In this document: positions 1-55,116 of the stretch, piece by piece
Layout of the letters: each line of letters opens with the position of its first letter
Numbering within the stretch: position 1 is the stretch's first letter
Source of the DNA: Trichocoleus desertorum ATA4-8-CV12
GTDB taxonomy: Bacteria > Cyanobacteriota > Cyanobacteriia > FACHB-46
DNA: 55,116 bases
Direction: 5' to 3'
Assembly: GCA_019358975.1 (NCBI GenBank)
Contig: JAHHIL010000036.1
Span: 1 to 55,116 of the forward strand
The notes under the pieces: model-generated
Told to the model about the DNA's origin: nothing
Database searches by the model: none
Seen by the model: only the letters and a program-made list of their open reading frames with translations
Made by a program: the position numbers and the translations under genes

Positions 1-2
1 GG

Positions 3-107
3 GAGCACTATCGTAATCACACCCGAGCCACGGTTAATTGGCGCTTTTCTACCGTGGATGCTCGCGCAAAATTCGAGCGGCTCTATCCAACCCCTAGCCT
101 GTCATAA
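3..107 (+). pseudogene. IS630-family transposase, C-terminal fragment
   Basis: An open frame enters from the left edge and stops at TAA 105-107. Its 34 residues contain the NWRFSTVDAR segment followed by KFERLYP, which is the characteristic C-terminal tail of cyanobacterial IS630-family DDE transposases. The IS630 transposase near the right end of this window ends with the closely similar WRFTTADAR...LYP, an internal cross-check. Only the tail lies in the window, so whether the element is complete upstream cannot be told. The element probably ends shortly after, near the TA-containing sequence at about 120-126. Confidence 0.75.
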
Positions 108-155
108 TCCCTGTGGTGGACTACTAGCAACATCATCCTCAAAGTATTTTGGTCA

Positions 156-260
156 ATGGCCATCTTACTAGCAGTCTTTGTCATCGGTAGCCTGATGTTT
201 ACACGAACTGAAACAGTAGATCAGGGATTGGAAGATACTCAGCCGCTCATCCAGAAATAA
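156..260 (+). CDS. Possible small single-TM peptide or gene remnant
   Basis: A 34-residue frame opens with a hydrophobic stretch (MAILLAVFVIGSLMF) and ends with a polar, acidic tail. The frame stays open upstream to the IS630 remnant, so this may be the 3' scrap of a membrane-protein gene truncated by the insertion. No convincing ribosome-binding site is present and I do not recognise a family. Apart from this and the transposase tail, nothing else was seen in bases 1-337. Confidence 0.2.
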   Translation: MAILLAVFVIGSLMFTRTETVDQGLEDTQPLIQK

Positions 261-337
261 GGATAGCAAGTTCTCAATAGCTACTCGTCCGTCTTATTTA
301 CAACCTCTGTTTTGAATTCTTAACACTAGCAGTCATC

Positions 338-854
338 ATGAGATGGAAATCCTGTTTAACCTTTAGCAATTGGGCGATCGCGCGATCGCTCAAACAACTG
401 TTAGCTTTACTCGTCGCACTTATCTGGATTTTTTCCTTGACTGTACTACCTGTCTCAGCGCAAGAACAGCAGGGAAAAAACAGTCAATTTCCGCTGTTAT
501 CACCTCCTAACGACCAACAGACAGAATCAAAACCTGTTACGCCGCCTCTTCCTAATCAGCAGGAACCCCAAGATCCTCAGGAAATAGAAGCTTCCATCGA
601 CAAATTTTTTACTGAAGAAATCCCTAAAGAGCATGTCCCTGGCTCGGTGGTTGCCTTGGTAAAAGATGAAAAAACTCTATTTACCAAAGTCGATTGCCCT
701 GCCCGTCTTCGCGTTGTTGGCCTGGAAACATAAGTTCTGGTCTGCTTGGGAGCGATCGCTTTACTCCCTAACCACCCTAGCAGCTCTAGTTTTTATCCCG
801 TTCCTAGTTTATTGGAATCTGCTAGGTGGAGCAGGTTTAGCAGGCAGTTTATGA
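338..854 (+). pseudogene. Serine hydrolase (beta-lactamase family) with large internal deletion
   Basis: The first part (338 to about 690) encodes a membrane/signal segment, a Pro/Gln-rich linker and then FFTEEIPKEHVPGSVVALVKD, the usual opening of class-C beta-lactamase-like serine hydrolases. From about 690 the matching frame changes, and the following residues (ALPVFALLAWKHKFW... to FIPFLVYWNLLG) look like the C-terminal membrane helices found in the long membrane-anchored members. The catalytic core (SxxK, YxN) is absent. I read this as one gene that lost several hundred codons, with the two ends joined out of frame. Family members of this type usually have 500-650 residues. Non-functional. 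Confidence 0.7.
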
Positions 855-855
855 C

Positions 856-897
856 TTTAGCACCCAAAATTTAGCACCCAAAATTTAGCACCCAAAA
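856..897. repeat. Three perfect tandem copies of a 14-bp unit
   Basis: The unit TTTAGCACCCAAAA occurs at 856-869, 870-883 and 884-897 without a mismatch, directly after the stop of the deleted serine hydrolase. This looks like a short slippage-type repeat. No coding role is evident. Confidence 0.9.
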
Positions 898-938
898 TCA
901 TGTTTTAGGCTCAGTCAAGGCTACAGACTCAAGTAAAA

Positions 939-978
939 TTGCAGCGATCAGCTCAACAGAGGAAAGCGATCGCTGCAA
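939..978. terminator. Hairpin between convergent genes, probable terminator
   Basis: TTGCAGCGATC at 939-949 pairs perfectly with GATCGCTGCAA at 968-978 (11-bp stem, 18-nt loop). On the minus strand the stem is followed by a T-rich stretch (TTTTACTT), which suits termination of the leftward secreted-protein gene ending at 1023. The plus-strand side is weaker. The stem incorporates HIP1 sequence, so a chance palindrome is possible. Confidence 0.45.
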
Positions 979-1022
979 CTTTAAACAGACCCACTCTCCT
1001 TAATGCCTACCCTGGGTGTGTT

Positions 1023-1469
1023 TTAATCTACAGGTAAGGTGTAGTTTAAGGTAGGCAAGCTGCTACTGTGCGTAGGGCAGGTATTGTTAACCGCTGATCT
1101 AATGGCAACATCTGCGAATCGACTGATTCCACTTGCACCTAATCTAGTGATGACTGTTGAGGGAAACATTGTCTTAGCATCAGCTTCAACCCCTGCTTTG
1201 ATAGTTGCATAGGGTCGTTCCTGCTTCATCTGTGCACAGGTTGTATTAGCAAGAGCTATTAATCTGCCAAGAGGAGCAGTGGCTATAAAGTGATAGTGCC
1301 GTATTTCATAAGGTCCTTCTCGTATCCAATCAGAGTCCCTTGCCAGCTGGCTGAGATAGTTCCGAAATGGTACTGGATATGCCCAGTCACCTGTTTGGGC
1401 TTGTGCTGGTAGATTTAGCGACAGTGCGGAAGCTATCCCTAATGTTGCTGCTACAAATCTTTTTAACAT
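1023..1469 (-). CDS. Small secreted hypothetical protein
   Basis: The protein is 148 residues when started at the ATG whose complement lies at 1467-1469. This start is preferred over upstream ones because AAAAAGGA lies just before it and the protein then begins with a classic signal peptide (MLKRFVAATLGIASALSLNLPAQAQ). The mature part contains a central YEIRHYHFIATAPLGRLIALANTTC segment and two cysteines. I recognise no enzyme motif or named domain. It lies upstream of nothing in operon-like spacing, with about 180 bp to its upstream neighbour on the same strand. Probably exported to the periplasm, function unknown. Confidence 0.6.
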   Translation of the reverse strand: MLKRFVAATLGIASALSLNLPAQAQTGDWAYPVPFRNYLSQLARDSDWIREGPYEIRHYHFIATAPLGRLIALANTTCAQMKQERPYATIKAGVEADAKTMFPSTVITRLGASGISRFADVAIRSAVNNTCPTHSSSLPTLNYTLPVD

Positions 1470-1653
1470 TGATTTTTCCTTTTTGTATTGTTGTGACAGA
1501 GAGTTGTATAACTCTCTTAAATCTCCAGTGTGTAGACTCCTGCCATATTCCATGACTGAAACCTCTACTAGTCTTCTAACATCTGTCATTTAACTTGGAG
1601 GAGTTGGTATTACTGATCCCTCTACTCTTTGATGCACTGCCGCTTGCTTTATA

Positions 1654-1971
1654 TCAATTTCCTTCTCCATACACAGAGTCATCAAATGTTCTAATTGCCC
1701 TAGCATCATAGACCTGAGGGGATTGAGGATAACTAACAGCCTGCAATGTGGGGGCTTGCCCACATAAATAGGTTAGGTCAATCACTCTGCTGTCACTCGT
1801 TTGAAAGTAACAAAGTGGCTCAGAAAAGTAAGTATTTGCTGTTTCTACAGACTGAGACCTAGCTGTTTTTGGTAGTGGTTCCCCCACAGATGGTGGAACT
1901 CCAATGTTCGCTTGAGCAATGAGCGAAGCAAGCAGAAAGGATGAAAAATCTGTCCCAAAAAAGCTTAGCAT
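1654..1971 (-). CDS. Small secreted hypothetical protein with paired Cys motif
   Basis: The frame extends upstream to a GTG at 2058, but the internal ATG at 1971 gives 105 residues starting with a signal-peptide-like hydrophobic segment (MLSFFGTDFSSFLLASLIAQA), so I prefer it. No good ribosome-binding site supports either start. The mature region carries LCYFQTSDSRVIDLTYLCGQ, a two-cysteine signature seen in many short uncharacterised exported cyanobacterial proteins. A disulfide between these cysteines is plausible. Function unknown. Confidence 0.5.
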   Translation of the reverse strand: MLSFFGTDFSSFLLASLIAQANIGVPPSVGEPLPKTARSQSVETANTYFSEPLCYFQTSDSRVIDLTYLCGQAPTLQAVSYPQSPQVYDARAIRTFDDSVYGEGN

Positions 1972-2078
1972 TTGGTTTGTGAATGGATTTGTGCATTGAT
2001 AAATTTCATCAACCTTAATTCCTGCAAGCGTGCAGCGATCGCATTTATTGGATGACACGAATTTGTCTCTGCGTCATT

Positions 2079-2105
2079 TAGCTTGGCACGGGTAGCTTGG
2101 CACGG
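2079..2105. repeat. 13-bp direct repeat with terminal small palindrome
   Basis: TAGCTTGGCACGG is present at 2079-2091 and again at 2093-2105, one base apart. The second copy runs into GGCACGGTGCC (2097-2107), a short palindrome that could act as a weak terminator for the leftward TPR gene. Role uncertain. Confidence 0.5.
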
Positions 2106-2127
2106 TGCCACTGTGCATCGAGGTTTT

Positions 2128-3003
2128 TTATTCTATTAAGATGCCTGTGGCAGTCGCTCGGTGGGATTGGCCTTCTTGCTCCAGCTTTTTGGCGAACTGA
2201 AGGTCTGATGCGGCTCCCTTGCGATCGCCCAACTGAGTCCGAAGATCTGCTCGACGGACATAGACGGCAGCTAGCGCCGGATTCAGCTTAATAGCTTGAT
2301 TGAAATCCGCCATTGCTCCCTGCATATCTTTGAGTTGAAGCCGCAGTTCAGCCCGGTTAGCATACGCAGCAGCGTAACCAGGGTTATCTTCAATGGCCTG
2401 ATTAAAGTCTGCCATCGCAGACTGATACTTACCCAGCTTTAAGTTGAGCGCGCCTCGGTTGTTGTGGCCGATGCCATCTTCTGGATAAAGTTCAATCGCT
2501 TGGGTGTAGTCGCTGAGCGCTCCCTCATCATCGCCCACTTGTTCACGAGCTGCGCCGCGACTGTTATAAAGATATGAGAAATTAGGATTGCTCTTGATAG
2601 CTTCCGTATAGGACGCGATCGCCGCCTCATGATTTCCTATACGACTCTGAAGACGCCCTTGATAAGTGTGAGCAATCTCATGAGTAGGGATCACCTCTAT
2701 GGCTTGACTAAAGCTTACTAAAGCTCCTCGCTCATCTCCCTTCATAAGCTGCTCTAGCCCTCGATTGACAAAGCGCTCAGCCTTTAGATCCAGAGCATAT
2801 TCTTCGGGCGATCGCGGTTTGGATTCTGAAGATGGGTGATGTGAATCATGAGCAGAAGAATCAGAAGACGCCTGAAGTGAATTGTGACCATGAGAATGGG
2901 CCAGAACTGGGTGAGATGTCAGAGCAAACCCGCTACAAGTCATTGCGATGCCAATAGCAGCGACTTTAAAGCATGATTGAATCTTTAGCTCTAGTGACTT
3001 CAT
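2128..3003 (-). CDS. Exported TPR-repeat protein with His-rich N-terminal segment
   Basis: This 291-residue protein starts at an ATG preceded by GGAG at good spacing. It has a signal peptide (about residues 1-36), then a His/Ser-rich stretch (HSHGHN...HDSHH, about 36-57), then about six TPR units (GLEQLMKGDERGALVSFSQAI, NSRGAAREQVGDDEGALSDYTQAI and similar) to about residue 280. TPR arrays act as protein-protein scaffolds; the His cluster could bind Cu, Ni or Zn. Its position downstream of the multicopper oxidase on the same strand, 243 bp away, makes a metal-related periplasmic role attractive, but that is inference. The 243-bp gap contains no convincing gene. Confidence 0.85.
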   Translation of the reverse strand: MKSLELKIQSCFKVAAIGIAMTCSGFALTSHPVLAHSHGHNSLQASSDSSAHDSHHPSSESKPRSPEEYALDLKAERFVNRGLEQLMKGDERGALVSFSQAIEVIPTHEIAHTYQGRLQSRIGNHEAAIASYTEAIKSNPNFSYLYNSRGAAREQVGDDEGALSDYTQAIELYPEDGIGHNNRGALNLKLGKYQSAMADFNQAIEDNPGYAAAYANRAELRLQLKDMQGAMADFNQAIKLNPALAAVYVRRADLRTQLGDRKGAASDLQFAKKLEQEGQSHRATATGILIE

Positions 3004-3246
3004 TGGTAGAACTCCGGGGTGAGATTAATTTTGCGATCGAATCTAAATTTGGTCAGCGCAGGCAAGGCTGAAGTAATCTAGCGCAGCCATCCCTGTCGCC
3101 TTAAAGAACTATCAAAATTTCTACCCAGCTTTTGCCTTAGCAATTCCCCATCCAGAGAAGCACCAAGGCAAGAACTGGAAATTAACAGCGATCGAGGAAT
3201 TGATCCCCAAAGATTTCGATCCTTAACGCAGCTAGCAACCGATGGA

Positions 3247-4749
3247 TTAAAGCGGCGGTGCGGGCAGAGGTCGGGCGGGCGCGGTTGTAACCGGATCAGG
3301 GCCACCTGTACCCACTTGGAACTGGTTCATCATGTCGTGGTCTTCATGCACGCTGTTGTGACAGTGCGACATATATTTACCTGTGTGAGGCCCAAATTTG
3401 CCAATCACCCGCACAGACTCGTTTTCACCCACATAGAAGACATCTTTGAAGCCGCGCTCGTAGGGGAAAGGTGCTTTCCCGTTGCGATCGATAATTTGAG
3501 CATCAATCAAGTGGACGTGAATTGGATGGAACCAGCCGCCTGAGTTGTTGTACAGTCGCCAGATTTCAACATCGCCAAGTTGAGGGTTAGCATCAATTCG
3601 GTTGACATCCCATACTTTGCCATTAATGACCCACAGTCCGTTTGAGCGCTCATATCGAAACTCCCGCGTCCGCACTGCCGAAGAGGTAGGAATGACACTG
3701 TAAGGACGAAGTGTGCTGGGAACAGAGCTATCGTCTGCTTCCTGCCGCACCACATCAAACCGCATGACTACATTGGTATTGGCATAGTCTTCGTTGTTGG
3801 GCAGACTAAGGTTTTGCAGCACAATCTTAGTGCCAACTGGGTACTTAGAAAAATCGATCACAAACTCGTACCGTTCTGCCATGCCAAGCCGGAAGTTTGC
3901 CACCTCTACGGGCGATCCCATCAGTCCAGCATCCGTGCCAATCATCGTAAACTTGCTGCCATTACTGAGGGCAAGCCGATACGATCGCGAAAGTGAACCA
4001 TTCAACACACGGAAGCGGTACTTGCGGTTTGCCACCTCCATCCGAGGCCAAGGCACACCATTGACAGTGATGATGTCTCCCATCAGGTTGTCCTCACCAT
4101 CGTCGTCATACACTAATGAGCCATTTGAGGAGAGAATGACGTCTTGGATCATCAGCGATACATCATACGCTCCTTTGGGTAAAGCGAGGCCTAGCTCAAG
4201 GTCATCTTGAACAATGTAGCTGGCAGCCAATCCTTTGTAGACGTTGCGAGCTGTTCTGTGAATTGCGTGGTCATGATACCACAACGTTGCAGCCCGGTTA
4301 TTAGGGTAAATGTAATCTTTGTAGTACCCAGGTGGAATTAAATCCTCTGCGTAACCATCGTACTGAGGTAGGGAGGCCATACCATGCAGGTGCGTGGAGG
4401 TTGGCGTTCCAATGCTGTCATTGATGAAGCGAACCACAGACTGACGATCTTTGCGCTGCCTGATGGTTGGCCCTGGCACTGTTCCGTTGTAGCTGAAGAC
4501 CTCGGTACTGAGACCCGGAATAATGTTGACCCGCGTCTTGTTGACCTTGATCTCGTAGTAGTCGGTTGTTGCATCGCTACGCACAGGGTTAAGCACGGGC
4601 GGAAGGCGGAAAGGAAGAGAGAAAGGAGCAACCTTGGGGCTGTTCGGATCGCTTGCGTAGCTCCGTTTTTGCAGTCCGATCGGCAGTAGCAATGAACCAC
4701 CTGCGATCGCTCCAAACTTCAAAACGTCGCGCCTGGTAAATCTTGTCAT
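3247..4749 (-). CDS. Multicopper oxidase, Tat-exported (CotA/bilirubin-oxidase type)
   Basis: The product has 500 residues and an N-terminal twin-arginine signal (TRRDVLKFGAIAGGS). All four copper-binding blocks are present in order: HLHG (about residue 120), WYHDHA (about 158), HPIHVHL (about 412) and the T1/T2/T3 block HCHNSVHEDHDMM (about 462), with Met as the probable axial T1 ligand. It should couple one-electron oxidation of a substrate (phenolics, bilirubin-like compounds, Cu(I) or Mn(II)) to reduction of O2 to water in the periplasm. It ends 244 bp before the His-rich TPR gene and follows the two-component pair on the same strand. Substrate cannot be told from sequence. No Shine-Dalgarno precedes the start. 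Confidence 0.92.
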   Translation of the reverse strand: MTRFTRRDVLKFGAIAGGSLLLPIGLQKRSYASDPNSPKVAPFSLPFRLPPVLNPVRSDATTDYYEIKVNKTRVNIIPGLSTEVFSYNGTVPGPTIRQRKDRQSVVRFINDSIGTPTSTHLHGMASLPQYDGYAEDLIPPGYYKDYIYPNNRAATLWYHDHAIHRTARNVYKGLAASYIVQDDLELGLALPKGAYDVSLMIQDVILSSNGSLVYDDDGEDNLMGDIITVNGVPWPRMEVANRKYRFRVLNGSLSRSYRLALSNGSKFTMIGTDAGLMGSPVEVANFRLGMAERYEFVIDFSKYPVGTKIVLQNLSLPNNEDYANTNVVMRFDVVRQEADDSSVPSTLRPYSVIPTSSAVRTREFRYERSNGLWVINGKVWDVNRIDANPQLGDVEIWRLYNNSGGWFHPIHVHLIDAQIIDRNGKAPFPYERGFKDVFYVGENESVRVIGKFGPHTGKYMSHCHNSVHEDHDMMNQFQVGTGGPDPVTTAPARPLPAPPL

Positions 4750-5399
4750 GATGATTTTTTAAGGGGGTTGTCTAGGTAGATTGAGCAAGAGGGTCACACT
4801 TAAACGACTGTGCGAAGAGAGAAACCTGCGCCAAGGCAGCACAAACTTGTACTTCAGAGGAAGTAGCTACTTTATGCTTGCCACGTGTACATCAAATCTT
4901 TTAGGTATAAATGATGACGTACATAAAGCGCTTGGCATCCTGGGTAGGTATTTACATTGCTTTATGAGCAACTTTACATTAATTCACATTATTACAGTAG
5001 TATTTATGAATTAGTAGCCAAACAGGCCGAAAAAACGGCTGTTTTTGTAAACTTTTGTAAAGCATTGACGAACACAGGAACTTTTGACGCTGCTTGTATT
5101 CGCTTTACTTAGAAATTTTCTACAGTCTGAGAAATGACAATTCCAGTAGAAACAAGGAATTTCTAACAAATCAAGTTAAATCTTTACAAAACTTATCTAT
5201 TAAGATAGATGCCCTTTCTGGAGACAAATTTTCGCCATGTAAAATTGAATACAATAGAATAGATTTCCTGCACAAATTAAAATTGGCCCCCTTTCTGAAA
5301 TGCCCGTTAGAGTAAAATTTGCTCGATCGGACATGCTGGGAGCCTGCGGAGTTGCGTCAACCGTTTCACAGAAACAGACCGGGACTTAGAATATCCCGC
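4750..5399. other. 650-bp non-coding interval upstream of the oxidase, with TGTAAA direct repeat
   Basis: No gene is supported here; short frames in both directions lack family features and ribosome sites. The interval is AT-rich between about 4970 and 5290. At 5044-5062 it contains TTTGTAAAC-TTT-TGTAAAG, two TGTAAA half-sites 10 bp apart (5046-5051 and 5056-5061). Nearly the same 19 bp recurs upstream of the ATPase fragment at 52914-52932. Such phased direct repeats suit an OmpR-family response regulator. It lies about 300 bp upstream of the multicopper-oxidase start. Confidence 0.45.
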
Positions 5400-6773
5400 T
5401 CATTCTAGGGGCAAGCGCACAGTAAAGGTGCTGCCCTTACCAAGTTCACTGCGTACTTGAAGGGTGCCGTGATGGGCCTGAGCAATGGCTAAAGCAATAG
5501 GTAAACCTAAACCAGAACCGCCTGTGTGGCGCGATCGCTCTTGTTCTACTCGATAAAAGCGATCGAAAATTCGGCCTTGGTCGGCTGGAGCAATTCCTAG
5601 CCCTGTATCCTGAACTTGAATAATGGCGTCTTGTTCATTTCTGTTGAGCGAAACCGTCACCTTTCCTCCTGCGAGTGTTGCTTGAATCGCATTGTTAATT
5701 AAGTTGCAACCTAAACGATAAAGCTGTTCCTCATCACCTAAAACATAGACAGATGTGGGCACCTGTAACTGTATGGAAAGTTCTACTTTCCCTTTAACTG
5801 CTAAAAAAGCGAGTTCTTCTACTAAATCGCTGATCAGATCATTGAGACAGCAAGGGAGATGCTTTCCTGTCAGTTTACGCTGGTCAATCCGGGTTAGTAG
5901 TAGAAGATCCTTAACTAACTCTGAGAGCCGTAAAGTTTGGCGTTGCAAGACAGCTAGCACTCCTCCTGTTATCTCTACAGTAGAATTTTCAGACTTATCT
6001 TGAAAGCGCAGCGTAGATTCGATTGTGGCTTGCATGGCAGCGAGCGGGGTGCGAAATTCGTGGGCAGCATCGGCAGTAAACTGCTGCATTCTCTGATAAG
6101 AGTGGTAGATCGGTTGCATCGCTAATCCCGCTAGCCACCAGCTTGACAAAGCTACCAGAAGCAGAGCGATCGCGCACCCTAGCAGCAACGTCCAGCGTAA
6201 GGCCACCAGGTTTTGGTCTAGGTCTTGTAGCGATCGCCCCACCTGGACATATCCTCCGGACTGATTCTGTATCTGTAGCGGTAAGGAGACTTGGCGATAG
6301 CGAATCCCTTGCTCATCTGTCAATGTCTCCCACTTTGCTTTTCCTGATGTGCTGGGCAATTGGTCTATCTGGAGTCCCATGACCACAATGGGTCTTCCCT
6401 TTGAATCTATTAAGCGAATGTAGTAATTGATTGGATCAGGCACACCGACCAAAGGAGGCCGAATGACTTCAGGAAGTTGAGCTGCTTTAGTAGCTTCAGC
6501 GCTAGGGATACAATCTGCTTCAGCGAGACATAGACGCAAGGAGAGGTTTTTAGCAACCTGACGTAACTGTTCTGGTCGCTGTATGACAGGCTCAATTCGT
6601 TTCGCCACAACCCCTGTAACCGCTTGCAATCCTTGATCGATAGTTCGGCGATAGGCATGGGCAACCACCTGATAAACTCCAAAACCAGATGCCCCCAGGA
6701 TGCAAGCCATGACCCCAGCGTACCAAATAGCCAGACGGAGACGAGTTGAGCCAAAGAGTTGACTGTCTTTCAT
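5400..6773 (-). CDS. rppB: Sensor histidine kinase, RppB-like
   Basis: This 457-residue membrane kinase has TM1 at about residues 14-36, a periplasmic sensor region of about 155 residues containing a Cys pair (LCLAEADC), and TM2 at about 194-218. Then come HisKA with the phospho-acceptor in AAHEFRTPLAAM (about residue 239) and a HATPase with N, G1 (DTGLGI) and G2 (GSGLGLPIA) boxes. The N-terminal pattern (STRLRLAIWYAGVMACILG) matches cyanobacterial RppB/NrsS-type sensors, which respond to redox or nickel. Its start lies 3 bp after the stop of the response regulator, so the two are co-transcribed. The actual stimulus is not visible; metal sensing fits the neighbours. Confidence 0.85.
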   Translation of the reverse strand: MKDSQLFGSTRLRLAIWYAGVMACILGASGFGVYQVVAHAYRRTIDQGLQAVTGVVAKRIEPVIQRPEQLRQVAKNLSLRLCLAEADCIPSAEATKAAQLPEVIRPPLVGVPDPINYYIRLIDSKGRPIVVMGLQIDQLPSTSGKAKWETLTDEQGIRYRQVSLPLQIQNQSGGYVQVGRSLQDLDQNLVALRWTLLLGCAIALLLVALSSWWLAGLAMQPIYHSYQRMQQFTADAAHEFRTPLAAMQATIESTLRFQDKSENSTVEITGGVLAVLQRQTLRLSELVKDLLLLTRIDQRKLTGKHLPCCLNDLISDLVEELAFLAVKGKVELSIQLQVPTSVYVLGDEEQLYRLGCNLINNAIQATLAGGKVTVSLNRNEQDAIIQVQDTGLGIAPADQGRIFDRFYRVEQERSRHTGGSGLGLPIALAIAQAHHGTLQVRSELGKGSTFTVRLPLE

Positions 6774-6776
6774 TGC

Positions 6777-7466
6777 TTATCCATCCAGGTTAAAGCGATA
6801 GCCCACACCGTAGATGGTTTCAATCGTAGACCCCTCATCTTCCAATTTACGCCGGAGTAGACGAACTTGGGCGGCAACAACATTACTCACAGGTTCAGCT
6901 CCCACTTCCCAAAGCTGGTTCATGATTTGATCGCGATTGACAATCTGGTTGGGGTGCTTCATGAAGTACTCCAAGAGCTGAAACTCTTTGATAGTTAGAG
7001 GAATCACCTGGCGATCGCCCTTCGCATCTTGCCGAACAGCTGCGTGAGTTCCATAGTTGAGTGTTAAATTGCCAACCCGGAGTTGAGACGGCTGGATCTG
7101 AGGCGATCGCCGCCGCAACGCTCGCAGTCTTGCCAGCAGTTCTGCCATCTGAAAGGGCTTAACCAAGTAGTCATCTGCGCCACTGTCCAGCCCTTGAATC
7201 TTTTCTTCCATCCGGTCTTTTGCAGTCAGCATCAAAACAGGAAGCGGTCTATTTTGGGCTCGTAGCCGTTTGCATAACTCCACCCCTGACATCCCTGGCA
7301 ACATCCAATCAAAAATTGCCAAAGTGTATTCGCTCCAGTGAGATTCTAGATAGCTCCAGGCTTGCTTGCCATCTAGCACCCAGTCCACCACGTAGGTCTG
7401 GTGATTCAAAACTTGCTTAATGGCTGCACCTAAATCGGTTTCATCTTCAACTAATAACAGTCGCAT
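6777..7466 (-). CDS. rppA: OmpR/PhoB-family response regulator, RppA-like
   Basis: The protein has 229 residues. The receiver domain (1 to about 118) has the acidic pocket EDE, the phospho-acceptor Asp in IFDWMLPGMSG (about residue 53) and the conserved Lys in LVKPF. The C-terminal winged helix (about 130-227) ends with the recognition-helix pattern NVVAAQVRLLRRKLE and the wing YGVGYRF. Length and pattern match RppA/NrsR-type regulators. It is the first gene of the leftward rppA-rppB unit. The upstream interval contains two 11-bp-phased TGAAA direct repeats that are good candidate sites for this regulator, implying autoregulation and control of the divergent secreted-protein gene. Confidence 0.87.
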   Translation of the reverse strand: MRLLLVEDETDLGAAIKQVLNHQTYVVDWVLDGKQAWSYLESHWSEYTLAIFDWMLPGMSGVELCKRLRAQNRPLPVLMLTAKDRMEEKIQGLDSGADDYLVKPFQMAELLARLRALRRRSPQIQPSQLRVGNLTLNYGTHAAVRQDAKGDRQVIPLTIKEFQLLEYFMKHPNQIVNRDQIMNQLWEVGAEPVSNVVAAQVRLLRRKLEDEGSTIETIYGVGYRFNLDG

Positions 7467-7835
7467 TATTAATAACTTTCTTCTGACTAGAATCCCTTAA
7501 TTACAAGGTATTTACAGAATAGTGAAATCAGCATGAAATTCATCTCCTCCATTAGATATAAATACTAGCACCATACGCATAAAAGGCTTGAGTTAATAAT
7601 GAAAACAGCATGAATTTTTACTCAACCTATAAATAGAAACCTCCCTTCTCTCTTTAGCTGGAAGAAATAACTAACTTCAATCTCTATATTAGTAAACAAA
7701 TGACTAAAACTTGATTATTGCTAAGCAAGATAGAGATTAAAAGTTTTTTCGAACTCATTAAAAATGCTTTAACTCAAATGTTCTATGCTTCAAGTTTTAT
7801 TTAAGTTCAATCAGCATCATGTTTAGGAGAAGGTT
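7467..7835. promoter_or_regulatory. Divergent intergenic region with two phased direct-repeat operator candidates
   Basis: No gene is present in this AT-rich interval between the rppA-like gene (leftward) and the secreted-protein gene (rightward). TGAAAT occurs at 7523-7528 and 7534-7539, an exact 11-bp period. A second pair, TGAAAA 7600-7605 and TGAATT 7611-7616, has the same 11-bp period and the same spacer (CAGCA). Tandem half-sites one helical turn apart are how OmpR/PhoB-family dimers bind DNA. Assigning them to the adjacent regulator is inference. Confidence 0.6.
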
Positions 7836-8462
7836 ATGAACCAGAAAACTCATTTAATCAGGAGAGGATTTGGCCTAATAGGAACGATCTGTGGAAGTTT
7901 ATTAGTGGGTCTACCTACAGTTTCCTTGGCTAGCCCAGCCGTCTCTAGGGTTCTCAATCCATGCCCTGGCATTTATTATGAGGAACCCCACAACAGCACG
8001 AAGTTAGTTCCTAGAGGTTGCCCCGCTAATACTGCAACTCGGCTTCTCAGCGAACGAACTCAATTGTCTCGTCAGCAGATGATTAGGGTTCCTGAGAGAA
8101 GGTCTTTGCCTCTAGCACAGCCCCCCCTACCTGAAAACAGGGCAGAACCAATCGCAAATATCGCTCCTGTTGCAGGGGAAGTAGGTGTGAGATTAAAAAA
8201 TAACACTAACACTCTCGTTAGTTATGAAGCGATCGGATATACCCAGCGTCGTTTTCTTCCAGCCGGGGCAGAAGCCACCTTAAGGCTACCAACCCCTGCA
8301 ACCATCACGATGGTGCGGCAGGACGATGGTCTCTTGGAAGTGATGTCAATGCCCACCGAAAAAAGCGGAATATTAGCAGTATCGCTTGATGAAGCGACTA
8401 CCTTGACTGATAACCAAGGCGTCTTGAGAATTCAACCAGATGGTCAAGTCTTCTTGAACTAA
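7836..8462 (+). CDS. Secreted hypothetical protein
   Basis: The 208-residue protein starts at an ATG preceded by AGGAGAAGG. It has a signal peptide (about 1-32, RRGFGLIGTICGSLLVGLPTVSLAS) and a conserved-looking segment PCPGIYYEEPHNS with a second Cys 19 residues later (RGCPAN). The C-terminal half (about 115-208) is predicted to be beta-rich (VGVRLKNNTNTLVSYEAIGYT...). I recognise the pattern only as an uncharacterised cyanobacterial exported protein. It is divergent from the two-component pair and shares its phased-repeat region, so it may be a target of that regulator. Confidence 0.7.
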   Translation: MNQKTHLIRRGFGLIGTICGSLLVGLPTVSLASPAVSRVLNPCPGIYYEEPHNSTKLVPRGCPANTATRLLSERTQLSRQQMIRVPERRSLPLAQPPLPENRAEPIANIAPVAGEVGVRLKNNTNTLVSYEAIGYTQRRFLPAGAEATLRLPTPATITMVRQDDGLLEVMSMPTEKSGILAVSLDEATTLTDNQGVLRIQPDGQVFLN

Positions 8463-8589
8463 ATCAATGAAAATCAAACAACTGAGGTGTGAACAGATGT
8501 TTTGTTGGCTGTTCTGACCTAGCTGTTGTGACCTCATCAACAGCGAACTCAAAAAGTTTTTGATCATAAATAAACGGAGTGAAAATCAC

Positions 8590-9456
8590 ATGGCTCGCTA
8601 CACTAGCTCTAATCACAATAGCTTTACTCAAAAGTTAGGAAAACTAAATGGTTCCTTTCCATCAGGAATTGCTTTTGCTCTAATGGCCTTAGTTCTTCCT
8701 GCTTGCACCGATGGACGACAAGAAGCCGCTGCCCCACCACCAGCGGGGAATGTTACAACTGAAGAAGTTGCGAATGAGACCAACCGCTTAATTGGACAGA
8801 CCGTGACCATTCGAAGCGAACCCATTAAGAAAATTGCTCCTAACACTTTTACCGTGAGCGATGAACAGTTCTTTGGTACTGAATCAATTTTGGTTGTTAA
8901 TGCGTCAGGCCAACCTTTCGTTCTACCCACTGACGATGGTGTTGAAGTGCAGGTCACGGGGCAAGTTCGCAACTTTGTCTTAGCAGAAGTGGAGCGCGAC
9001 TTTGACTTAGACTTAGATCCCGAAGTGTATGTTGAGTACGAAAGCAAGCCTGCCATTATTGCCCAAGCGATCGCCCTAGCACCGGAACCAGGCAAGATCA
9101 CCGAAGATCCTCAGCCGTACTACGGTAAGGCGCTAGCAGTCACAGGTGAAGTTGAAGATATTAGAACACCAAACTCTTTCACACTAGATGAAGATGAGTT
9201 GTTTGGTGCCACTGACCTGCTGGTTTTACGAACCAATCCTAAGGCAGGAGCCCTGGCTGTAGCCCCCGTAAAAGATGGCGAAACAGTTGCGGTGACAGGT
9301 GTACTGCGTCCCTTTGTCGTGGCTGACATTGAGCGAGACTACGATTTGACTTGGGATCTAGATTTGCAGAGAAAGCTAGAAGCAGAATATAGCCAAAAAC
9401 CTGTACTGATTGCTGACGCTGTTTATCCTTCAGCAATTCCAGACGCTGCCAAGTAA
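8590..9456 (+). CDS. Lipoprotein with internally duplicated beta-rich domain
   Basis: The ATG at 8590 is chosen because CGGAG precedes it; a TTG 30 bp upstream is less likely. The 288-residue product has a lipobox (LVLPAC), so it is probably a membrane-anchored lipoprotein. Two homologous units follow: about 55-155 (RLIGQTVTIRSEPIKKI...FTVSDEQFFG...VTGQVRNFVLAEVERDFDLD) and about 165-280 (YYGKALAVTGEVEDI...FTLDEDELFG...VTGVLRPFVVADIERDYDL). The units resemble OB-like or NfeD-like beta domains but I cannot name them. The repeated acidic (D/E)-rich segments might bind divalent cations. It lies 128 bp after the secreted-protein gene. Confidence 0.75.
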   Translation: MARYTSSNHNSFTQKLGKLNGSFPSGIAFALMALVLPACTDGRQEAAAPPPAGNVTTEEVANETNRLIGQTVTIRSEPIKKIAPNTFTVSDEQFFGTESILVVNASGQPFVLPTDDGVEVQVTGQVRNFVLAEVERDFDLDLDPEVYVEYESKPAIIAQAIALAPEPGKITEDPQPYYGKALAVTGEVEDIRTPNSFTLDEDELFGATDLLVLRTNPKAGALAVAPVKDGETVAVTGVLRPFVVADIERDYDLTWDLDLQRKLEAEYSQKPVLIADAVYPSAIPDAAK

Positions 9457-9475
9457 GTTATCTCCTTTGAGTAGA

Positions 9476-9499
9476 GGTTGGGTGGTGATTCACCCAGCC
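9476..9499 (+). terminator. Intrinsic terminator after the lipoprotein gene
   Basis: A hairpin with stem GGTTGGGTG / CACCCAGCC (9476-9484 with 9491-9499, one G-T wobble, 6-nt loop) is followed by TATTTACTTT. It sits 20 bp after the lipoprotein stop and separates it from the transporter gene. Confidence 0.6.
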
Positions 9500-9617
9500 T
9501 ATTTACTTTGCTTGAAGCACAACAAAACCATTTTCGTTGGATGGCACCTGTATCGCAATTAAGCGAACTGAGCTTGAGCCTGTGCTGAGCTAGATCCCCA
9601 TAGGAGTAGAGAGCAAG

Positions 9618-11020
9618 ATGAACAGTAATCAACAAATACAAACTGGTGATCCATCTACCGACAAACCACAACCGCAAGTGCCGCAACCACCTCAAGGGCG
9701 AGATTGGCTGAAATGGTTGGGGCCTAGCTTCCTCTGGATGCTGTCTGCCGCTGGCTCTGGTGAGTTACTCTTCACCCCCCGGATTGCGGCACTCTATGGC
9801 TATACCCTCTTATGGGCACTCCTAGCGGCAGTAGTTCTGAAATGGTTTATTAACCGTGAAGTTGGCAGGTTTACCGTTTGCACCGGTATTACGATTCTAG
9901 AAGGCTTTAAGCGGCTCCCTGGCCCCAAGAACTGGGCGATCTGGCTGATTTTAGTGCCTCAGTTTGTGGTGGCGATCGCCACTGTGGCGGGTATGGCAGG
10001 AGCCGCAGCAACCGCACTAATTTTGATGACTGGCGGCACCGCCCAACTCTGGACCGTAATCATCATTGTAGTCACAGCCGCGATCGTTTTTCTGGGGCAA
10101 TACGATGGCGTCGAAAAAGCTTCATCCTACATCGGCATCGGGCGTACCATAGCCGTGGTGGCTGCTGCCGTTTTTGTCTTTCCTAACCTGGGGCAACTAT
10201 CAGGCGGGCTAGTCCCTCAAATCCCTCAAGATGTCCAGTATCAGGAAATCCTGCCTTGGTTGGGGTTCATGCTAGCAGGGGCCGCTGGAATTATGTGGTA
10301 CTCCTACTGGATCGGTGCTAGAGGCTACGGTGCTGCCACCAACAAGCGTGAAGAACCCATTGACTTTAAGCAGCTCGATCGCGATCAACGAGAGCACTTG
10401 CAGGGATGGCTAAGCTTGATGACCTTCTCCAATACCCTAGCTGTAGTCGGAGCCTTATTAGCAGCCCTCTCGTTTCTGATTTTGGGAGCAGAACTGTTGC
10501 GTCCACAGGGCTTAGTACCCCAAGAAAACCAGATTGCAGAAACCTTAGGGAGCCTCTTAGGAGATCTTTGGGGCCTTTTGGCTTCTGGTTTATGGTCGCG
10601 ATCGTCTTCATCACCTTTTGCAGTACTACCATGTCTGTGCAAGACGGGTTCGGACGCATGTTTGCCGATGGAACACAAATTTTGCTGCAAGGGTTTGGGG
10701 TGCGGAGTAAGCGTTGGACCAACGAAAAATTCCTACGTAAATTCTTTATTGCTACCTTGTTGGCAGGACTCCCGATTGGCGTGTATCTGATCTTCGGCAA
10801 ACCTGTGGGGTTACTTCAAACCGCTGGAGCCATTGAAGCCTCTCATATCCCAGTCGTCACTGGGCTCACTTTATATCTCAACCACCAGATGCTACCGAAG
10901 AAACTACAGCCTAATCCCTTAAGCTTCTGGACAACTACTTTAGCAGGACTATTTTTTGCTGGATTTGCAGTGACTTATTTATTACAGCTCACTGGGCTGG
11001 TCGGCACAGGCGGAGCGTAG
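9618..11020 (+). pseudogene. Nramp-like divalent metal transporter, frameshifted
   Basis: The first frame (from 9618) encodes a Pro-rich cytosolic N-terminus and about seven membrane helices up to ...SLLGDLWG at about 10570. The remainder continues in another frame from about 10574 (PFGFWFMVAIVFITFCSTTM...) to 11020, giving about 467 residues if rejoined, a normal Nramp-family length with about 11 helices. One extra G in the G4 run at 10570-10573 would restore the frame exactly, so this is a single-base deletion or a sequencing error. The usual TM1 DPGN metal motif is replaced by GSGE (AAGSGELLFTPR), placing it in a divergent Nramp-related clade whose substrate is unclear. The neighbouring lipoprotein and regulators suggest metal handling. 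Confidence 0.8.
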
Positions 11021-11071
11021 AGACAGGGACGAATTACATAAGCTGCTGTGAACACGCTGTTTAAAGCATTG

Positions 11072-11828
11072 GGCATTGCTGAATGAAGGTATGAACTAGG
11101 CTGGAACAGGCACATCCCAGAATTTTAAGTAGTGAAGTGACAAGCGAATCGAGTGTCTCAGCATTTCCTCGCTCTTGGAATAGCACAACGTCTTGCGATG
11201 CAGACGCGCCAGATAGTGCCGTAAGCGGGTATTTTCTGACTCGACTCGGGTCATATAGGTTTTGCTCACAATCTGGTCCCCCTCTGGAATAAAACCCGGA
11301 TAAACACTCCATCCGTCAGTCACATAGAAATAGCACTGCCATTGAGCGACGATCGCCCATAAGGGAGTAAACGTCTCGGCACTATGGTCCCCTAACACCC
11401 ACCCTAAAATTCCACAGGTGAAGTGGTCAACTGCCGTCCAGAGCCAGATTTTGTTTTTTTAGCCCTGACAAAGGTTTCCAGTTCATCCAGTTCTCCTACC
11501 TGAGGAACGGTGTCAGGATCATAAGCATCGGGGAGATGCTGACCCACTTGTTTGACCCAGTTAATCACAGTGGTGTGATGCACTCGCAATGACCTCGTTC
11601 AATGCCACGGAATCCCATGCCGTTGACGTACATCTTCAAGCATTCTCGTTTGACCTCATCCGAGTAGCCTAGGTGAGGCTCGTAGTGGTCGAGAAACTGG
11701 CGAGAGCAAGTCACGCAGATGTGATTTTGTTTACCTCGCTTTTTCCCATTCTTACGGTTATGAGTGGAGCCACACTCAGGACATTGCATCAAGAATAACC
11801 TCAATTCATACTTCTATTCTGCAACGCC
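11072..11828 (-). mobile_element. IS1-family insertion sequence, 757 bp
   Basis: Imperfect terminal inverted repeats of about 26 bp begin GGCATTGCTGAAT (left) and, on the complement, GGCGTTGCAGAAT (right), with shared GTATGAA further in. Both ends are flanked by the 8-bp direct duplication AAGCATTG (11064-11071 and 11829-11836), the size expected for IS1. The element lies between the Nramp-like gene and the HAD gene, about 50 bp upstream of the latter, so it may have displaced that operon's promoter. Confidence 0.88.
11096..11789 (-). pseudogene. IS1-family transposase, double frameshift
   Basis: Three overlapping minus-strand pieces together give a full cyanobacterial IS1 transposase of about 230 residues: an N-terminal zinc-binding block (MQCPECGSTHNRKNG...ICVTCSRQF), the HTH/VHHTTVINWVKQVG region, the GELDELETF catalytic block, and GDHSAETFTPLWAIV to the C-terminus. 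The first break is near 11595 (GIER to VHHTT), where one base is missing in no particular motif. The second is at an A7C run (complement of 11453-11460), where a -1 slip or one extra A would restore KKNKIWLW. The non-slippery first break makes the copy probably inactive. Confidence 0.82.
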
Positions 11829-11879
11829 AAGCATTGAAGCAGCTAGAGCAAACTCAGAAAGTGGAGCGAGAGAATAGTG

Positions 11880-12773
11880 ATGGCACAAAGACAAGAGACT
11901 CATCTCACCAAACCCCAAGCGACTAAGCCTGTCTGTAACCGCATTGGAATTGTGTTTGACTTTGATGACACGCTTGCCCCGGATACTTTCGATGAGCTAG
12001 TGAAGGCTTTAGGTTTAAGCGTCGATGAATTTCGCCAGCAGCAATATGAACCCTTAAAGGACGCAGGCTGGGATCATGTGGCAGCCAGATTCTACTGTTT
12101 GGTTCAAGCGTCCAAACACCACTCAGAGATCCAGCACAAAATCACCCAGGATTATCTGATTCAGTTTGGTCAACAGCTCCAGCCTTTTCATGGTGTTACG
12201 GAGATGTTCGATCTCCTGCATCAGCGTGTACAAGATCTCAATCCAAAAATCGAACTAGAGTTTTTTATCATTACAGGTGGGTTTGGTGAGGTGGTTCGCC
12301 ATACCTGCATTGCTCCTTACTTTACTCAAATTTGGGGCTGCGAATTTCACTATGACGAAACAGGCGAAGTTGAATTTCTCAAGCGCAGCATCAGCCACAC
12401 CGAAAAGACCCGCTATTTAATGCAGATTGCCAGTGGCAAGGATCGAGTGGATGGAGATGGGCGATCGTTTGCCTACCGAGATGTTGCAGAAGATCAATTG
12501 CACCTCCCTTTGTCACAAATGATCTACGTTGGAGATGGGGCTTCAGATGTCCCTTGCTTTTCAGTCCTGAATGATGAAGGCGGGATTACGATCGGGGTTT
12601 ATAAAGAAGCTCAAACCTGGGATCAGCAGATTCAAGTGAGTGAGAGTCAGCGAGTCACCAATTTGGCTGAAGCCGATTATCGTGAAGATTCAGAATTAAT
12701 GCGATCGCTCACCCTTGCAGTTGAAAGTTTATGCAAACAAATTTCCCTACGCCAGCTCAGTGTTGGAGAATAA
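11880..12773 (+). CDS. HAD-superfamily phosphatase
   Basis: The protein has 297 residues from the ATG at 11880; an adjacent GTG at 11877 adds one codon. HAD motif I is DFDDTLAPD (about residue 27), motif II is in FFIITGG, and motif IV is VGDGASDVPCF (about 215), so it should be a Mg-dependent phosphotransferase acting through an aspartyl-phosphate. The layout resembles phosphoserine-phosphatase-like (SPP-like) enzymes. It is the first of four genes with tight spacing: the GH13 enzyme starts 27 bp downstream. Substrate is unknown; a sugar phosphate is plausible given the GH13 partner. The IS1 insertion lies just upstream. Confidence 0.85.
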   Translation: MAQRQETHLTKPQATKPVCNRIGIVFDFDDTLAPDTFDELVKALGLSVDEFRQQQYEPLKDAGWDHVAARFYCLVQASKHHSEIQHKITQDYLIQFGQQLQPFHGVTEMFDLLHQRVQDLNPKIELEFFIITGGFGEVVRHTCIAPYFTQIWGCEFHYDETGEVEFLKRSISHTEKTRYLMQIASGKDRVDGDGRSFAYRDVAEDQLHLPLSQMIYVGDGASDVPCFSVLNDEGGITIGVYKEAQTWDQQIQVSESQRVTNLAEADYREDSELMRSLTLAVESLCKQISLRQLSVGE

Positions 12774-12800
12774 GTATTAGCGACTAGTTTTAGATATTCT

Positions 12801-14441
12801 ATGCAAAATCATTGGTACAAGAATGCGATCGTCTATTCCCTGGATGTCGAAACCTTTATGGATTCCGATGGAGATGGCATTGGTGACTTTAATGGACTCA
12901 GGCAGCGGCTGGATTACCTAGCAGGATTAGGCGTCACCTGCCTCTGGTTATTGCCATTTTACCCCTCACCAAACCGAGACAATGGCTATGATGTGATGGA
13001 CTACTACAACGTTGATCCTCGTTTAGGCACCTTCGGCGACTTTGTGGAGTTCATGCATCAGGCTAAAGAGCGAGGGATGCGAGTGCTGATCGATCTTGTC
13101 ATCAATCACACGTCTGATCAACATCCTTGGTTTCAGGAATCTCGCGCTAACCCAGATTCTTGCTACCGGGATTACTACGTTTGGTCCAAAAATCTCCCTG
13201 AAAGTGATCCGGATTTAATTGCTTTTCCCACTGTAGAGGATAGCTTATGGGACTACGATGAGCAGGCAAATGCCTACTATTTACACCACTTCTACAAACA
13301 TCAGCCCGACCTGAATATTGCTAACCAGGCAGTGCGAGAAGAGATTTGCAAAATCATGGGCTTTTGGCTAGAACTAGGCGTGTCTGGCTTCCGGATTGAT
13401 GCAGCCTCCTTCTTAATCAATAGCATCGGTATTCCGGGTGCTAATCAGGAGGACTTAGAAAAATTCTTTGATGAAATGCGAGGGTTTCTGACTTCACGCC
13501 AAGGAGATGCGGTCTTGCTAGCAGAAGCCAATGTGCCCGCAGAGGAAATTCCTACTTATTTTGGGCAAGGAAATCGCATCCATCTCCTGTTCAATTTTTT
13601 ACTAAACCAATACATGTTCTTGGCACTGGCTCGCCAAGCAGCCGAAACGCTGTGCTACGGGCTAAACACCTTACCAGAAATTCCTGCTCAGTGCCAGTGG
13701 TTAAATTTTGTCCGTCATCACGATGAGTTAACGCTCGATCGCCTGAGTGACTCAGAAATGCAAGAGATATTTGACGCTTTTGCCCCTGAAGAGAATATGC
13801 AGATCTTTGGACGGGGAATTCGTCGTCGCCTACCTCCTATGCTCAAGAGCGATCGCCGCCACATCGAACTTACTTATAGCTTAATGTTTAGCTTACCGGG
13901 TACCCCCTTATTGCGGTATGGCGATGAGATCGGCATGGGCGATGATTTATCCTTGCCAGGAAGAACGAGTGTGCGAACGCCGATGCAATGGTCGGATGAA
14001 CTTAATGGCGGCTTTTCTGATGCACCCTCTGACCAATTGCCCCAACCTGTGATTAGTGAGGGAAAATACGGCTACAAAGAGGTCAACGTTGCCCAGGCTC
14101 AGCGCGACCCATCCGCACTCATTAACTGGATGGAACGCATGATCCGGATTCGCCAGCAATGTCCAGAACTGGGCTATGGTACCTTACATATTTTAGAAAC
14201 AGATGTTCCCTGTGTGTTTGCTCACTGTTGCGCCTCGGGCGATCGCGCGGTGATTGCCGTACATAACTTAGCAGACCAAGATTGTACAGTCACTCTTAAA
14301 TCGCTTGAGTATCAACATTTGTTTGATCTATTTGGCGATCGCCCCTATGAATCCCTCAATGGGGACGAAAAAGTGATTCAACTATCTCCCTACGGCTATC
14401 GCTGGTTTCGGGTCAATCGGGCTCATTCAGCGCTACTATGA
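12801..14441 (+). CDS. GH13 alpha-amylase-family enzyme (trehalose-synthase-like)
   Basis: The 546-residue protein carries the GH13 (beta/alpha)8 signature: DSDGDGIGDFNGL, NGYDVMDYYNVDPRLG, DLVINHTSDQHPWF, nucleophile Asp in GFRIDAASF, acid/base Glu in LLAEANVP, and FVRHHDEL for the transition-state Asp. The arrangement (WYKNAIVYSLDVETF start, GMGDDLSLPGR, RTPMQWS) is that of the trehalose synthase/alpha-glucosidase subfamily, which interconverts maltose and trehalose or hydrolyses alpha-1,4-glucosides. The maltokinase domain found in some fusions is absent. No signal peptide, so cytosolic. The next gene overlaps its stop by 4 bp (ATGA). Confidence 0.9.
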   Translation: MQNHWYKNAIVYSLDVETFMDSDGDGIGDFNGLRQRLDYLAGLGVTCLWLLPFYPSPNRDNGYDVMDYYNVDPRLGTFGDFVEFMHQAKERGMRVLIDLVINHTSDQHPWFQESRANPDSCYRDYYVWSKNLPESDPDLIAFPTVEDSLWDYDEQANAYYLHHFYKHQPDLNIANQAVREEICKIMGFWLELGVSGFRIDAASFLINSIGIPGANQEDLEKFFDEMRGFLTSRQGDAVLLAEANVPAEEIPTYFGQGNRIHLLFNFLLNQYMFLALARQAAETLCYGLNTLPEIPAQCQWLNFVRHHDELTLDRLSDSEMQEIFDAFAPEENMQIFGRGIRRRLPPMLKSDRRHIELTYSLMFSLPGTPLLRYGDEIGMGDDLSLPGRTSVRTPMQWSDELNGGFSDAPSDQLPQPVISEGKYGYKEVNVAQAQRDPSALINWMERMIRIRQQCPELGYGTLHILETDVPCVFAHCCASGDRAVIAVHNLADQDCTVTLKSLEYQHLFDLFGDRPYESLNGDEKVIQLSPYGYRWFRVNRAHSALL

Positions 14442-14683
14442 CACACCACGACTTCCAACTGCAAAACCTACAACAACAGGTGCAACGAGTTGTTGCCCAT
14501 GCTTGGGTTATCGTAGCGGCATGGCAATCTAAGGCCAGTCAAGCGAGAGGCTTTGGTGGAGTCTTAGCAACTCTAGAACACCAGCCTTTTGGTTCCTGCT
14601 TATTAAGTCTAATGGCTCTGGGACTGATGGCTTATAGCATCTATGCTTTGGTGGAAGCTCGTTATCGCCGCATTGTCAACTAG
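14438..14683 (+). CDS. Truncated DUF1206-family membrane protein
   Basis: Only 81 residues are encoded. The last 45 (GFGGVLATLEHQPFGSCLLSLMALGLMAYSIYALVEARYRRI) are the typical final repeat of DUF1206 proteins, which usually have about 260-280 residues and three such repeats with six membrane helices. The start codon overlaps the stop of the GH13 gene (ATGA), so translational coupling is retained although most of the gene is missing. This looks like an in-frame internal deletion that kept the original start. Function of the family is unknown; this short version probably has a single intact helix. Confidence 0.6.
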   Translation: MTHHDFQLQNLQQQVQRVVAHAWVIVAAWQSKASQARGFGGVLATLEHQPFGSCLLSLMALGLMAYSIYALVEARYRRIVN

Positions 14684-14715
14684 TAGATTGCAGGTAGTTA
14701 CCCAGGAAGATGGTC

Positions 14716-15714
14716 ATGGTGCAAATAGGTTATCACGCCTCTCACGAACAATTTCCACCTAGTCAACTGCTGAAGTATGCCCAAATGGCAGAACAAGCAG
14801 GATTTACGCGCGTGCTTTCATCCGATCACTTTCATCCTTGGGGTGAGCAGCAGGGGCAAAGTGGATTTGCTTGGTCTTGGTTAGGCGCAGCCATGCAAGC
14901 AACACCCAGCGTCTCCTATCGAGTGGTCAATGCTCCCGGCGATCGCTATCATCCAGCGATCATCGCCCAAGCCGCCGCTACCCTCGCCGAAATGTTTCCG
15001 AATCGCTTTTGGCTGACTGTGGGGAGTGGTCAGGCACTCAACGAGCACATCACCGGAAATAAATGGCTAACCAAGCGCGATCGCAATACTCGGCTCAAAG
15101 AGTGCGTTGATATCATGCGGGCGTTATGGGCAGGGGAAACGGTAACCCATCATGGATTAGTTTGTGTGGAAGAAGCCAAACTTTATTCTCGCCCTGACAC
15201 CCCACCGCTGATCATTGGAGCAGCCATTACAGAAGCGACTGCCGAATGGTTGGGAAGTTGGGCAGATGGACTGATCACCATTTCACGCCCACCCGAAAAA
15301 CTAAAACGAGTTGTTGATGCTTTTCGACGCGGAGGTGGGGAAGGGAAGCCCATGATTTTGAAAGTTCAGCTCTCCTGCGATCGCACCGACGACATGGCTC
15401 GTCAAAAAGCCCATGAACAATGGCGCAACAATATCTTTAAGAATGTGTTGATGACGCAGCTACGAACACCAGAACAGTTTGACGCAGCAGGAGAATGTGT
15501 CACCCCAGACGAACTGAATGAACACGTCCGAATCTCAGCCGATCCCCAACAACAGATCGAGTGGCTACAGAAAGATATTGAATTAGGCTTCGATGAATTA
15601 ATTTTACATAACGTCAACCGGGAGCAGGAGCAATTCATTCAAGTCTTTGGAGAGAAGGTTCTGCCAGTACTAACAGCAGGTAGTGCATCAAATAGTAGTG
15701 GGATAAATGGCTAG
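14716..15714 (+). CDS. LLM-class flavin-dependent oxidoreductase (non-F420 type)
   Basis: The bacterial-luciferase-like TIM barrel of about 332 residues begins VQIGYHASHEQFPPSQLL, with SSDHFHPWGEQQGQSGFAWSWLGAA and FWLTVGSGQALNEHITG matching the subgroup known as probable non-F420 flavinoid oxidoreductases. It likely uses FMN. An ATG at 14716 (MVQIGY) fits the family start better than the one two codons earlier. It is the fourth gene of the HAD-GH13-DUF1206 operon, 26 bp after the DUF1206 fragment. The substrate is unknown; recurrent linkage with trehalose-synthase-like genes suggests carbohydrate or compatible-solute metabolism. Confidence 0.87.
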   Translation: MVQIGYHASHEQFPPSQLLKYAQMAEQAGFTRVLSSDHFHPWGEQQGQSGFAWSWLGAAMQATPSVSYRVVNAPGDRYHPAIIAQAAATLAEMFPNRFWLTVGSGQALNEHITGNKWLTKRDRNTRLKECVDIMRALWAGETVTHHGLVCVEEAKLYSRPDTPPLIIGAAITEATAEWLGSWADGLITISRPPEKLKRVVDAFRRGGGEGKPMILKVQLSCDRTDDMARQKAHEQWRNNIFKNVLMTQLRTPEQFDAAGECVTPDELNEHVRISADPQQQIEWLQKDIELGFDELILHNVNREQEQFIQVFGEKVLPVLTAGSASNSSGING

Positions 15715-15994
15715 GTCGTGCCAAGTTAAAGGACCTCACTACTGACGACTAATTCTTCAATCAACTCGTCCGTGTCTTTTCCCACTCGTGCCGCCAAAAT
15801 TAGTCCACTAGAATCAGCTAAACTGACGCCAATTCAGCAATCGCCAACTTCTAGCTGTTCTGGGAGGCACTGCTTCTGTTTTTTGGACTTTGAGCAACGC
15901 TATCAGGCGTTGATTGAGCAAGGTCTCAAAGACAATCCACCCCTGCCAACAGACCTGTTCTCCTACCTGAGTAGTTACCACACCGAGACGACAA
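15715..15994. other. Decayed sequence between the LLM gene and the ATPase fragment
   Basis: No intact gene is supported. On the minus strand a short frame (about 15730-15820) encodes SLADSSGLILAARVGKDTDE followed by LIEELV, which resembles a central piece of a transposase, but the match is from memory and weak. Another minus-strand frame (about 15815-16020) lacks recognisable motifs and could be the scrambled continuation of the ATPase. I read this as mixed gene and IS remnants. Confidence 0.3.
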
Positions 15995-16800
15995 TCCCTG
16001 AGTAAGGCGCTTAACAACATGGCTCACTTGTGCCTGGACAAAACCAGCTTTGCCAACGATCGCAATTTGATCACTGATTTTTCCAGTGATTCCTTGTCCG
16101 GCATTGTGCTTGACCGTTTACTGCGTCTACCCAAGTTAAATTCTGCTGATGAGCAAATTGGGCAATCGCCTCACCAATTGAATGTTCCGATAAACTCTCC
16201 AAAGCTGCGGCCACTTGTAGCAGTTGGTCAGTGGACGGTTGGGTTGCCATCACTTCAACGACCTGGAGCTTCCCAGTTGTTAGTGTTCCGGTTTTGTCAA
16301 AAGCGATCGCCCGCACTTGCCCAATCCATTCCAACTGTGCCCCGTTCTTGAACAAAATTCCATGTCGCGCACCGTTGGCAATTCCTGATAGCAGGGTCGG
16401 CATAATTGAAGCCATCAAGGCACAGGGCGACGCAACCACTAGAAAAATCAATGCCCGGTAAATCGTTTCTTCCCAGTTCCAACTCAACAGAAAGGGAGGT
16501 AACGTACCGAGCAAGATTCCGGAGATCACAATCACCTTGGCATAGCCACGTTCAAATCGTTCAATAAATTGCTGAGAGGGTGGTGCCTCGGTTTGAGCTT
16601 GCTGGACGAGACGAATCACTCGCTGAATTAAGCTACTTTCAGGCGGTTGGTGAATTTTGAGCCGTAATGCTCCATTGCCATTAATCGTGCCTGCAAAGAC
16701 CTCATCTCCGATTGTCTTCTCAACGGGAATCGATTCCCCTGTAATTGAAGCTTGATTCAACGTACTAAATCCTTCCATGACCAAACCATCGGTCGGTACC
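15995..16800 (-). pseudogene. P1B-4-type metal ATPase (CoaT-like), C-terminal half
   Basis: Reading leftward from GGTACC at 16795-16800, the frame gives VPTDGLVMEGFSTLNQASIT then GESIPVEK (actuator-domain TGE), the SPC metal-site motif in ASPCALMAS, and the phosphorylation motif DKTGTLT, then part of the nucleotide-binding domain. SPC (not CPC) indicates the P1B-4 subgroup, which in cyanobacteria includes the cobalt exporter CoaT. A frameshift near 16097 (one extra T) puts GQGITGKISDQIAIVGKAGF in another frame, and homology stops near 15995, so the hinge and last helices are lost. The missing N-terminal half is at 53149-53660: its last residues (KPGELVP) join exactly at the same GGTACC. Confidence 0.88.
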
Positions 16801-16950
16801 TGTTAGGCGACGATTAGATAGGCCCCGATGACAACTGCATAGGCCGCCTCTGAGATTACTTTGTCGTTCTGCTTCTAGAGTGAGATCGCGCTCCAACAAG
16901 ACCCTCAAAGCAAAGACACTAGGACTGTCTACTAACACCAATAGAAACGC

Positions 16951-17007
16951 CTAGTGCCGGGTCCAATTAAATTTCAACAACTTCAACTCTACATGAAAGC
17001 TAAAGAC
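16951..17007 (-). pseudogene. C-terminal tail of the ISKra4-type transposase
   Basis: The frame ends with VFSFHVELKLLKFNWTRH and a stop at 16951. The copy near the right end of the window encodes the same tail (VFSFHVELKLLKFNWTGH), preceded there by different residues. The common sequence ends exactly after GCTAAAGAC in both copies, which marks where the IS1-like element or a deletion joins here. Only 19 residues remain, in frame with the upstream IS1-like transposase by chance. Confidence 0.5.
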
Positions 17008-17731
17008 AGCGCTGATAGCCGTAAACGGATGCTCCAGGTAAAACCACTCCACCCCCCTTTTTCCCTGAGACCCCTTGATTTTCATGGCGACTTCTAACCC
17101 TTGCCGCCAGACCTTACGGTGATGGTACGCCCGATGGACTTCTCCTGATTTGAGGTAAACACTGGCAAGTTTCCACAAAACCTTGCCATAGCGGCGTTCA
17201 CCATCTGTAAACCAACGGATGAACTGGGCTGGTTTTGCCCAATCCCAAGCGCTTTGAGTGCCTTGCTCAAACAGTGGAGTCTGCTTTTTGCCTGCCTGGG
17301 CTGCAACCCAATAGCGACTCTCTCGTTCAATGAAATGAATTGTCCACCCTTGACTCATTTCGGGGGGGAAGGTTCTCGCCAACACGAGTATATACTTCAT
17401 CCCCTTCGAGCGTCACATCTGCTCCGACGGGCGCAGGGGGTGACCATGCAGTAGCTTGCTGAGCCAGCCTTTGCTCCCAGCGCATGATGGTTGAGTGTGA
17501 CTTGCCAAGTGAGCGTCCAGTGGCACGAATGCCCAATCCTTCTGTGCGCACATTCAAAGCTGCACTCACAATCACAGACGATGTTCGGAGCCTCGACATC
17601 GGAGTGCCGCTTCGCTCGTTGAATTGTCGGTTGCAAGCCTTGCACAGATACTTCTGGACAACACTGTCATCTTGGCGCTTGGTTGTCCCATTTTTCACCA
17701 CCTTTTGGCTTTGGCAAGTTGGGCAGTTCAT
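17008..17731 (-). pseudogene. IS1-like transposase, frameshifted and 3'-truncated
   Basis: From the ATG at 17731 the protein starts MNCPTCQSQKVVKNGTTKRQ with a CxxC zinc block and continues through SHSTIMRWEQRLAQQ (HTH) and LEGDEVYTRVGENLPP. The frame then changes at a C7 run (complement of G7 at 17362-17368); with six C it would run on as SQGWTIHFIERESRYWV...FTDGERRYGKVLWKLASVYL to HPFTAIS, where homology stops at about 17010. The normal C-terminal third (RRRQNLYAK / NWVRPHW type) is missing. The element's other end is probably at 17788 (GGTAGTGGTCTG on the complement). Inactive. Confidence 0.72.
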
Positions 17732-17788
17732 GGATGCATCCTCAACGCTGCCTTTATTTGATCTCTCATTCTTCAGCAGACCACTACC

Positions 17789-18084
17789 GAAGTGAGGACT
17801 CAACTGGCGATAGGGCAGTACGGACAATTTCTTTGCTTGCTTTGAGGTAAGGTTTAGCTCTCCCAAGGTGCTTTTGAGTCTTCTGGGTTTACCTGCTTGC
17901 GTTCCTGTAACCGTCTGGATAAAAAACTCCCTATTTCTGGGCTAACATGAGCCTGAATCTGCTGCCACACTGTCATCTCAATTCCTTCTAGTGTTTTCAT
18001 CGCAGCTGGATCACTTTCGTTATACAGGATTTGTGCAATAGCTTGGAGGTGAGCTTTGAGCGCTTGTTCTTGTTCAGGAGTCAT
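17789..18084 (-). pseudogene. ISKra4-family transposase, N-terminal fragment
   Basis: The start MTPEQEQALKAHLQAIAQIL with LEGIEMTVWQQI and HVSPEIG is the standard opening of cyanobacterial ISKra4 transposases. At a T6 run (complement near 17922-17927) the frame is lost; one more T would give IGSFFIQTVTGTQAGKPRRL followed by KSTLGELNLTSKQAKKLSVL and PYRQLSPHF, all typical. Homology ends at about 17789, where the IS1-like element begins. About 98 of the usual 450-500 residues remain. Confidence 0.7.
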
Positions 18085-18352
18085 GACTTTGGACGAGAGT
18101 AGACTCTCTCATCCTCACTGATACCGTCTGGATTGACCAGTCATGCAGTTAACCTAAGCATTATTACTCATCGCAAAGCTGACATGCTCCCGGCTTAAGT
18201 TGCGTATTTTCCTCGAAGTTTCCTAAGACACTCAACAGAATAATAGCTATAGGAACTGTAGAAGCTCAAACGGTATTCCTCCCACGAGGAAGATTTGGGT
18301 TGATTTTTGCAGTTTTGCCGAATCATGAATCGAATACTGTTTGATGATCAAT

Positions 18353-21300
18353 ATGATTAACATCTTGGGCTATAAATCTACTTATAAAATTTATGAAAGC
18401 ACTAGTACGGTTGTTTATAGAGGAAAAGATGAAACAAAGCAAGCCTCAGTTATTATCAAAACTCTAAAGTCTGACTACCCGACTCCAAAAGAACTATACA
18501 GACTTCAGCATGAATACGAGATCGCTAAAAAGCTTGAAATTGAAGGAGTTGTCAAACCCTATAGATTAGAAAAGCATGATTTAAGCTTGGCATTGATACT
18601 AGAAGACTTCGGTGGGGAGTCGTTGTCAGCTTTCTTGGATTCTGAAGCATATGACTTAAAGCAACTATTAAAAATCGGAATTCAACTAACTAGTGTTTTA
18701 GGGGAAATCCATCGGAATAATATTATACATAAAGATATTAAACCTCAAAATATTATTATTAACTTTGAAACGAATCAAGTCAAAATTGCTGACTTTTCAA
18801 TTGCATCATGCCTCTCTAGAGAAAATCAAACAATCAGTAATCCAAATCTGCTAGAAGGCACACTAGCTTACATGTCGCCAGAGCAGACTGGGCGCATGAA
18901 CCGAGTCATAGACTACCGTACAGACTTTTATTCTTTAGGGGTTACATTTTATGAAATGTTAACGGGTCAGTTGCCTTTTGTAGCCACGGACCCCATTGAA
19001 TTGGTACATTGCCATATTGCCAAAAATCCAATTTCTCCTCACCAGCTCAATCCAGAGATTCCTGAATCTGTCTCTGCGATCGTGATGAAGCTATTGGCAA
19101 AAACTGCTGAAGACAGATACCAAAGTGCCTATGGTATTAAAGCTGACTTAGAGGTTTGCCTAAATCAGCCAGAAGGCAAGGGCAAGATTGAGAGCTTCAC
19201 TCCAGGCCAGCAGGATGTCTCTGCTCAGTTCCAGATTCCACAAAAGTTGTATGGCCGAGAATTAGAAACTAAAACTTTGATGAATGCCTTTGAACGAGTT
19301 AGTCAAGGCATTACAGAGATGGTGTTAGTGGCGGGTTATTCTGGGGTTGGTAAATCAGTTTTAGTGAATGAAATTCATCGGCCTGTTGTCCGTCAAAAGG
19401 GATATTTTATCGCTGGTAAGTTTGACCAGTTTAAGCGTAATATTCCTTACTTTTCTCTTGTTCAAGCTTTTCAAGAGCTAGTGCGTCAACTCCTAACGGA
19501 GAGCGAGAGTCAAGTTATGGCCTGGCGTGAGAAATTACTGAATGAACTTGGTTCCAATGGTCAAGTCATTATTGATGTTATTCCTGAAGTTGAATTAATT
19601 ATTGGCAAGCAACCTGCTCTGCCACATCTCAGTGCCTCAGAGTCCCAAAATCGATTTAATTTAGTCTTTCAAGAATTTATTAGAGTTTTTGCGCAAAAAG
19701 AACATTCCCTAGTTTTATTTCTAGATGATCTACAATGGGCAGATTCAGCCTCTTTGAAATTAATCCAGTTGCTGATGACGGCTGCTGGTCAGCAGTGTTT
19801 GTTACTGATTGGGGCTTATCGAGATAATGAAGTTAATCTACTACATCCCCTGATCGCAACCTTAGAGGAGATTCAAAAAAACAAAGCTGCTATAGAAACA
19901 ATTACTTTATCACCCTTATCTGGTGATGACATCAGAAAACTAGTTGCTGATACATTCCGTTGCAGCTTGATGAAAGCTGATTCACTCGCTCAGTTGTTGT
20001 CAAAGAAAACAGATGGCAATCCTTTCTTCTTAACTCAGCTCCTGACCACGCTCTATCAGGAAGAATTAGTCTATTACAACACTGAAGTTGGCCTCTGGCA
20101 GTGGAAAATAGAAAAAATCCAAGATGTAGAAACCACAGATAATGTAGTTGATTTAATGGTTAAGAAGCTTCAACAACTTTCTGAATCAACGCAGAACGTA
20201 CTGAAGCTAGCAGCTTGTATTGGTAACACTTTTGATCTAAGCCTTTTAGCGATTGTTAACGAAAAATCTTTGTTTTCCACCGCTACGGAGTTATGGGAAG
20301 CTTTACAAGTAGGGTTAGTTTTACCTTTAAGTGAAGCCTACAAGCTAGTTTTGATGAACGAACTGGAGGGATTTGAGCAAGCTAGCAGTCAGGAGATTGT
20401 TGTTAGCTATCGTTTTTTACATGACCGAGTTCAGCAAGCAGCTTATTTACTAATTCCTGAAGACCACAAGAAAGAAACTCATTTAAAGATAGGGCGATCG
20501 CTACTAAAGGATATTGAAGCAGCAGAGCAAGAAGAAAACATCTTTGATATTGTTAACCAGCTTAATATTGGAGCTAGCTTAATACTCCATCAAAATGAAA
20601 AAGATGAGCTAGCCCAATTAAATTTACTGGCAGGCCGAAAAGCAAAAGCGGCAGCAGCTTACGAAACTTCACTGAAATATCTCGATACAGGCTTGGCACT
20701 CCTGCCTAGCAATAGTTGGGATTGCTGTTACAACTTGACCGCCGATCTGTATATAGAAGCCATTGAAGTGGCCTATCTAAATACTCACTTTGAAACAGCG
20801 GAAGAACTTGCCAAAGTTTTTCTCAATCATGCCCAAGACCTATTGCAGAAAGCCAAGGTCTATGAAGTAAAAATTCAGTTTTATATTGCTCAAAATCAGT
20901 TGCAGCCTGCGATCGCTAGCTCTTTAGAAGTTTTAGCAATGTTGGGTGAACCCCTAAGTGAAGAGCCTCCGAAACAGGTAGACATAGAAACATTGCTTGA
21001 TCTACCTGAATTGACTAACCCTCAGAAGCTAGCGGCTTTGCGAATCCTTATGCTGCTGACGCCAGCGGCTTTGTATGCAAATCCTGCTTTACTACCCTCG
21101 ATCGCTTTCACAATGGTCAATATTTGCATTCAGTATGGTAATTCTCCCCCTGCTGCCTATGCCTATGCCTTTTATGGGCTGATTTTGTGTGGCGGTCGCG
21201 GCAACATTAACCCTGGCTATCGCTATGGCCAGCTCGGCGTCAGAATTTTAGAGCGCTTCAATGCTAAAGAACTGAAAGGCAAAGTTTCCAATATGTTTAA

Positions 21301-23800
21301 TGTTTTTGTCAGACATTGGCAAGAACCTGTTCGCAATACCATTGAGCCTTTACGGGAGGGAGTTCAAAGCGCTTTAGAAACAGGTGATTTGGAGTATGGT
21401 TGCTATAACGCTGTCTCTTACTGTACTTATCAGATTTTTATCGGAGAGCCTTTAGCAGTCGTTCGTGAACAGCAAACTAAATATATTGCTCTAGTACAAG
21501 GTCTGAAGCAGGAATACCAAACTTACTTCTTACGGATTAACAGCCAACTAGTGCTCAACTTAATGGGTGAGGCCGAAGACCCAAACTGTTTGGTAGGCAC
21601 AAGTTTTAATGAAGTTGAGATGCTACCTGCTTTGGTTGCCTCTAAGAACTTTACTTTACTGTTCTGTGTTTACTTAGCTAAAGCTATTCTCTTCTATTTG
21701 TTGGGTGATTACGAGCAAGCAGTGTTACATGCCACATTAGCTGCAAAGCATGAGGGCAGTATGGTTGGGTTCTTACAGGTAGCTCAACTTAACTTCTACT
21801 ATTCTCTGAGCTTGTTAGCTCTTTATGCTGATGAGGAAGTGGAGGAGCAGAGCGAACTGTTAGAGCAAGTCCGAGTCAACCAGGAACGGATGCAGGAATG
21901 GGCGCACTATGCACCTGAAAACTATAGTCATAAACACCAACTCATAGAAGCAGAAATGGCTCGTGTCTCCGAGCGATATTTTGAGGCCACAGAACTCTAC
22001 GATCGTGCGATCGCAGGTGCCAGAGAGCAAGGGTATGTCCAGGAAGAAGCGATCGCCAATGAATTAGCGGCTAAGTTTTATCTCTCTCGCAATCGAGCGA
22101 AGCTAGCTCAGCACTACTTGTTGGAGGCATATCATGGTTATATCTGCTGGGGAGCAACCGCTAAAGTCAAAATTTTAGAAGAAAAGTATTCTGGACTGAT
22201 TCTGAACCCAACCCACTCTACCTCATCAGGATTGAGCCACACAAAGACATCCTCTAGCCTGATTACAGGTAGTGTGAGTGCTTTGGATGTGACCGCAATT
22301 ACTAAATCATCCCAGGCGATCGCGAGTGAACTGGTTCTCGATCAGCTGCTACAAAAGCTTTTGCGGATTGTGATGGAGAATGCAGGGGCGCAAACAAGCT
22401 GTTTGATCTTGGAGAAAGCAGGACAGTTTGTGGTGGAAGCAACGAGCAATGTAGAACAAGACGAGGTTATTTTTTGGCAATCCATTCCTATCACGTCTAG
22501 TCAGCAACTTCCTATTTCTATCGTCAACTATGTTGCTAGAACTTTGGAAAATTTAGTTCTGAGCGATGCCACCCAGGAAGGAACTTTTACTAGAGATCCT
22601 TACATTATTAAAACTCGGCCAAAGTCTATTCTTTGTACACCTATCCTCAACAAGGGTAGATTGATTGGCTTGCTGTACTTAGAAAACAACTTAACCGCAG
22701 GGGCATTTACTGCCGATCGCTTAGAGATTTTAAGTCTTCTGTCATCTCAAGTCGCCATCTCTTTAGAGAATGCTTTGCTATATAGCGATTTGGAAACAGC
22801 GACCCAGAACTTAAAACAGGCCAATATGCAACTGGAAGACTATAGCCATACGCTAGAGAAAAAGGTTGAAGAACGAACTCTACAACTCAAGGAAAACAAT
22901 ACTCAGCTGGAAGGAACGCTACATGAATTGAGGCAAGCTCAGACCCAACTGATTCAAACTGAGAAAATGTCAAGCTTGGGTCAGCTGGTGGCGGGTGTGG
23001 CTCACGAGATTAATAATCCGGTGAATTTTATTCATGGCAATCTCAATCATGCCAACGAGTATACTCGAGACTTGTTAGAACTCGTGCATCTCTATCAGCA
23101 AGAATATCCTAGTCCATCTCCTGATATTGAGACCAAAATTGACGAGATCGAATTGGACTTCTTAAGTGAGGATCTACCTAAATTGCTGAAATCGATGCGA
23201 GTTGGCGCAGAACGAATTCGGCAGATTGTGTTGTCGCTGAGAAATTTCTCTCGGCTAGATGAGGCTGATATGAAGCCAGTTGACATGCATGAAGGCATTG
23301 AGAGTACTTTGTTGATCTTGCAACATCGACTGCAAAAGAAAGAAACAGGCTTTGCGATCGAGATTTTTAAGAAGTATGGAGATTTACCACTCGTAGAATG
23401 CTATGCGGGTCAGATCAATCAAGTATTGATGAACATCCTCAGCAATGCGATCGATGCTTTAGAGGAATGCAGCGCTCGGCAGTCTAGCTGCAAACTACTA
23501 TTCACCCCAGAAGGCAAGCTACTAAACTCAGGGCTCATTCGCATTTGTACAGAGATGGTTAATCGTGATTGGGTTAGAATTCGGATTGCGGACAACGGTA
23601 TGGGGATGACAGAGGAAGTCCGCCAAAAACTTTTTGACCCCTTCTTTACCACAAAACCAGTGGGCTCCGGGACAGGTTTAGGGCTGTCAATCAGCTATCA
23701 AATCGTAGTTGAAAAGCATAAGGGCCATCTTAAATGCCTCTCTCAACTCGGAGAAGGCTCAGAGTTTATCATTGAAATTCCCACTCATTACCAAAGGTAG
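18353..23800 (+). CDS. Giant Ser/Thr kinase - AAA ATPase - GAF - histidine kinase hybrid
   Basis: This protein has about 1815 residues. Order: an STK domain (about 5-265; HRNNIIHKDIKPQN catalytic loop; APE-equivalent SPEQTGR); an AAA/ORC-like ATPase (Walker A GYSGVGKS about 328, Walker B LVLFLDDLQW about 455); a long helical TPR-like region (about 700-1290); GAF (about 1310-1475); coiled coil; HisKA with VAGVAHEINNP (about 1548); HATPase (NAIDALEE, DNGMGM, GTGLGLSIS). The magnesium loop reads DFS instead of DFG. There is no receiver domain. The start at 18353 (MINILGY) is chosen by family pattern; TTG 18341 and ATG 18344 are alternatives, and no ribosome site decides. It is cytosolic and stands alone between IS debris and the NRPS operon. 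Confidence 0.9.
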   Translation: MINILGYKSTYKIYESTSTVVYRGKDETKQASVIIKTLKSDYPTPKELYRLQHEYEIAKKLEIEGVVKPYRLEKHDLSLALILEDFGGESLSAFLDSEAYDLKQLLKIGIQLTSVLGEIHRNNIIHKDIKPQNIIINFETNQVKIADFSIASCLSRENQTISNPNLLEGTLAYMSPEQTGRMNRVIDYRTDFYSLGVTFYEMLTGQLPFVATDPIELVHCHIAKNPISPHQLNPEIPESVSAIVMKLLAKTAEDRYQSAYGIKADLEVCLNQPEGKGKIESFTPGQQDVSAQFQIPQKLYGRELETKTLMNAFERVSQGITEMVLVAGYSGVGKSVLVNEIHRPVVRQKGYFIAGKFDQFKRNIPYFSLVQAFQELVRQLLTESESQVMAWREKLLNELGSNGQVIIDVIPEVELIIGKQPALPHLSASESQNRFNLVFQEFIRVFAQKEHSLVLFLDDLQWADSASLKLIQLLMTAAGQQCLLLIGAYRDNEVNLLHPLIATLEEIQKNKAAIETITLSPLSGDDIRKLVADTFRCSLMKADSLAQLLSKKTDGNPFFLTQLLTTLYQEELVYYNTEVGLWQWKIEKIQDVETTDNVVDLMVKKLQQLSESTQNVLKLAACIGNTFDLSLLAIVNEKSLFSTATELWEALQVGLVLPLSEAYKLVLMNELEGFEQASSQEIVVSYRFLHDRVQQAAYLLIPEDHKKETHLKIGRSLLKDIEAAEQEENIFDIVNQLNIGASLILHQNEKDELAQLNLLAGRKAKAAAAYETSLKYLDTGLALLPSNSWDCCYNLTADLYIEAIEVAYLNTHFETAEELAKVFLNHAQDLLQKAKVYEVKIQFYIAQNQLQPAIASSLEVLAMLGEPLSEEPPKQVDIETLLDLPELTNPQKLAALRILMLLTPAALYANPALLPSIAFTMVNICIQYGNSPPAAYAYAFYGLILCGGRGNINPGYRYGQLGVRILERFNAKELKGKVSNMFNVFVRHWQEPVRNTIEPLREGVQSALETGDLEYGCYNAVSYCTYQIFIGEPLAVVREQQTKYIALVQGLKQEYQTYFLRINSQLVLNLMGEAEDPNCLVGTSFNEVEMLPALVASKNFTLLFCVYLAKAILFYLLGDYEQAVLHATLAAKHEGSMVGFLQVAQLNFYYSLSLLALYADEEVEEQSELLEQVRVNQERMQEWAHYAPENYSHKHQLIEAEMARVSERYFEATELYDRAIAGAREQGYVQEEAIANELAAKFYLSRNRAKLAQHYLLEAYHGYICWGATAKVKILEEKYSGLILNPTHSTSSGLSHTKTSSSLITGSVSALDVTAITKSSQAIASELVLDQLLQKLLRIVMENAGAQTSCLILEKAGQFVVEATSNVEQDEVIFWQSIPITSSQQLPISIVNYVARTLENLVLSDATQEGTFTRDPYIIKTRPKSILCTPILNKGRLIGLLYLENNLTAGAFTADRLEILSLLSSQVAISLENALLYSDLETATQNLKQANMQLEDYSHTLEKKVEERTLQLKENNTQLEGTLHELRQAQTQLIQTEKMSSLGQLVAGVAHEINNPVNFIHGNLNHANEYTRDLLELVHLYQQEYPSPSPDIETKIDEIELDFLSEDLPKLLKSMRVGAERIRQIVLSLRNFSRLDEADMKPVDMHEGIESTLLILQHRLQKKETGFAIEIFKKYGDLPLVECYAGQINQVLMNILSNAIDALEECSARQSSCKLLFTPEGKLLNSGLIRICTEMVNRDWVRIRIADNGMGMTEEVRQKLFDPFFTTKPVGSGTGLGLSISYQIVVEKHKGHLKCLSQLGEGSEFIIEIPTHYQR

Positions 23801-23823
23801 AGATAGTCTTCTGCTCCTCGCAC

Positions 23824-23853
23824 AAAAAAGGGGGCACTTACAAGAGGTGCCCC
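23824..23853 (-). terminator. Intrinsic terminator of the NRPS operon
   Basis: GGGGCAC (23831-23837) pairs with GTGCCCC (23847-23853) around a 9-nt loop. On the minus strand the stem is followed by a run of six T (complement of A6 at 23824-23829). It lies about 30 bp beyond the stop of the leftward NRPS gene and 24 bp beyond the stop of the rightward giant kinase, so it separates convergent units. The U-tract only serves the leftward transcript. Confidence 0.8.
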
Positions 23854-23881
23854 TGCAATGATCTCCTACAATTGGTGCTCT

Positions 23882-26800
23882 CTAGTGAAATTGGGGAGAC
23901 GCGAGGAAACCACTACGGCTGAAGTAAGACAGATAGATATCAACTAACTGGTTCACTGAGGGGCAAGCGATCGCGCTGTTTCTTAACCCATGCAAGACAT
24001 GATGACAATCAAACCCCGATGCCCGGAGATCAGACTCAGATGGGTTAGATGGCTCTTGATCAACCTCTTCTTGATATAAGGTGATGAAGGGAGCTAGGGC
24101 ATTGTCTGAAGCACTGTCTGGAGTGGTTGCCAGAGACTGCATTAGGTGCTCTCGCCATTGCTCGTAAGGTAGTTTAGTCAGCGGGTAGCCCTTGGAGTAG
24201 AGCAACTCGAAGAATTCTACGCTAGAAATGGGCTGAGGATTAACCAGGTGAAAGGCTTGACCGATCGCCTCTGGTTGTTGGGAGAGATGCACGATCGCTT
24301 GACTGGCAAAATCGACAGGGACAAAGGCTTGCTGCTCATTGCCTAGATCAGGAAAGTAGCCCATCTGGATGCAGCCCTTAGTGAAGCTCGATTCAAAGTC
24401 TTGGGTGTTGGTGATCCCCGTTTGGCTCGATCCCGCGATCGCCCCTGCCCGAAAGACCGTGACAGGTAATCCCCTCGACTTCGCAATCCAGATTAACTTT
24501 TCAGCCACCCATTTGCTCTGGGCATAACCTAGGCTGAGACTAGCCTCGTAACCATCAATGTTGGTATCTTCTGCAATGACTGTGGCAGCGACATCAGAAC
24601 GCGCTCCGAAAATCGCCACGGTAGAAACATAATGGACGAATTTAGTTCTACTCTGGCAAGCTAGTTGCAAAATAGCTTGAGTGCCTAAAACGTTGGCGGC
24701 CTTGAGCTGAGAGTAAGGCTTCAAGAAATTTACATCTGCGCCATTGTGGTAAATCGCTTCAATTTGGTGAGCCAGTTGAGCAAAGGTTTCTGGGGCAAGA
24801 CCGAGCAACGGTTGAGCTAAATCACCTAAAACAGGGATAATCCGATGGCTCAAGTTGGGACTCCACAACTCATACTTCTCCAGAGCTTGCTGGATGCGTT
24901 GCAATCCCTGCTGTGGTTCCGAGGCTCGGACTAAGCAGTAAACATTCGCTTGAGTCTGCTGCAATAATTCATGTAGAAGGAAGGCTCCCAGAAACCCCGT
25001 GGCTCCCGTCAGCAGCACATGGCGTAACTCAGCAGCGGAGGTGACTGGAGTCGGGGGAGAGATTTCAGGTGGGAGAACCGCCTCTGCTGGTAAATCTACC
25101 GCAGCCGTTACGTGAGACAGATCTGCATGACGTAGCGCTTCAATTGCTGCCGCCAGCCCTGCGATCGTAGGTTGCTCAAACAGGCATCGGACTGGAAGTT
25201 TGACTTGCAACCTTTCCCGCGCTGCTAGCACTAACTGAGCGGCTAGGAGTGAGTTACCCCCTAGCTCAAAGAAGTTGTCATAGATGCTGAGTTCGGCAAT
25301 ATCCAGCGTTTTACTCCAGAGCGCTAGCAGTTTCTCCTCCGTGGCGGTGCGGGGCAGAGCGATCGCATCCTTGGTTGCTAAACGGCTTTGATCGGGGGCA
25401 GGTAAAGCGCGGCGATCAACTTTGCCATTGGCGGTTAAAGGTAGGCTGGGCAATAATAGGAAGCGATCGGGCACCATGTAGTCAGGCAGTTTGTGCTGGA
25501 GAAAAGCCCGCAGATTTTGGGTGATTGTGCGCTGCAGCGTCTTGAGGAATCCTTGCGTTTCTAGAAGTGACTCTAGAGTTTGGCGCATCAGGGTTTGCTG
25601 AGCGGGTGTCAAATCAAATTCAACCCCAATCTGATTAGCTTGCTGCCAAGCGATCGCCCCGTCTAACCACTGCTCCGCCAGGTGAGGCAACTGCAACCTC
25701 AAATGAATGCGTTGACCGATGACTGCGGTGATGGGAATGCCCGCTAGGCAAACTCCGTCCAGGGAGAGGTCTACAGTAGTCACCTCCAGTAGGCAAAAGT
25801 CAGGCAATTCGACTAAGCATTGACTCTGCACTGGCACGCGATCGGGTAGTAAATCGGTTGCGAGATAGGCGACGAGGCGCTGGTTGCCAGGGATATCTTC
25901 GCGGACCAGTACCACGGCTTCCCGAATGTCGGGATGTTGGCTCAAAGCAGACTCAATTTCACCTAACTCAATCCGAAAACCTCGAATTTTGACTTGGTGA
26001 TCGATGCGTCCCAGATATTCAATGTCTCCATTAGCTAAGCGGCGAGCTAAGTCACCTGATTTATACAGGCGGGCGGCAGAGTTAGAACTAAAGGGGTGAG
26101 CAATGAACCGTTCATGAGTCAAATCAGGACGGTTGAGGTAGCCTCTGGCTAAACCTGCGCCACCAATGTACATTTCTCCAGGTACACCGATTGGCACGGG
26201 TTGTTGTTGCTGATCGAGGATGTAGAGCTGCAAATCAGGGATCGGCTGACCGATGACACTGCCAGAGGCTCCCGTCAAGTCAGCGATCGCTAAGGGCCGA
26301 TAAGTCACATGTACAGTTGTTTCTGTGATGCCGTACATATTGACGAGCTGTGGTTGCTGATCGCCGTGGCGATCGAACCAGGGTTTCAAGCTTTGTATTT
26401 CTAGGGCTTCTCCTCCAAAGATCACCAGTCGCAAGGCCAATGGCTTGAGCACATCCAGCGATGCTTCTACTCGCATCAGTTGGCGGAAGGCTGAGGGCGT
26501 TTGGTTGAGCACTGTTACTTGCTCTGTGCAAAGGAGATCGTAAAAGGTATCGGGTGAGCGACTGATGTGATAGGGAACAACAACGACTCGACCGCCATAG
26601 AGCAACGCCCCCCAGAGTTCCCATACCGAGAAATCGAAGGCGTAGGAGTGAAAGAACGTCCAGACATCTCGTTCGGTGAAGTGAAACCAAGCTTGCGTAG
26701 CCTGGAAAAGACGCGCCACATTGGCATGGTTAATCAACACCCCTTTTGGTTTGCCTGTAGAACCGGAGGTGTAAATGATGTAAGCCAAATTGTCCGGTGT

Positions 26801-28651
26801 GGCTCCACTGGTAGGATTATCTTGACTTGCCTGGGCGATCGCTGGCTCCTGATCCAAGCATATAGTGTAAGCTTTGGGGGCGGAAATTCTGGACAGCAAG
26901 GATGTTTGAGTCAGTAAGACTGATACTTGAGCGTCTTCTAGGATGAAAGCCAACCGCGCTGCGGGATAGGTGGGATCAAGTGGCACATAGGCTCCTCCTG
27001 CTTTAAGAATGCCGAGGATACCTATGATCATGTCTAGGGAGCGATCGACACAGATCCCCACCAACGTTTCGGGTTGGACTCCTAATTTTTGGAGATAATG
27101 CCCCAGTTGATTCGCCCGTTGATTCAGGTCTTGGTACGTGAGGTGCTGGTGCTCAAAGCTGACTGCAATGGCATCAGGCGATCGCGCGACTTGCTGCTCG
27201 AACCACTGATGTAAGCAAACCTGTGCAGGATACTGCTGGTCATGCTGGTTCCACGCAGAGAACTGTTGTTGTTCTGTCTCAGTCAATAAAGGTAACTGAG
27301 AGAGCGGTTGCTCAGGCTGGGCAACAATTCCCGCCAGTAAAGTCTGGTAATGACCTGCCATCCGTGCGATCGTTGCGGCATCAAACAAGTCGCTACTGTA
27401 CTCGATCGCGATACTCAAGCCGTCGGCTGTTTCTTCTACCGCAAACGTGAGATCAAACTTGGCAGTGTGACTGGGGATATCCAACGCACTCAACAGTAAT
27501 TCAGAGTCGATGGTTGGGACCGTGGCATTTTGCAGCACAAACATCACTTGAAACAAGGGATTCTGGCTCAAGTTGCGCTCTGGATGCAGGGCTTCCACCA
27601 ACTGCTCAAACGGCAATTCCTGATGCTCATAGGCACCTAAGGTGACTTGCTGGACTCGTTTGAGCAAGGTACGAAAACTGGGGTTGCCAGAGAAATCGGT
27701 GCGGAGAACTAAGGTATTGACAAAGAAGCCAATCAGTCCTTCAATTTCAACGCGATCGCGATTGGCAATGGGAGAACCGACAATAATGTCTTCCTGTCCA
27801 CTGTACCGATGCAGCAAGGTTTTGAAGGTCGCTAACAACGTCATGAACAACGTTGCTCCTTCTCGCTGCGTTAAGGTTTTGAGGTCTGTGGTCAGGCGAT
27901 CGCTGATCGTAAAGGTATAAGTGTCTCCCCGAAAGCTTTGCACCGCTGGACGGGGGCGATCGGTTGGGAGTTGTAAGCTGGGCAGGTCACCGCTCAGTTG
28001 CTGGGTCCAGTAATTGAGGAGCGTGGCTTTCACCTCGCCTTGGAGCCAATCTTGCTGCCACTGAGCGAAGTCACCATACTGAATGGGTAGCTCTGGTAGT
28101 ACAGGAGTTTGACCTTGTGATAAAGTAGCATAAAAGGTCGATAACTCTTGAAACAACACATTAAACGACCACTGATCCGAAATGATGTGGTGCATGCTCA
28201 GCAGCAACAAGTTCTCGGTAGCAGAGAGTTGCAACAGCGTGGTTCGCATCAGGGGGCCACGACTGAGGTTGAAAGGATGTTGAGCGTCCTCCGTGGCTAA
28301 GCGCTGAATTTCAGTATCTTGCTCGGTGGTCTCTAAATGCTGCAAATCAATCCGGGATAGTTGCCAGTTGCTGACAGGAGAGATCACCTGCATAGGGTCT
28401 CCATCCACAATCTCGAATGTAGTTCGCAGGCTTTCATGGCGCTGCACAATTGCTTGGAAGCTGGCTGTTAAGGTGGCAATGTCTAAGGCTCCTTGCAGAC
28501 GTACCACAGCCGCCAAATTGTAGAGTGAGCTATTGGGCAATAACTGATCTAAAAACCACAAGCGTTGCTGGGCAGAAGAAGTCGGAAAAATCAGAACCTC
28601 TTCATCTAGCTGTGCCGGATCAACCTGAGCGCGATCGCCATCAAATGTCAT
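23882..28651 (-). CDS. NRPS, terminal module C-A(PilZ)-PCP-thioester reductase
   Basis: The protein has 1589 residues, starting at an ATG with AGGAG upstream. C domain (about 15-440; HHIISDQWS, so the usual Gly of HHxxxDG is Gln). A domain (about 465-1115): YTSGSTGKPKG about 629; the specificity residues I read as D-F-W-N-I-G-M-V-H match the threonine code. A PilZ-like domain (about 934-1017: DRVPVQ, VDLSLDG, IGVEFDL) is inserted between A8 (QVKIRGFRIELGE) and A9 (LPDYMVP). PCP: ELGGNSLLA (Ser about 1134). Thioester reductase of Lys2 type (about 1215-1589): TGATGFLG NADP site and YAQSK catalytic pair, releasing an aldehyde or alcohol. Starts 22 bp after the four-module gene and is its continuation. 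Confidence 0.92.
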   Translation of the reverse strand: MTFDGDRAQVDPAQLDEEVLIFPTSSAQQRLWFLDQLLPNSSLYNLAAVVRLQGALDIATLTASFQAIVQRHESLRTTFEIVDGDPMQVISPVSNWQLSRIDLQHLETTEQDTEIQRLATEDAQHPFNLSRGPLMRTTLLQLSATENLLLLSMHHIISDQWSFNVLFQELSTFYATLSQGQTPVLPELPIQYGDFAQWQQDWLQGEVKATLLNYWTQQLSGDLPSLQLPTDRPRPAVQSFRGDTYTFTISDRLTTDLKTLTQREGATLFMTLLATFKTLLHRYSGQEDIIVGSPIANRDRVEIEGLIGFFVNTLVLRTDFSGNPSFRTLLKRVQQVTLGAYEHQELPFEQLVEALHPERNLSQNPLFQVMFVLQNATVPTIDSELLLSALDIPSHTAKFDLTFAVEETADGLSIAIEYSSDLFDAATIARMAGHYQTLLAGIVAQPEQPLSQLPLLTETEQQQFSAWNQHDQQYPAQVCLHQWFEQQVARSPDAIAVSFEHQHLTYQDLNQRANQLGHYLQKLGVQPETLVGICVDRSLDMIIGILGILKAGGAYVPLDPTYPAARLAFILEDAQVSVLLTQTSLLSRISAPKAYTICLDQEPAIAQASQDNPTSGATPDNLAYIIYTSGSTGKPKGVLINHANVARLFQATQAWFHFTERDVWTFFHSYAFDFSVWELWGALLYGGRVVVVPYHISRSPDTFYDLLCTEQVTVLNQTPSAFRQLMRVEASLDVLKPLALRLVIFGGEALEIQSLKPWFDRHGDQQPQLVNMYGITETTVHVTYRPLAIADLTGASGSVIGQPIPDLQLYILDQQQQPVPIGVPGEMYIGGAGLARGYLNRPDLTHERFIAHPFSSNSAARLYKSGDLARRLANGDIEYLGRIDHQVKIRGFRIELGEIESALSQHPDIREAVVLVREDIPGNQRLVAYLATDLLPDRVPVQSQCLVELPDFCLLEVTTVDLSLDGVCLAGIPITAVIGQRIHLRLQLPHLAEQWLDGAIAWQQANQIGVEFDLTPAQQTLMRQTLESLLETQGFLKTLQRTITQNLRAFLQHKLPDYMVPDRFLLLPSLPLTANGKVDRRALPAPDQSRLATKDAIALPRTATEEKLLALWSKTLDIAELSIYDNFFELGGNSLLAAQLVLAARERLQVKLPVRCLFEQPTIAGLAAAIEALRHADLSHVTAAVDLPAEAVLPPEISPPTPVTSAAELRHVLLTGATGFLGAFLLHELLQQTQANVYCLVRASEPQQGLQRIQQALEKYELWSPNLSHRIIPVLGDLAQPLLGLAPETFAQLAHQIEAIYHNGADVNFLKPYSQLKAANVLGTQAILQLACQSRTKFVHYVSTVAIFGARSDVAATVIAEDTNIDGYEASLSLGYAQSKWVAEKLIWIAKSRGLPVTVFRAGAIAGSSQTGITNTQDFESSFTKGCIQMGYFPDLGNEQQAFVPVDFASQAIVHLSQQPEAIGQAFHLVNPQPISSVEFFELLYSKGYPLTKLPYEQWREHLMQSLATTPDSASDNALAPFITLYQEEVDQEPSNPSESDLRASGFDCHHVLHGLRNSAIACPSVNQLVDIYLSYFSRSGFLASPQFH
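25600..25845 (-). other. PilZ-like domain inserted in the Thr adenylation domain
   Basis: About 82 residues between A8 and A9 show the PilZ pattern: RVPV strand start, VDLSLDG (the D/N-x-S-x-x-G motif), a GQRIHLRLQLP strand, and G-AIAW...IGVEF at the end. The first Arg of the RxxxR c-di-GMP motif is replaced (LLPDR, with Leu at the first position). It is followed by a helical linker (TLQRTITQNLRAFL) that is also conserved in the other copy at 32425-32672. Confidence 0.8.
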
Positions 28652-28673
28652 ACTGATGCTCCTGTTATCTTAT

Positions 28674-31600
28674 TTATGAATTCAAACCATTGTTGAGAGC
28701 AGACCGTTTCACCCGCCGAGCATCGCGAGAGACCGCACCAATCGGACTAGAGCGCAGTGCAGGACTACTTTTCTGCAAATGCTCGATGGCAGTCGCTAAT
28801 GCCGCGATCGTGGGTGACTCAAACAAATGACGCAAGGAGATTTCTACCTGGAAGCTGCTGCGCGATCGCGAGATCACCTGCGTTGCTAGTAAGGAATGTC
28901 CTCCTAAGGCTAAGAAATTGTCATGAACGCCAACTTGCGGCAGTCCTAGAACTTCTTGCCAAATGCCTGCTAGCGTTACCTCAACGGGAGTGCGAGGAGC
29001 TACAAAACTATCTTTGAGTTCCAAGGCGATCGGTTCAGGATTGGGTAGGGCTTGGCGATCGAGCTTGCCATTGGCTGTAACTGGGAATGTTTCTAACCAC
29101 ACGAAGGCAGCCGGAATCATGTATTCAGGCAAGTGTTGTTGCAGGAAGGCTTGTAGCTCCTGAGTTTCAGGCATTAGTGCTTGGGCCGCAATTAGGTAGG
29201 CTACGAGTTGCTTGTCTCCTGATGTCGTTTCTCGATCGATCGCGATCGCCTCTCGTACAGCGGCATGCTGAGCTAAGACGGCTGCGATTTCCCCTAACTC
29301 AATCCGGAAGCCACGAATTTTGACTTGGTGGTCAATGCGGCCCAAATACTCGATGCTGCCATCGGGGCGATAGCGAGCTAAGTCTCCAGTTTTGTAGAGG
29401 AGTGAGGAGTAAGGAGTAAGGGGTGAGGGGTAAGGATCAGGAATAAATCGCTCTTGAGTGAGTTCTGGGCGGTTGAGGTAACCTCTAGCTACGTTGACAC
29501 CACCGATGTAAAGCTCTCCGACTACGCCGATCGGCACTGGTTGGAGATGTTGATCCAAGAGATGAATTTGGGTATTAGCGATCGGGCGACCAATCGGCAC
29601 TACCGTTTGATTCGCTTCCGGTTGGCAGTGCCAGAAGGTCACATCCACTGCCGCTTCTGTGGGCCCATAGAGATTATGGAGCTGGGCTGGCAAGCGAGTG
29701 AAAAAGCGCTCTTGCAGTTCTAGGGGTAAAGCTTCACCGCTGCACATCACTTGGCGGAGACAACCACATTGCTCTAAACCTGATTCTTCTAGAAACACCC
29801 GCAGCATTGAGGGGACAAAGTGCAACGTAGTAATCTGCTGTTGGGCAATCAATTCCACTAAGTAAGTCGGGTCTTTGTGTCCCTCCGGTCGAGCCACTAC
29901 TAACTTCGCTCCCGTCATCAGCGGCCAGAAGAATTCCCAAACCGAGACATCAAAGCTAAAGGGAGTCTTTTGCAAGACGCGATCGCGAGCAGTTAACTGA
30001 TAGGCATCCTGCATCCACAGGAGACGGTTACAGATGCCGCGATGGGTATTCATGGCTCCTTTGGGTTTGCCTGTAGAGCCAGAGGTGTAGATTACATAGG
30101 CCAGGTTCTCGGCGGTGACTCCGCTATCAGGATTATGGTCAGTTTCCTGTTCTATGTTCGGCCAATCGCGATCGAGACAGACCAGAGTTGCTTGATCCTG
30201 TGGGAGGCGATCGAGTAAGTGAGATTGAGTCAGCAGCACAGGCACTTGAGCATCAGCCAGCATGAAGGCTAATCGATCTGGGGGATATCCTGGATCAAAT
30301 GGCACATAAGCGCCGCCCGCTTTCAAGATCCCTAAAAGCCCAATCACCATTTCTAGGGAGCGATCGACGCAGATGCCCACCAAAGTTTCTGGTTTAACTT
30401 GGAGTTTTTGCAGATAGTGAGCCAGTTGATTCGCTCTAGCGTTTAGCTCTCGATAGGTAAGCGATTGGTCTGCAAAACTAACGGCAATTGCATCGGGGGT
30501 GCGCTCTACTTGAGCCTGAATCCACTGATGCAAACAGATATCTAGGGGACAGTCTACTTGCGTCTGATTCCAAGCCTGAATCTGTTGTTGCTCACTAGCA
30601 GTTAGGATAGATAGCTCTGAAAGCGGTTTGGTTGGCTCAGCCACAATTCCCTCTAACAGGGTTTGGAAGTGCCCCATCATGCGGGTAATGGTCGGAGCAT
30701 CAAATAAGTCGGTGCTGTATTCAAATTCTCCGACTAGCCCATCCGTGGTTTCGTGAAACTCCAACGTTAGATCGCAGCGGGCCATGCCATTATGAACATC
30801 CATGCGGCTGAGGGTCCAACCTGACTCCACTTTTGGCATCGCTGGATCGAGCAACAACATGACTTGATAGAGCGGATTTTGACCTAAGTTGCGCTGCGAT
30901 CGCAACTCTGCAACCAACTGGTCAAAGGGCACCTCACGGTGAGCGTAGGCAGATAACGTGACTTCTCGGACCCGCTGCAATAGATCCCGGAAACTCGGAT
31001 TACCGGAGAGATCCGTTCGCAGGACGAGGAAATTCACGAAGAAGCCAATCAACGGTTTGAGTTCCGGGCGATCGGGTTCTGCGGCGATCATGCCCACCGG
31101 AATATCCGTTTGTCCCGAATATCGATGCAGCAAGGTTTTGAATGCTGCTTGCAAGGTCATAAACAGCGTCACTCCCTCGCGTCGGGATAGCGCTTTGAGC
31201 TGTTCGGTCAAAGTCTTGGAAAGAGTGAGTTCTTGCCAATGACCCGCAAAGGATTGGTTGGCAGGACGAGGGCGATCGCTGGGCAACTGCAAGGTGGGCA
31301 AGTTTGCTAGTTGCTGCTTCCAGTAGGTCAAATGCGGTTCGAGGATCTGCGGTTTTAGCCACTGCCGCTGCCAAGCTGCAAAGTCAGCATATTGAATCGG
31401 TAACTCTGGCAAGGGAGAAGGTTTTCTGGCACAAAACGCCTTGTAGAGAACTTCTAGTTCCTTCAAGAAATTTACCAAGGACAGCCCATCATAGATGATG
31501 TGGTGCAGTACTAAACAGAGGCGATAATCGGTTTCGTCCATCCGGATCAGGTAGGGGCGTAGCAGCAAATCAGCCGCTAAGTCAAAGGGCCGCTGTACTT

Positions 31601-34600
31601 CTACGCTGAGCCGCTGTAAAGCTTCAGATTCGCGCTCGGTTGCGGCTAGCGATCGCAGATCTAACCTGGGTAGCTGCACCGTTCTCGCTTCATGAATCAC
31701 TTGCACAGGCAAACCTTCATTCAACACAAAGTTGGTGCGCCAAGCTTCATGACGGCGAATGATTTCATTCAAGGCTTGTTCTAATGCCGTGGGGTTGAGC
31801 AGACCAGGCAATTGAAAGGCGATCAAGTAATTGTAAGACGGCAGTTCAGTTTGAACCTGACTCAGCAACCACATTTGCTGCTGCGGAAAAGATAGTGGCA
31901 AGGGTTGATTTCGAGCCACAGGTAAGATCGCTGGAGTTGGCTCTCCGGAGGGATGTAGGCGATCGCTCTCTAAACTTTGCGCTAAAGTTGTGATCGTGGG
32001 AAACTCAAATAGGTTGCGGAGGGGTAACTCCACCTGAAGGGCACTACGAATTCGAGAGATGATCTGAGTGGCTAAGAGAGAATGTCCGCCTAGTTCAAAG
32101 AAATTGTCGTGAATGCCGACTTGCTCTAACCCTAAGACTTCTCCCCAAATCCCTACCAAGATTTCTTCAGTGAGGGTTCGGGGTGTGTCGGTAGATTCTA
32201 TTGAGGTTACCAGCTCACTAGCAGCGAGGGCACGGCGATCGACCTTGCCATTGGGAGTGAGAGGGAGGGCACTCAAAGGCATAAAAGTGGAGGGCACCAT
32301 ATAATCTGGGAGTTTCTGCTTCAAGAAACGCCGTAGGCTCTCGGTGATGGTGCGTTGTAACACCTTCAGGAGGCCCTGATTTTGTAGTAGATGCTCCACA
32401 CTGCTTTGAAGGAGAAGTTGTTCTGAAGGCGTCAAGTTAAACTGAATGCCCGCGCGATCGCCCCGACACCAAGCCACAGTTCCCTCTAAGTACACCAACT
32501 CGGCTGTGACAGGTAGATGTAGCTTGGCTCGAACTTGCTGTTCCGGTTGCCAGTGAGCAGGCGCCCCGATTACACCCAATCCACCGAGGGAGAGGTCTTC
32601 TGTCAAAAGTTCAACCATGCTGTTGGCTGATTCTACCCAACACTTGACCTCCATCGGGACGCGATCGGGGATGAGTTTAGACACGACATAGGCGATCAAG
32701 CGTTTATCGTTAGGGCTTTGTTCTTGAATGAGTACTACTGCTTCCTTCACGTCTGGGTGTTGGGTTAGCGTGGCCTCAATTTCACCAATTTCAATCCGGA
32801 AGCCGCGCAGCTTCACCTGCTGGTCAATCCGTCCCAAATATTCCAGACTGCCATCTGGTAAATAACGCGCTAGATCTCCTGTTCTATAAAGGCGATCGCC
32901 AGGTATCCTACTGAACGGATTAGGGATAAACCGCTCGGCTGTCAAGTCAGGACGATTGAGATATCCTCTCGCTAAGCCTGTACCGCCAATATAGATTTCT
33001 CCAGGAATGCCAATGGGTACAGGTTGTAACTGAGCATCCAATAAATAAATTTGGCTATTGGTGATGGGCTGACCAATCGGCGGTTTTTGACTTTCATCTT
33101 GGCATGGGGCCACCGTGACACAGACAGTCGCTTCTGTGGGGCCATAGGCATTAAAAAAGCGTCGTCCAGGTGCCCACTGTGCTACTAGCTGAGGGGGGCA
33201 AGGCTCTCCCCCGACAATCAGAGTTTCTAGGGCTGGGAGTTCCTGAAATGGCAGAGCCGCAAGCACTGATACGGGAAAAGCAACGGTAGTAATGGATCGC
33301 TCTTGCAGCACTTGGAGCAGTTCTCTTCCTGGCAAAAGCGTATCTGCTGTTTCTAAACAGAGCGTTGCCCCAGCGCAAAGTGTGGTAAAGATATCGGAAA
33401 CCGAGACATCGAAGCTAAAGGAGGCAAACTGTAGAACTCGGCTATCCTGGCGGATCTGAAACCGAGGAATTAAATCCGCGACTAAATTGCAAAGTCCTGC
33501 ATGTTGTAACAAGACTCCTTTAGGTTTGCCTGTAGAGCCAGAGGTGTAGATCACATAGGCTAGATTGTTGGCGCTGGCTCCACTGACTGGATTGGTGATG
33601 GCTTGAGGAGATGTGTTAGCTGCGATCGCGCCCCATTCAGTATCCAAGCAAATAACCTGGGCTTGATGGGATGGCAGGGATGGCACTAAGTGAGATTGGG
33701 TCAGTAATACGGGTGCCTGGGTATCCTCCAGCATAAAGCTCAGACGCTCTGCGGGATATTTGGGATCTAAAGGTACATAAGCTCCCCCCGCTTTCAGAAT
33801 GCCAAGGATACCCACAATCATCTCGAAGGAGCGATCGACGCAGATGCCAACCAGAACTTCCGGGCCAACTTCCAGCGTTCTGAGGTAATGCGCTAATTGG
33901 TTTGATCGCTCGTTTAACTCTTGGTAGGTCAGGGATTGACCCGCAAAGATCAGGGCGATCGCCTCTGGGGTTTGCTCTGCTTTGGCTTCAAACCATTGAT
34001 AAATTGTCTGATCAGAGGGATAAGCCGCCTGCGTATGGTTCCACTCCACCAATTGTTGCTGTTCGCGGGGGGTTAATAGGGGTAGTTGAGCGATTGACTG
34101 CTGTGTATTAGCAATAATCCCTGTCAGCAACGTCTCGAAATGTCCCGTAAGGCGAGCGATCGTGCTGGTATCAAATAGATCTGTGTTGTATTCCCAAATT
34201 CCCACTAACCCCCGTTCGGTTTCGTCTAAGGAGAGGGTCAAGTCAAACTTAGCGGTGCCACTATCCACCGCTAACGGGGTCAGAGTCAGGCCAGGGAGTT
34301 CCAATTCTGAGGCAGGAACATTTTGCAGCACAAACATCACTTGAAACAGGGGCGTATAAGCCAAATTCCGCGCAGGCTGGAGAGCTTCTACCAATTGCTC
34401 AAAGGGAACATCTTGATGCGCGTAAGCCCCCAAAGCGACTTCTCGGACTCGGTTCAGCAATTGCTGAAAACTGGGATTGCCAGAGAGATCCGTTCGCAGC
34501 ACTAACGTATTGACGAAGAAGCCAATCAAATCTTCTACTTCAGCTTGCTGACGATTGGCGATCGGAGATCCCACAACAATGTCTAGCTGTCCACTGTAGC

Positions 34601-37600
34601 GATAGAGCAACGTCTGAAATGCCGCCAATAGAGTCATAAACAGGGTTGCGCCTTCCTGCTGGCTCAATGCTTGCAACGCCTTCATTAATTCCAGTGGCAG
34701 CGTAAAAGATTGAGTGGCACCGCACAGACTTTGTTTCAGGGGACGGGGGCGATCGCTGGGTAAATTCAAAACATCCGGCAGGCTAGCGAGCTGTTGCTTC
34801 CAATAGGCAAGCTGACTCTCCAGAACATCTCCTTGAAGCCAATCACGTTGCCAATGAGCAAAGTCTGCATATTGGATGGACAGTTGTGGTAGGGATACAG
34901 ATTGCTCGGCGGCAAACGCTTCGTATAGTGTGGCTAGCTCTCGCACCAACACACCAATAGACCAGGCATCGGAAATAATATGATGCATGGTGAGCAGTAG
35001 AATATGTTCCTGTTCGCTCAAGCGCCAGAGCTGACAGCGCAATAGGGACGGCTCAGCTAGGTGGAATGGCTGTTGGGCTGCGGCGGCAATTTCCTGTTGA
35101 GCTTGGACTTCTCGCTCGGTTGCTGGCAGGAGGGTGAGGTCTGCGATCGCCAATGACATATTCAAATCAGGAGTAATCTTTTGGGTCGGTTGCCCATCCA
35201 CCACAATAAAAGAGGTGCGTAAACTCTCATGGCGTTGCCCAATCTCGTTTAAGCTCTGCTGTAGCGCCGACAGATTGAGATTACCTGTGAGCCGAACTGC
35301 TTGCGAGATATTGTAGAAGGGGCTATTGGGAATCAGTTGATCCAGAAACCACAAGCGTTGTTGGGCAAAGGAAAGTGGCAACGCTTGATCACGGGAAATG
35401 GAGGGAATGACAGCAGGCTGTAGGATCTGGGTTTCCTGATGGGTCGCAGCGATCCAGTCGGCGAGGGAAGCAATCGTGGGCGCGCTAAATAGCGATCGCA
35501 GCGGCAACTCCACTTGTAAGTGCTGTCGTACCCGTGAGATTACCTGGGTTCCTAGGAGAGAATGTCCGCCCAACTCAAAGAAGTTATCGGTGATTCCGAC
35601 TCGCGCCAAACCCAATACTTCGGCCCAGATCCCCGCCAAGGTCACTTCCAAAGCAGTTCGAGGCGCAACAAATTCTCTAACATCTATTTTGGTTAGATCA
35701 GGAATCGGCAATGCCCGTCGATCGACCTTGCCACTGGGTGTGAAAGGGAGAGATTCCAAGAGAACGAAGGCAGTAGGCAGCATGTAAGCGGGTAGTTTCG
35801 CTTGCAAAAACGAGCGGAGTTGTAGCGTGGAGACTGGATCGCTAGTGGCTTGAGGTACCACATAAGCCACCAAATATTTCTGCCCTGCTGAGTCTTCGCG
35901 ATCGCTCACAACCGCCTCTTGGACCGCAGGATGTTGATGCAAAGCTGCCTCAATTTCTCCCAACTCAATCCGGAACCCCCGAATCTTCACCTGTTGATCA
36001 ATGCGTCCCAGATATTCCAAGTTGCCATCGGGTCGATAGCGCACCAAGTCTCCGGTTTTGTAGAGCTTGGCTCCAGGGCGATCGCTAAATGGATGCGCTA
36101 CAAACTTTTCGGCTGTTAGTTCTGAACGATTTAGGTAACCCCTGGCTAAACCTGCTCCACCGAGATACAGTTCTCCTGCAACGCCGATAGGAACGAGTTG
36201 TTGGTGGCGATCGAGCACGTAGGTTTCGATTTGTGGCAGGGCTTGACCGATTGGTACGATCTGTGGAATTGGGTGCGATGCAGAGAGATCACAAGTTGTG
36301 GCGACAACCGTTGATTCTGTAGGGCCGTAGGTGTTGACCAAACGAACCTGTGATCCTACCCATTGCTGCCATTGAGCAACTCGTGCGGGTAATGCTTTTT
36401 CGCCACCAATAATAACTAAACGGAGATGGCTGGGTAGTGGGATTTGAGTCTCTGTTGCAGCGACAATTTCATGCCAGTAAGCAGTGGGCAAACTGACGAG
36501 AGTTAATTGCCATTGCTCACAGGTTTGCAGAAAGGTAGAAACAGATTCCAGCATCCACTCGGTACGGAGCATCAGCGTGGCTCCGACACAGAGACAGGGA
36601 TAGATCTCCTCAACACTGGCATCAAAGCTGATCGAAGCAAACTGCAACACGCGATCGCTCTGCTGCACCTCATAGGTGGCGATCGCAGCTTGGGTATAGT
36701 TGACCAGCGATCGATGCTCGATCATTACCCCTTTGGGCTTGCCAGTGGAGCCAGAGGTGTAGACGACATAGGCCAAATTATGACTCGTGGCCTGACTCAC
36801 TAAATTCTCTGAGCTGTGCTGAGCGATGTGCGACCAGTCTTGATCTAGGCAGACCACCTGAGCTTGGTGCGGTGGTAGTACAGATAGTAAGTTGGCTTGA
36901 GTGAGCAACACAGATACTTGCGAATCCTCTAGCATCCAAGCTAGGCGCTCCGAAGGATAAGCAGGATCGAGCGGCACATAAGCTCCTCCCGCTTTCAGGA
37001 TGCTGAGCAACCCAATGATCATCTCCAAAGAGCGATCGCAACATAGCCCTACCAAAGTATCTGGTTTGACATTCAGAGTTCTGAGATAGTGAGCCAGTTG
37101 ATTGGCCCGACTATTTAGTTCTTGATAGGTAAGCTGTTGTCCCCCAAAGATAACGGCGATCGCCTCTGGTGTGCGTTTGACTTGTGCTTCAAAATGCTCA
37201 TGAATACAGGTCGAGATTGATTCTGAGCGAACTGGATGCTGCCATTGCTTCAAGAGCAGGTGTTGTTCTTGAGAACTCAGTAAGGGCAAAGCAGTGATCG
37301 ATCGCGTTGGATCTGCGACAACTCCCTCCAGCAAAATCTGAAAGTGCTCAACCATACGAGCGATCGTGCTGGCCTCAAACAAATCTGTATTGTATTCCCA
37401 GAAACCAACTAATTCTGTTTCTGTTTGCTCCCAATATAGGCTCAAATCGAGCTTAGCTGTGCCTGTATCTAGGCTCTGATGCAGCGGCGCGATCGCCCAT
37501 CCCAATTCCTGTTTAGGTGTAGGTGGCTCCAAGACAAACAGAACTTGAAAGGGAGAGTTTTGGCTGGAATGCTGCGGTTGCAACTGCTTCAGTAAAGACT

Positions 37601-40541
37601 GAAAAGGGAGATCCTGGTGGGCTTGCGCTTGTAAAACGGTCTCCTGAACCCGTGGCAACAACTCTAAAAAACTAGGATTGCCAGAACAGTCTGTGCGAAG
37701 AGCCAGGTTATTTAAAAGATATCCCACGACAGACTCCAGCTCTGGCCGCTGCCGCCCAGCAGTCACGGTGCCCACAACAATATCTTCTACGCCCACATAG
37801 CGATGCAGAAATGCTTTAAAGGCTGCCAGCAATGTCGTGAATAGTGTCACACCTTGCTGACGGCTCAGCCGCTGTAAAGCTTCAGTCAACGGCTGGGACA
37901 ACGCGATCGCCTGCTTTGCTCCCCTGAAAGTGGGTAGGGTGGGTCGAGGGCGATCTGTCGGCAAGTTTAAGCCCGGCAAATCAGCCAGTTGTTGTTGCCA
38001 ATAAGCGAGTTGAGTTTGAGCGATCGGATGTGGATCACCGCCAAAATACTGTTGTTGCCAAGCTGCAAAATCAACCGATTGGATCGCTAGCTCAGGCAGT
38101 TGGCAGGATTGACCTTGAGCAAAGGCAGTGTATAGGCTTGCCAGCTCTGGTAGCAAAATATTGACGAAAGAGATGCCATCGAAAATGAGATGGTGAAGCG
38201 TGAGATAGAGCCGTATCTCTGTTTTGCTGAGTTGAATTAAAGTGGCTCGTAACAGGAGGTCTTGCGCCAAGTCAAAGGGCTGGGCTGCGGCTTGGGTAGC
38301 TAATCTGCGTGCCTCTGTTTCCAGCGATGCAATGGGTGAGGCTGATAAATCAATCACAGATAGCGCGATCGCCCGTACTGGCTGAATCACTTGCACAGGT
38401 TGCCCATCTAGGACCAAAAAGTTAGTCCGTAAGCTCTCATGGCGCTGAATCAAAGCGTTTAGAGCTTGCTTCAATGCTTCTACCTGGATGGTACCTGGTA
38501 ACAAAATTGTGACTGGCTCATTGGCGATCGGCTGATCTGGATCTAATTGCTGTAGTAGCCACAGATGTTGTTGGCCCAGGGAAAGCGGAAAAACGCGATC
38601 GCGAGAGATGGCTTGCACAGGTGGGATGCTTGTAGCTGCTGGCTCACCTGTTTCTAGCTCACTGGCTTCTAGTACCGGCGCTAACTCAGCGATCGTAGGG
38701 GCATTAAATAAAGTGCGGAGGGATAGTTCTACGCCAAACATTTCTCGGATGCGGGAGATGACTTGAATCGCGCTTAACGACTGTCCACCTAGCTCCCAGA
38801 AGTTATCCAGCACTCCGACTGTTTCTACGGCTAAAACCTGGCTCCAAATGCCCACTAATGTCTTTTCGATCGTCGTTTGGGGAGCGACAAACTCAACCGT
38901 TCGAGTGAGCAAGCTGAGGTCGGGGACAGGGAGCGATCGCTTGTCCACTTTGCCATTGGTGGTCAGGGGTAGCGCCTCTAGCATCACGAAGGCAGCTGGG
39001 GTCATATAATGAGGCAAGCGCTCTTGTAAGAAACCCCGCAACTGCTGTCCGAAAGTGGGTGTCGCGATCGTCGATGTCGGGACTATATAAGCCACTAAAC
39101 ACTTCTCGTCGTTCCCGTGGGGGATATCCTCTCGTGCTGTAACTACGACCGCTTGCACCTGTGGATGTTGCCCCAAAACGGTTTCGATTTCTCCCAGTTC
39201 AATCCGAAATCCCCGAATTTTTACCTGTTCATCGATCCGACCGATATATTCAAAGTTACCATCGGGTCGGTAACGTACCAAATCTCCTGTCTTATATAGG
39301 CGTGGGGAGTGGGGAGCGAGGGGTGAGAGGTAAGGAGTGAGAGGTGAGGAGTCAGGAGAGGATAGTTGTGTTTCGAGTGGATTGGGAATAAATCGCTTTT
39401 GGGTGAGGTCCGGACGATTGAGATAGCCACGGGCTAAGCCGACTCCGCCTAAATACAACTCTCCGATCGCACCAGGAGCCACAATTTGCCCGCTTTGGTC
39501 TAAAACATAGGCTTGCAGATTGCGGATCGGCTTGCCAATCGGGACTTCTGCTAGATCTGCTGCTGGAGCCAACTGGGATAAATCACAAATTAAGGCACTA
39601 ATCGTTGCTTCCGTCGGTCCATAGGCATTGATCAACCGCACCCTCTGTCCCACCTTATGGCCCACCTGTTGCTGCCACAGTCGCAGTCGTGCAGGTAAAG
39701 CCCGTTCCCCACCAATCACAACCAAACGTAAGCTGGCAGGTAGGGCTATATTAGCTGCCAGTTTCACGGTTAGCTCGTGCCAGTAAGCCGTGGGTAAACT
39801 GAGAACTGTTAACCGCCACTCCTGGCACTGTTGCAAGAATGCGGCTACAGACTCTAGCATCCACTCGGTCCGCAGAACGAGCGTTGCCCCAACACTCAAG
39901 CAAGGATAGATTTCTTCAGCACTGACATCAAAGCTGATCGAAGAAAATTGCAGCACGCGATCGCTCTGGCTCAACTCATAGGCATCAATCACGGCCTCGG
40001 TGTAATTGAGGAGCGAATTATGCTGAATCAGCACCCCCTTAGGCTTTCCGGTGGAGCCAGAGGTATAGATAACGTACGCTAAGTTTTCTGGATCAACGTC
40101 GGGGAGAGGATTTTCGGTATTGTGTTGAGCAATCTCCGTCCAATCATTTAAACAAACAACTGGTGCTGGATGAGCAGGAAGCGATCCCAACAGTTGAGTC
40201 TGGGTGAGCAGCACAGAAACATTAGCGTCCTCCAGCATGAACGCGATGCGCTCTTTGGGATAGGCAGGATCGAGTGGCACGTAGGCTCCACCTGCTTTCA
40301 AGATCCCCAACAAGCCCACGATCATCTCCACCGATCGCTCGCAGCAAAGCCCTACCAAAACTTCCCGCCCCACCCCCAGCGATCGCAAATAGTGAGCGAG
40401 TTGATTCGCCCGCGCATTGAGTTCTTGGTAGGTGATCTGCTGGTCTGGAGCTGCGATCGCGACTGCATCAGGCGTTTTTTCAACCTGCATTTCAAATCGC
40501 TGGTGGACTGTCGAAGCTCCAGAAGTTCTGGTGTTATTCAT
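28674..40541 (-). CDS. Four-module NRPS: A-T / C-A-T / C-A(PilZ)-T / C-A-T
   Basis: About 3955 residues from the ATG at 40541; upstream codons are open but do not look like NRPS. With no starter C domain, it is an initiation protein. A1 core about residue 160, T1 (GGQSLSA) about 587; C2 (HHLIFDG) about 784, A2 1264, T2 (GGHSLLG) 1660; C3 (HHIISDAWS) 1856, A3 2334 with PilZ insert about 2623-2705, T3 2820; C4 (HHIIYDG) 3016, A4 3488, T4 3884. Codes read by hand: A4 D-V-W-H-M-S-L-V-D (serine, strong); A2 D-A-E-S-I-G-T-V-V (close to a lysine code, tentative); A1 D-V-E-S-V-G-A-I-S and A3 D-V-S-A-I-G-A-V-C unassigned. No epimerase, methyltransferase or TE. Chain passes to the next gene. Confidence 0.92.
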   Translation of the reverse strand: MNNTRTSGASTVHQRFEMQVEKTPDAVAIAAPDQQITYQELNARANQLAHYLRSLGVGREVLVGLCCERSVEMIVGLLGILKAGGAYVPLDPAYPKERIAFMLEDANVSVLLTQTQLLGSLPAHPAPVVCLNDWTEIAQHNTENPLPDVDPENLAYVIYTSGSTGKPKGVLIQHNSLLNYTEAVIDAYELSQSDRVLQFSSISFDVSAEEIYPCLSVGATLVLRTEWMLESVAAFLQQCQEWRLTVLSLPTAYWHELTVKLAANIALPASLRLVVIGGERALPARLRLWQQQVGHKVGQRVRLINAYGPTEATISALICDLSQLAPAADLAEVPIGKPIRNLQAYVLDQSGQIVAPGAIGELYLGGVGLARGYLNRPDLTQKRFIPNPLETQLSSPDSSPLTPYLSPLAPHSPRLYKTGDLVRYRPDGNFEYIGRIDEQVKIRGFRIELGEIETVLGQHPQVQAVVVTAREDIPHGNDEKCLVAYIVPTSTIATPTFGQQLRGFLQERLPHYMTPAAFVMLEALPLTTNGKVDKRSLPVPDLSLLTRTVEFVAPQTTIEKTLVGIWSQVLAVETVGVLDNFWELGGQSLSAIQVISRIREMFGVELSLRTLFNAPTIAELAPVLEASELETGEPAATSIPPVQAISRDRVFPLSLGQQHLWLLQQLDPDQPIANEPVTILLPGTIQVEALKQALNALIQRHESLRTNFLVLDGQPVQVIQPVRAIALSVIDLSASPIASLETEARRLATQAAAQPFDLAQDLLLRATLIQLSKTEIRLYLTLHHLIFDGISFVNILLPELASLYTAFAQGQSCQLPELAIQSVDFAAWQQQYFGGDPHPIAQTQLAYWQQQLADLPGLNLPTDRPRPTLPTFRGAKQAIALSQPLTEALQRLSRQQGVTLFTTLLAAFKAFLHRYVGVEDIVVGTVTAGRQRPELESVVGYLLNNLALRTDCSGNPSFLELLPRVQETVLQAQAHQDLPFQSLLKQLQPQHSSQNSPFQVLFVLEPPTPKQELGWAIAPLHQSLDTGTAKLDLSLYWEQTETELVGFWEYNTDLFEASTIARMVEHFQILLEGVVADPTRSITALPLLSSQEQHLLLKQWQHPVRSESISTCIHEHFEAQVKRTPEAIAVIFGGQQLTYQELNSRANQLAHYLRTLNVKPDTLVGLCCDRSLEMIIGLLSILKAGGAYVPLDPAYPSERLAWMLEDSQVSVLLTQANLLSVLPPHQAQVVCLDQDWSHIAQHSSENLVSQATSHNLAYVVYTSGSTGKPKGVMIEHRSLVNYTQAAIATYEVQQSDRVLQFASISFDASVEEIYPCLCVGATLMLRTEWMLESVSTFLQTCEQWQLTLVSLPTAYWHEIVAATETQIPLPSHLRLVIIGGEKALPARVAQWQQWVGSQVRLVNTYGPTESTVVATTCDLSASHPIPQIVPIGQALPQIETYVLDRHQQLVPIGVAGELYLGGAGLARGYLNRSELTAEKFVAHPFSDRPGAKLYKTGDLVRYRPDGNLEYLGRIDQQVKIRGFRIELGEIEAALHQHPAVQEAVVSDREDSAGQKYLVAYVVPQATSDPVSTLQLRSFLQAKLPAYMLPTAFVLLESLPFTPSGKVDRRALPIPDLTKIDVREFVAPRTALEVTLAGIWAEVLGLARVGITDNFFELGGHSLLGTQVISRVRQHLQVELPLRSLFSAPTIASLADWIAATHQETQILQPAVIPSISRDQALPLSFAQQRLWFLDQLIPNSPFYNISQAVRLTGNLNLSALQQSLNEIGQRHESLRTSFIVVDGQPTQKITPDLNMSLAIADLTLLPATEREVQAQQEIAAAAQQPFHLAEPSLLRCQLWRLSEQEHILLLTMHHIISDAWSIGVLVRELATLYEAFAAEQSVSLPQLSIQYADFAHWQRDWLQGDVLESQLAYWKQQLASLPDVLNLPSDRPRPLKQSLCGATQSFTLPLELMKALQALSQQEGATLFMTLLAAFQTLLYRYSGQLDIVVGSPIANRQQAEVEDLIGFFVNTLVLRTDLSGNPSFQQLLNRVREVALGAYAHQDVPFEQLVEALQPARNLAYTPLFQVMFVLQNVPASELELPGLTLTPLAVDSGTAKFDLTLSLDETERGLVGIWEYNTDLFDTSTIARLTGHFETLLTGIIANTQQSIAQLPLLTPREQQQLVEWNHTQAAYPSDQTIYQWFEAKAEQTPEAIALIFAGQSLTYQELNERSNQLAHYLRTLEVGPEVLVGICVDRSFEMIVGILGILKAGGAYVPLDPKYPAERLSFMLEDTQAPVLLTQSHLVPSLPSHQAQVICLDTEWGAIAANTSPQAITNPVSGASANNLAYVIYTSGSTGKPKGVLLQHAGLCNLVADLIPRFQIRQDSRVLQFASFSFDVSVSDIFTTLCAGATLCLETADTLLPGRELLQVLQERSITTVAFPVSVLAALPFQELPALETLIVGGEPCPPQLVAQWAPGRRFFNAYGPTEATVCVTVAPCQDESQKPPIGQPITNSQIYLLDAQLQPVPIGIPGEIYIGGTGLARGYLNRPDLTAERFIPNPFSRIPGDRLYRTGDLARYLPDGSLEYLGRIDQQVKLRGFRIEIGEIEATLTQHPDVKEAVVLIQEQSPNDKRLIAYVVSKLIPDRVPMEVKCWVESANSMVELLTEDLSLGGLGVIGAPAHWQPEQQVRAKLHLPVTAELVYLEGTVAWCRGDRAGIQFNLTPSEQLLLQSSVEHLLQNQGLLKVLQRTITESLRRFLKQKLPDYMVPSTFMPLSALPLTPNGKVDRRALAASELVTSIESTDTPRTLTEEILVGIWGEVLGLEQVGIHDNFFELGGHSLLATQIISRIRSALQVELPLRNLFEFPTITTLAQSLESDRLHPSGEPTPAILPVARNQPLPLSFPQQQMWLLSQVQTELPSYNYLIAFQLPGLLNPTALEQALNEIIRRHEAWRTNFVLNEGLPVQVIHEARTVQLPRLDLRSLAATERESEALQRLSVEVQRPFDLAADLLLRPYLIRMDETDYRLCLVLHHIIYDGLSLVNFLKELEVLYKAFCARKPSPLPELPIQYADFAAWQRQWLKPQILEPHLTYWKQQLANLPTLQLPSDRPRPANQSFAGHWQELTLSKTLTEQLKALSRREGVTLFMTLQAAFKTLLHRYSGQTDIPVGMIAAEPDRPELKPLIGFFVNFLVLRTDLSGNPSFRDLLQRVREVTLSAYAHREVPFDQLVAELRSQRNLGQNPLYQVMLLLDPAMPKVESGWTLSRMDVHNGMARCDLTLEFHETTDGLVGEFEYSTDLFDAPTITRMMGHFQTLLEGIVAEPTKPLSELSILTASEQQQIQAWNQTQVDCPLDICLHQWIQAQVERTPDAIAVSFADQSLTYRELNARANQLAHYLQKLQVKPETLVGICVDRSLEMVIGLLGILKAGGAYVPFDPGYPPDRLAFMLADAQVPVLLTQSHLLDRLPQDQATLVCLDRDWPNIEQETDHNPDSGVTAENLAYVIYTSGSTGKPKGAMNTHRGICNRLLWMQDAYQLTARDRVLQKTPFSFDVSVWEFFWPLMTGAKLVVARPEGHKDPTYLVELIAQQQITTLHFVPSMLRVFLEESGLEQCGCLRQVMCSGEALPLELQERFFTRLPAQLHNLYGPTEAAVDVTFWHCQPEANQTVVPIGRPIANTQIHLLDQHLQPVPIGVVGELYIGGVNVARGYLNRPELTQERFIPDPYPSPLTPYSSLLYKTGDLARYRPDGSIEYLGRIDHQVKIRGFRIELGEIAAVLAQHAAVREAIAIDRETTSGDKQLVAYLIAAQALMPETQELQAFLQQHLPEYMIPAAFVWLETFPVTANGKLDRQALPNPEPIALELKDSFVAPRTPVEVTLAGIWQEVLGLPQVGVHDNFLALGGHSLLATQVISRSRSSFQVEISLRHLFESPTIAALATAIEHLQKSSPALRSSPIGAVSRDARRVKRSALNNGLNS
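32425..32672 (-). other. PilZ-like domain inserted in the third adenylation domain
   Basis: Same insertion point (between A8 and A9) and same architecture as in the Thr module: PDRVPMEVK start, TEDLSLGGLGVIG (D-x-S-x-x-G), VRAKLHLP strand, GTVAWCRGDRAGIQFNL end, then the linker LQRTITESLRRFL. The first Arg of RxxxR is again absent (LIPDR). PilZ domains usually bind c-di-GMP; with one Arg missing the ligand is uncertain. Confidence 0.8.
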
Positions 40542-40864
40542 AAGTCTGCTTAGGGGTGGGTTACTCGGTGGGTGAATGAATGCTTGTAGCTTTGTAACCG
40601 TGATGGGGGCAACTGTTGAGGTAAAACAGGAGCGTCTACAGATGCTTAGGGTGACTCTCTGAGCAGGGCAAGCCAGAAGCGACAAACCTGACAGGGCAGG
40701 TGCATCTGTGTAAAACACATCAAGTGGATGTAGTGTTCCCGACCAGCCAGCCGATGCCACAAATTGCAAAGAAAAACTTAACTTAGCTTTTACCGAAATA
40801 TTGAGCGAATTTGGGCACTTTAGAGGCAAACCTGCTTATATCAGTCCTTGCTACCTGAGCTTCT
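40542..40864. promoter_or_regulatory. Divergent promoter region, NRPS operon and ABC exporter
   Basis: This 323-bp interval lies between the leftward NRPS start and the rightward ABC-transporter start. An open minus-strand frame continues through it, but its residues do not resemble NRPS or any family I know, so I treat it as leader. I see no clear sigma-70 hexamers. A small palindrome TGTGTAAAACACA (40705-40717) is the only evident symmetric element. Shared location suggests co-regulation of synthesis and export. Confidence 0.4.
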
Positions 40865-41869
40865 ATGATCCGACTGTTTGCCAAGAAGAACGAGACTGCG
40901 ATCGCCAGTCAGCTCCCCAGTCAGCCCCCCAGTCAGTCCCAAGATGCTGATTCTGAATCAACCCTGCTGAGGGCTCATGAACTGTGTAAGTTTTATGGCG
41001 ATCGCTCAGTGGTGCAAAATGTCTCTTTTACACTCAATCGAGGCGAAGTTTTAGGGTTTTTAGGGCCGAATGGGGCAGGCAAAACCACGACCATTGGCAT
41101 GCTCTACGGCGCGATTATTCCTTCTCAAGGTTTTGTGCAGCTAAATCAGTGGCGGATTCAGACCCAGGGACAGCAAGCACGATATCACCTGGGCATTGTG
41201 CCTCAAGAAGACAACCTGGACCCAGAGTTGAGTGTGTTTGAAAATCTCACCTTCTTTGCCCATTACTATCGGCTAACTGGCAAAAACGCCCGCCAGCGAG
41301 CTGGAGAAGTGCTGGCTCAGGTGGGATTACAGGACTATGGTCGCCACAAACCTGATGAACTGTCAGGCGGGCTGAAGCGTCGAGCTGTACTAGCCAGAGC
41401 CTTGCTTAACCGTCCGCAAGTCGTGTTTCTGGATGAACCTACCACCGGGCTAGACCCCGATGCCCGTCAGGATTTCTGGAAGCTAGTTACCCAGCTAAAA
41501 CAAGAAGGTTGCGGCATTTTGTTGACCACTCACTACATGGATGAAGTGCAGCGATTGTGCGATCGCCTGTTGCTGCTTCAGCAAGGTCAAATAATTGATC
41601 AGGGCACGCCCAGCGAACTAATTGAGCGAATTATTGGCAAAGAAATTGTTGAAATTACCGGAGTTGATGAGGCGATCCTGAGACCGTTAGCCGCAGAAGC
41701 AGGCGCTTGGTGTCGATCCTTTGGTAGCAGCTATCTGTTAACCCTACCCCCCAGTCATGCAGAAACTTTGTGGCAACAACTGGTAGAAACCCAGCCCTCA
41801 AAGCTGACCCGCCGCCACGCCAACTTAGAAGATGTCTTCCTCCGTCTCACCGGAGCATCGTTGCAGTAA
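40865..41869 (+). CDS. ABC transporter ATP-binding protein (NodI/DRA type)
   Basis: The 334-residue protein has a variable N-terminus rich in Ser/Gln/Pro (about 1-32), Walker A GPNGAGKTT (about 69), Q-loop PQEDNLDP, signature LSGGLKRR, Walker B VVFLDEPTTGLDP and the switch His in TTHYMDE. The C-terminal extension (NLEDVFLRLTG) is typical of drug-resistance/NodI-type exporter ATPases. The permease starts 35 bp downstream. The pair is divergent from the NRPS operon and is the best candidate in the window to export its product, which is inference from position. Confidence 0.9.
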   Translation: MIRLFAKKNETAIASQLPSQPPSQSQDADSESTLLRAHELCKFYGDRSVVQNVSFTLNRGEVLGFLGPNGAGKTTTIGMLYGAIIPSQGFVQLNQWRIQTQGQQARYHLGIVPQEDNLDPELSVFENLTFFAHYYRLTGKNARQRAGEVLAQVGLQDYGRHKPDELSGGLKRRAVLARALLNRPQVVFLDEPTTGLDPDARQDFWKLVTQLKQEGCGILLTTHYMDEVQRLCDRLLLLQQGQIIDQGTPSELIERIIGKEIVEITGVDEAILRPLAAEAGAWCRSFGSSYLLTLPPSHAETLWQQLVETQPSKLTRRHANLEDVFLRLTGASLQ

Positions 41870-41904
41870 CACTTCACCGCACATCCCCTCTATACCTAAA
41901 CTCC

Positions 41905-42729
41905 ATGTCTCAAACTTTTTTGCCTACTCTGAGCCTCAAGCGGTCCAATCTTCACTCAATGGTGACGCTATGGGGAGTCTACTCGGTTTGGCGACGGCAT
42001 GCCAAAGTCTTTCAAAACACCTGGGTGGTTAACTTTTTGCCATCGATTCTAGAACCGATTATTTATCTAGTTGCCTTTGGCAGCGGTCTCTCCCCCCTAA
42101 TTGGCGAGGTGTCTTATGCGGGGCACTCCGTCAGCTATCTCAAATTTCTGGCTCCCGGCATGATCGCAGTTGGCATCCTCTATCCGGCGTTTTTTGAAGG
42201 TGCTTATGGTACCTTTGTCCGACTCAGTTTTCAGAAGACTTGGCAAGGGATGTTAACCGCTCCGCTCAGCTTCACGGAGGTGTTTTTAGGCGACTGGCTC
42301 TGGGCCGCGACTAGAGGCGTGATGTCTGGTTTAATTACGGGCCTCGTGGCGATCGCTTGGGGGCTTTACTCCGGTTGGTATTTGTTGCTCTCTTTGCCCT
42401 TTATTTGCTTGGGTAGCTTACTCTTTGCCGCGCTGGGACTGCTCACAGCGGGCAGCGTCAAAACCGTAGACCAACTCAACTTTCCGGTAATTCTGCTGCT
42501 CGTGCCCATGTTTACCCTATGTGGCACCTACTTCCCCCGCGAAACCTTACCCACCCTCCTGAACTTAATCGCCAACTTTCTACCCCTGAGCGCCCTGACG
42601 GATTTGTTGCGCTGGCATCTGGGCTTGCCCAGCAACTGGCTACTAGAAATCTTGTGGATGCTGCTCTGGATTAGCGGCTTAGCAGGATTGGCTTGGAAAA
42701 AAATTCATTGGCAATTATTCCATCCCTAA
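41905..42729 (+). CDS. ABC-2 type permease (NodJ-like)
   Basis: About 274 residues with six predicted helices, including LPSILEPIIYLVAFGSGL, LAPGMIAVGILYPAFFEG and FPVILLLVPMFTLCGTYFP, the last being the conserved ABC-2 region where the family's FPxxxxP-type motif sits. The ATG at 41905 (MSQTFLPTLS) is chosen because the upstream in-frame codons overlap the ATPase gene. It should form the membrane channel for the upstream ATPase. No further exporter subunit follows. Confidence 0.88.
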   Translation: MSQTFLPTLSLKRSNLHSMVTLWGVYSVWRRHAKVFQNTWVVNFLPSILEPIIYLVAFGSGLSPLIGEVSYAGHSVSYLKFLAPGMIAVGILYPAFFEGAYGTFVRLSFQKTWQGMLTAPLSFTEVFLGDWLWAATRGVMSGLITGLVAIAWGLYSGWYLLLSLPFICLGSLLFAALGLLTAGSVKTVDQLNFPVILLLVPMFTLCGTYFPRETLPTLLNLIANFLPLSALTDLLRWHLGLPSNWLLEILWMLLWISGLAGLAWKKIHWQLFHP

Positions 42730-42811
42730 ACCTTATCCCTAGAGATGGCTGTTGCCAATCGCGATCGCTAGAACCAATAGCTGTCCTAAAATCTAGCAAC
42801 TGGAGTTTAAC

Positions 42812-42959
42812 ACTCTTTACGACCAAAGAAGGTAAAGGAACGGGTCTAGGGCTGTCTATCAGTCGCCAAATCATAGTGGAGAAGCATGGTGGCACGTTAA
42901 CGTGCACTTCCGCGCTAGGCCAAGGCACTGAGTTTGCGATCGCGATTCCTCAGCGCTAA
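42812..42959 (+). pseudogene. Histidine-kinase C-terminal scrap
   Basis: The last 48 codons of an open frame read FTTKEGKGTGLGLSISRQII followed by VEKHGGTLTC, then GQGTEFAIAIPQR and TAA. This is the G2 box and terminus of a HATPase domain and resembles the end of the giant kinase gene (GTGLGLSISYQIVVEKHKG). No H, N or G1 box lies upstream, so this is an orphan fragment. Its stop overlaps the stop of the convergent topoisomerase gene by two bases. Confidence 0.7.
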
Positions 42960-45139
42960 TGTAACTCACCAAACTTAGGACTCCACCACCCCTGAGCGGT
43001 CTGAAAATACACGGCTGGTTTGTGTTGGCTATTGCTCCTTGCTTGGGCATCGGAGCAGCGTAGTAGTTGTTTGGTTTGTCCTTCCTTTTCGTAGGCATAA
43101 ACTTCCAAAGGTTTTTGACAAATAGGGCAGGGAAACTCTGTGAGCTGAGTTGGCTGCGGGTTAGATGTCTCACCTTGGCTACGGGGACGCTCCCATTTAC
43201 GGCTGCGATCGCTCCAAAATAGCACCACATCTTCACAGCCGCTGACACACTTGAGGAAGTACTTTTTCTTGACTTTGCTGCTGGGGATCTTGGCGAGATA
43301 GTTATGGCACTGGGGGCAGCGGGTGCGGGATAAGTTGAGAGTTTTTTCTGGGCGGGGCGCGGGATTGGTGGTGAGATGGGCGGGAATCACTTGCTTAGCC
43401 TTCGTCAGAGCAGGAGCAAAGTACTCTCGATTCCAGGTTGTGAGATAGGTTTGCCACTCTTGCTTTCCGGCGGCAATCTGATCTAAGGCTTGCTCCATCT
43501 GAGCCGTAAACTCAGCTTCTAGTAGATCGGGTAAGGCATCTTGCAGGAAGCGATCGACCTCTAATCCTAATTCTGTCGGTTGCAAATGCCCTTTGAGCAC
43601 TTCTACATAAAGCCGTTGCTTCAGAGTTTGAATTGTCGGGGCATAGGTACTTGGGCGACCAATCCCTTTTCGCTCCATCACCTGCACCAGCTTCGGTTCG
43701 CTGTAGCGTGGGGGCGGTTGGGTTTGCTTCTGTTCATGGGCGGCTTGTTGCAGCGTTAGGACTTGGGCAGGAACCAAGGTGGGCAAATCTGTATCGGCGC
43801 TCAAGTTATTCCAGTATTTGCTATATCCTGCAAACTCAATCACCTGTCCCTTTGCTTGCCAAGATACAGGCCCGGATTGGGTCACAATTTGGGTTTGGCG
43901 CAGTCGAGCGGCTTGGCACTGAGAGGCGATCGCCCGTTTCCAAATCAACACGTATAAGGCAAAGGCATCCGCAGCCAGTTCCACTCGCAATTCCTTGGAG
44001 GGACGGTAGACATCGGTGGGCCGAATTGCCTCATGAGCTTCCTGTGCGCCCTTGGCTTTGCGGTGTTGCGTTACCTTTTTTGGCACATTGTCGGGGTCGT
44101 GCTCCTCTAGCCACTGCCGCGCTTGCGTACAAAACTCAGGGCTGAGGGTAATGCTGTCGGTTCGCATGTAGGTAATCAGCCCTGCTTCGTAGAGCGACTG
44201 GGCCACCTGCATGGTTTTCTCAGGACTGAAGCGCAAGCGAGAACCTGCCGCTTGTTGCAGAGTTGAGGTAATAAACGGAGGTGGGGGCGTGCGAGTCGCA
44301 GTTTTACCTTCAACTGAAACCACTTGGTGCGGGTGCTGTTGGGCAATTTCTACCAAGCGATCGGCAACGGCTTGAGAGGTGACGCGATCGGACTCTGGTG
44401 TTTGGCTCTCGGCGGCGGTAGCAGCATCATCAGTCGGGGCTGCTTCGGGGTTAGCTGTGCCACGACGGTTAGGGGGGCTAGCAGAGTTGGGGTTGGCAGA
44501 ATTAGGCTTGCCTCGGTAGTAAGCCCGGAAGCCTTCAGCATAATCGACAAAGACACTCCAGTAGTCTTGCGGTACAAAGGCTTGAATCTGCCGTTCGCGA
44601 TCGCAGAGGATGTGCAAGGTGGCACTCTGCACCCGTCCCATGCTTTTAGCGCCGTTGTGCAACTGCCAAAGCAAGGGAGAGCCTTTAAAGCCGACTAGTT
44701 TATCGAGCACAGTGCGGCACAATCCGGAGTTAACCAGGTTCAGATCAATAGAACGAGGTTGGGCGATCGCGCTACGCACAGCGTTAGGAGTAATTTCGGT
44801 ATAGACGACTCGTTGGGGTTGCTTGAGGTTGAGAGCTTGTTGAATATGCCAAGCAATCGTCTCTCCTTCCCGGTCGTAGTCGGTTGCTAAGACCACAGTC
44901 TTCACCTGCTTCACGGCGGAACGGAGCTGTTGAATGGTGTCTTTGCCCCTGGTGCCTCTCGCCATAAAGCGGCACTTCACCGATTGACCCTCTAGATCAA
45001 AGCCTAGGGAATCTTCACCGTCATTCGCCAGTTCTCGAATGTGACCCATGCTGGCTTTGACTAGCCAATCAGACCCCAAGATCTGGCTGAGCTTTTTAAC
45101 TTTGCCAGGACTTTCGACGATGAGTAGCTTGGTTGCCAA
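42956..45139 (-). CDS. topA: Type IA DNA topoisomerase I, accessory form
   Basis: I start it at a TTG (complement at 45137-45139) because AAAGGGAA precedes it and the product then begins MATKLLIVESPGKVKKL; 727 residues. TOPRIM motifs are VESPGK (Glu) and ATDYDREGE (DxDxxE); the catalytic tyrosine is in GLITYMRTDS (about 325). The central HEAIRPT motif is present. The C-terminus has Cys clusters CPQCHNYL...CVSGC and CPICQKPL, the latter lacking a perfect second pair. It relaxes negatively supercoiled DNA. An internal Pro/Ser/Asn-rich insertion (about 205-240) is unusual. It is shorter than the main cyanobacterial TopA (about 880 residues), so probably a paralogue. Confidence 0.88.
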   Translation of the reverse strand: MATKLLIVESPGKVKKLSQILGSDWLVKASMGHIRELANDGEDSLGFDLEGQSVKCRFMARGTRGKDTIQQLRSAVKQVKTVVLATDYDREGETIAWHIQQALNLKQPQRVVYTEITPNAVRSAIAQPRSIDLNLVNSGLCRTVLDKLVGFKGSPLLWQLHNGAKSMGRVQSATLHILCDRERQIQAFVPQDYWSVFVDYAEGFRAYYRGKPNSANPNSASPPNRRGTANPEAAPTDDAATAAESQTPESDRVTSQAVADRLVEIAQQHPHQVVSVEGKTATRTPPPPFITSTLQQAAGSRLRFSPEKTMQVAQSLYEAGLITYMRTDSITLSPEFCTQARQWLEEHDPDNVPKKVTQHRKAKGAQEAHEAIRPTDVYRPSKELRVELAADAFALYVLIWKRAIASQCQAARLRQTQIVTQSGPVSWQAKGQVIEFAGYSKYWNNLSADTDLPTLVPAQVLTLQQAAHEQKQTQPPPRYSEPKLVQVMERKGIGRPSTYAPTIQTLKQRLYVEVLKGHLQPTELGLEVDRFLQDALPDLLEAEFTAQMEQALDQIAAGKQEWQTYLTTWNREYFAPALTKAKQVIPAHLTTNPAPRPEKTLNLSRTRCPQCHNYLAKIPSSKVKKKYFLKCVSGCEDVVLFWSDRSRKWERPRSQGETSNPQPTQLTEFPCPICQKPLEVYAYEKEGQTKQLLRCSDAQARSNSQHKPAVYFQTAQGWWSPKFGELH

Positions 45140-45244
45140 GATAGATTCCCTTTGCCTAGCGATGAACAACTACTTTACGTACAATTGTACTGGCTGAAGC
45201 CCAAGAGTAGCCATAGAGGATCGCTGAGTCGTCATCGAGTGCAA

Positions 45245-45856
45245 CTAACGGCTCGCCTCAGCCGCAGCTTTCGACAAACTGTACTGGCCTTTTCTCGCCC
45301 GATGCCATTGTCCATCCTTGGCTCCAGTAGAGAGGATATTCAACATGCGATCGCGGGCTTTGTTTCGCACATCTTGAGGGATCTCAGCCACAAAAATCGT
45401 ATTAATTAAATCGGGGACACTCAAGAGCTGCTTGGGCTGCTGCTGAAAAACAGTAGTAATTGCGGCTGGTAACGAGGTTTGACGAAATGGATCTTGTAAG
45501 TAGTCTTGCCAATTCTTCGACTGCCGCCGGGTTTGCTTAGTAGCCCTAGCAGGTTTTCTGCCTCTAGTACTAGTGGGAGCCGCAGCCTCCTGGGCGGGGG
45601 CAGTCGGGCTGGGATCGGGAGAAGCTACAGGAGATGATTTTGACGCACCTAGATTTTTAGTAGGTGGAGTAGATGCAGCAGCGCCCGCAGTTACCGCGAA
45701 TAGATCGATAACCGTTTTGAGACTTTGTCGCTTTCCTCGTAATGCCTCCAGTTGTACCGTGATATCTGCCTCCTGAGCAGCAAGAGTGGCATCAGCTTCT
45801 AGCAAATTAGTGAGAATAGCCCCAGAAGTCGCAGGAGATGCTTGAGAATTAACCAT
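45245..45856 (-). CDS. Conserved hypothetical protein, possible DNA-binding role
   Basis: From the ATG at 45856 (MVNSQASPATSG) the protein has 203 residues. An N-terminal coiled-coil-like segment (LEADATLAAQEADITVQLEA) is followed by a Pro/Ala/Thr-rich linker and a basic stretch TSTRGRKPARATKQTRRQ with an AT-hook-like RGRKP. The C-terminal domain (about 120-200) contains LSVPDLINTIFVAEIPQDVR and DGQWHRARKGQYSLSK, reminiscent of a winged helix. I recognise it only as a cyanobacterial family of unknown function. It sits 105 bp upstream of the topoisomerase on the same strand, compatible with a nucleoid or DNA-related role (inference). Confidence 0.65.
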   Translation of the reverse strand: MVNSQASPATSGAILTNLLEADATLAAQEADITVQLEALRGKRQSLKTVIDLFAVTAGAAASTPPTKNLGASKSSPVASPDPSPTAPAQEAAAPTSTRGRKPARATKQTRRQSKNWQDYLQDPFRQTSLPAAITTVFQQQPKQLLSVPDLINTIFVAEIPQDVRNKARDRMLNILSTGAKDGQWHRARKGQYSLSKAAAEASR

Positions 45857-46000
45857 AAGATAATGCTGTGTCAGCAATTTGAAGTTAAAAGCATCATACA
45901 AAGCTCTGCTAATTTCAGGAAGCCTCAAAGGTGATATAGCAGTTCTAAATCATTCCTGAACGATTACATTCCTGAACTACTACAGGAGCGCTATAGCGTT

Positions 46001-46052
46001 CACAAATTATTTGTGATGGGGTCGTTGGCCCCACACAGGGGTGCAACCCCTG
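46001..46052. repeat. Three consecutive hairpins, dispersed-repeat-like
   Basis: CACAAATTATTTGTG (46001-46015), TGGGG...CCCCA (46017-46033, 7-nt loop) and CAGGGGTGCAACCCCTG (46036-46052) follow each other almost without gaps. Such stacked palindromes with an 'aggggtgcaacccct' core are common in cyanobacterial intergenic repeats or MITE-like elements. No coding content. The flanks carry GCGCTATAGCG and CGCTATATATC, hinting at a larger symmetric unit of about 100 bp. Confidence 0.6.
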
Positions 46053-46158
46053 AACCCCGTTCAAAAATCAAAAAGGATCGCTATATATCTCGCTAGAGAA
46101 ATGAGGTGGAGGGTATTGCCCAGTAACAAGAGGATGGGAATGGCTAGAAATTTTTGAC

Positions 46159-46420
46159 TTAAAACGGCGTTTCTTTTTCTTGACGTTGTCGTTGCAAAGC
46201 TTCTTCATACCACTCCAATTCAGCCAGAAATTGATCGGCCCTCTTGGTTAGGGCTGAATCCTGAGGTACGCCTGATTCATCTAAAAGTCTAAGAGTCGCT
46301 CGTTTTAATGTGATTTGCCAGCTCTTCCATTTTTTCAGGAGCCTGCCCTTTTTCGTATTCTTTATACATGCGATCGAGAATGCCAAAGTCATACTCTTTG
46401 GCATCAGCAAAAACAACCTC
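46159..46420 (-). pseudogene. Small hypothetical gene broken by a frameshift
   Basis: Two minus-strand frames together look like one short soluble, charged protein: VVFADAKEYDFGILDRMYKE followed by YEKGQAPEKMEELANHI in one, then LKRATLRLLDESGVPQDSAL and FLAELEWYEEALQRQRQEK in the other. The junction is near 46310 around CACATTAAAACG. I do not recognise the family. No ribosome site or unambiguous start is visible near 46420. It lies divergent from the copper ATPase, across the MerR-type operator. Confidence 0.4.
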
Positions 46421-46450
46421 ATGTCTGTAATACAACCTTTTGTGGCACCC

Positions 46451-46490
46451 CCTTGACTCTCCAGTTCGGTGGAGATTGCAAGATAGAATT
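46451..46490 (+). promoter_or_regulatory. MerR-family-type promoter/operator of the copper ATPase gene
   Basis: TTGACT (46453-46458) is followed by the dyad CTCCA-GTTCGG-TGGAG (46459-46474). This layout, a -35 hexamer running into a CTCCA/TGGAG-type dyad, is that of metal-responsive MerR regulators (CueR, ZntR, CadR, CoaR). The expected overlong 19-20 bp spacer would put the -10 near 46478-46484; the nearest good hexamer is TAGAAT at 46484-46489, somewhat further away. The copper ATPase starts 50 bp downstream. No merR-like gene is in the window. Confidence 0.6.
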
Positions 46491-46538
46491 AAGTTCAAAT
46501 GAGACGCGATCGCCTAAGGTCAAGGGGAAGCAAAGATT

Positions 46539-48797
46539 ATGGAAAATACAACCCTGAAACTGCGAGGCCTGAGTTGTGCCTCCTGTGCCAGCAATGTGGA
46601 AGCTGCCATTCGCTCTGTTCCAGGTGTAGAAGCGTGCAACGTTAACTTTGGGGCTGAACAAGCAACAGTTACCTACGACGCTCACCAAGCTGATATCGCA
46701 ACGATTCAAGCAGCGGTAGATGCAGCAGGATATACTGCCCTGCCGATGTCAGAAGATGTGTTAGCTCCAGAAGATGATATGGAGCGGCAAGAACGCCAAG
46801 CAGAGCAGCGCCAGTTAACTCGTCGGGTGGGGGTGAGCGGTGCGATCAGTGCCATTTTGGTGATTGGTTCACTTCCGGCGATGACAGGGTTATCTATTCC
46901 CTTGATTCCCATGTGGCTACACCATCCTTGGCTCCAGTTGCTGCTTACAGCTCCAGTGCTGTTTTGGGCAGGTCGTGACTTTTTCGTCAATGCCTGGAAA
47001 GCCTTGAAGCGACATACTGCCACAATGGACACGCTGGTAGCCGTGGGCACTGGAACGGCTTACCTTTATTCTCTATTTCCCACCTTTTCCCCTGAATGGT
47101 TCATCGCTCAGGGGCTGAATCCAGATGTCTATTTTGAAGCCGCAGCGGTGATTATTGCTCTCCTCTTGCTAGGACGGTTGCTAGAGAACCGAGCTAAAGG
47201 CAAAACCTCAGAAGCAATTCGTCAACTAATGGGGTTGCAGGCCAAAACAGCGCGAGTCCTGCGTCAAGGTCGAGAGGTAGATGTCGCGATCGCTGAGGTG
47301 GTGATTGGAGATATCATTCTAGTGCGTCCCGGCGAAAGCATCCCGGTCGATGGTGAGATTGTAGAAGGAACTTCCGCCATTGATGAGGCAATGGTAACGG
47401 GTGAAAGTGTGCCTGTGAAAAAGCAACCGGGCGATCCAGTGATTGGTGCGACGATGAATAAAACGGGTAGCTTCAAGTTTCGGGCGACCAAGGTTGGCAA
47501 AGATACTTTCCTAGCGCAAATTGTCAGGCTGGTGCAACAGGCGCAGGGTTCTAAAGCCCCGATTCAACGATTGGCCGATCAAGTCACAGGATGGTTTGTA
47601 CCTGTAGTGATTGCGATCGCCATCCTCACCTTTGTTGTTTGGTTTAACGTCATGGGCAATGTCACAATGGCATTGATCACCACCGTTGGCGTTCTGATTA
47701 TTGCTTGTCCTTGCGCCCTCGGTTTGGCGACTCCGACTTCCATCATGGTTGGAACTGGAAAAGGCGCAGAAAATGGCATTTTGATCAAAGGGGCTGACAG
47801 CCTGGAACTCGCCCATAAGCTGCAAACCATCGTCCTCGACAAAACAGGCACCATTACCCAAGGCAAACCCACCGTCACAGACTACATCACGATCAAGGGA
47901 ACTGCTAACAGCAATGAACTCCACCTCCTACGTTTAGCTGCCTCCCTAGAGCGCCTTTCGGAGCATCCTCTAGCGGAAGCAGTGGTGCAATATGCCCAAA
48001 CCCAAGGGATAGAGCTAAGCGATGCCCAGGAATTTGAAGCGATCGCGGGTAGTGGAGTGCAAGGATATGTCTCAGGGCAGCTAGTACAAATCGGCACGCA
48101 GCGCTGGTTCCAAGAACTAGGCATCGAGACCAGTAGTTTGCAGCAACCGTGGGAGCGCTTAGAGTATCTGGGTAGAACCGTGATCTGGATCGCGATCGCA
48201 GGCCAAGTAGAAGCAATCATGGGTATTGCCGATGCGGTAAAGCCCTCCTCTATCAGTGCCATCCGGACTCTACAACGCATGAGCCTAGAAGTAGTGATGT
48301 TGACAGGAGATAACCGTCGCACCGCTGAAGTAATTGCCCGTGAAGTAGGAATTCAACGAGTCTTAGCCGAAGTTCGTCCCGATCAAAAAGCAGCCACCAT
48401 ATCTATGCTGCAATCTGAGGGCAAGATCGTAGCGATGGTTGGGGACGGGATTAACGACGCTCCTGCCCTGGCTCAAGCGGATGTGGGAATCGCTATTGGC
48501 ACCGGAACGGATGTGGCGATCGCGGCGAGTGATATCACGTTAATCTCTGGAAATTTGCAAGGCATCGTTACGGCGATTCAACTCAGTCGCGCCACCATTC
48601 GCAACATCCAGCAAAACTTGTTCTTTGCTTTCATCTACAACGTAGCAGGCATCCCGATCGCAGCAGGTATTCTCTATCCTGTCTTCGGTTGGCTGCTCAG
48701 CCCCATTATTGCGGGTGCGGCGATGGCATTCAGTTCTGTTTCCGTCGTCACCAATGCCTTACGTCTGCGCCACTTCCAGCCCAAAACATTGAGCTAA
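46539..48797 (+). CDS. copA: Copper-translocating P1B-1 ATPase
   Basis: This 752-residue protein starts at an ATG preceded by AAGGGGAAG. An N-terminal HMA domain (about 3-68) has the metal-binding [12 protein letters not shown]. Eight membrane helices are expected; helix 6 has CPCALGLAT (about 391), the Cu(I) signature. Also present: actuator VTGESVPV, phosphorylation [11 protein letters not shown] (about 434), HP locus SEHPLAEAV, hinge [11 protein letters not shown], and late-helix YN and [13 protein letters not shown]. It exports or delivers Cu(I) at the expense of ATP; cyanobacteria have plasma-membrane (CtaA) and thylakoid (PacS) versions, which cannot be separated here. A cupredoxin-domain gene follows 58 bp downstream. 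Confidence 0.92.
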
Positions 48798-48855
48798 TAG
48801 GTGAACTATCGATCAATTTATAGAACCTATTTGAGAATAAAGAGGAGCAATCAAG

Positions 48856-49383
48856 ATGTTGAACCCCACAGCAATCATGGGCGCGATCGCGAGTTTAAGT
48901 ATTCTATTAGGCACGCCTGCGGGTGGAGGGATAGCCCAAGTGCCTCATGCAGAAACCCAGCATTCTGCCACCTCACCCACCGCCCAGTTTCGTCGCATTG
49001 CCCAACCCTTGTGGCTGAAAGGAGCCGTTACGGTTGGTGGCCTCAGCTTAGTGGGCTTGGAGTTGTGGTGGTTTTTGCTCAGCAAACCTAAAGCTCGCCA
49101 AGCCGCTATCCAAGCAGGTGTGCAAGAAGTCACCGTGACCGTAGATGGGGGCTATGAACCGAGCCAGATTGTGGTGCAAGTAGGACAACCTGTACGGCTC
49201 AACTTCGATCGCAAAGATCCGAGTAGTTGCCTAGAAGAAGTGCGATTGCCTGACTTCCACATTGCTCAAGCATTGCCGCTGAATCGCACCACTGCGATCG
49301 AATTCACACCCAATAAACCCGGTCGATATGAGTTTACCTGCGGCATGAATATGTTTCGAGGCGTAATTGAAGTCCATTCGTGA
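48856..49383 (+). CDS. Membrane-anchored cupredoxin-domain protein
   Basis: 175 residues, with AGAGGAG upstream of the ATG. N-terminal hydrophobic leader (about 1-28), then a membrane helix (about 55-75, AVTVGGLSLVGLELWWFLL), then a cupredoxin-like domain (about 88-175). The presumed copper ligands lie in DPSSCLEEVRLPDFH and YEFTCGMNMFRG (Cys, Met). The CGMNM pattern matches periplasmic cupredoxins often encoded next to copper ATPases, where they may receive or buffer copper. Operon membership with the ATPase is likely: 58-bp gap, containing an AATAGGT/ACCTATT inverted repeat. Confidence 0.82.
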   Translation: MLNPTAIMGAIASLSILLGTPAGGGIAQVPHAETQHSATSPTAQFRRIAQPLWLKGAVTVGGLSLVGLELWWFLLSKPKARQAAIQAGVQEVTVTVDGGYEPSQIVVQVGQPVRLNFDRKDPSSCLEEVRLPDFHIAQALPLNRTTAIEFTPNKPGRYEFTCGMNMFRGVIEVHS

Positions 49384-49741
49384 GGTGATTATGTTAGCTC
49401 CAGCGGAGTTGCAGCGCATCCTGCCCAAACTATCTGCCCAATCATTGAGCGGGTCTAGCGCCAAGATGGATAACCTGAGCGATCGCCCAGCTCAATAAAC
49501 TGCCCAGCGTTGCCATCAACATTGCCACATGCCCTGAGTTTTCCGCGACCGCAAACGTAATCCTAAAAGATATAACAACTAGAGGTACTACTGAGCCAAC
49601 TAGAAAAGATCCTTGACATTAAAAATCTGAATATGTATGCGACAATGCAGCATCACACTGATAAATGATATACAAGAATCATTTATGAGGTTGTTGGTGT
49701 TGAAGCAAAATCGTGACTAATGAATAGCAGGAGCTGGAGTG
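49384..49741. other. Intergenic region with a doubtful 35-codon frame
   Basis: A frame at 49391-49498 (MLAPAELQRILPKLSAQSLS...) begins 7 bp after the cupredoxin stop; it could be the head of a degraded gene, but no family is recognisable. The rest (about 49500-49741) has no coding signal and probably contains the promoter of the signalling pair. AGGAGCTGGAG just before 49742 is the ribosome-binding site of that pair's first gene. Confidence 0.3.
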
Positions 49742-51403
49742 ATGGGAAAGCCTGTAATTCTCACTGTGGACGATGATCCAGATGTGCTGCAAACAGTGTC
49801 ACGGGATTTACGGCATCAGTATGGCGATCGCTTTCGGGTCGTTCGCGCCGACTCTGGGTCAGCGGCTCTAGAGGCGTTAGAACAACTAAAGCTACGAAAT
49901 GAGTTTGTGGCCCTGTTCCTGGTTGACCAGCGCATGCCGCAAATGAGTGGGGTTGAGTTTCTTGAGCAAGCTCTGGATCTGTACCCCAAGTCCAAGCGGG
50001 CCTTGCTCACAGCCTATGCTGATACAGATGCCGCCATTCGAGCCATCAACAGCATCCAGATTGACTACTACTTGCTCAAGCCCTGGGACCCTCCAGAAGA
50101 GCGGTTGTACCCGATTTTAGATGATTTGCTTGATGACTGGTTTGCGTCCTTTCGGCCTCCCTTCGAGGGCATTCGGGTGGTTGGTAACCGCTGGTCTCCC
50201 TTGTCTCATCAAGTAAAAGACTTTCTGGCGCGAAACCAAGTACCTTACCAATGGTTAGATATTGAACTGGAGAATGAAGCGGCCCAGCTGTTGGAATATG
50301 CCGAAGCCGATGGCAAGCAACAACTGCCATTAGTTTTGTTTCCTGATGGTTCCCGCCTAATTCAACCCTCGAATCTAGCGATCGCGGAAAAGATTGGCTT
50401 ACAAACCCAAGCAGAACGCCCTTTCTACGACCTGGCTATTATTGGTGGAGGGCCCGCAGGGTTAGCCGCTGCGGTTTACGGAGCCTCAGAAGGACTCAGC
50501 ACCGTCATGATTGAGCGCCAAGCCCCAGGCGGACAGGCAGGTTCCAGTTCCCGCATTGAGAATTATTTAGGATTTCCGGTGGGCTTAAGTGGGGCAGACT
50601 TGGCACGGCGAGCGGTAGCCCAAGCACGGCGATTTGGGGTAGAAATTCTCACTCCTCAAGAAGTAACAGGAGTCCAGATCACTGATCCCTACCGAATTCT
50701 GCATTTGGCTGACGGCAGCGAAATCAGTTGTCACGCGCTGTTAGTAGCAACCGGAGTTTCTTATCGCAAACTGGATGTGCCAGGGATGGATCAGCTCACT
50801 GGGGCAGGTGTCTACTACGGAGCTGCGATGACCGAAGCGATCGCTTGTCAAGGTGAAACTGTTTATATCGTGGGCGGTGCCAACTCCGCTGGACAAGCCG
50901 CGATGCACTTCTCTAAATATGCCCTCGAAGTCGTGATGTTGGTGCGATCGCCATTAACGAAAAGTATGTCGCAGTACTTAATTGACCAGATAGAAGCGAC
51001 AAATAACATCAAAGTTTGTGTAGGTTGCACCGTTGAAGAAGTCAAAGGCGACAAAAACCTAGAGGCGATCGTCATCAAAAACATTCACACAGGCGAGAGC
51101 GAAACCGTCGAAGCTGCCTCTTTGTTTATCTTTATCGGGGCGATGCCTAAAACCGATTGGCTAGAGGGTGTAGTGGAGCGAGATGAACGAGGATTTATCC
51201 TGACTGGGCCTGACTTAATTTGCGATGGCAAGCCTCCCAAAGGTTGGAATCAAGATCGATCTCCTTTTCTCTTGGAAACCAGTGTTCCAGGCATTTTTGC
51301 CGCTGGAGATGCGCGATATAACTCCATCAAGCGGGTGGCATCGGGTGTGGGCGAAGGATCGATCGCGGTGCAATTCATCCATCGTTATTTGAGTAAGGTG
51401 TAG
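49742..51403 (+). CDS. Receiver - glutaredoxin-like - thioredoxin-reductase-like fusion
   Basis: 553 residues from the ATG after AGGAGCTGGAG. Receiver (about 1-125) with DDD pocket, Asp in LVDQRMPQMSG and Lys in LKPWDPP. A glutaredoxin-fold-like segment (about 143-225, NRWSPLSHQVKDFLARNQVP) has SPLS where CPxC would be. FAD/NAD domain (about 229-553): IIGGGPAGLAA, GGQAGSSSRIENYLGFP, IVGGANSAGQAAM, AGDARYNSIKR. The usual redox CATC is replaced (YYGAAMTEA), so both redox motifs are missing. It may sense or use NAD(P)H through FAD under phosphorelay control. The partner kinase starts 4 bp downstream. Confidence 0.88.
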   Translation: MGKPVILTVDDDPDVLQTVSRDLRHQYGDRFRVVRADSGSAALEALEQLKLRNEFVALFLVDQRMPQMSGVEFLEQALDLYPKSKRALLTAYADTDAAIRAINSIQIDYYLLKPWDPPEERLYPILDDLLDDWFASFRPPFEGIRVVGNRWSPLSHQVKDFLARNQVPYQWLDIELENEAAQLLEYAEADGKQQLPLVLFPDGSRLIQPSNLAIAEKIGLQTQAERPFYDLAIIGGGPAGLAAAVYGASEGLSTVMIERQAPGGQAGSSSRIENYLGFPVGLSGADLARRAVAQARRFGVEILTPQEVTGVQITDPYRILHLADGSEISCHALLVATGVSYRKLDVPGMDQLTGAGVYYGAAMTEAIACQGETVYIVGGANSAGQAAMHFSKYALEVVMLVRSPLTKSMSQYLIDQIEATNNIKVCVGCTVEEVKGDKNLEAIVIKNIHTGESETVEAASLFIFIGAMPKTDWLEGVVERDERGFILTGPDLICDGKPPKGWNQDRSPFLLETSVPGIFAAGDARYNSIKRVASGVGEGSIAVQFIHRYLSKV

Positions 51404-51407
51404 CGCT

Positions 51408-52841
51408 GTGAACCGCAAGTTGTGCATTGAAGACCTACTCAGATTAGAGCCGTTTCAGCAGCTCTCTCAAGCGCGATTGGAGTGGGTGTGCGATCGCACT
51501 CAGGTTGTGGAAGTACAGATGGGAGAAGCACTCGTTGAAGAGGGAGGCCCCCATCGAGGCTTGTTTATCTTAGTCAAGGGCCAGATGGCAGTTGTGCGCC
51601 GTACCGAAGGAGTAGAAATTCCCCTGGGGCGACATCAAGCGCCCGCCTTCTTCGGGGAAATTCAAGTCCTGACCGATGATCTTGCTCCTGTGACGCTGCG
51701 AGCATTGAGCGATTGTTATCTGCATGAACTTGAGGCCAATGACTTTCTCACCCTGCTACACGAATGCCGAACCTTTGAGCGGATGGTATTTCGCATTATG
51801 GAAAAGCGGTTGCGTGGGTTAGAGTCCTTCATCCGAGGTCGAGAGAAAATGGCAGCCTTAGGCACTCTGGCCGCAGGTCTAGCTCACGAACTCAACAATC
51901 CAGCCGCCGCTCTGGTACGGGCATTGCGCGAGATGCCCCCAGCTATTCTAGAACTCCAGCGCATGAACTTAGTCTACGGCCAACGCCAAGTGGACGATGC
52001 TCATACTCAACAGTGGTTACAAGCGCGAGACGCAGGCTATGACTTGATTCTCAACAATCGCGTAGATGCTGTGACCTTGAGCGATCGCACAGATCTCTTG
52101 GAAAACTGGCTAGAAGACTATGGCGTTACCCAGGCTTGGAAACTGGCAGAACCCCTCGCAGAAGGAGGTATTGAGACTGAAACGTTAGACCAACTGATGG
52201 CACGTTGGCGAGATGATCCGACTGAACTGCGCGAGATTGGGTTGCACTGGCTATCACTTTCATTTGAGGTGATATCTATGATCAAACATGGTCTGCGGGG
52301 AGCAGAGCGAATTTCGGAACTGGTGCAAGCAATGAAGTCCTACTCCTACCTAGATCAAGGTACTCAGCAAGAAGTAGATGTGCATCAAGGATTAGAGGAT
52401 ACACTGCGACTGTTTGCTCACAAACTCAAGCAGTGTATCCAAGTTCAACGGTGTTACGATAAACAGCTTCCCAAGTTGCTGGCTTACGGCAGCGAACTCA
52501 ATCAGGTATGGACAAATCTAATCGATAACGCCATTGATGCCATGAACGGCACCGGATTACTAACCATTACGACTCAGCACAAAGGCCATTCTATCCGTGT
52601 TGACATCACAGATTCTGGCAATGGTATTCCACCTGAACTTCAGTCACGTATCTTTGAGCCATTCTTCACGACCAAGCCAGTAGGCAAAGGATCAGGGCTG
52701 GGCTTGGAAGCCGTACGACGCATTGTCGAAAATCGGCATCGAGGCACGATTTTGGTTGAATCGCAGCCAGGAAAAACTTGCTTTAGTATTTGCTTACCCC
52801 TCGTCATGAGCTTGGGCAACTCATCTAGCCCTAAAACCTAG
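51408..52841 (+). CDS. cNMP-binding-domain histidine kinase
   Basis: 477 residues from a GTG start 4 bp after the previous stop. Cyclic-nucleotide-binding/CRP-like domain (about 8-135; GEALVEEGGPHRGLFILVKG, FFGEIQVL), a helical linker, HisKA-like segment with the likely acceptor in GLAHELNNPAAAL (about 158), a long helical insertion (about 175-330), then HATPase: N box NLIDNAIDAM, G1 DSGNGI, G2 GKGSGLGLEA. No membrane segment. Such cNMP-kinases recur next to receiver-TrxR fusions, and the tight spacing makes the fusion protein its probable phosphorylation target. Whether the sensor domain binds a cyclic nucleotide is not visible. Confidence 0.88.
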   Translation: MNRKLCIEDLLRLEPFQQLSQARLEWVCDRTQVVEVQMGEALVEEGGPHRGLFILVKGQMAVVRRTEGVEIPLGRHQAPAFFGEIQVLTDDLAPVTLRALSDCYLHELEANDFLTLLHECRTFERMVFRIMEKRLRGLESFIRGREKMAALGTLAAGLAHELNNPAAALVRALREMPPAILELQRMNLVYGQRQVDDAHTQQWLQARDAGYDLILNNRVDAVTLSDRTDLLENWLEDYGVTQAWKLAEPLAEGGIETETLDQLMARWRDDPTELREIGLHWLSLSFEVISMIKHGLRGAERISELVQAMKSYSYLDQGTQQEVDVHQGLEDTLRLFAHKLKQCIQVQRCYDKQLPKLLAYGSELNQVWTNLIDNAIDAMNGTGLLTITTQHKGHSIRVDITDSGNGIPPELQSRIFEPFFTTKPVGKGSGLGLEAVRRIVENRHRGTILVESQPGKTCFSICLPLVMSLGNSSSPKT

Positions 52842-53148
52842 GTCTCAAAACTTTTTCGAGGTGCCCTCAAGCTGTAATTGCTAATTTCTTAAACCAATTA
52901 TTGTCAGAAAATGTTTGTAAACAGATGTAAAGGAGCAAGGATTCAGGCCATAAAATGAGCAATATCTAAGGAACCAGCCTCTAGGAGCGAAATCATGAGT
53001 CAACGCTACTATGACAGTGATCTTAGAGATGAGGAATGGCAACGAACGAAGAATCAGCGGAGATAGAAATCTAAAACTGCTTAACAACTTTTTACAAACA
53101 CTTTCTTAAGGTTTAGGCTGAGAGGGTATTGAACTGATGTCTTGAAAC
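52842..53148. promoter_or_regulatory. Intergenic region with TGTAAA direct repeat and a tiny ORF
   Basis: At 52914-52932 the sequence TTTGTAAAC-AGA-TGTAAAG has two TGTAAA half-sites 10 bp apart (52916-52921 and 52926-52931). It is nearly identical to 5044-5062 upstream of the multicopper oxidase. A further inverted TTTACAAAC lies at 53091-53099. These lie 50-240 bp upstream of the metal-ATPase fragment at 53149 and suggest a shared metal-responsive regulator (inference). Confidence 0.5.
52995..53066 (+). CDS. Possible 23-residue peptide
   Basis: An ATG at 52995 is preceded by AGGAG at 8-bp spacing and opens a frame MSQRYYDSDLRDEEWQRTKN (then QRR and TAG at 53064). The product is strongly charged. 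The ribosome site is good, but length and lack of recognisable family leave it doubtful; it may be the head of a lost gene (DLRDEEW recalls IS5-type transposase starts). Confidence 0.3.
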   Translation: MSQRYYDSDLRDEEWQRTKNQRR

Positions 53149-53660
53149 ATGAGTGCTGCTACCCCTTCTACCTCTCGCTTCTCAAGCCTTCTCAAGGAAC
53201 ACCCTGATGTTGTGGCAGCGATCGCCTGCGCGGTTCTGGTTTTCCTGGGCTGGCAAATGCTCAATTTCGGTTGGATTGGAGTTGCCCTTTTCATCCTGAC
53301 AGCTGCCTATGTGATTGGCGGTTTTGAGAGTGCCCGTGAAGGCTTAACAACTCTGTTTGAAGACAAAGAGCTCGACGTAGACCTACTGATGATAGTGGCT
53401 GCGTTGGGAGCTGCCAGTTTAGGACTCTGGCGGCAGGAGTATTACTTGATTGTGGATGGGGCGGTCCTCATCTTGATCTTTGCCATTAGTGGGGCATTAG
53501 AAGGGTACGCCATGCAGCGAACCGAGCGAAGTATTCAGGGCTTAATGAGCTTAACCGCTGATACAGCACGAGTGATTCGTCATGGGCAGGAACGAGCCAT
53601 CCCGATTTCTGAGCTAAAGATTGGTGATCAAGTCTTGGTCAAGCCAGGAGAACTGGTACC
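53149..53660 (+). pseudogene. P1B-4-type metal ATPase (CoaT-like), N-terminal half
   Basis: About 170 codons encode a short cytosolic start without an HMA domain, membrane helices 1-4 (AAIACAVLVFLGWQML, GVALFILTAAYVIGG, LLMIVAALGAASLG, YYLIVDGAVLILIFAISGA) and the beginning of the actuator domain (LKIGDQVLVKPGELVP). Homology ends exactly in the GGTACC at 53655-53660; the next ten codons (VGRQLNRPR) come from the adjoining mobile-element end. The continuation (TDGLVMEGFSTLNQASITGE) is at 16800 on the opposite strand. Rejoining the halves at GGTACC gives the standard P1B sequence with no lost residue. Confidence 0.88.
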
Positions 53661-53781
53661 TGTTGGACGACAATTAAATAGACCCCGATGACAACTGCAT
53701 AGACCGCTCGTGAGATCGCTATTTCAGCTCCTGTTCTAGAACGGGATCGCGTCAAATTAGGACCCTAAAGAAAAGACACTA

Positions 53782-54992
53782 GTGGTCAGTCAATTATTAA
53801 TTGACGGGTAAAGGCGATGTAACTTCACTCTGGCATCTGCTGTGGTAAATCGCCAATCAATCCAGGTCTTCTCTTGATTGCGCTGCTCCTGCCAGGCTTC
53901 TACTTCTGTCTTTAATAGGCTGAGATCGCCAATCCGACGATCTAAACATTGGCGGCTCAAAACGCTCAGTTCAATTTCAGCCATGTTTAACCAACTTCCA
54001 TGCTTCGGCATCGGACAAAACTCTAAATGACTGAGAATCCGTTGAGCTTCCGCAGGCTCAAAGCCTTTGTACAACGAAGCTGGACAATGAGTATTGAGGT
54101 TATCTTGTACCACGGTAATTTTAATGGCCTCGGGATAGTCCTCATCGACCAATGTTTTCAGCAAACGGGCATAATCAATCGCGGTTCGCCGTTCCGTCAC
54201 TTCGACTCGTCGCCATCCGATAATCGGCTCACAAATCATAAACAAATTCGCGGTGCCATTGCGTTCATACTCGTAGTCAACTCGTTCGGGTTGACCGGGC
54301 TGAGCTGGAATGGGCCTGACAGTTTCTGGGACTAACTGTTTGGTCGCCTCATCAATGCAAACTACCGGAAAGGCTGAATGATAGGAACTTTGATACACCT
54401 CCAACACCGCCTCCATCCGCCAAACAAATTCAGCACTTTGTTCCGGTGGAATCACCCAACATTCTTGCTTCCAAGGTTGCAGTTCGTTTTTTTAAAACTT
54501 GTCGCACACACTCATGGCTGAGTCGTTCTACATAACCGAGTTCAACCATTTGGTCCGCTAACAATCGGACTGTCCACCGTCCTCTGCCAGAAGGAGCCTC
54601 GCTGCAACGCAAGGCAACCAAATGAGCCTCTAAGTCGCCTGTTAATTTGGGTTTTCGCCCGCCTCCTGGACGAACCTTTATGGCCGCTTCCATGCCCTCT
54701 TCGACAAAGCGTTGACGGACTCGCTCAATTGTTCTGATGCTCACATCCAGAGCTTCTTTGATGTCTGAGTCCCGCCAGCTTCCATTTGGCTGATGGCAGT
54801 CTGCTTTCAGCAGAATCCGAGCATGAGTGATCTGATAAGCCGCATGTTTGCCAGTGGTTGTAAACTGCTCCAGATGCTGCCGTTCTATGTCAGTGAGACG
54901 CACAACGTATTTCTTGGGCATTGTCTTGGTGATTCCAATCAACTAGCTCTATCTTGCCCCAGAAACCCGTCAAAATTTTATTGACTGACCAC
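53782..54992 (-). mobile_element. IS630-family insertion sequence, 1211 bp
   Basis: Terminal inverted repeats begin GTGGTCAGTCAAT at 53782 and, on the complement, at 54992. The element is flanked by TA on both sides (53780-53781 and 54993-54994), the target duplication of IS630/Tc1-type elements. The empty site is visible in the homologous copy at 16801-17007 (GACACTAGGACT), which proves insertion into the ISKra4-type end. Confidence 0.93.
53790..54921 (-). pseudogene. IS630 transposase in two frames
   Basis: From the ATG at 54921 (MPKKYVVRLTDIERQHLEQF) the first frame gives the HTH region (DIKEALDVSIRTIERVRQRF, GGGRKPKLT) up to VRQVLKK. The second frame gives the DDE catalytic part: FPVVCIDEATKQL (first Asp), VVQDNLNTHCPASL (second Asp) and SWLNMAEIELSVL (Glu), ending WRFTTADARVKLHRLYP. 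The switch is at an A7 run (complement of T7 at 54487-54493); six A would give LKNELQPWKQECWVIPPEQS in one frame. A +1 programmed shift, a real mutation or a homopolymer error are all possible. Otherwise the element looks recent and intact. Confidence 0.85.
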
Positions 54993-55116
54993 TAGGACTG
55001 TCTACTAATAGCCATAGAGACGCCTAGTGCCCGGTCCAATTAAATTTCAACAACTTCAACTCTACATGAAAGCTAAAGACTCCGGCTGTGCTCAGAGCAC
55101 AGCTGCGGCCAAAGCG

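Follow-up and report, generated by a model that had tools for sequence, protein, structure and literature searches.

The window analysed here spans contig C36 in full (55,116 bp), one of the 90 contigs of a 6.06-Mb cyanobacterial assembly. It contains two pieces of one gene for a P1B-type metal ATPase, located 37 kb apart. The N-terminal piece (53149..53660, plus strand, approximately 171 aa) matches PF00122 and, partially, TIGR01525 and TIGR01512. It shares 77-82% DNA identity with the intact genes at L034, L035, L083 and L009, relative to which ATPase homology extends upstream as far as 53106. Its frame reads rightwards from 53149 to ...VKPGELVP and then enters foreign sequence. The second piece (16015..16800, minus strand) also matches PF00122 and aligns at the DNA level with the intact relatives. 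Its frame, read leftwards from 16799, begins VPTDGLVMEGFSTLNQASITGES and stays open for 242 residues before reaching a stop at 16071. The first piece matches positions 1-39 of the PF00122 (E1-E2 ATPase) model and the second positions 37-181, continuing where the first ends. An earlier note on this DNA had proposed that joining the pieces restores the family sequence GELVP-TDGL. This is borne out by the intact relatives, which read GELVPTDGL without a break, and by the second piece, which reads (V)PTDGLVMEGF....

The same note had described the pieces as the N- and C-terminal halves of one ATPase. While they do belong to the same gene, the so-called C-half is incomplete and corresponds to the middle of the protein: its frame is lost at 16071 and its homology to intact relatives ends near 16015, and therefore more than one third of the ~640-residue protein is absent. 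For comparison, we collected 51 loci encoding relatives of the ATPase from genome contigs, the closest with 92% protein identity. The intact CoaT/ZntA-like P1B ATPases of cyanobacteria are about 640 aa in length and match TIGR01525/TIGR01512. P1B-4 ATPases, the subtype named in the earlier note, are marked by an SPC motif, an HEG(G/S)T motif, and the lack of an N-terminal metal-binding domain; the intact relatives have SPC and HEGST. In contrast, the window copy is not only split but also frameshifted and truncated; its C-piece retains SPC, but the HEG region has been lost. The gene is a decayed pseudogene. In the earlier note, an intact, identical ATPase elsewhere in the genome was named as evidence against the split, and no second copy is found in the assembly. 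The ATPase is also absent from the two genomes of the same genus.

Both pieces end in GGTACC, as previously claimed. The window contains seven GGTACC sites, of which those at 53655..53660 (N-piece) and 16795..16800 (C-piece) form the ends of the two pieces. When aligned to the intact gene at L034, the N-piece covers 9487-10005 and the C-piece 10000-10772, giving an overlap of 6 bp. The overlap is likewise 6 bp on L009 and L035, and 5 bp on L083. The overlapping bases read GGTGCC in the relatives inspected and GGTACC in the window. Such an overlap is the pattern expected of a 6-bp target-site duplication, and the alignments to intact genes thus lend support to the duplication proposed in the earlier note.

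Each gene piece is followed directly by the left end of an insertion sequence of the IS21 family (istA/istB). At the N-piece, the element (53661..55116, plus strand) begins with the 24-nt tip TGTTGGACGACAATTAAATAGACC, continues into the start of istA, is interrupted by an IS630-family element, and runs off the contig. It is close to C69:1-162 and is 93% identical to G001:C49 over 127 bp. At the C-piece lies a second, different left end (16801..17006, plus strand), which is 86% identical to G001:C49 and is cut just past the istA start codon. The halves of the gene are inverted relative to each other because the same end of the element lies outward of each half in the same orientation. The two left ends align from their first base, with 77% identity over the outer 129 bp and 95% over the 91 bp that follow. 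Of this alignment, the final 48 bp are identical and include the istA start ATGAAAGCTAAAGAC (MKAKDSGCAQ). Judging from this divergence, the two ends represent distinct copies of IS21.

Assignment to IS21 is based on several features. Elements of this family have terminal inverted repeats made up of repeated units, with tips that begin TG or TA, and this pattern is present here, as is a short direct target duplication (GGTACC). Both window copies can be aligned through the 24-nt tip and the inner repeat with C69, G141, G241, G281, and G304, in agreement with a position of GGTACC directly outside the element. While the window copies themselves hold only the start of istA, the same left end leads into IstA and IstB in G126:C278 (NF033546, 222 bits; NF038214, 261 bits; both above the cut-offs) and likewise in G001:C49. 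IS21-family target duplications span 4-8 bp. Neither window copy is complete, and their 6-bp duplication differs from the 5 bp of IS5376 (PMC10122671) and the 7-8 bp of Paracoccus elements (PMC3281130). Right ends of the TGTGAAATGTCAATTACATAGACC type occur among IS21-type copies, and several contigs of this genome terminate in IS21-type right ends, but none was recovered adjoining either window copy. In searches of this genome, the IS21 interior gave no match beyond the element ends; some copies of this multi-copy element are therefore unrepresented in the assembly.

The earlier note had proposed that each half is followed by the same end of an ISKra4-type element. Both sites do share an IS end, in matching orientation, though it belongs to IS21 rather than ISKra4 and to two diverged copies. 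We rejected ISKra4 as the shared end, given that the 53.66-kb site comprises an IS21 start with a nested IS630 and that an ISKra4-like fragment occurs at the 16.8-kb site only after position 17793. A single element with a long inverted terminal repeat, which would provide two similar ends, was also rejected: both sides extend as far as the istA start codon.

Other mobile elements are present at both sites. An IS630-family element (53783..54991, minus strand; NF033545) is nested in the IS21 left end beside the N-piece, with CTAG on both flanks, and IS21 sequence resumes after it until the contig ends. A copy with about 90% identity is found in G001:C33. At the other site, the IS21 end stops after 206 bp and is fused at 17006/17007 to an IS1-family transposase fragment (17007..17787, minus strand), which is 86% identical to G002:C1:93852-94629 and matches NF050000 and, below its cut-off, NF033558. 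Because this fragment lacks approximately 283 bp of the element of its G002 relative on the side touching IS21, the fusion is a rearrangement scar rather than a clean insertion. Next is a fragment (17793..18193, minus strand) with an ISKra4-like transposase start (MTPEQEQALKAHLQAIAQILY...) running leftward from 18084, about 1 kb further in and at this site only. It is 86% identical to G000:C15 and 76% identical to four places in G002. This fragment has no NCBIfam match, and its family was assigned by eye from the translation. Beyond it, from 18341, lies a large kinase gene. Remnants of multi-copy repeats also occur on the far sides of the gene pieces. One, at 15679..15885, lies between the ATPase piece and an LLM oxidoreductase gene; it resembles an IS1-type end and is 81-85% identical to several places in G001 and G002. 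The other, at 52907..53107, immediately precedes the N-piece and also has multiple matches in G001 and G002. Each gene piece thus has the remains of mobile elements on either side.

IS630 is also a source of fragmentation in this assembly, where it is present in multiple copies. At 13 places in G000 (C87, C61, C32, C20, C85, C30, C24, C29, C65, C72, C34, C3, C76), about 120 bp of either IS630 end is found, 88-89% identical to 53783-54991; the places inspected are contig ends.

Since many contigs are interrupted at relatives of IS21 and IS630, and C36 itself ends in IS21, the halves could conceivably have been joined to their present neighbors in the assembly only, as the earlier note had allowed. 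The overlaps between contigs make such a chimera highly improbable. C83, C73, and C66 all terminate in one IS21-type right end, with exactly 127 terminal bases common to C83 and C66. Contigs ending in the multi-copy IS630 have 123 bases in common, and the stretch of C36 from 54990 onward measures 127 bp. As contig ends run approximately 127 bp into repeats, the assembler probably used a word size of about 127. The two junction regions have no exact repeat in common longer than 48 bp, which is far below this size, and a chimera driven by repeats is therefore unlikely. In addition, the window is free of Ns, and its two left ends and nested IS630 are distinct from other copies. One collapsed IS21 copy cannot give rise to both junctions because the left ends come from different copies. 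The split gene thus probably reflects real biology rather than an assembly fault.

The presence of two left ends at one target also constrains how the gene was interrupted. Since a single insertion yields a left end and a right end, two left ends call for two copies; the divergence of those found here upholds the earlier argument that a single IS insertion cannot account for the locus. It might still be proposed that a single IS21 insertion was followed by recombination between terminal repeats, or by gene conversion, that placed a left end on both flanks. Inversion between IS terminal repeats has been documented in Wolbachia (PMC3004938). However, an inversion of this kind swaps the ends and still leaves one of each, and both sides in the window reach the istA start codon while differing by 23% over their outer part. 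We consider this explanation barely credible.

Our preferred explanation, to which we assign a probability of approximately 0.7, is that paired IS21 DNA with outward-facing left ends disrupted the gene at GGTACC, and that the insertion sequences were eroded and the flanks separated later. The heavy-metal P-type ATPase gene would have been interrupted by IS21-family DNA of which both outer boundaries were left ends. These boundaries would derive from two diverged copies in opposite orientation, which either moved together or inserted successively, with a 6-bp duplication of the target. Subsequent IS activity may then have eroded the copies, with IS630 entering one and the other being cut and fused to the IS1-type fragment. 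Finally, a rearrangement would have moved the flanks apart to leave the halves in their present positions and opposite orientation. The paired arrangement, the order of these events, and the type of rearrangement are the parts that we infer. The paired element itself is not seen in the window, where the 53.66-kb copy leaves the contig and the 16.8-kb copy is truncated.

Two lines of evidence are in keeping with paired insertion. In vitro, the IstA of IS5376 also acts on a pair of left ends, with roughly half the efficiency (PMC10122671). Furthermore, an IS21 copy with an inverted second istA at its right end is found in G001 and G304. The locus resembles a composite transposon with inverted flanking IS copies: two copies point the same end outward, and there is a single target duplication. 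It differs in that the interior and any cargo are missing from the assembly, and movement as a unit is putative.

The same visible junctions, and the divergence of the two left ends, would also be produced by two independent IS21 insertions at one site, with no mobile pair ever moving as a unit. According to this alternative, the first element came to abut the N-piece with its left end, and a second then inserted, in the opposite orientation, into the neighboring GGTACC copy. No common target is found in the flanks of other copies, however, and IS5376 has no strong target preference (PMC10122671). For the same 6 bp to be hit twice, an extra assumption is therefore needed, and we regard independent insertion as unlikely, albeit the most serious of the competing explanations. 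A preference of IS21 for inserting at IS21 ends could serve as that assumption.

Tail-to-tail arrangements of diverged IS21 neighbors are present in at least two cyanobacterial genomes: at L032:2345-2875 (G001:C49) and L108:3426-4969 (G304:C1), an IS21-type right end is followed by an inverted second IS21-type istA. No clean flanking duplication surrounds these neighbors in G001 or G304, and none is visible around a complete IS21 copy in G304 that was used as a yardstick. Tentatively, and with the odds against it, we suggest that tail-to-tail pairs of diverged IS21 copies in cyanobacteria may move as one unit through their two left ends, forming composites of unlike copies. A further arrangement was observed on a 6-kb contig (L111; G126:C278), where an ISL3-like transposase gene, identified by eye, lies between two oppositely oriented IS21 left-end fragments.

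With respect to the separation of the flanks, the earlier note had combined a pair of outward left ends with a later inversion. The pair remains the best available idea, whereas a single 37-kb inversion is undemonstrated because the gene order around both halves is reshuffled. The genes at 6.0-15.7 kb, which lie left of the C-piece, are collinear with G001 C51, those to the left of the N-piece lie on G001 C76 at 170 kb, and other genes from between the halves are on G001 C71 or elsewhere on C76 (57 and 88 kb). Relative to the nearest available genome, the region thus appears heavily reshuffled, and one inversion is only the simplest description of what took place. The unrearranged gene order was found in none of the genomes examined. 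Dating the rearrangement from gene order in G001 and G002 was attempted and abandoned, given that both lack the ATPase and that the neighboring genes are on different contigs or far apart.

We consider the locus a real case of multi-step gene disruption and rearrangement driven by insertion sequences, and a further example of a familiar type of event. It clearly documents, in a natural setting, the breakage, erosion, and dispersal of one gene by a succession of IS families. It is also a possible natural instance of the two-left-end IS21 transposition known in vitro (PMC10122671). The split ATPase does not open a long-standing question.

The surroundings of the gene were also compared with those of its intact relatives. 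Neither LLM nor histidine-kinase neighbors are found beside the ATPase in the intact relatives. The only neighbor common to three of these relatives is a CopA-type gene, located within approximately 3-8 kb of the intact ATPase in L034, L049, and L083. The window has a CopA-type ATPase at 46539-48797, 4.4 kb from the N-piece, to which the CopA relatives at those loci are 66-86% identical. This suggests that the ATPase and CopA belong to a common metal-resistance neighborhood. Two very long frames of 1589 and 4051 aa are encoded on the minus strand at 23882-28651 and 28674-40829, respectively. Sequence resembling these frames is found on G001:C71 next to comparable ABC-transporter and kinase genes, but there the kinase lies on the opposite side. 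In addition, a single frame at 49739-51403 combines a response-regulator receiver, a thioredoxin-/glutaredoxin-like stretch, and a thioredoxin-reductase-like domain.
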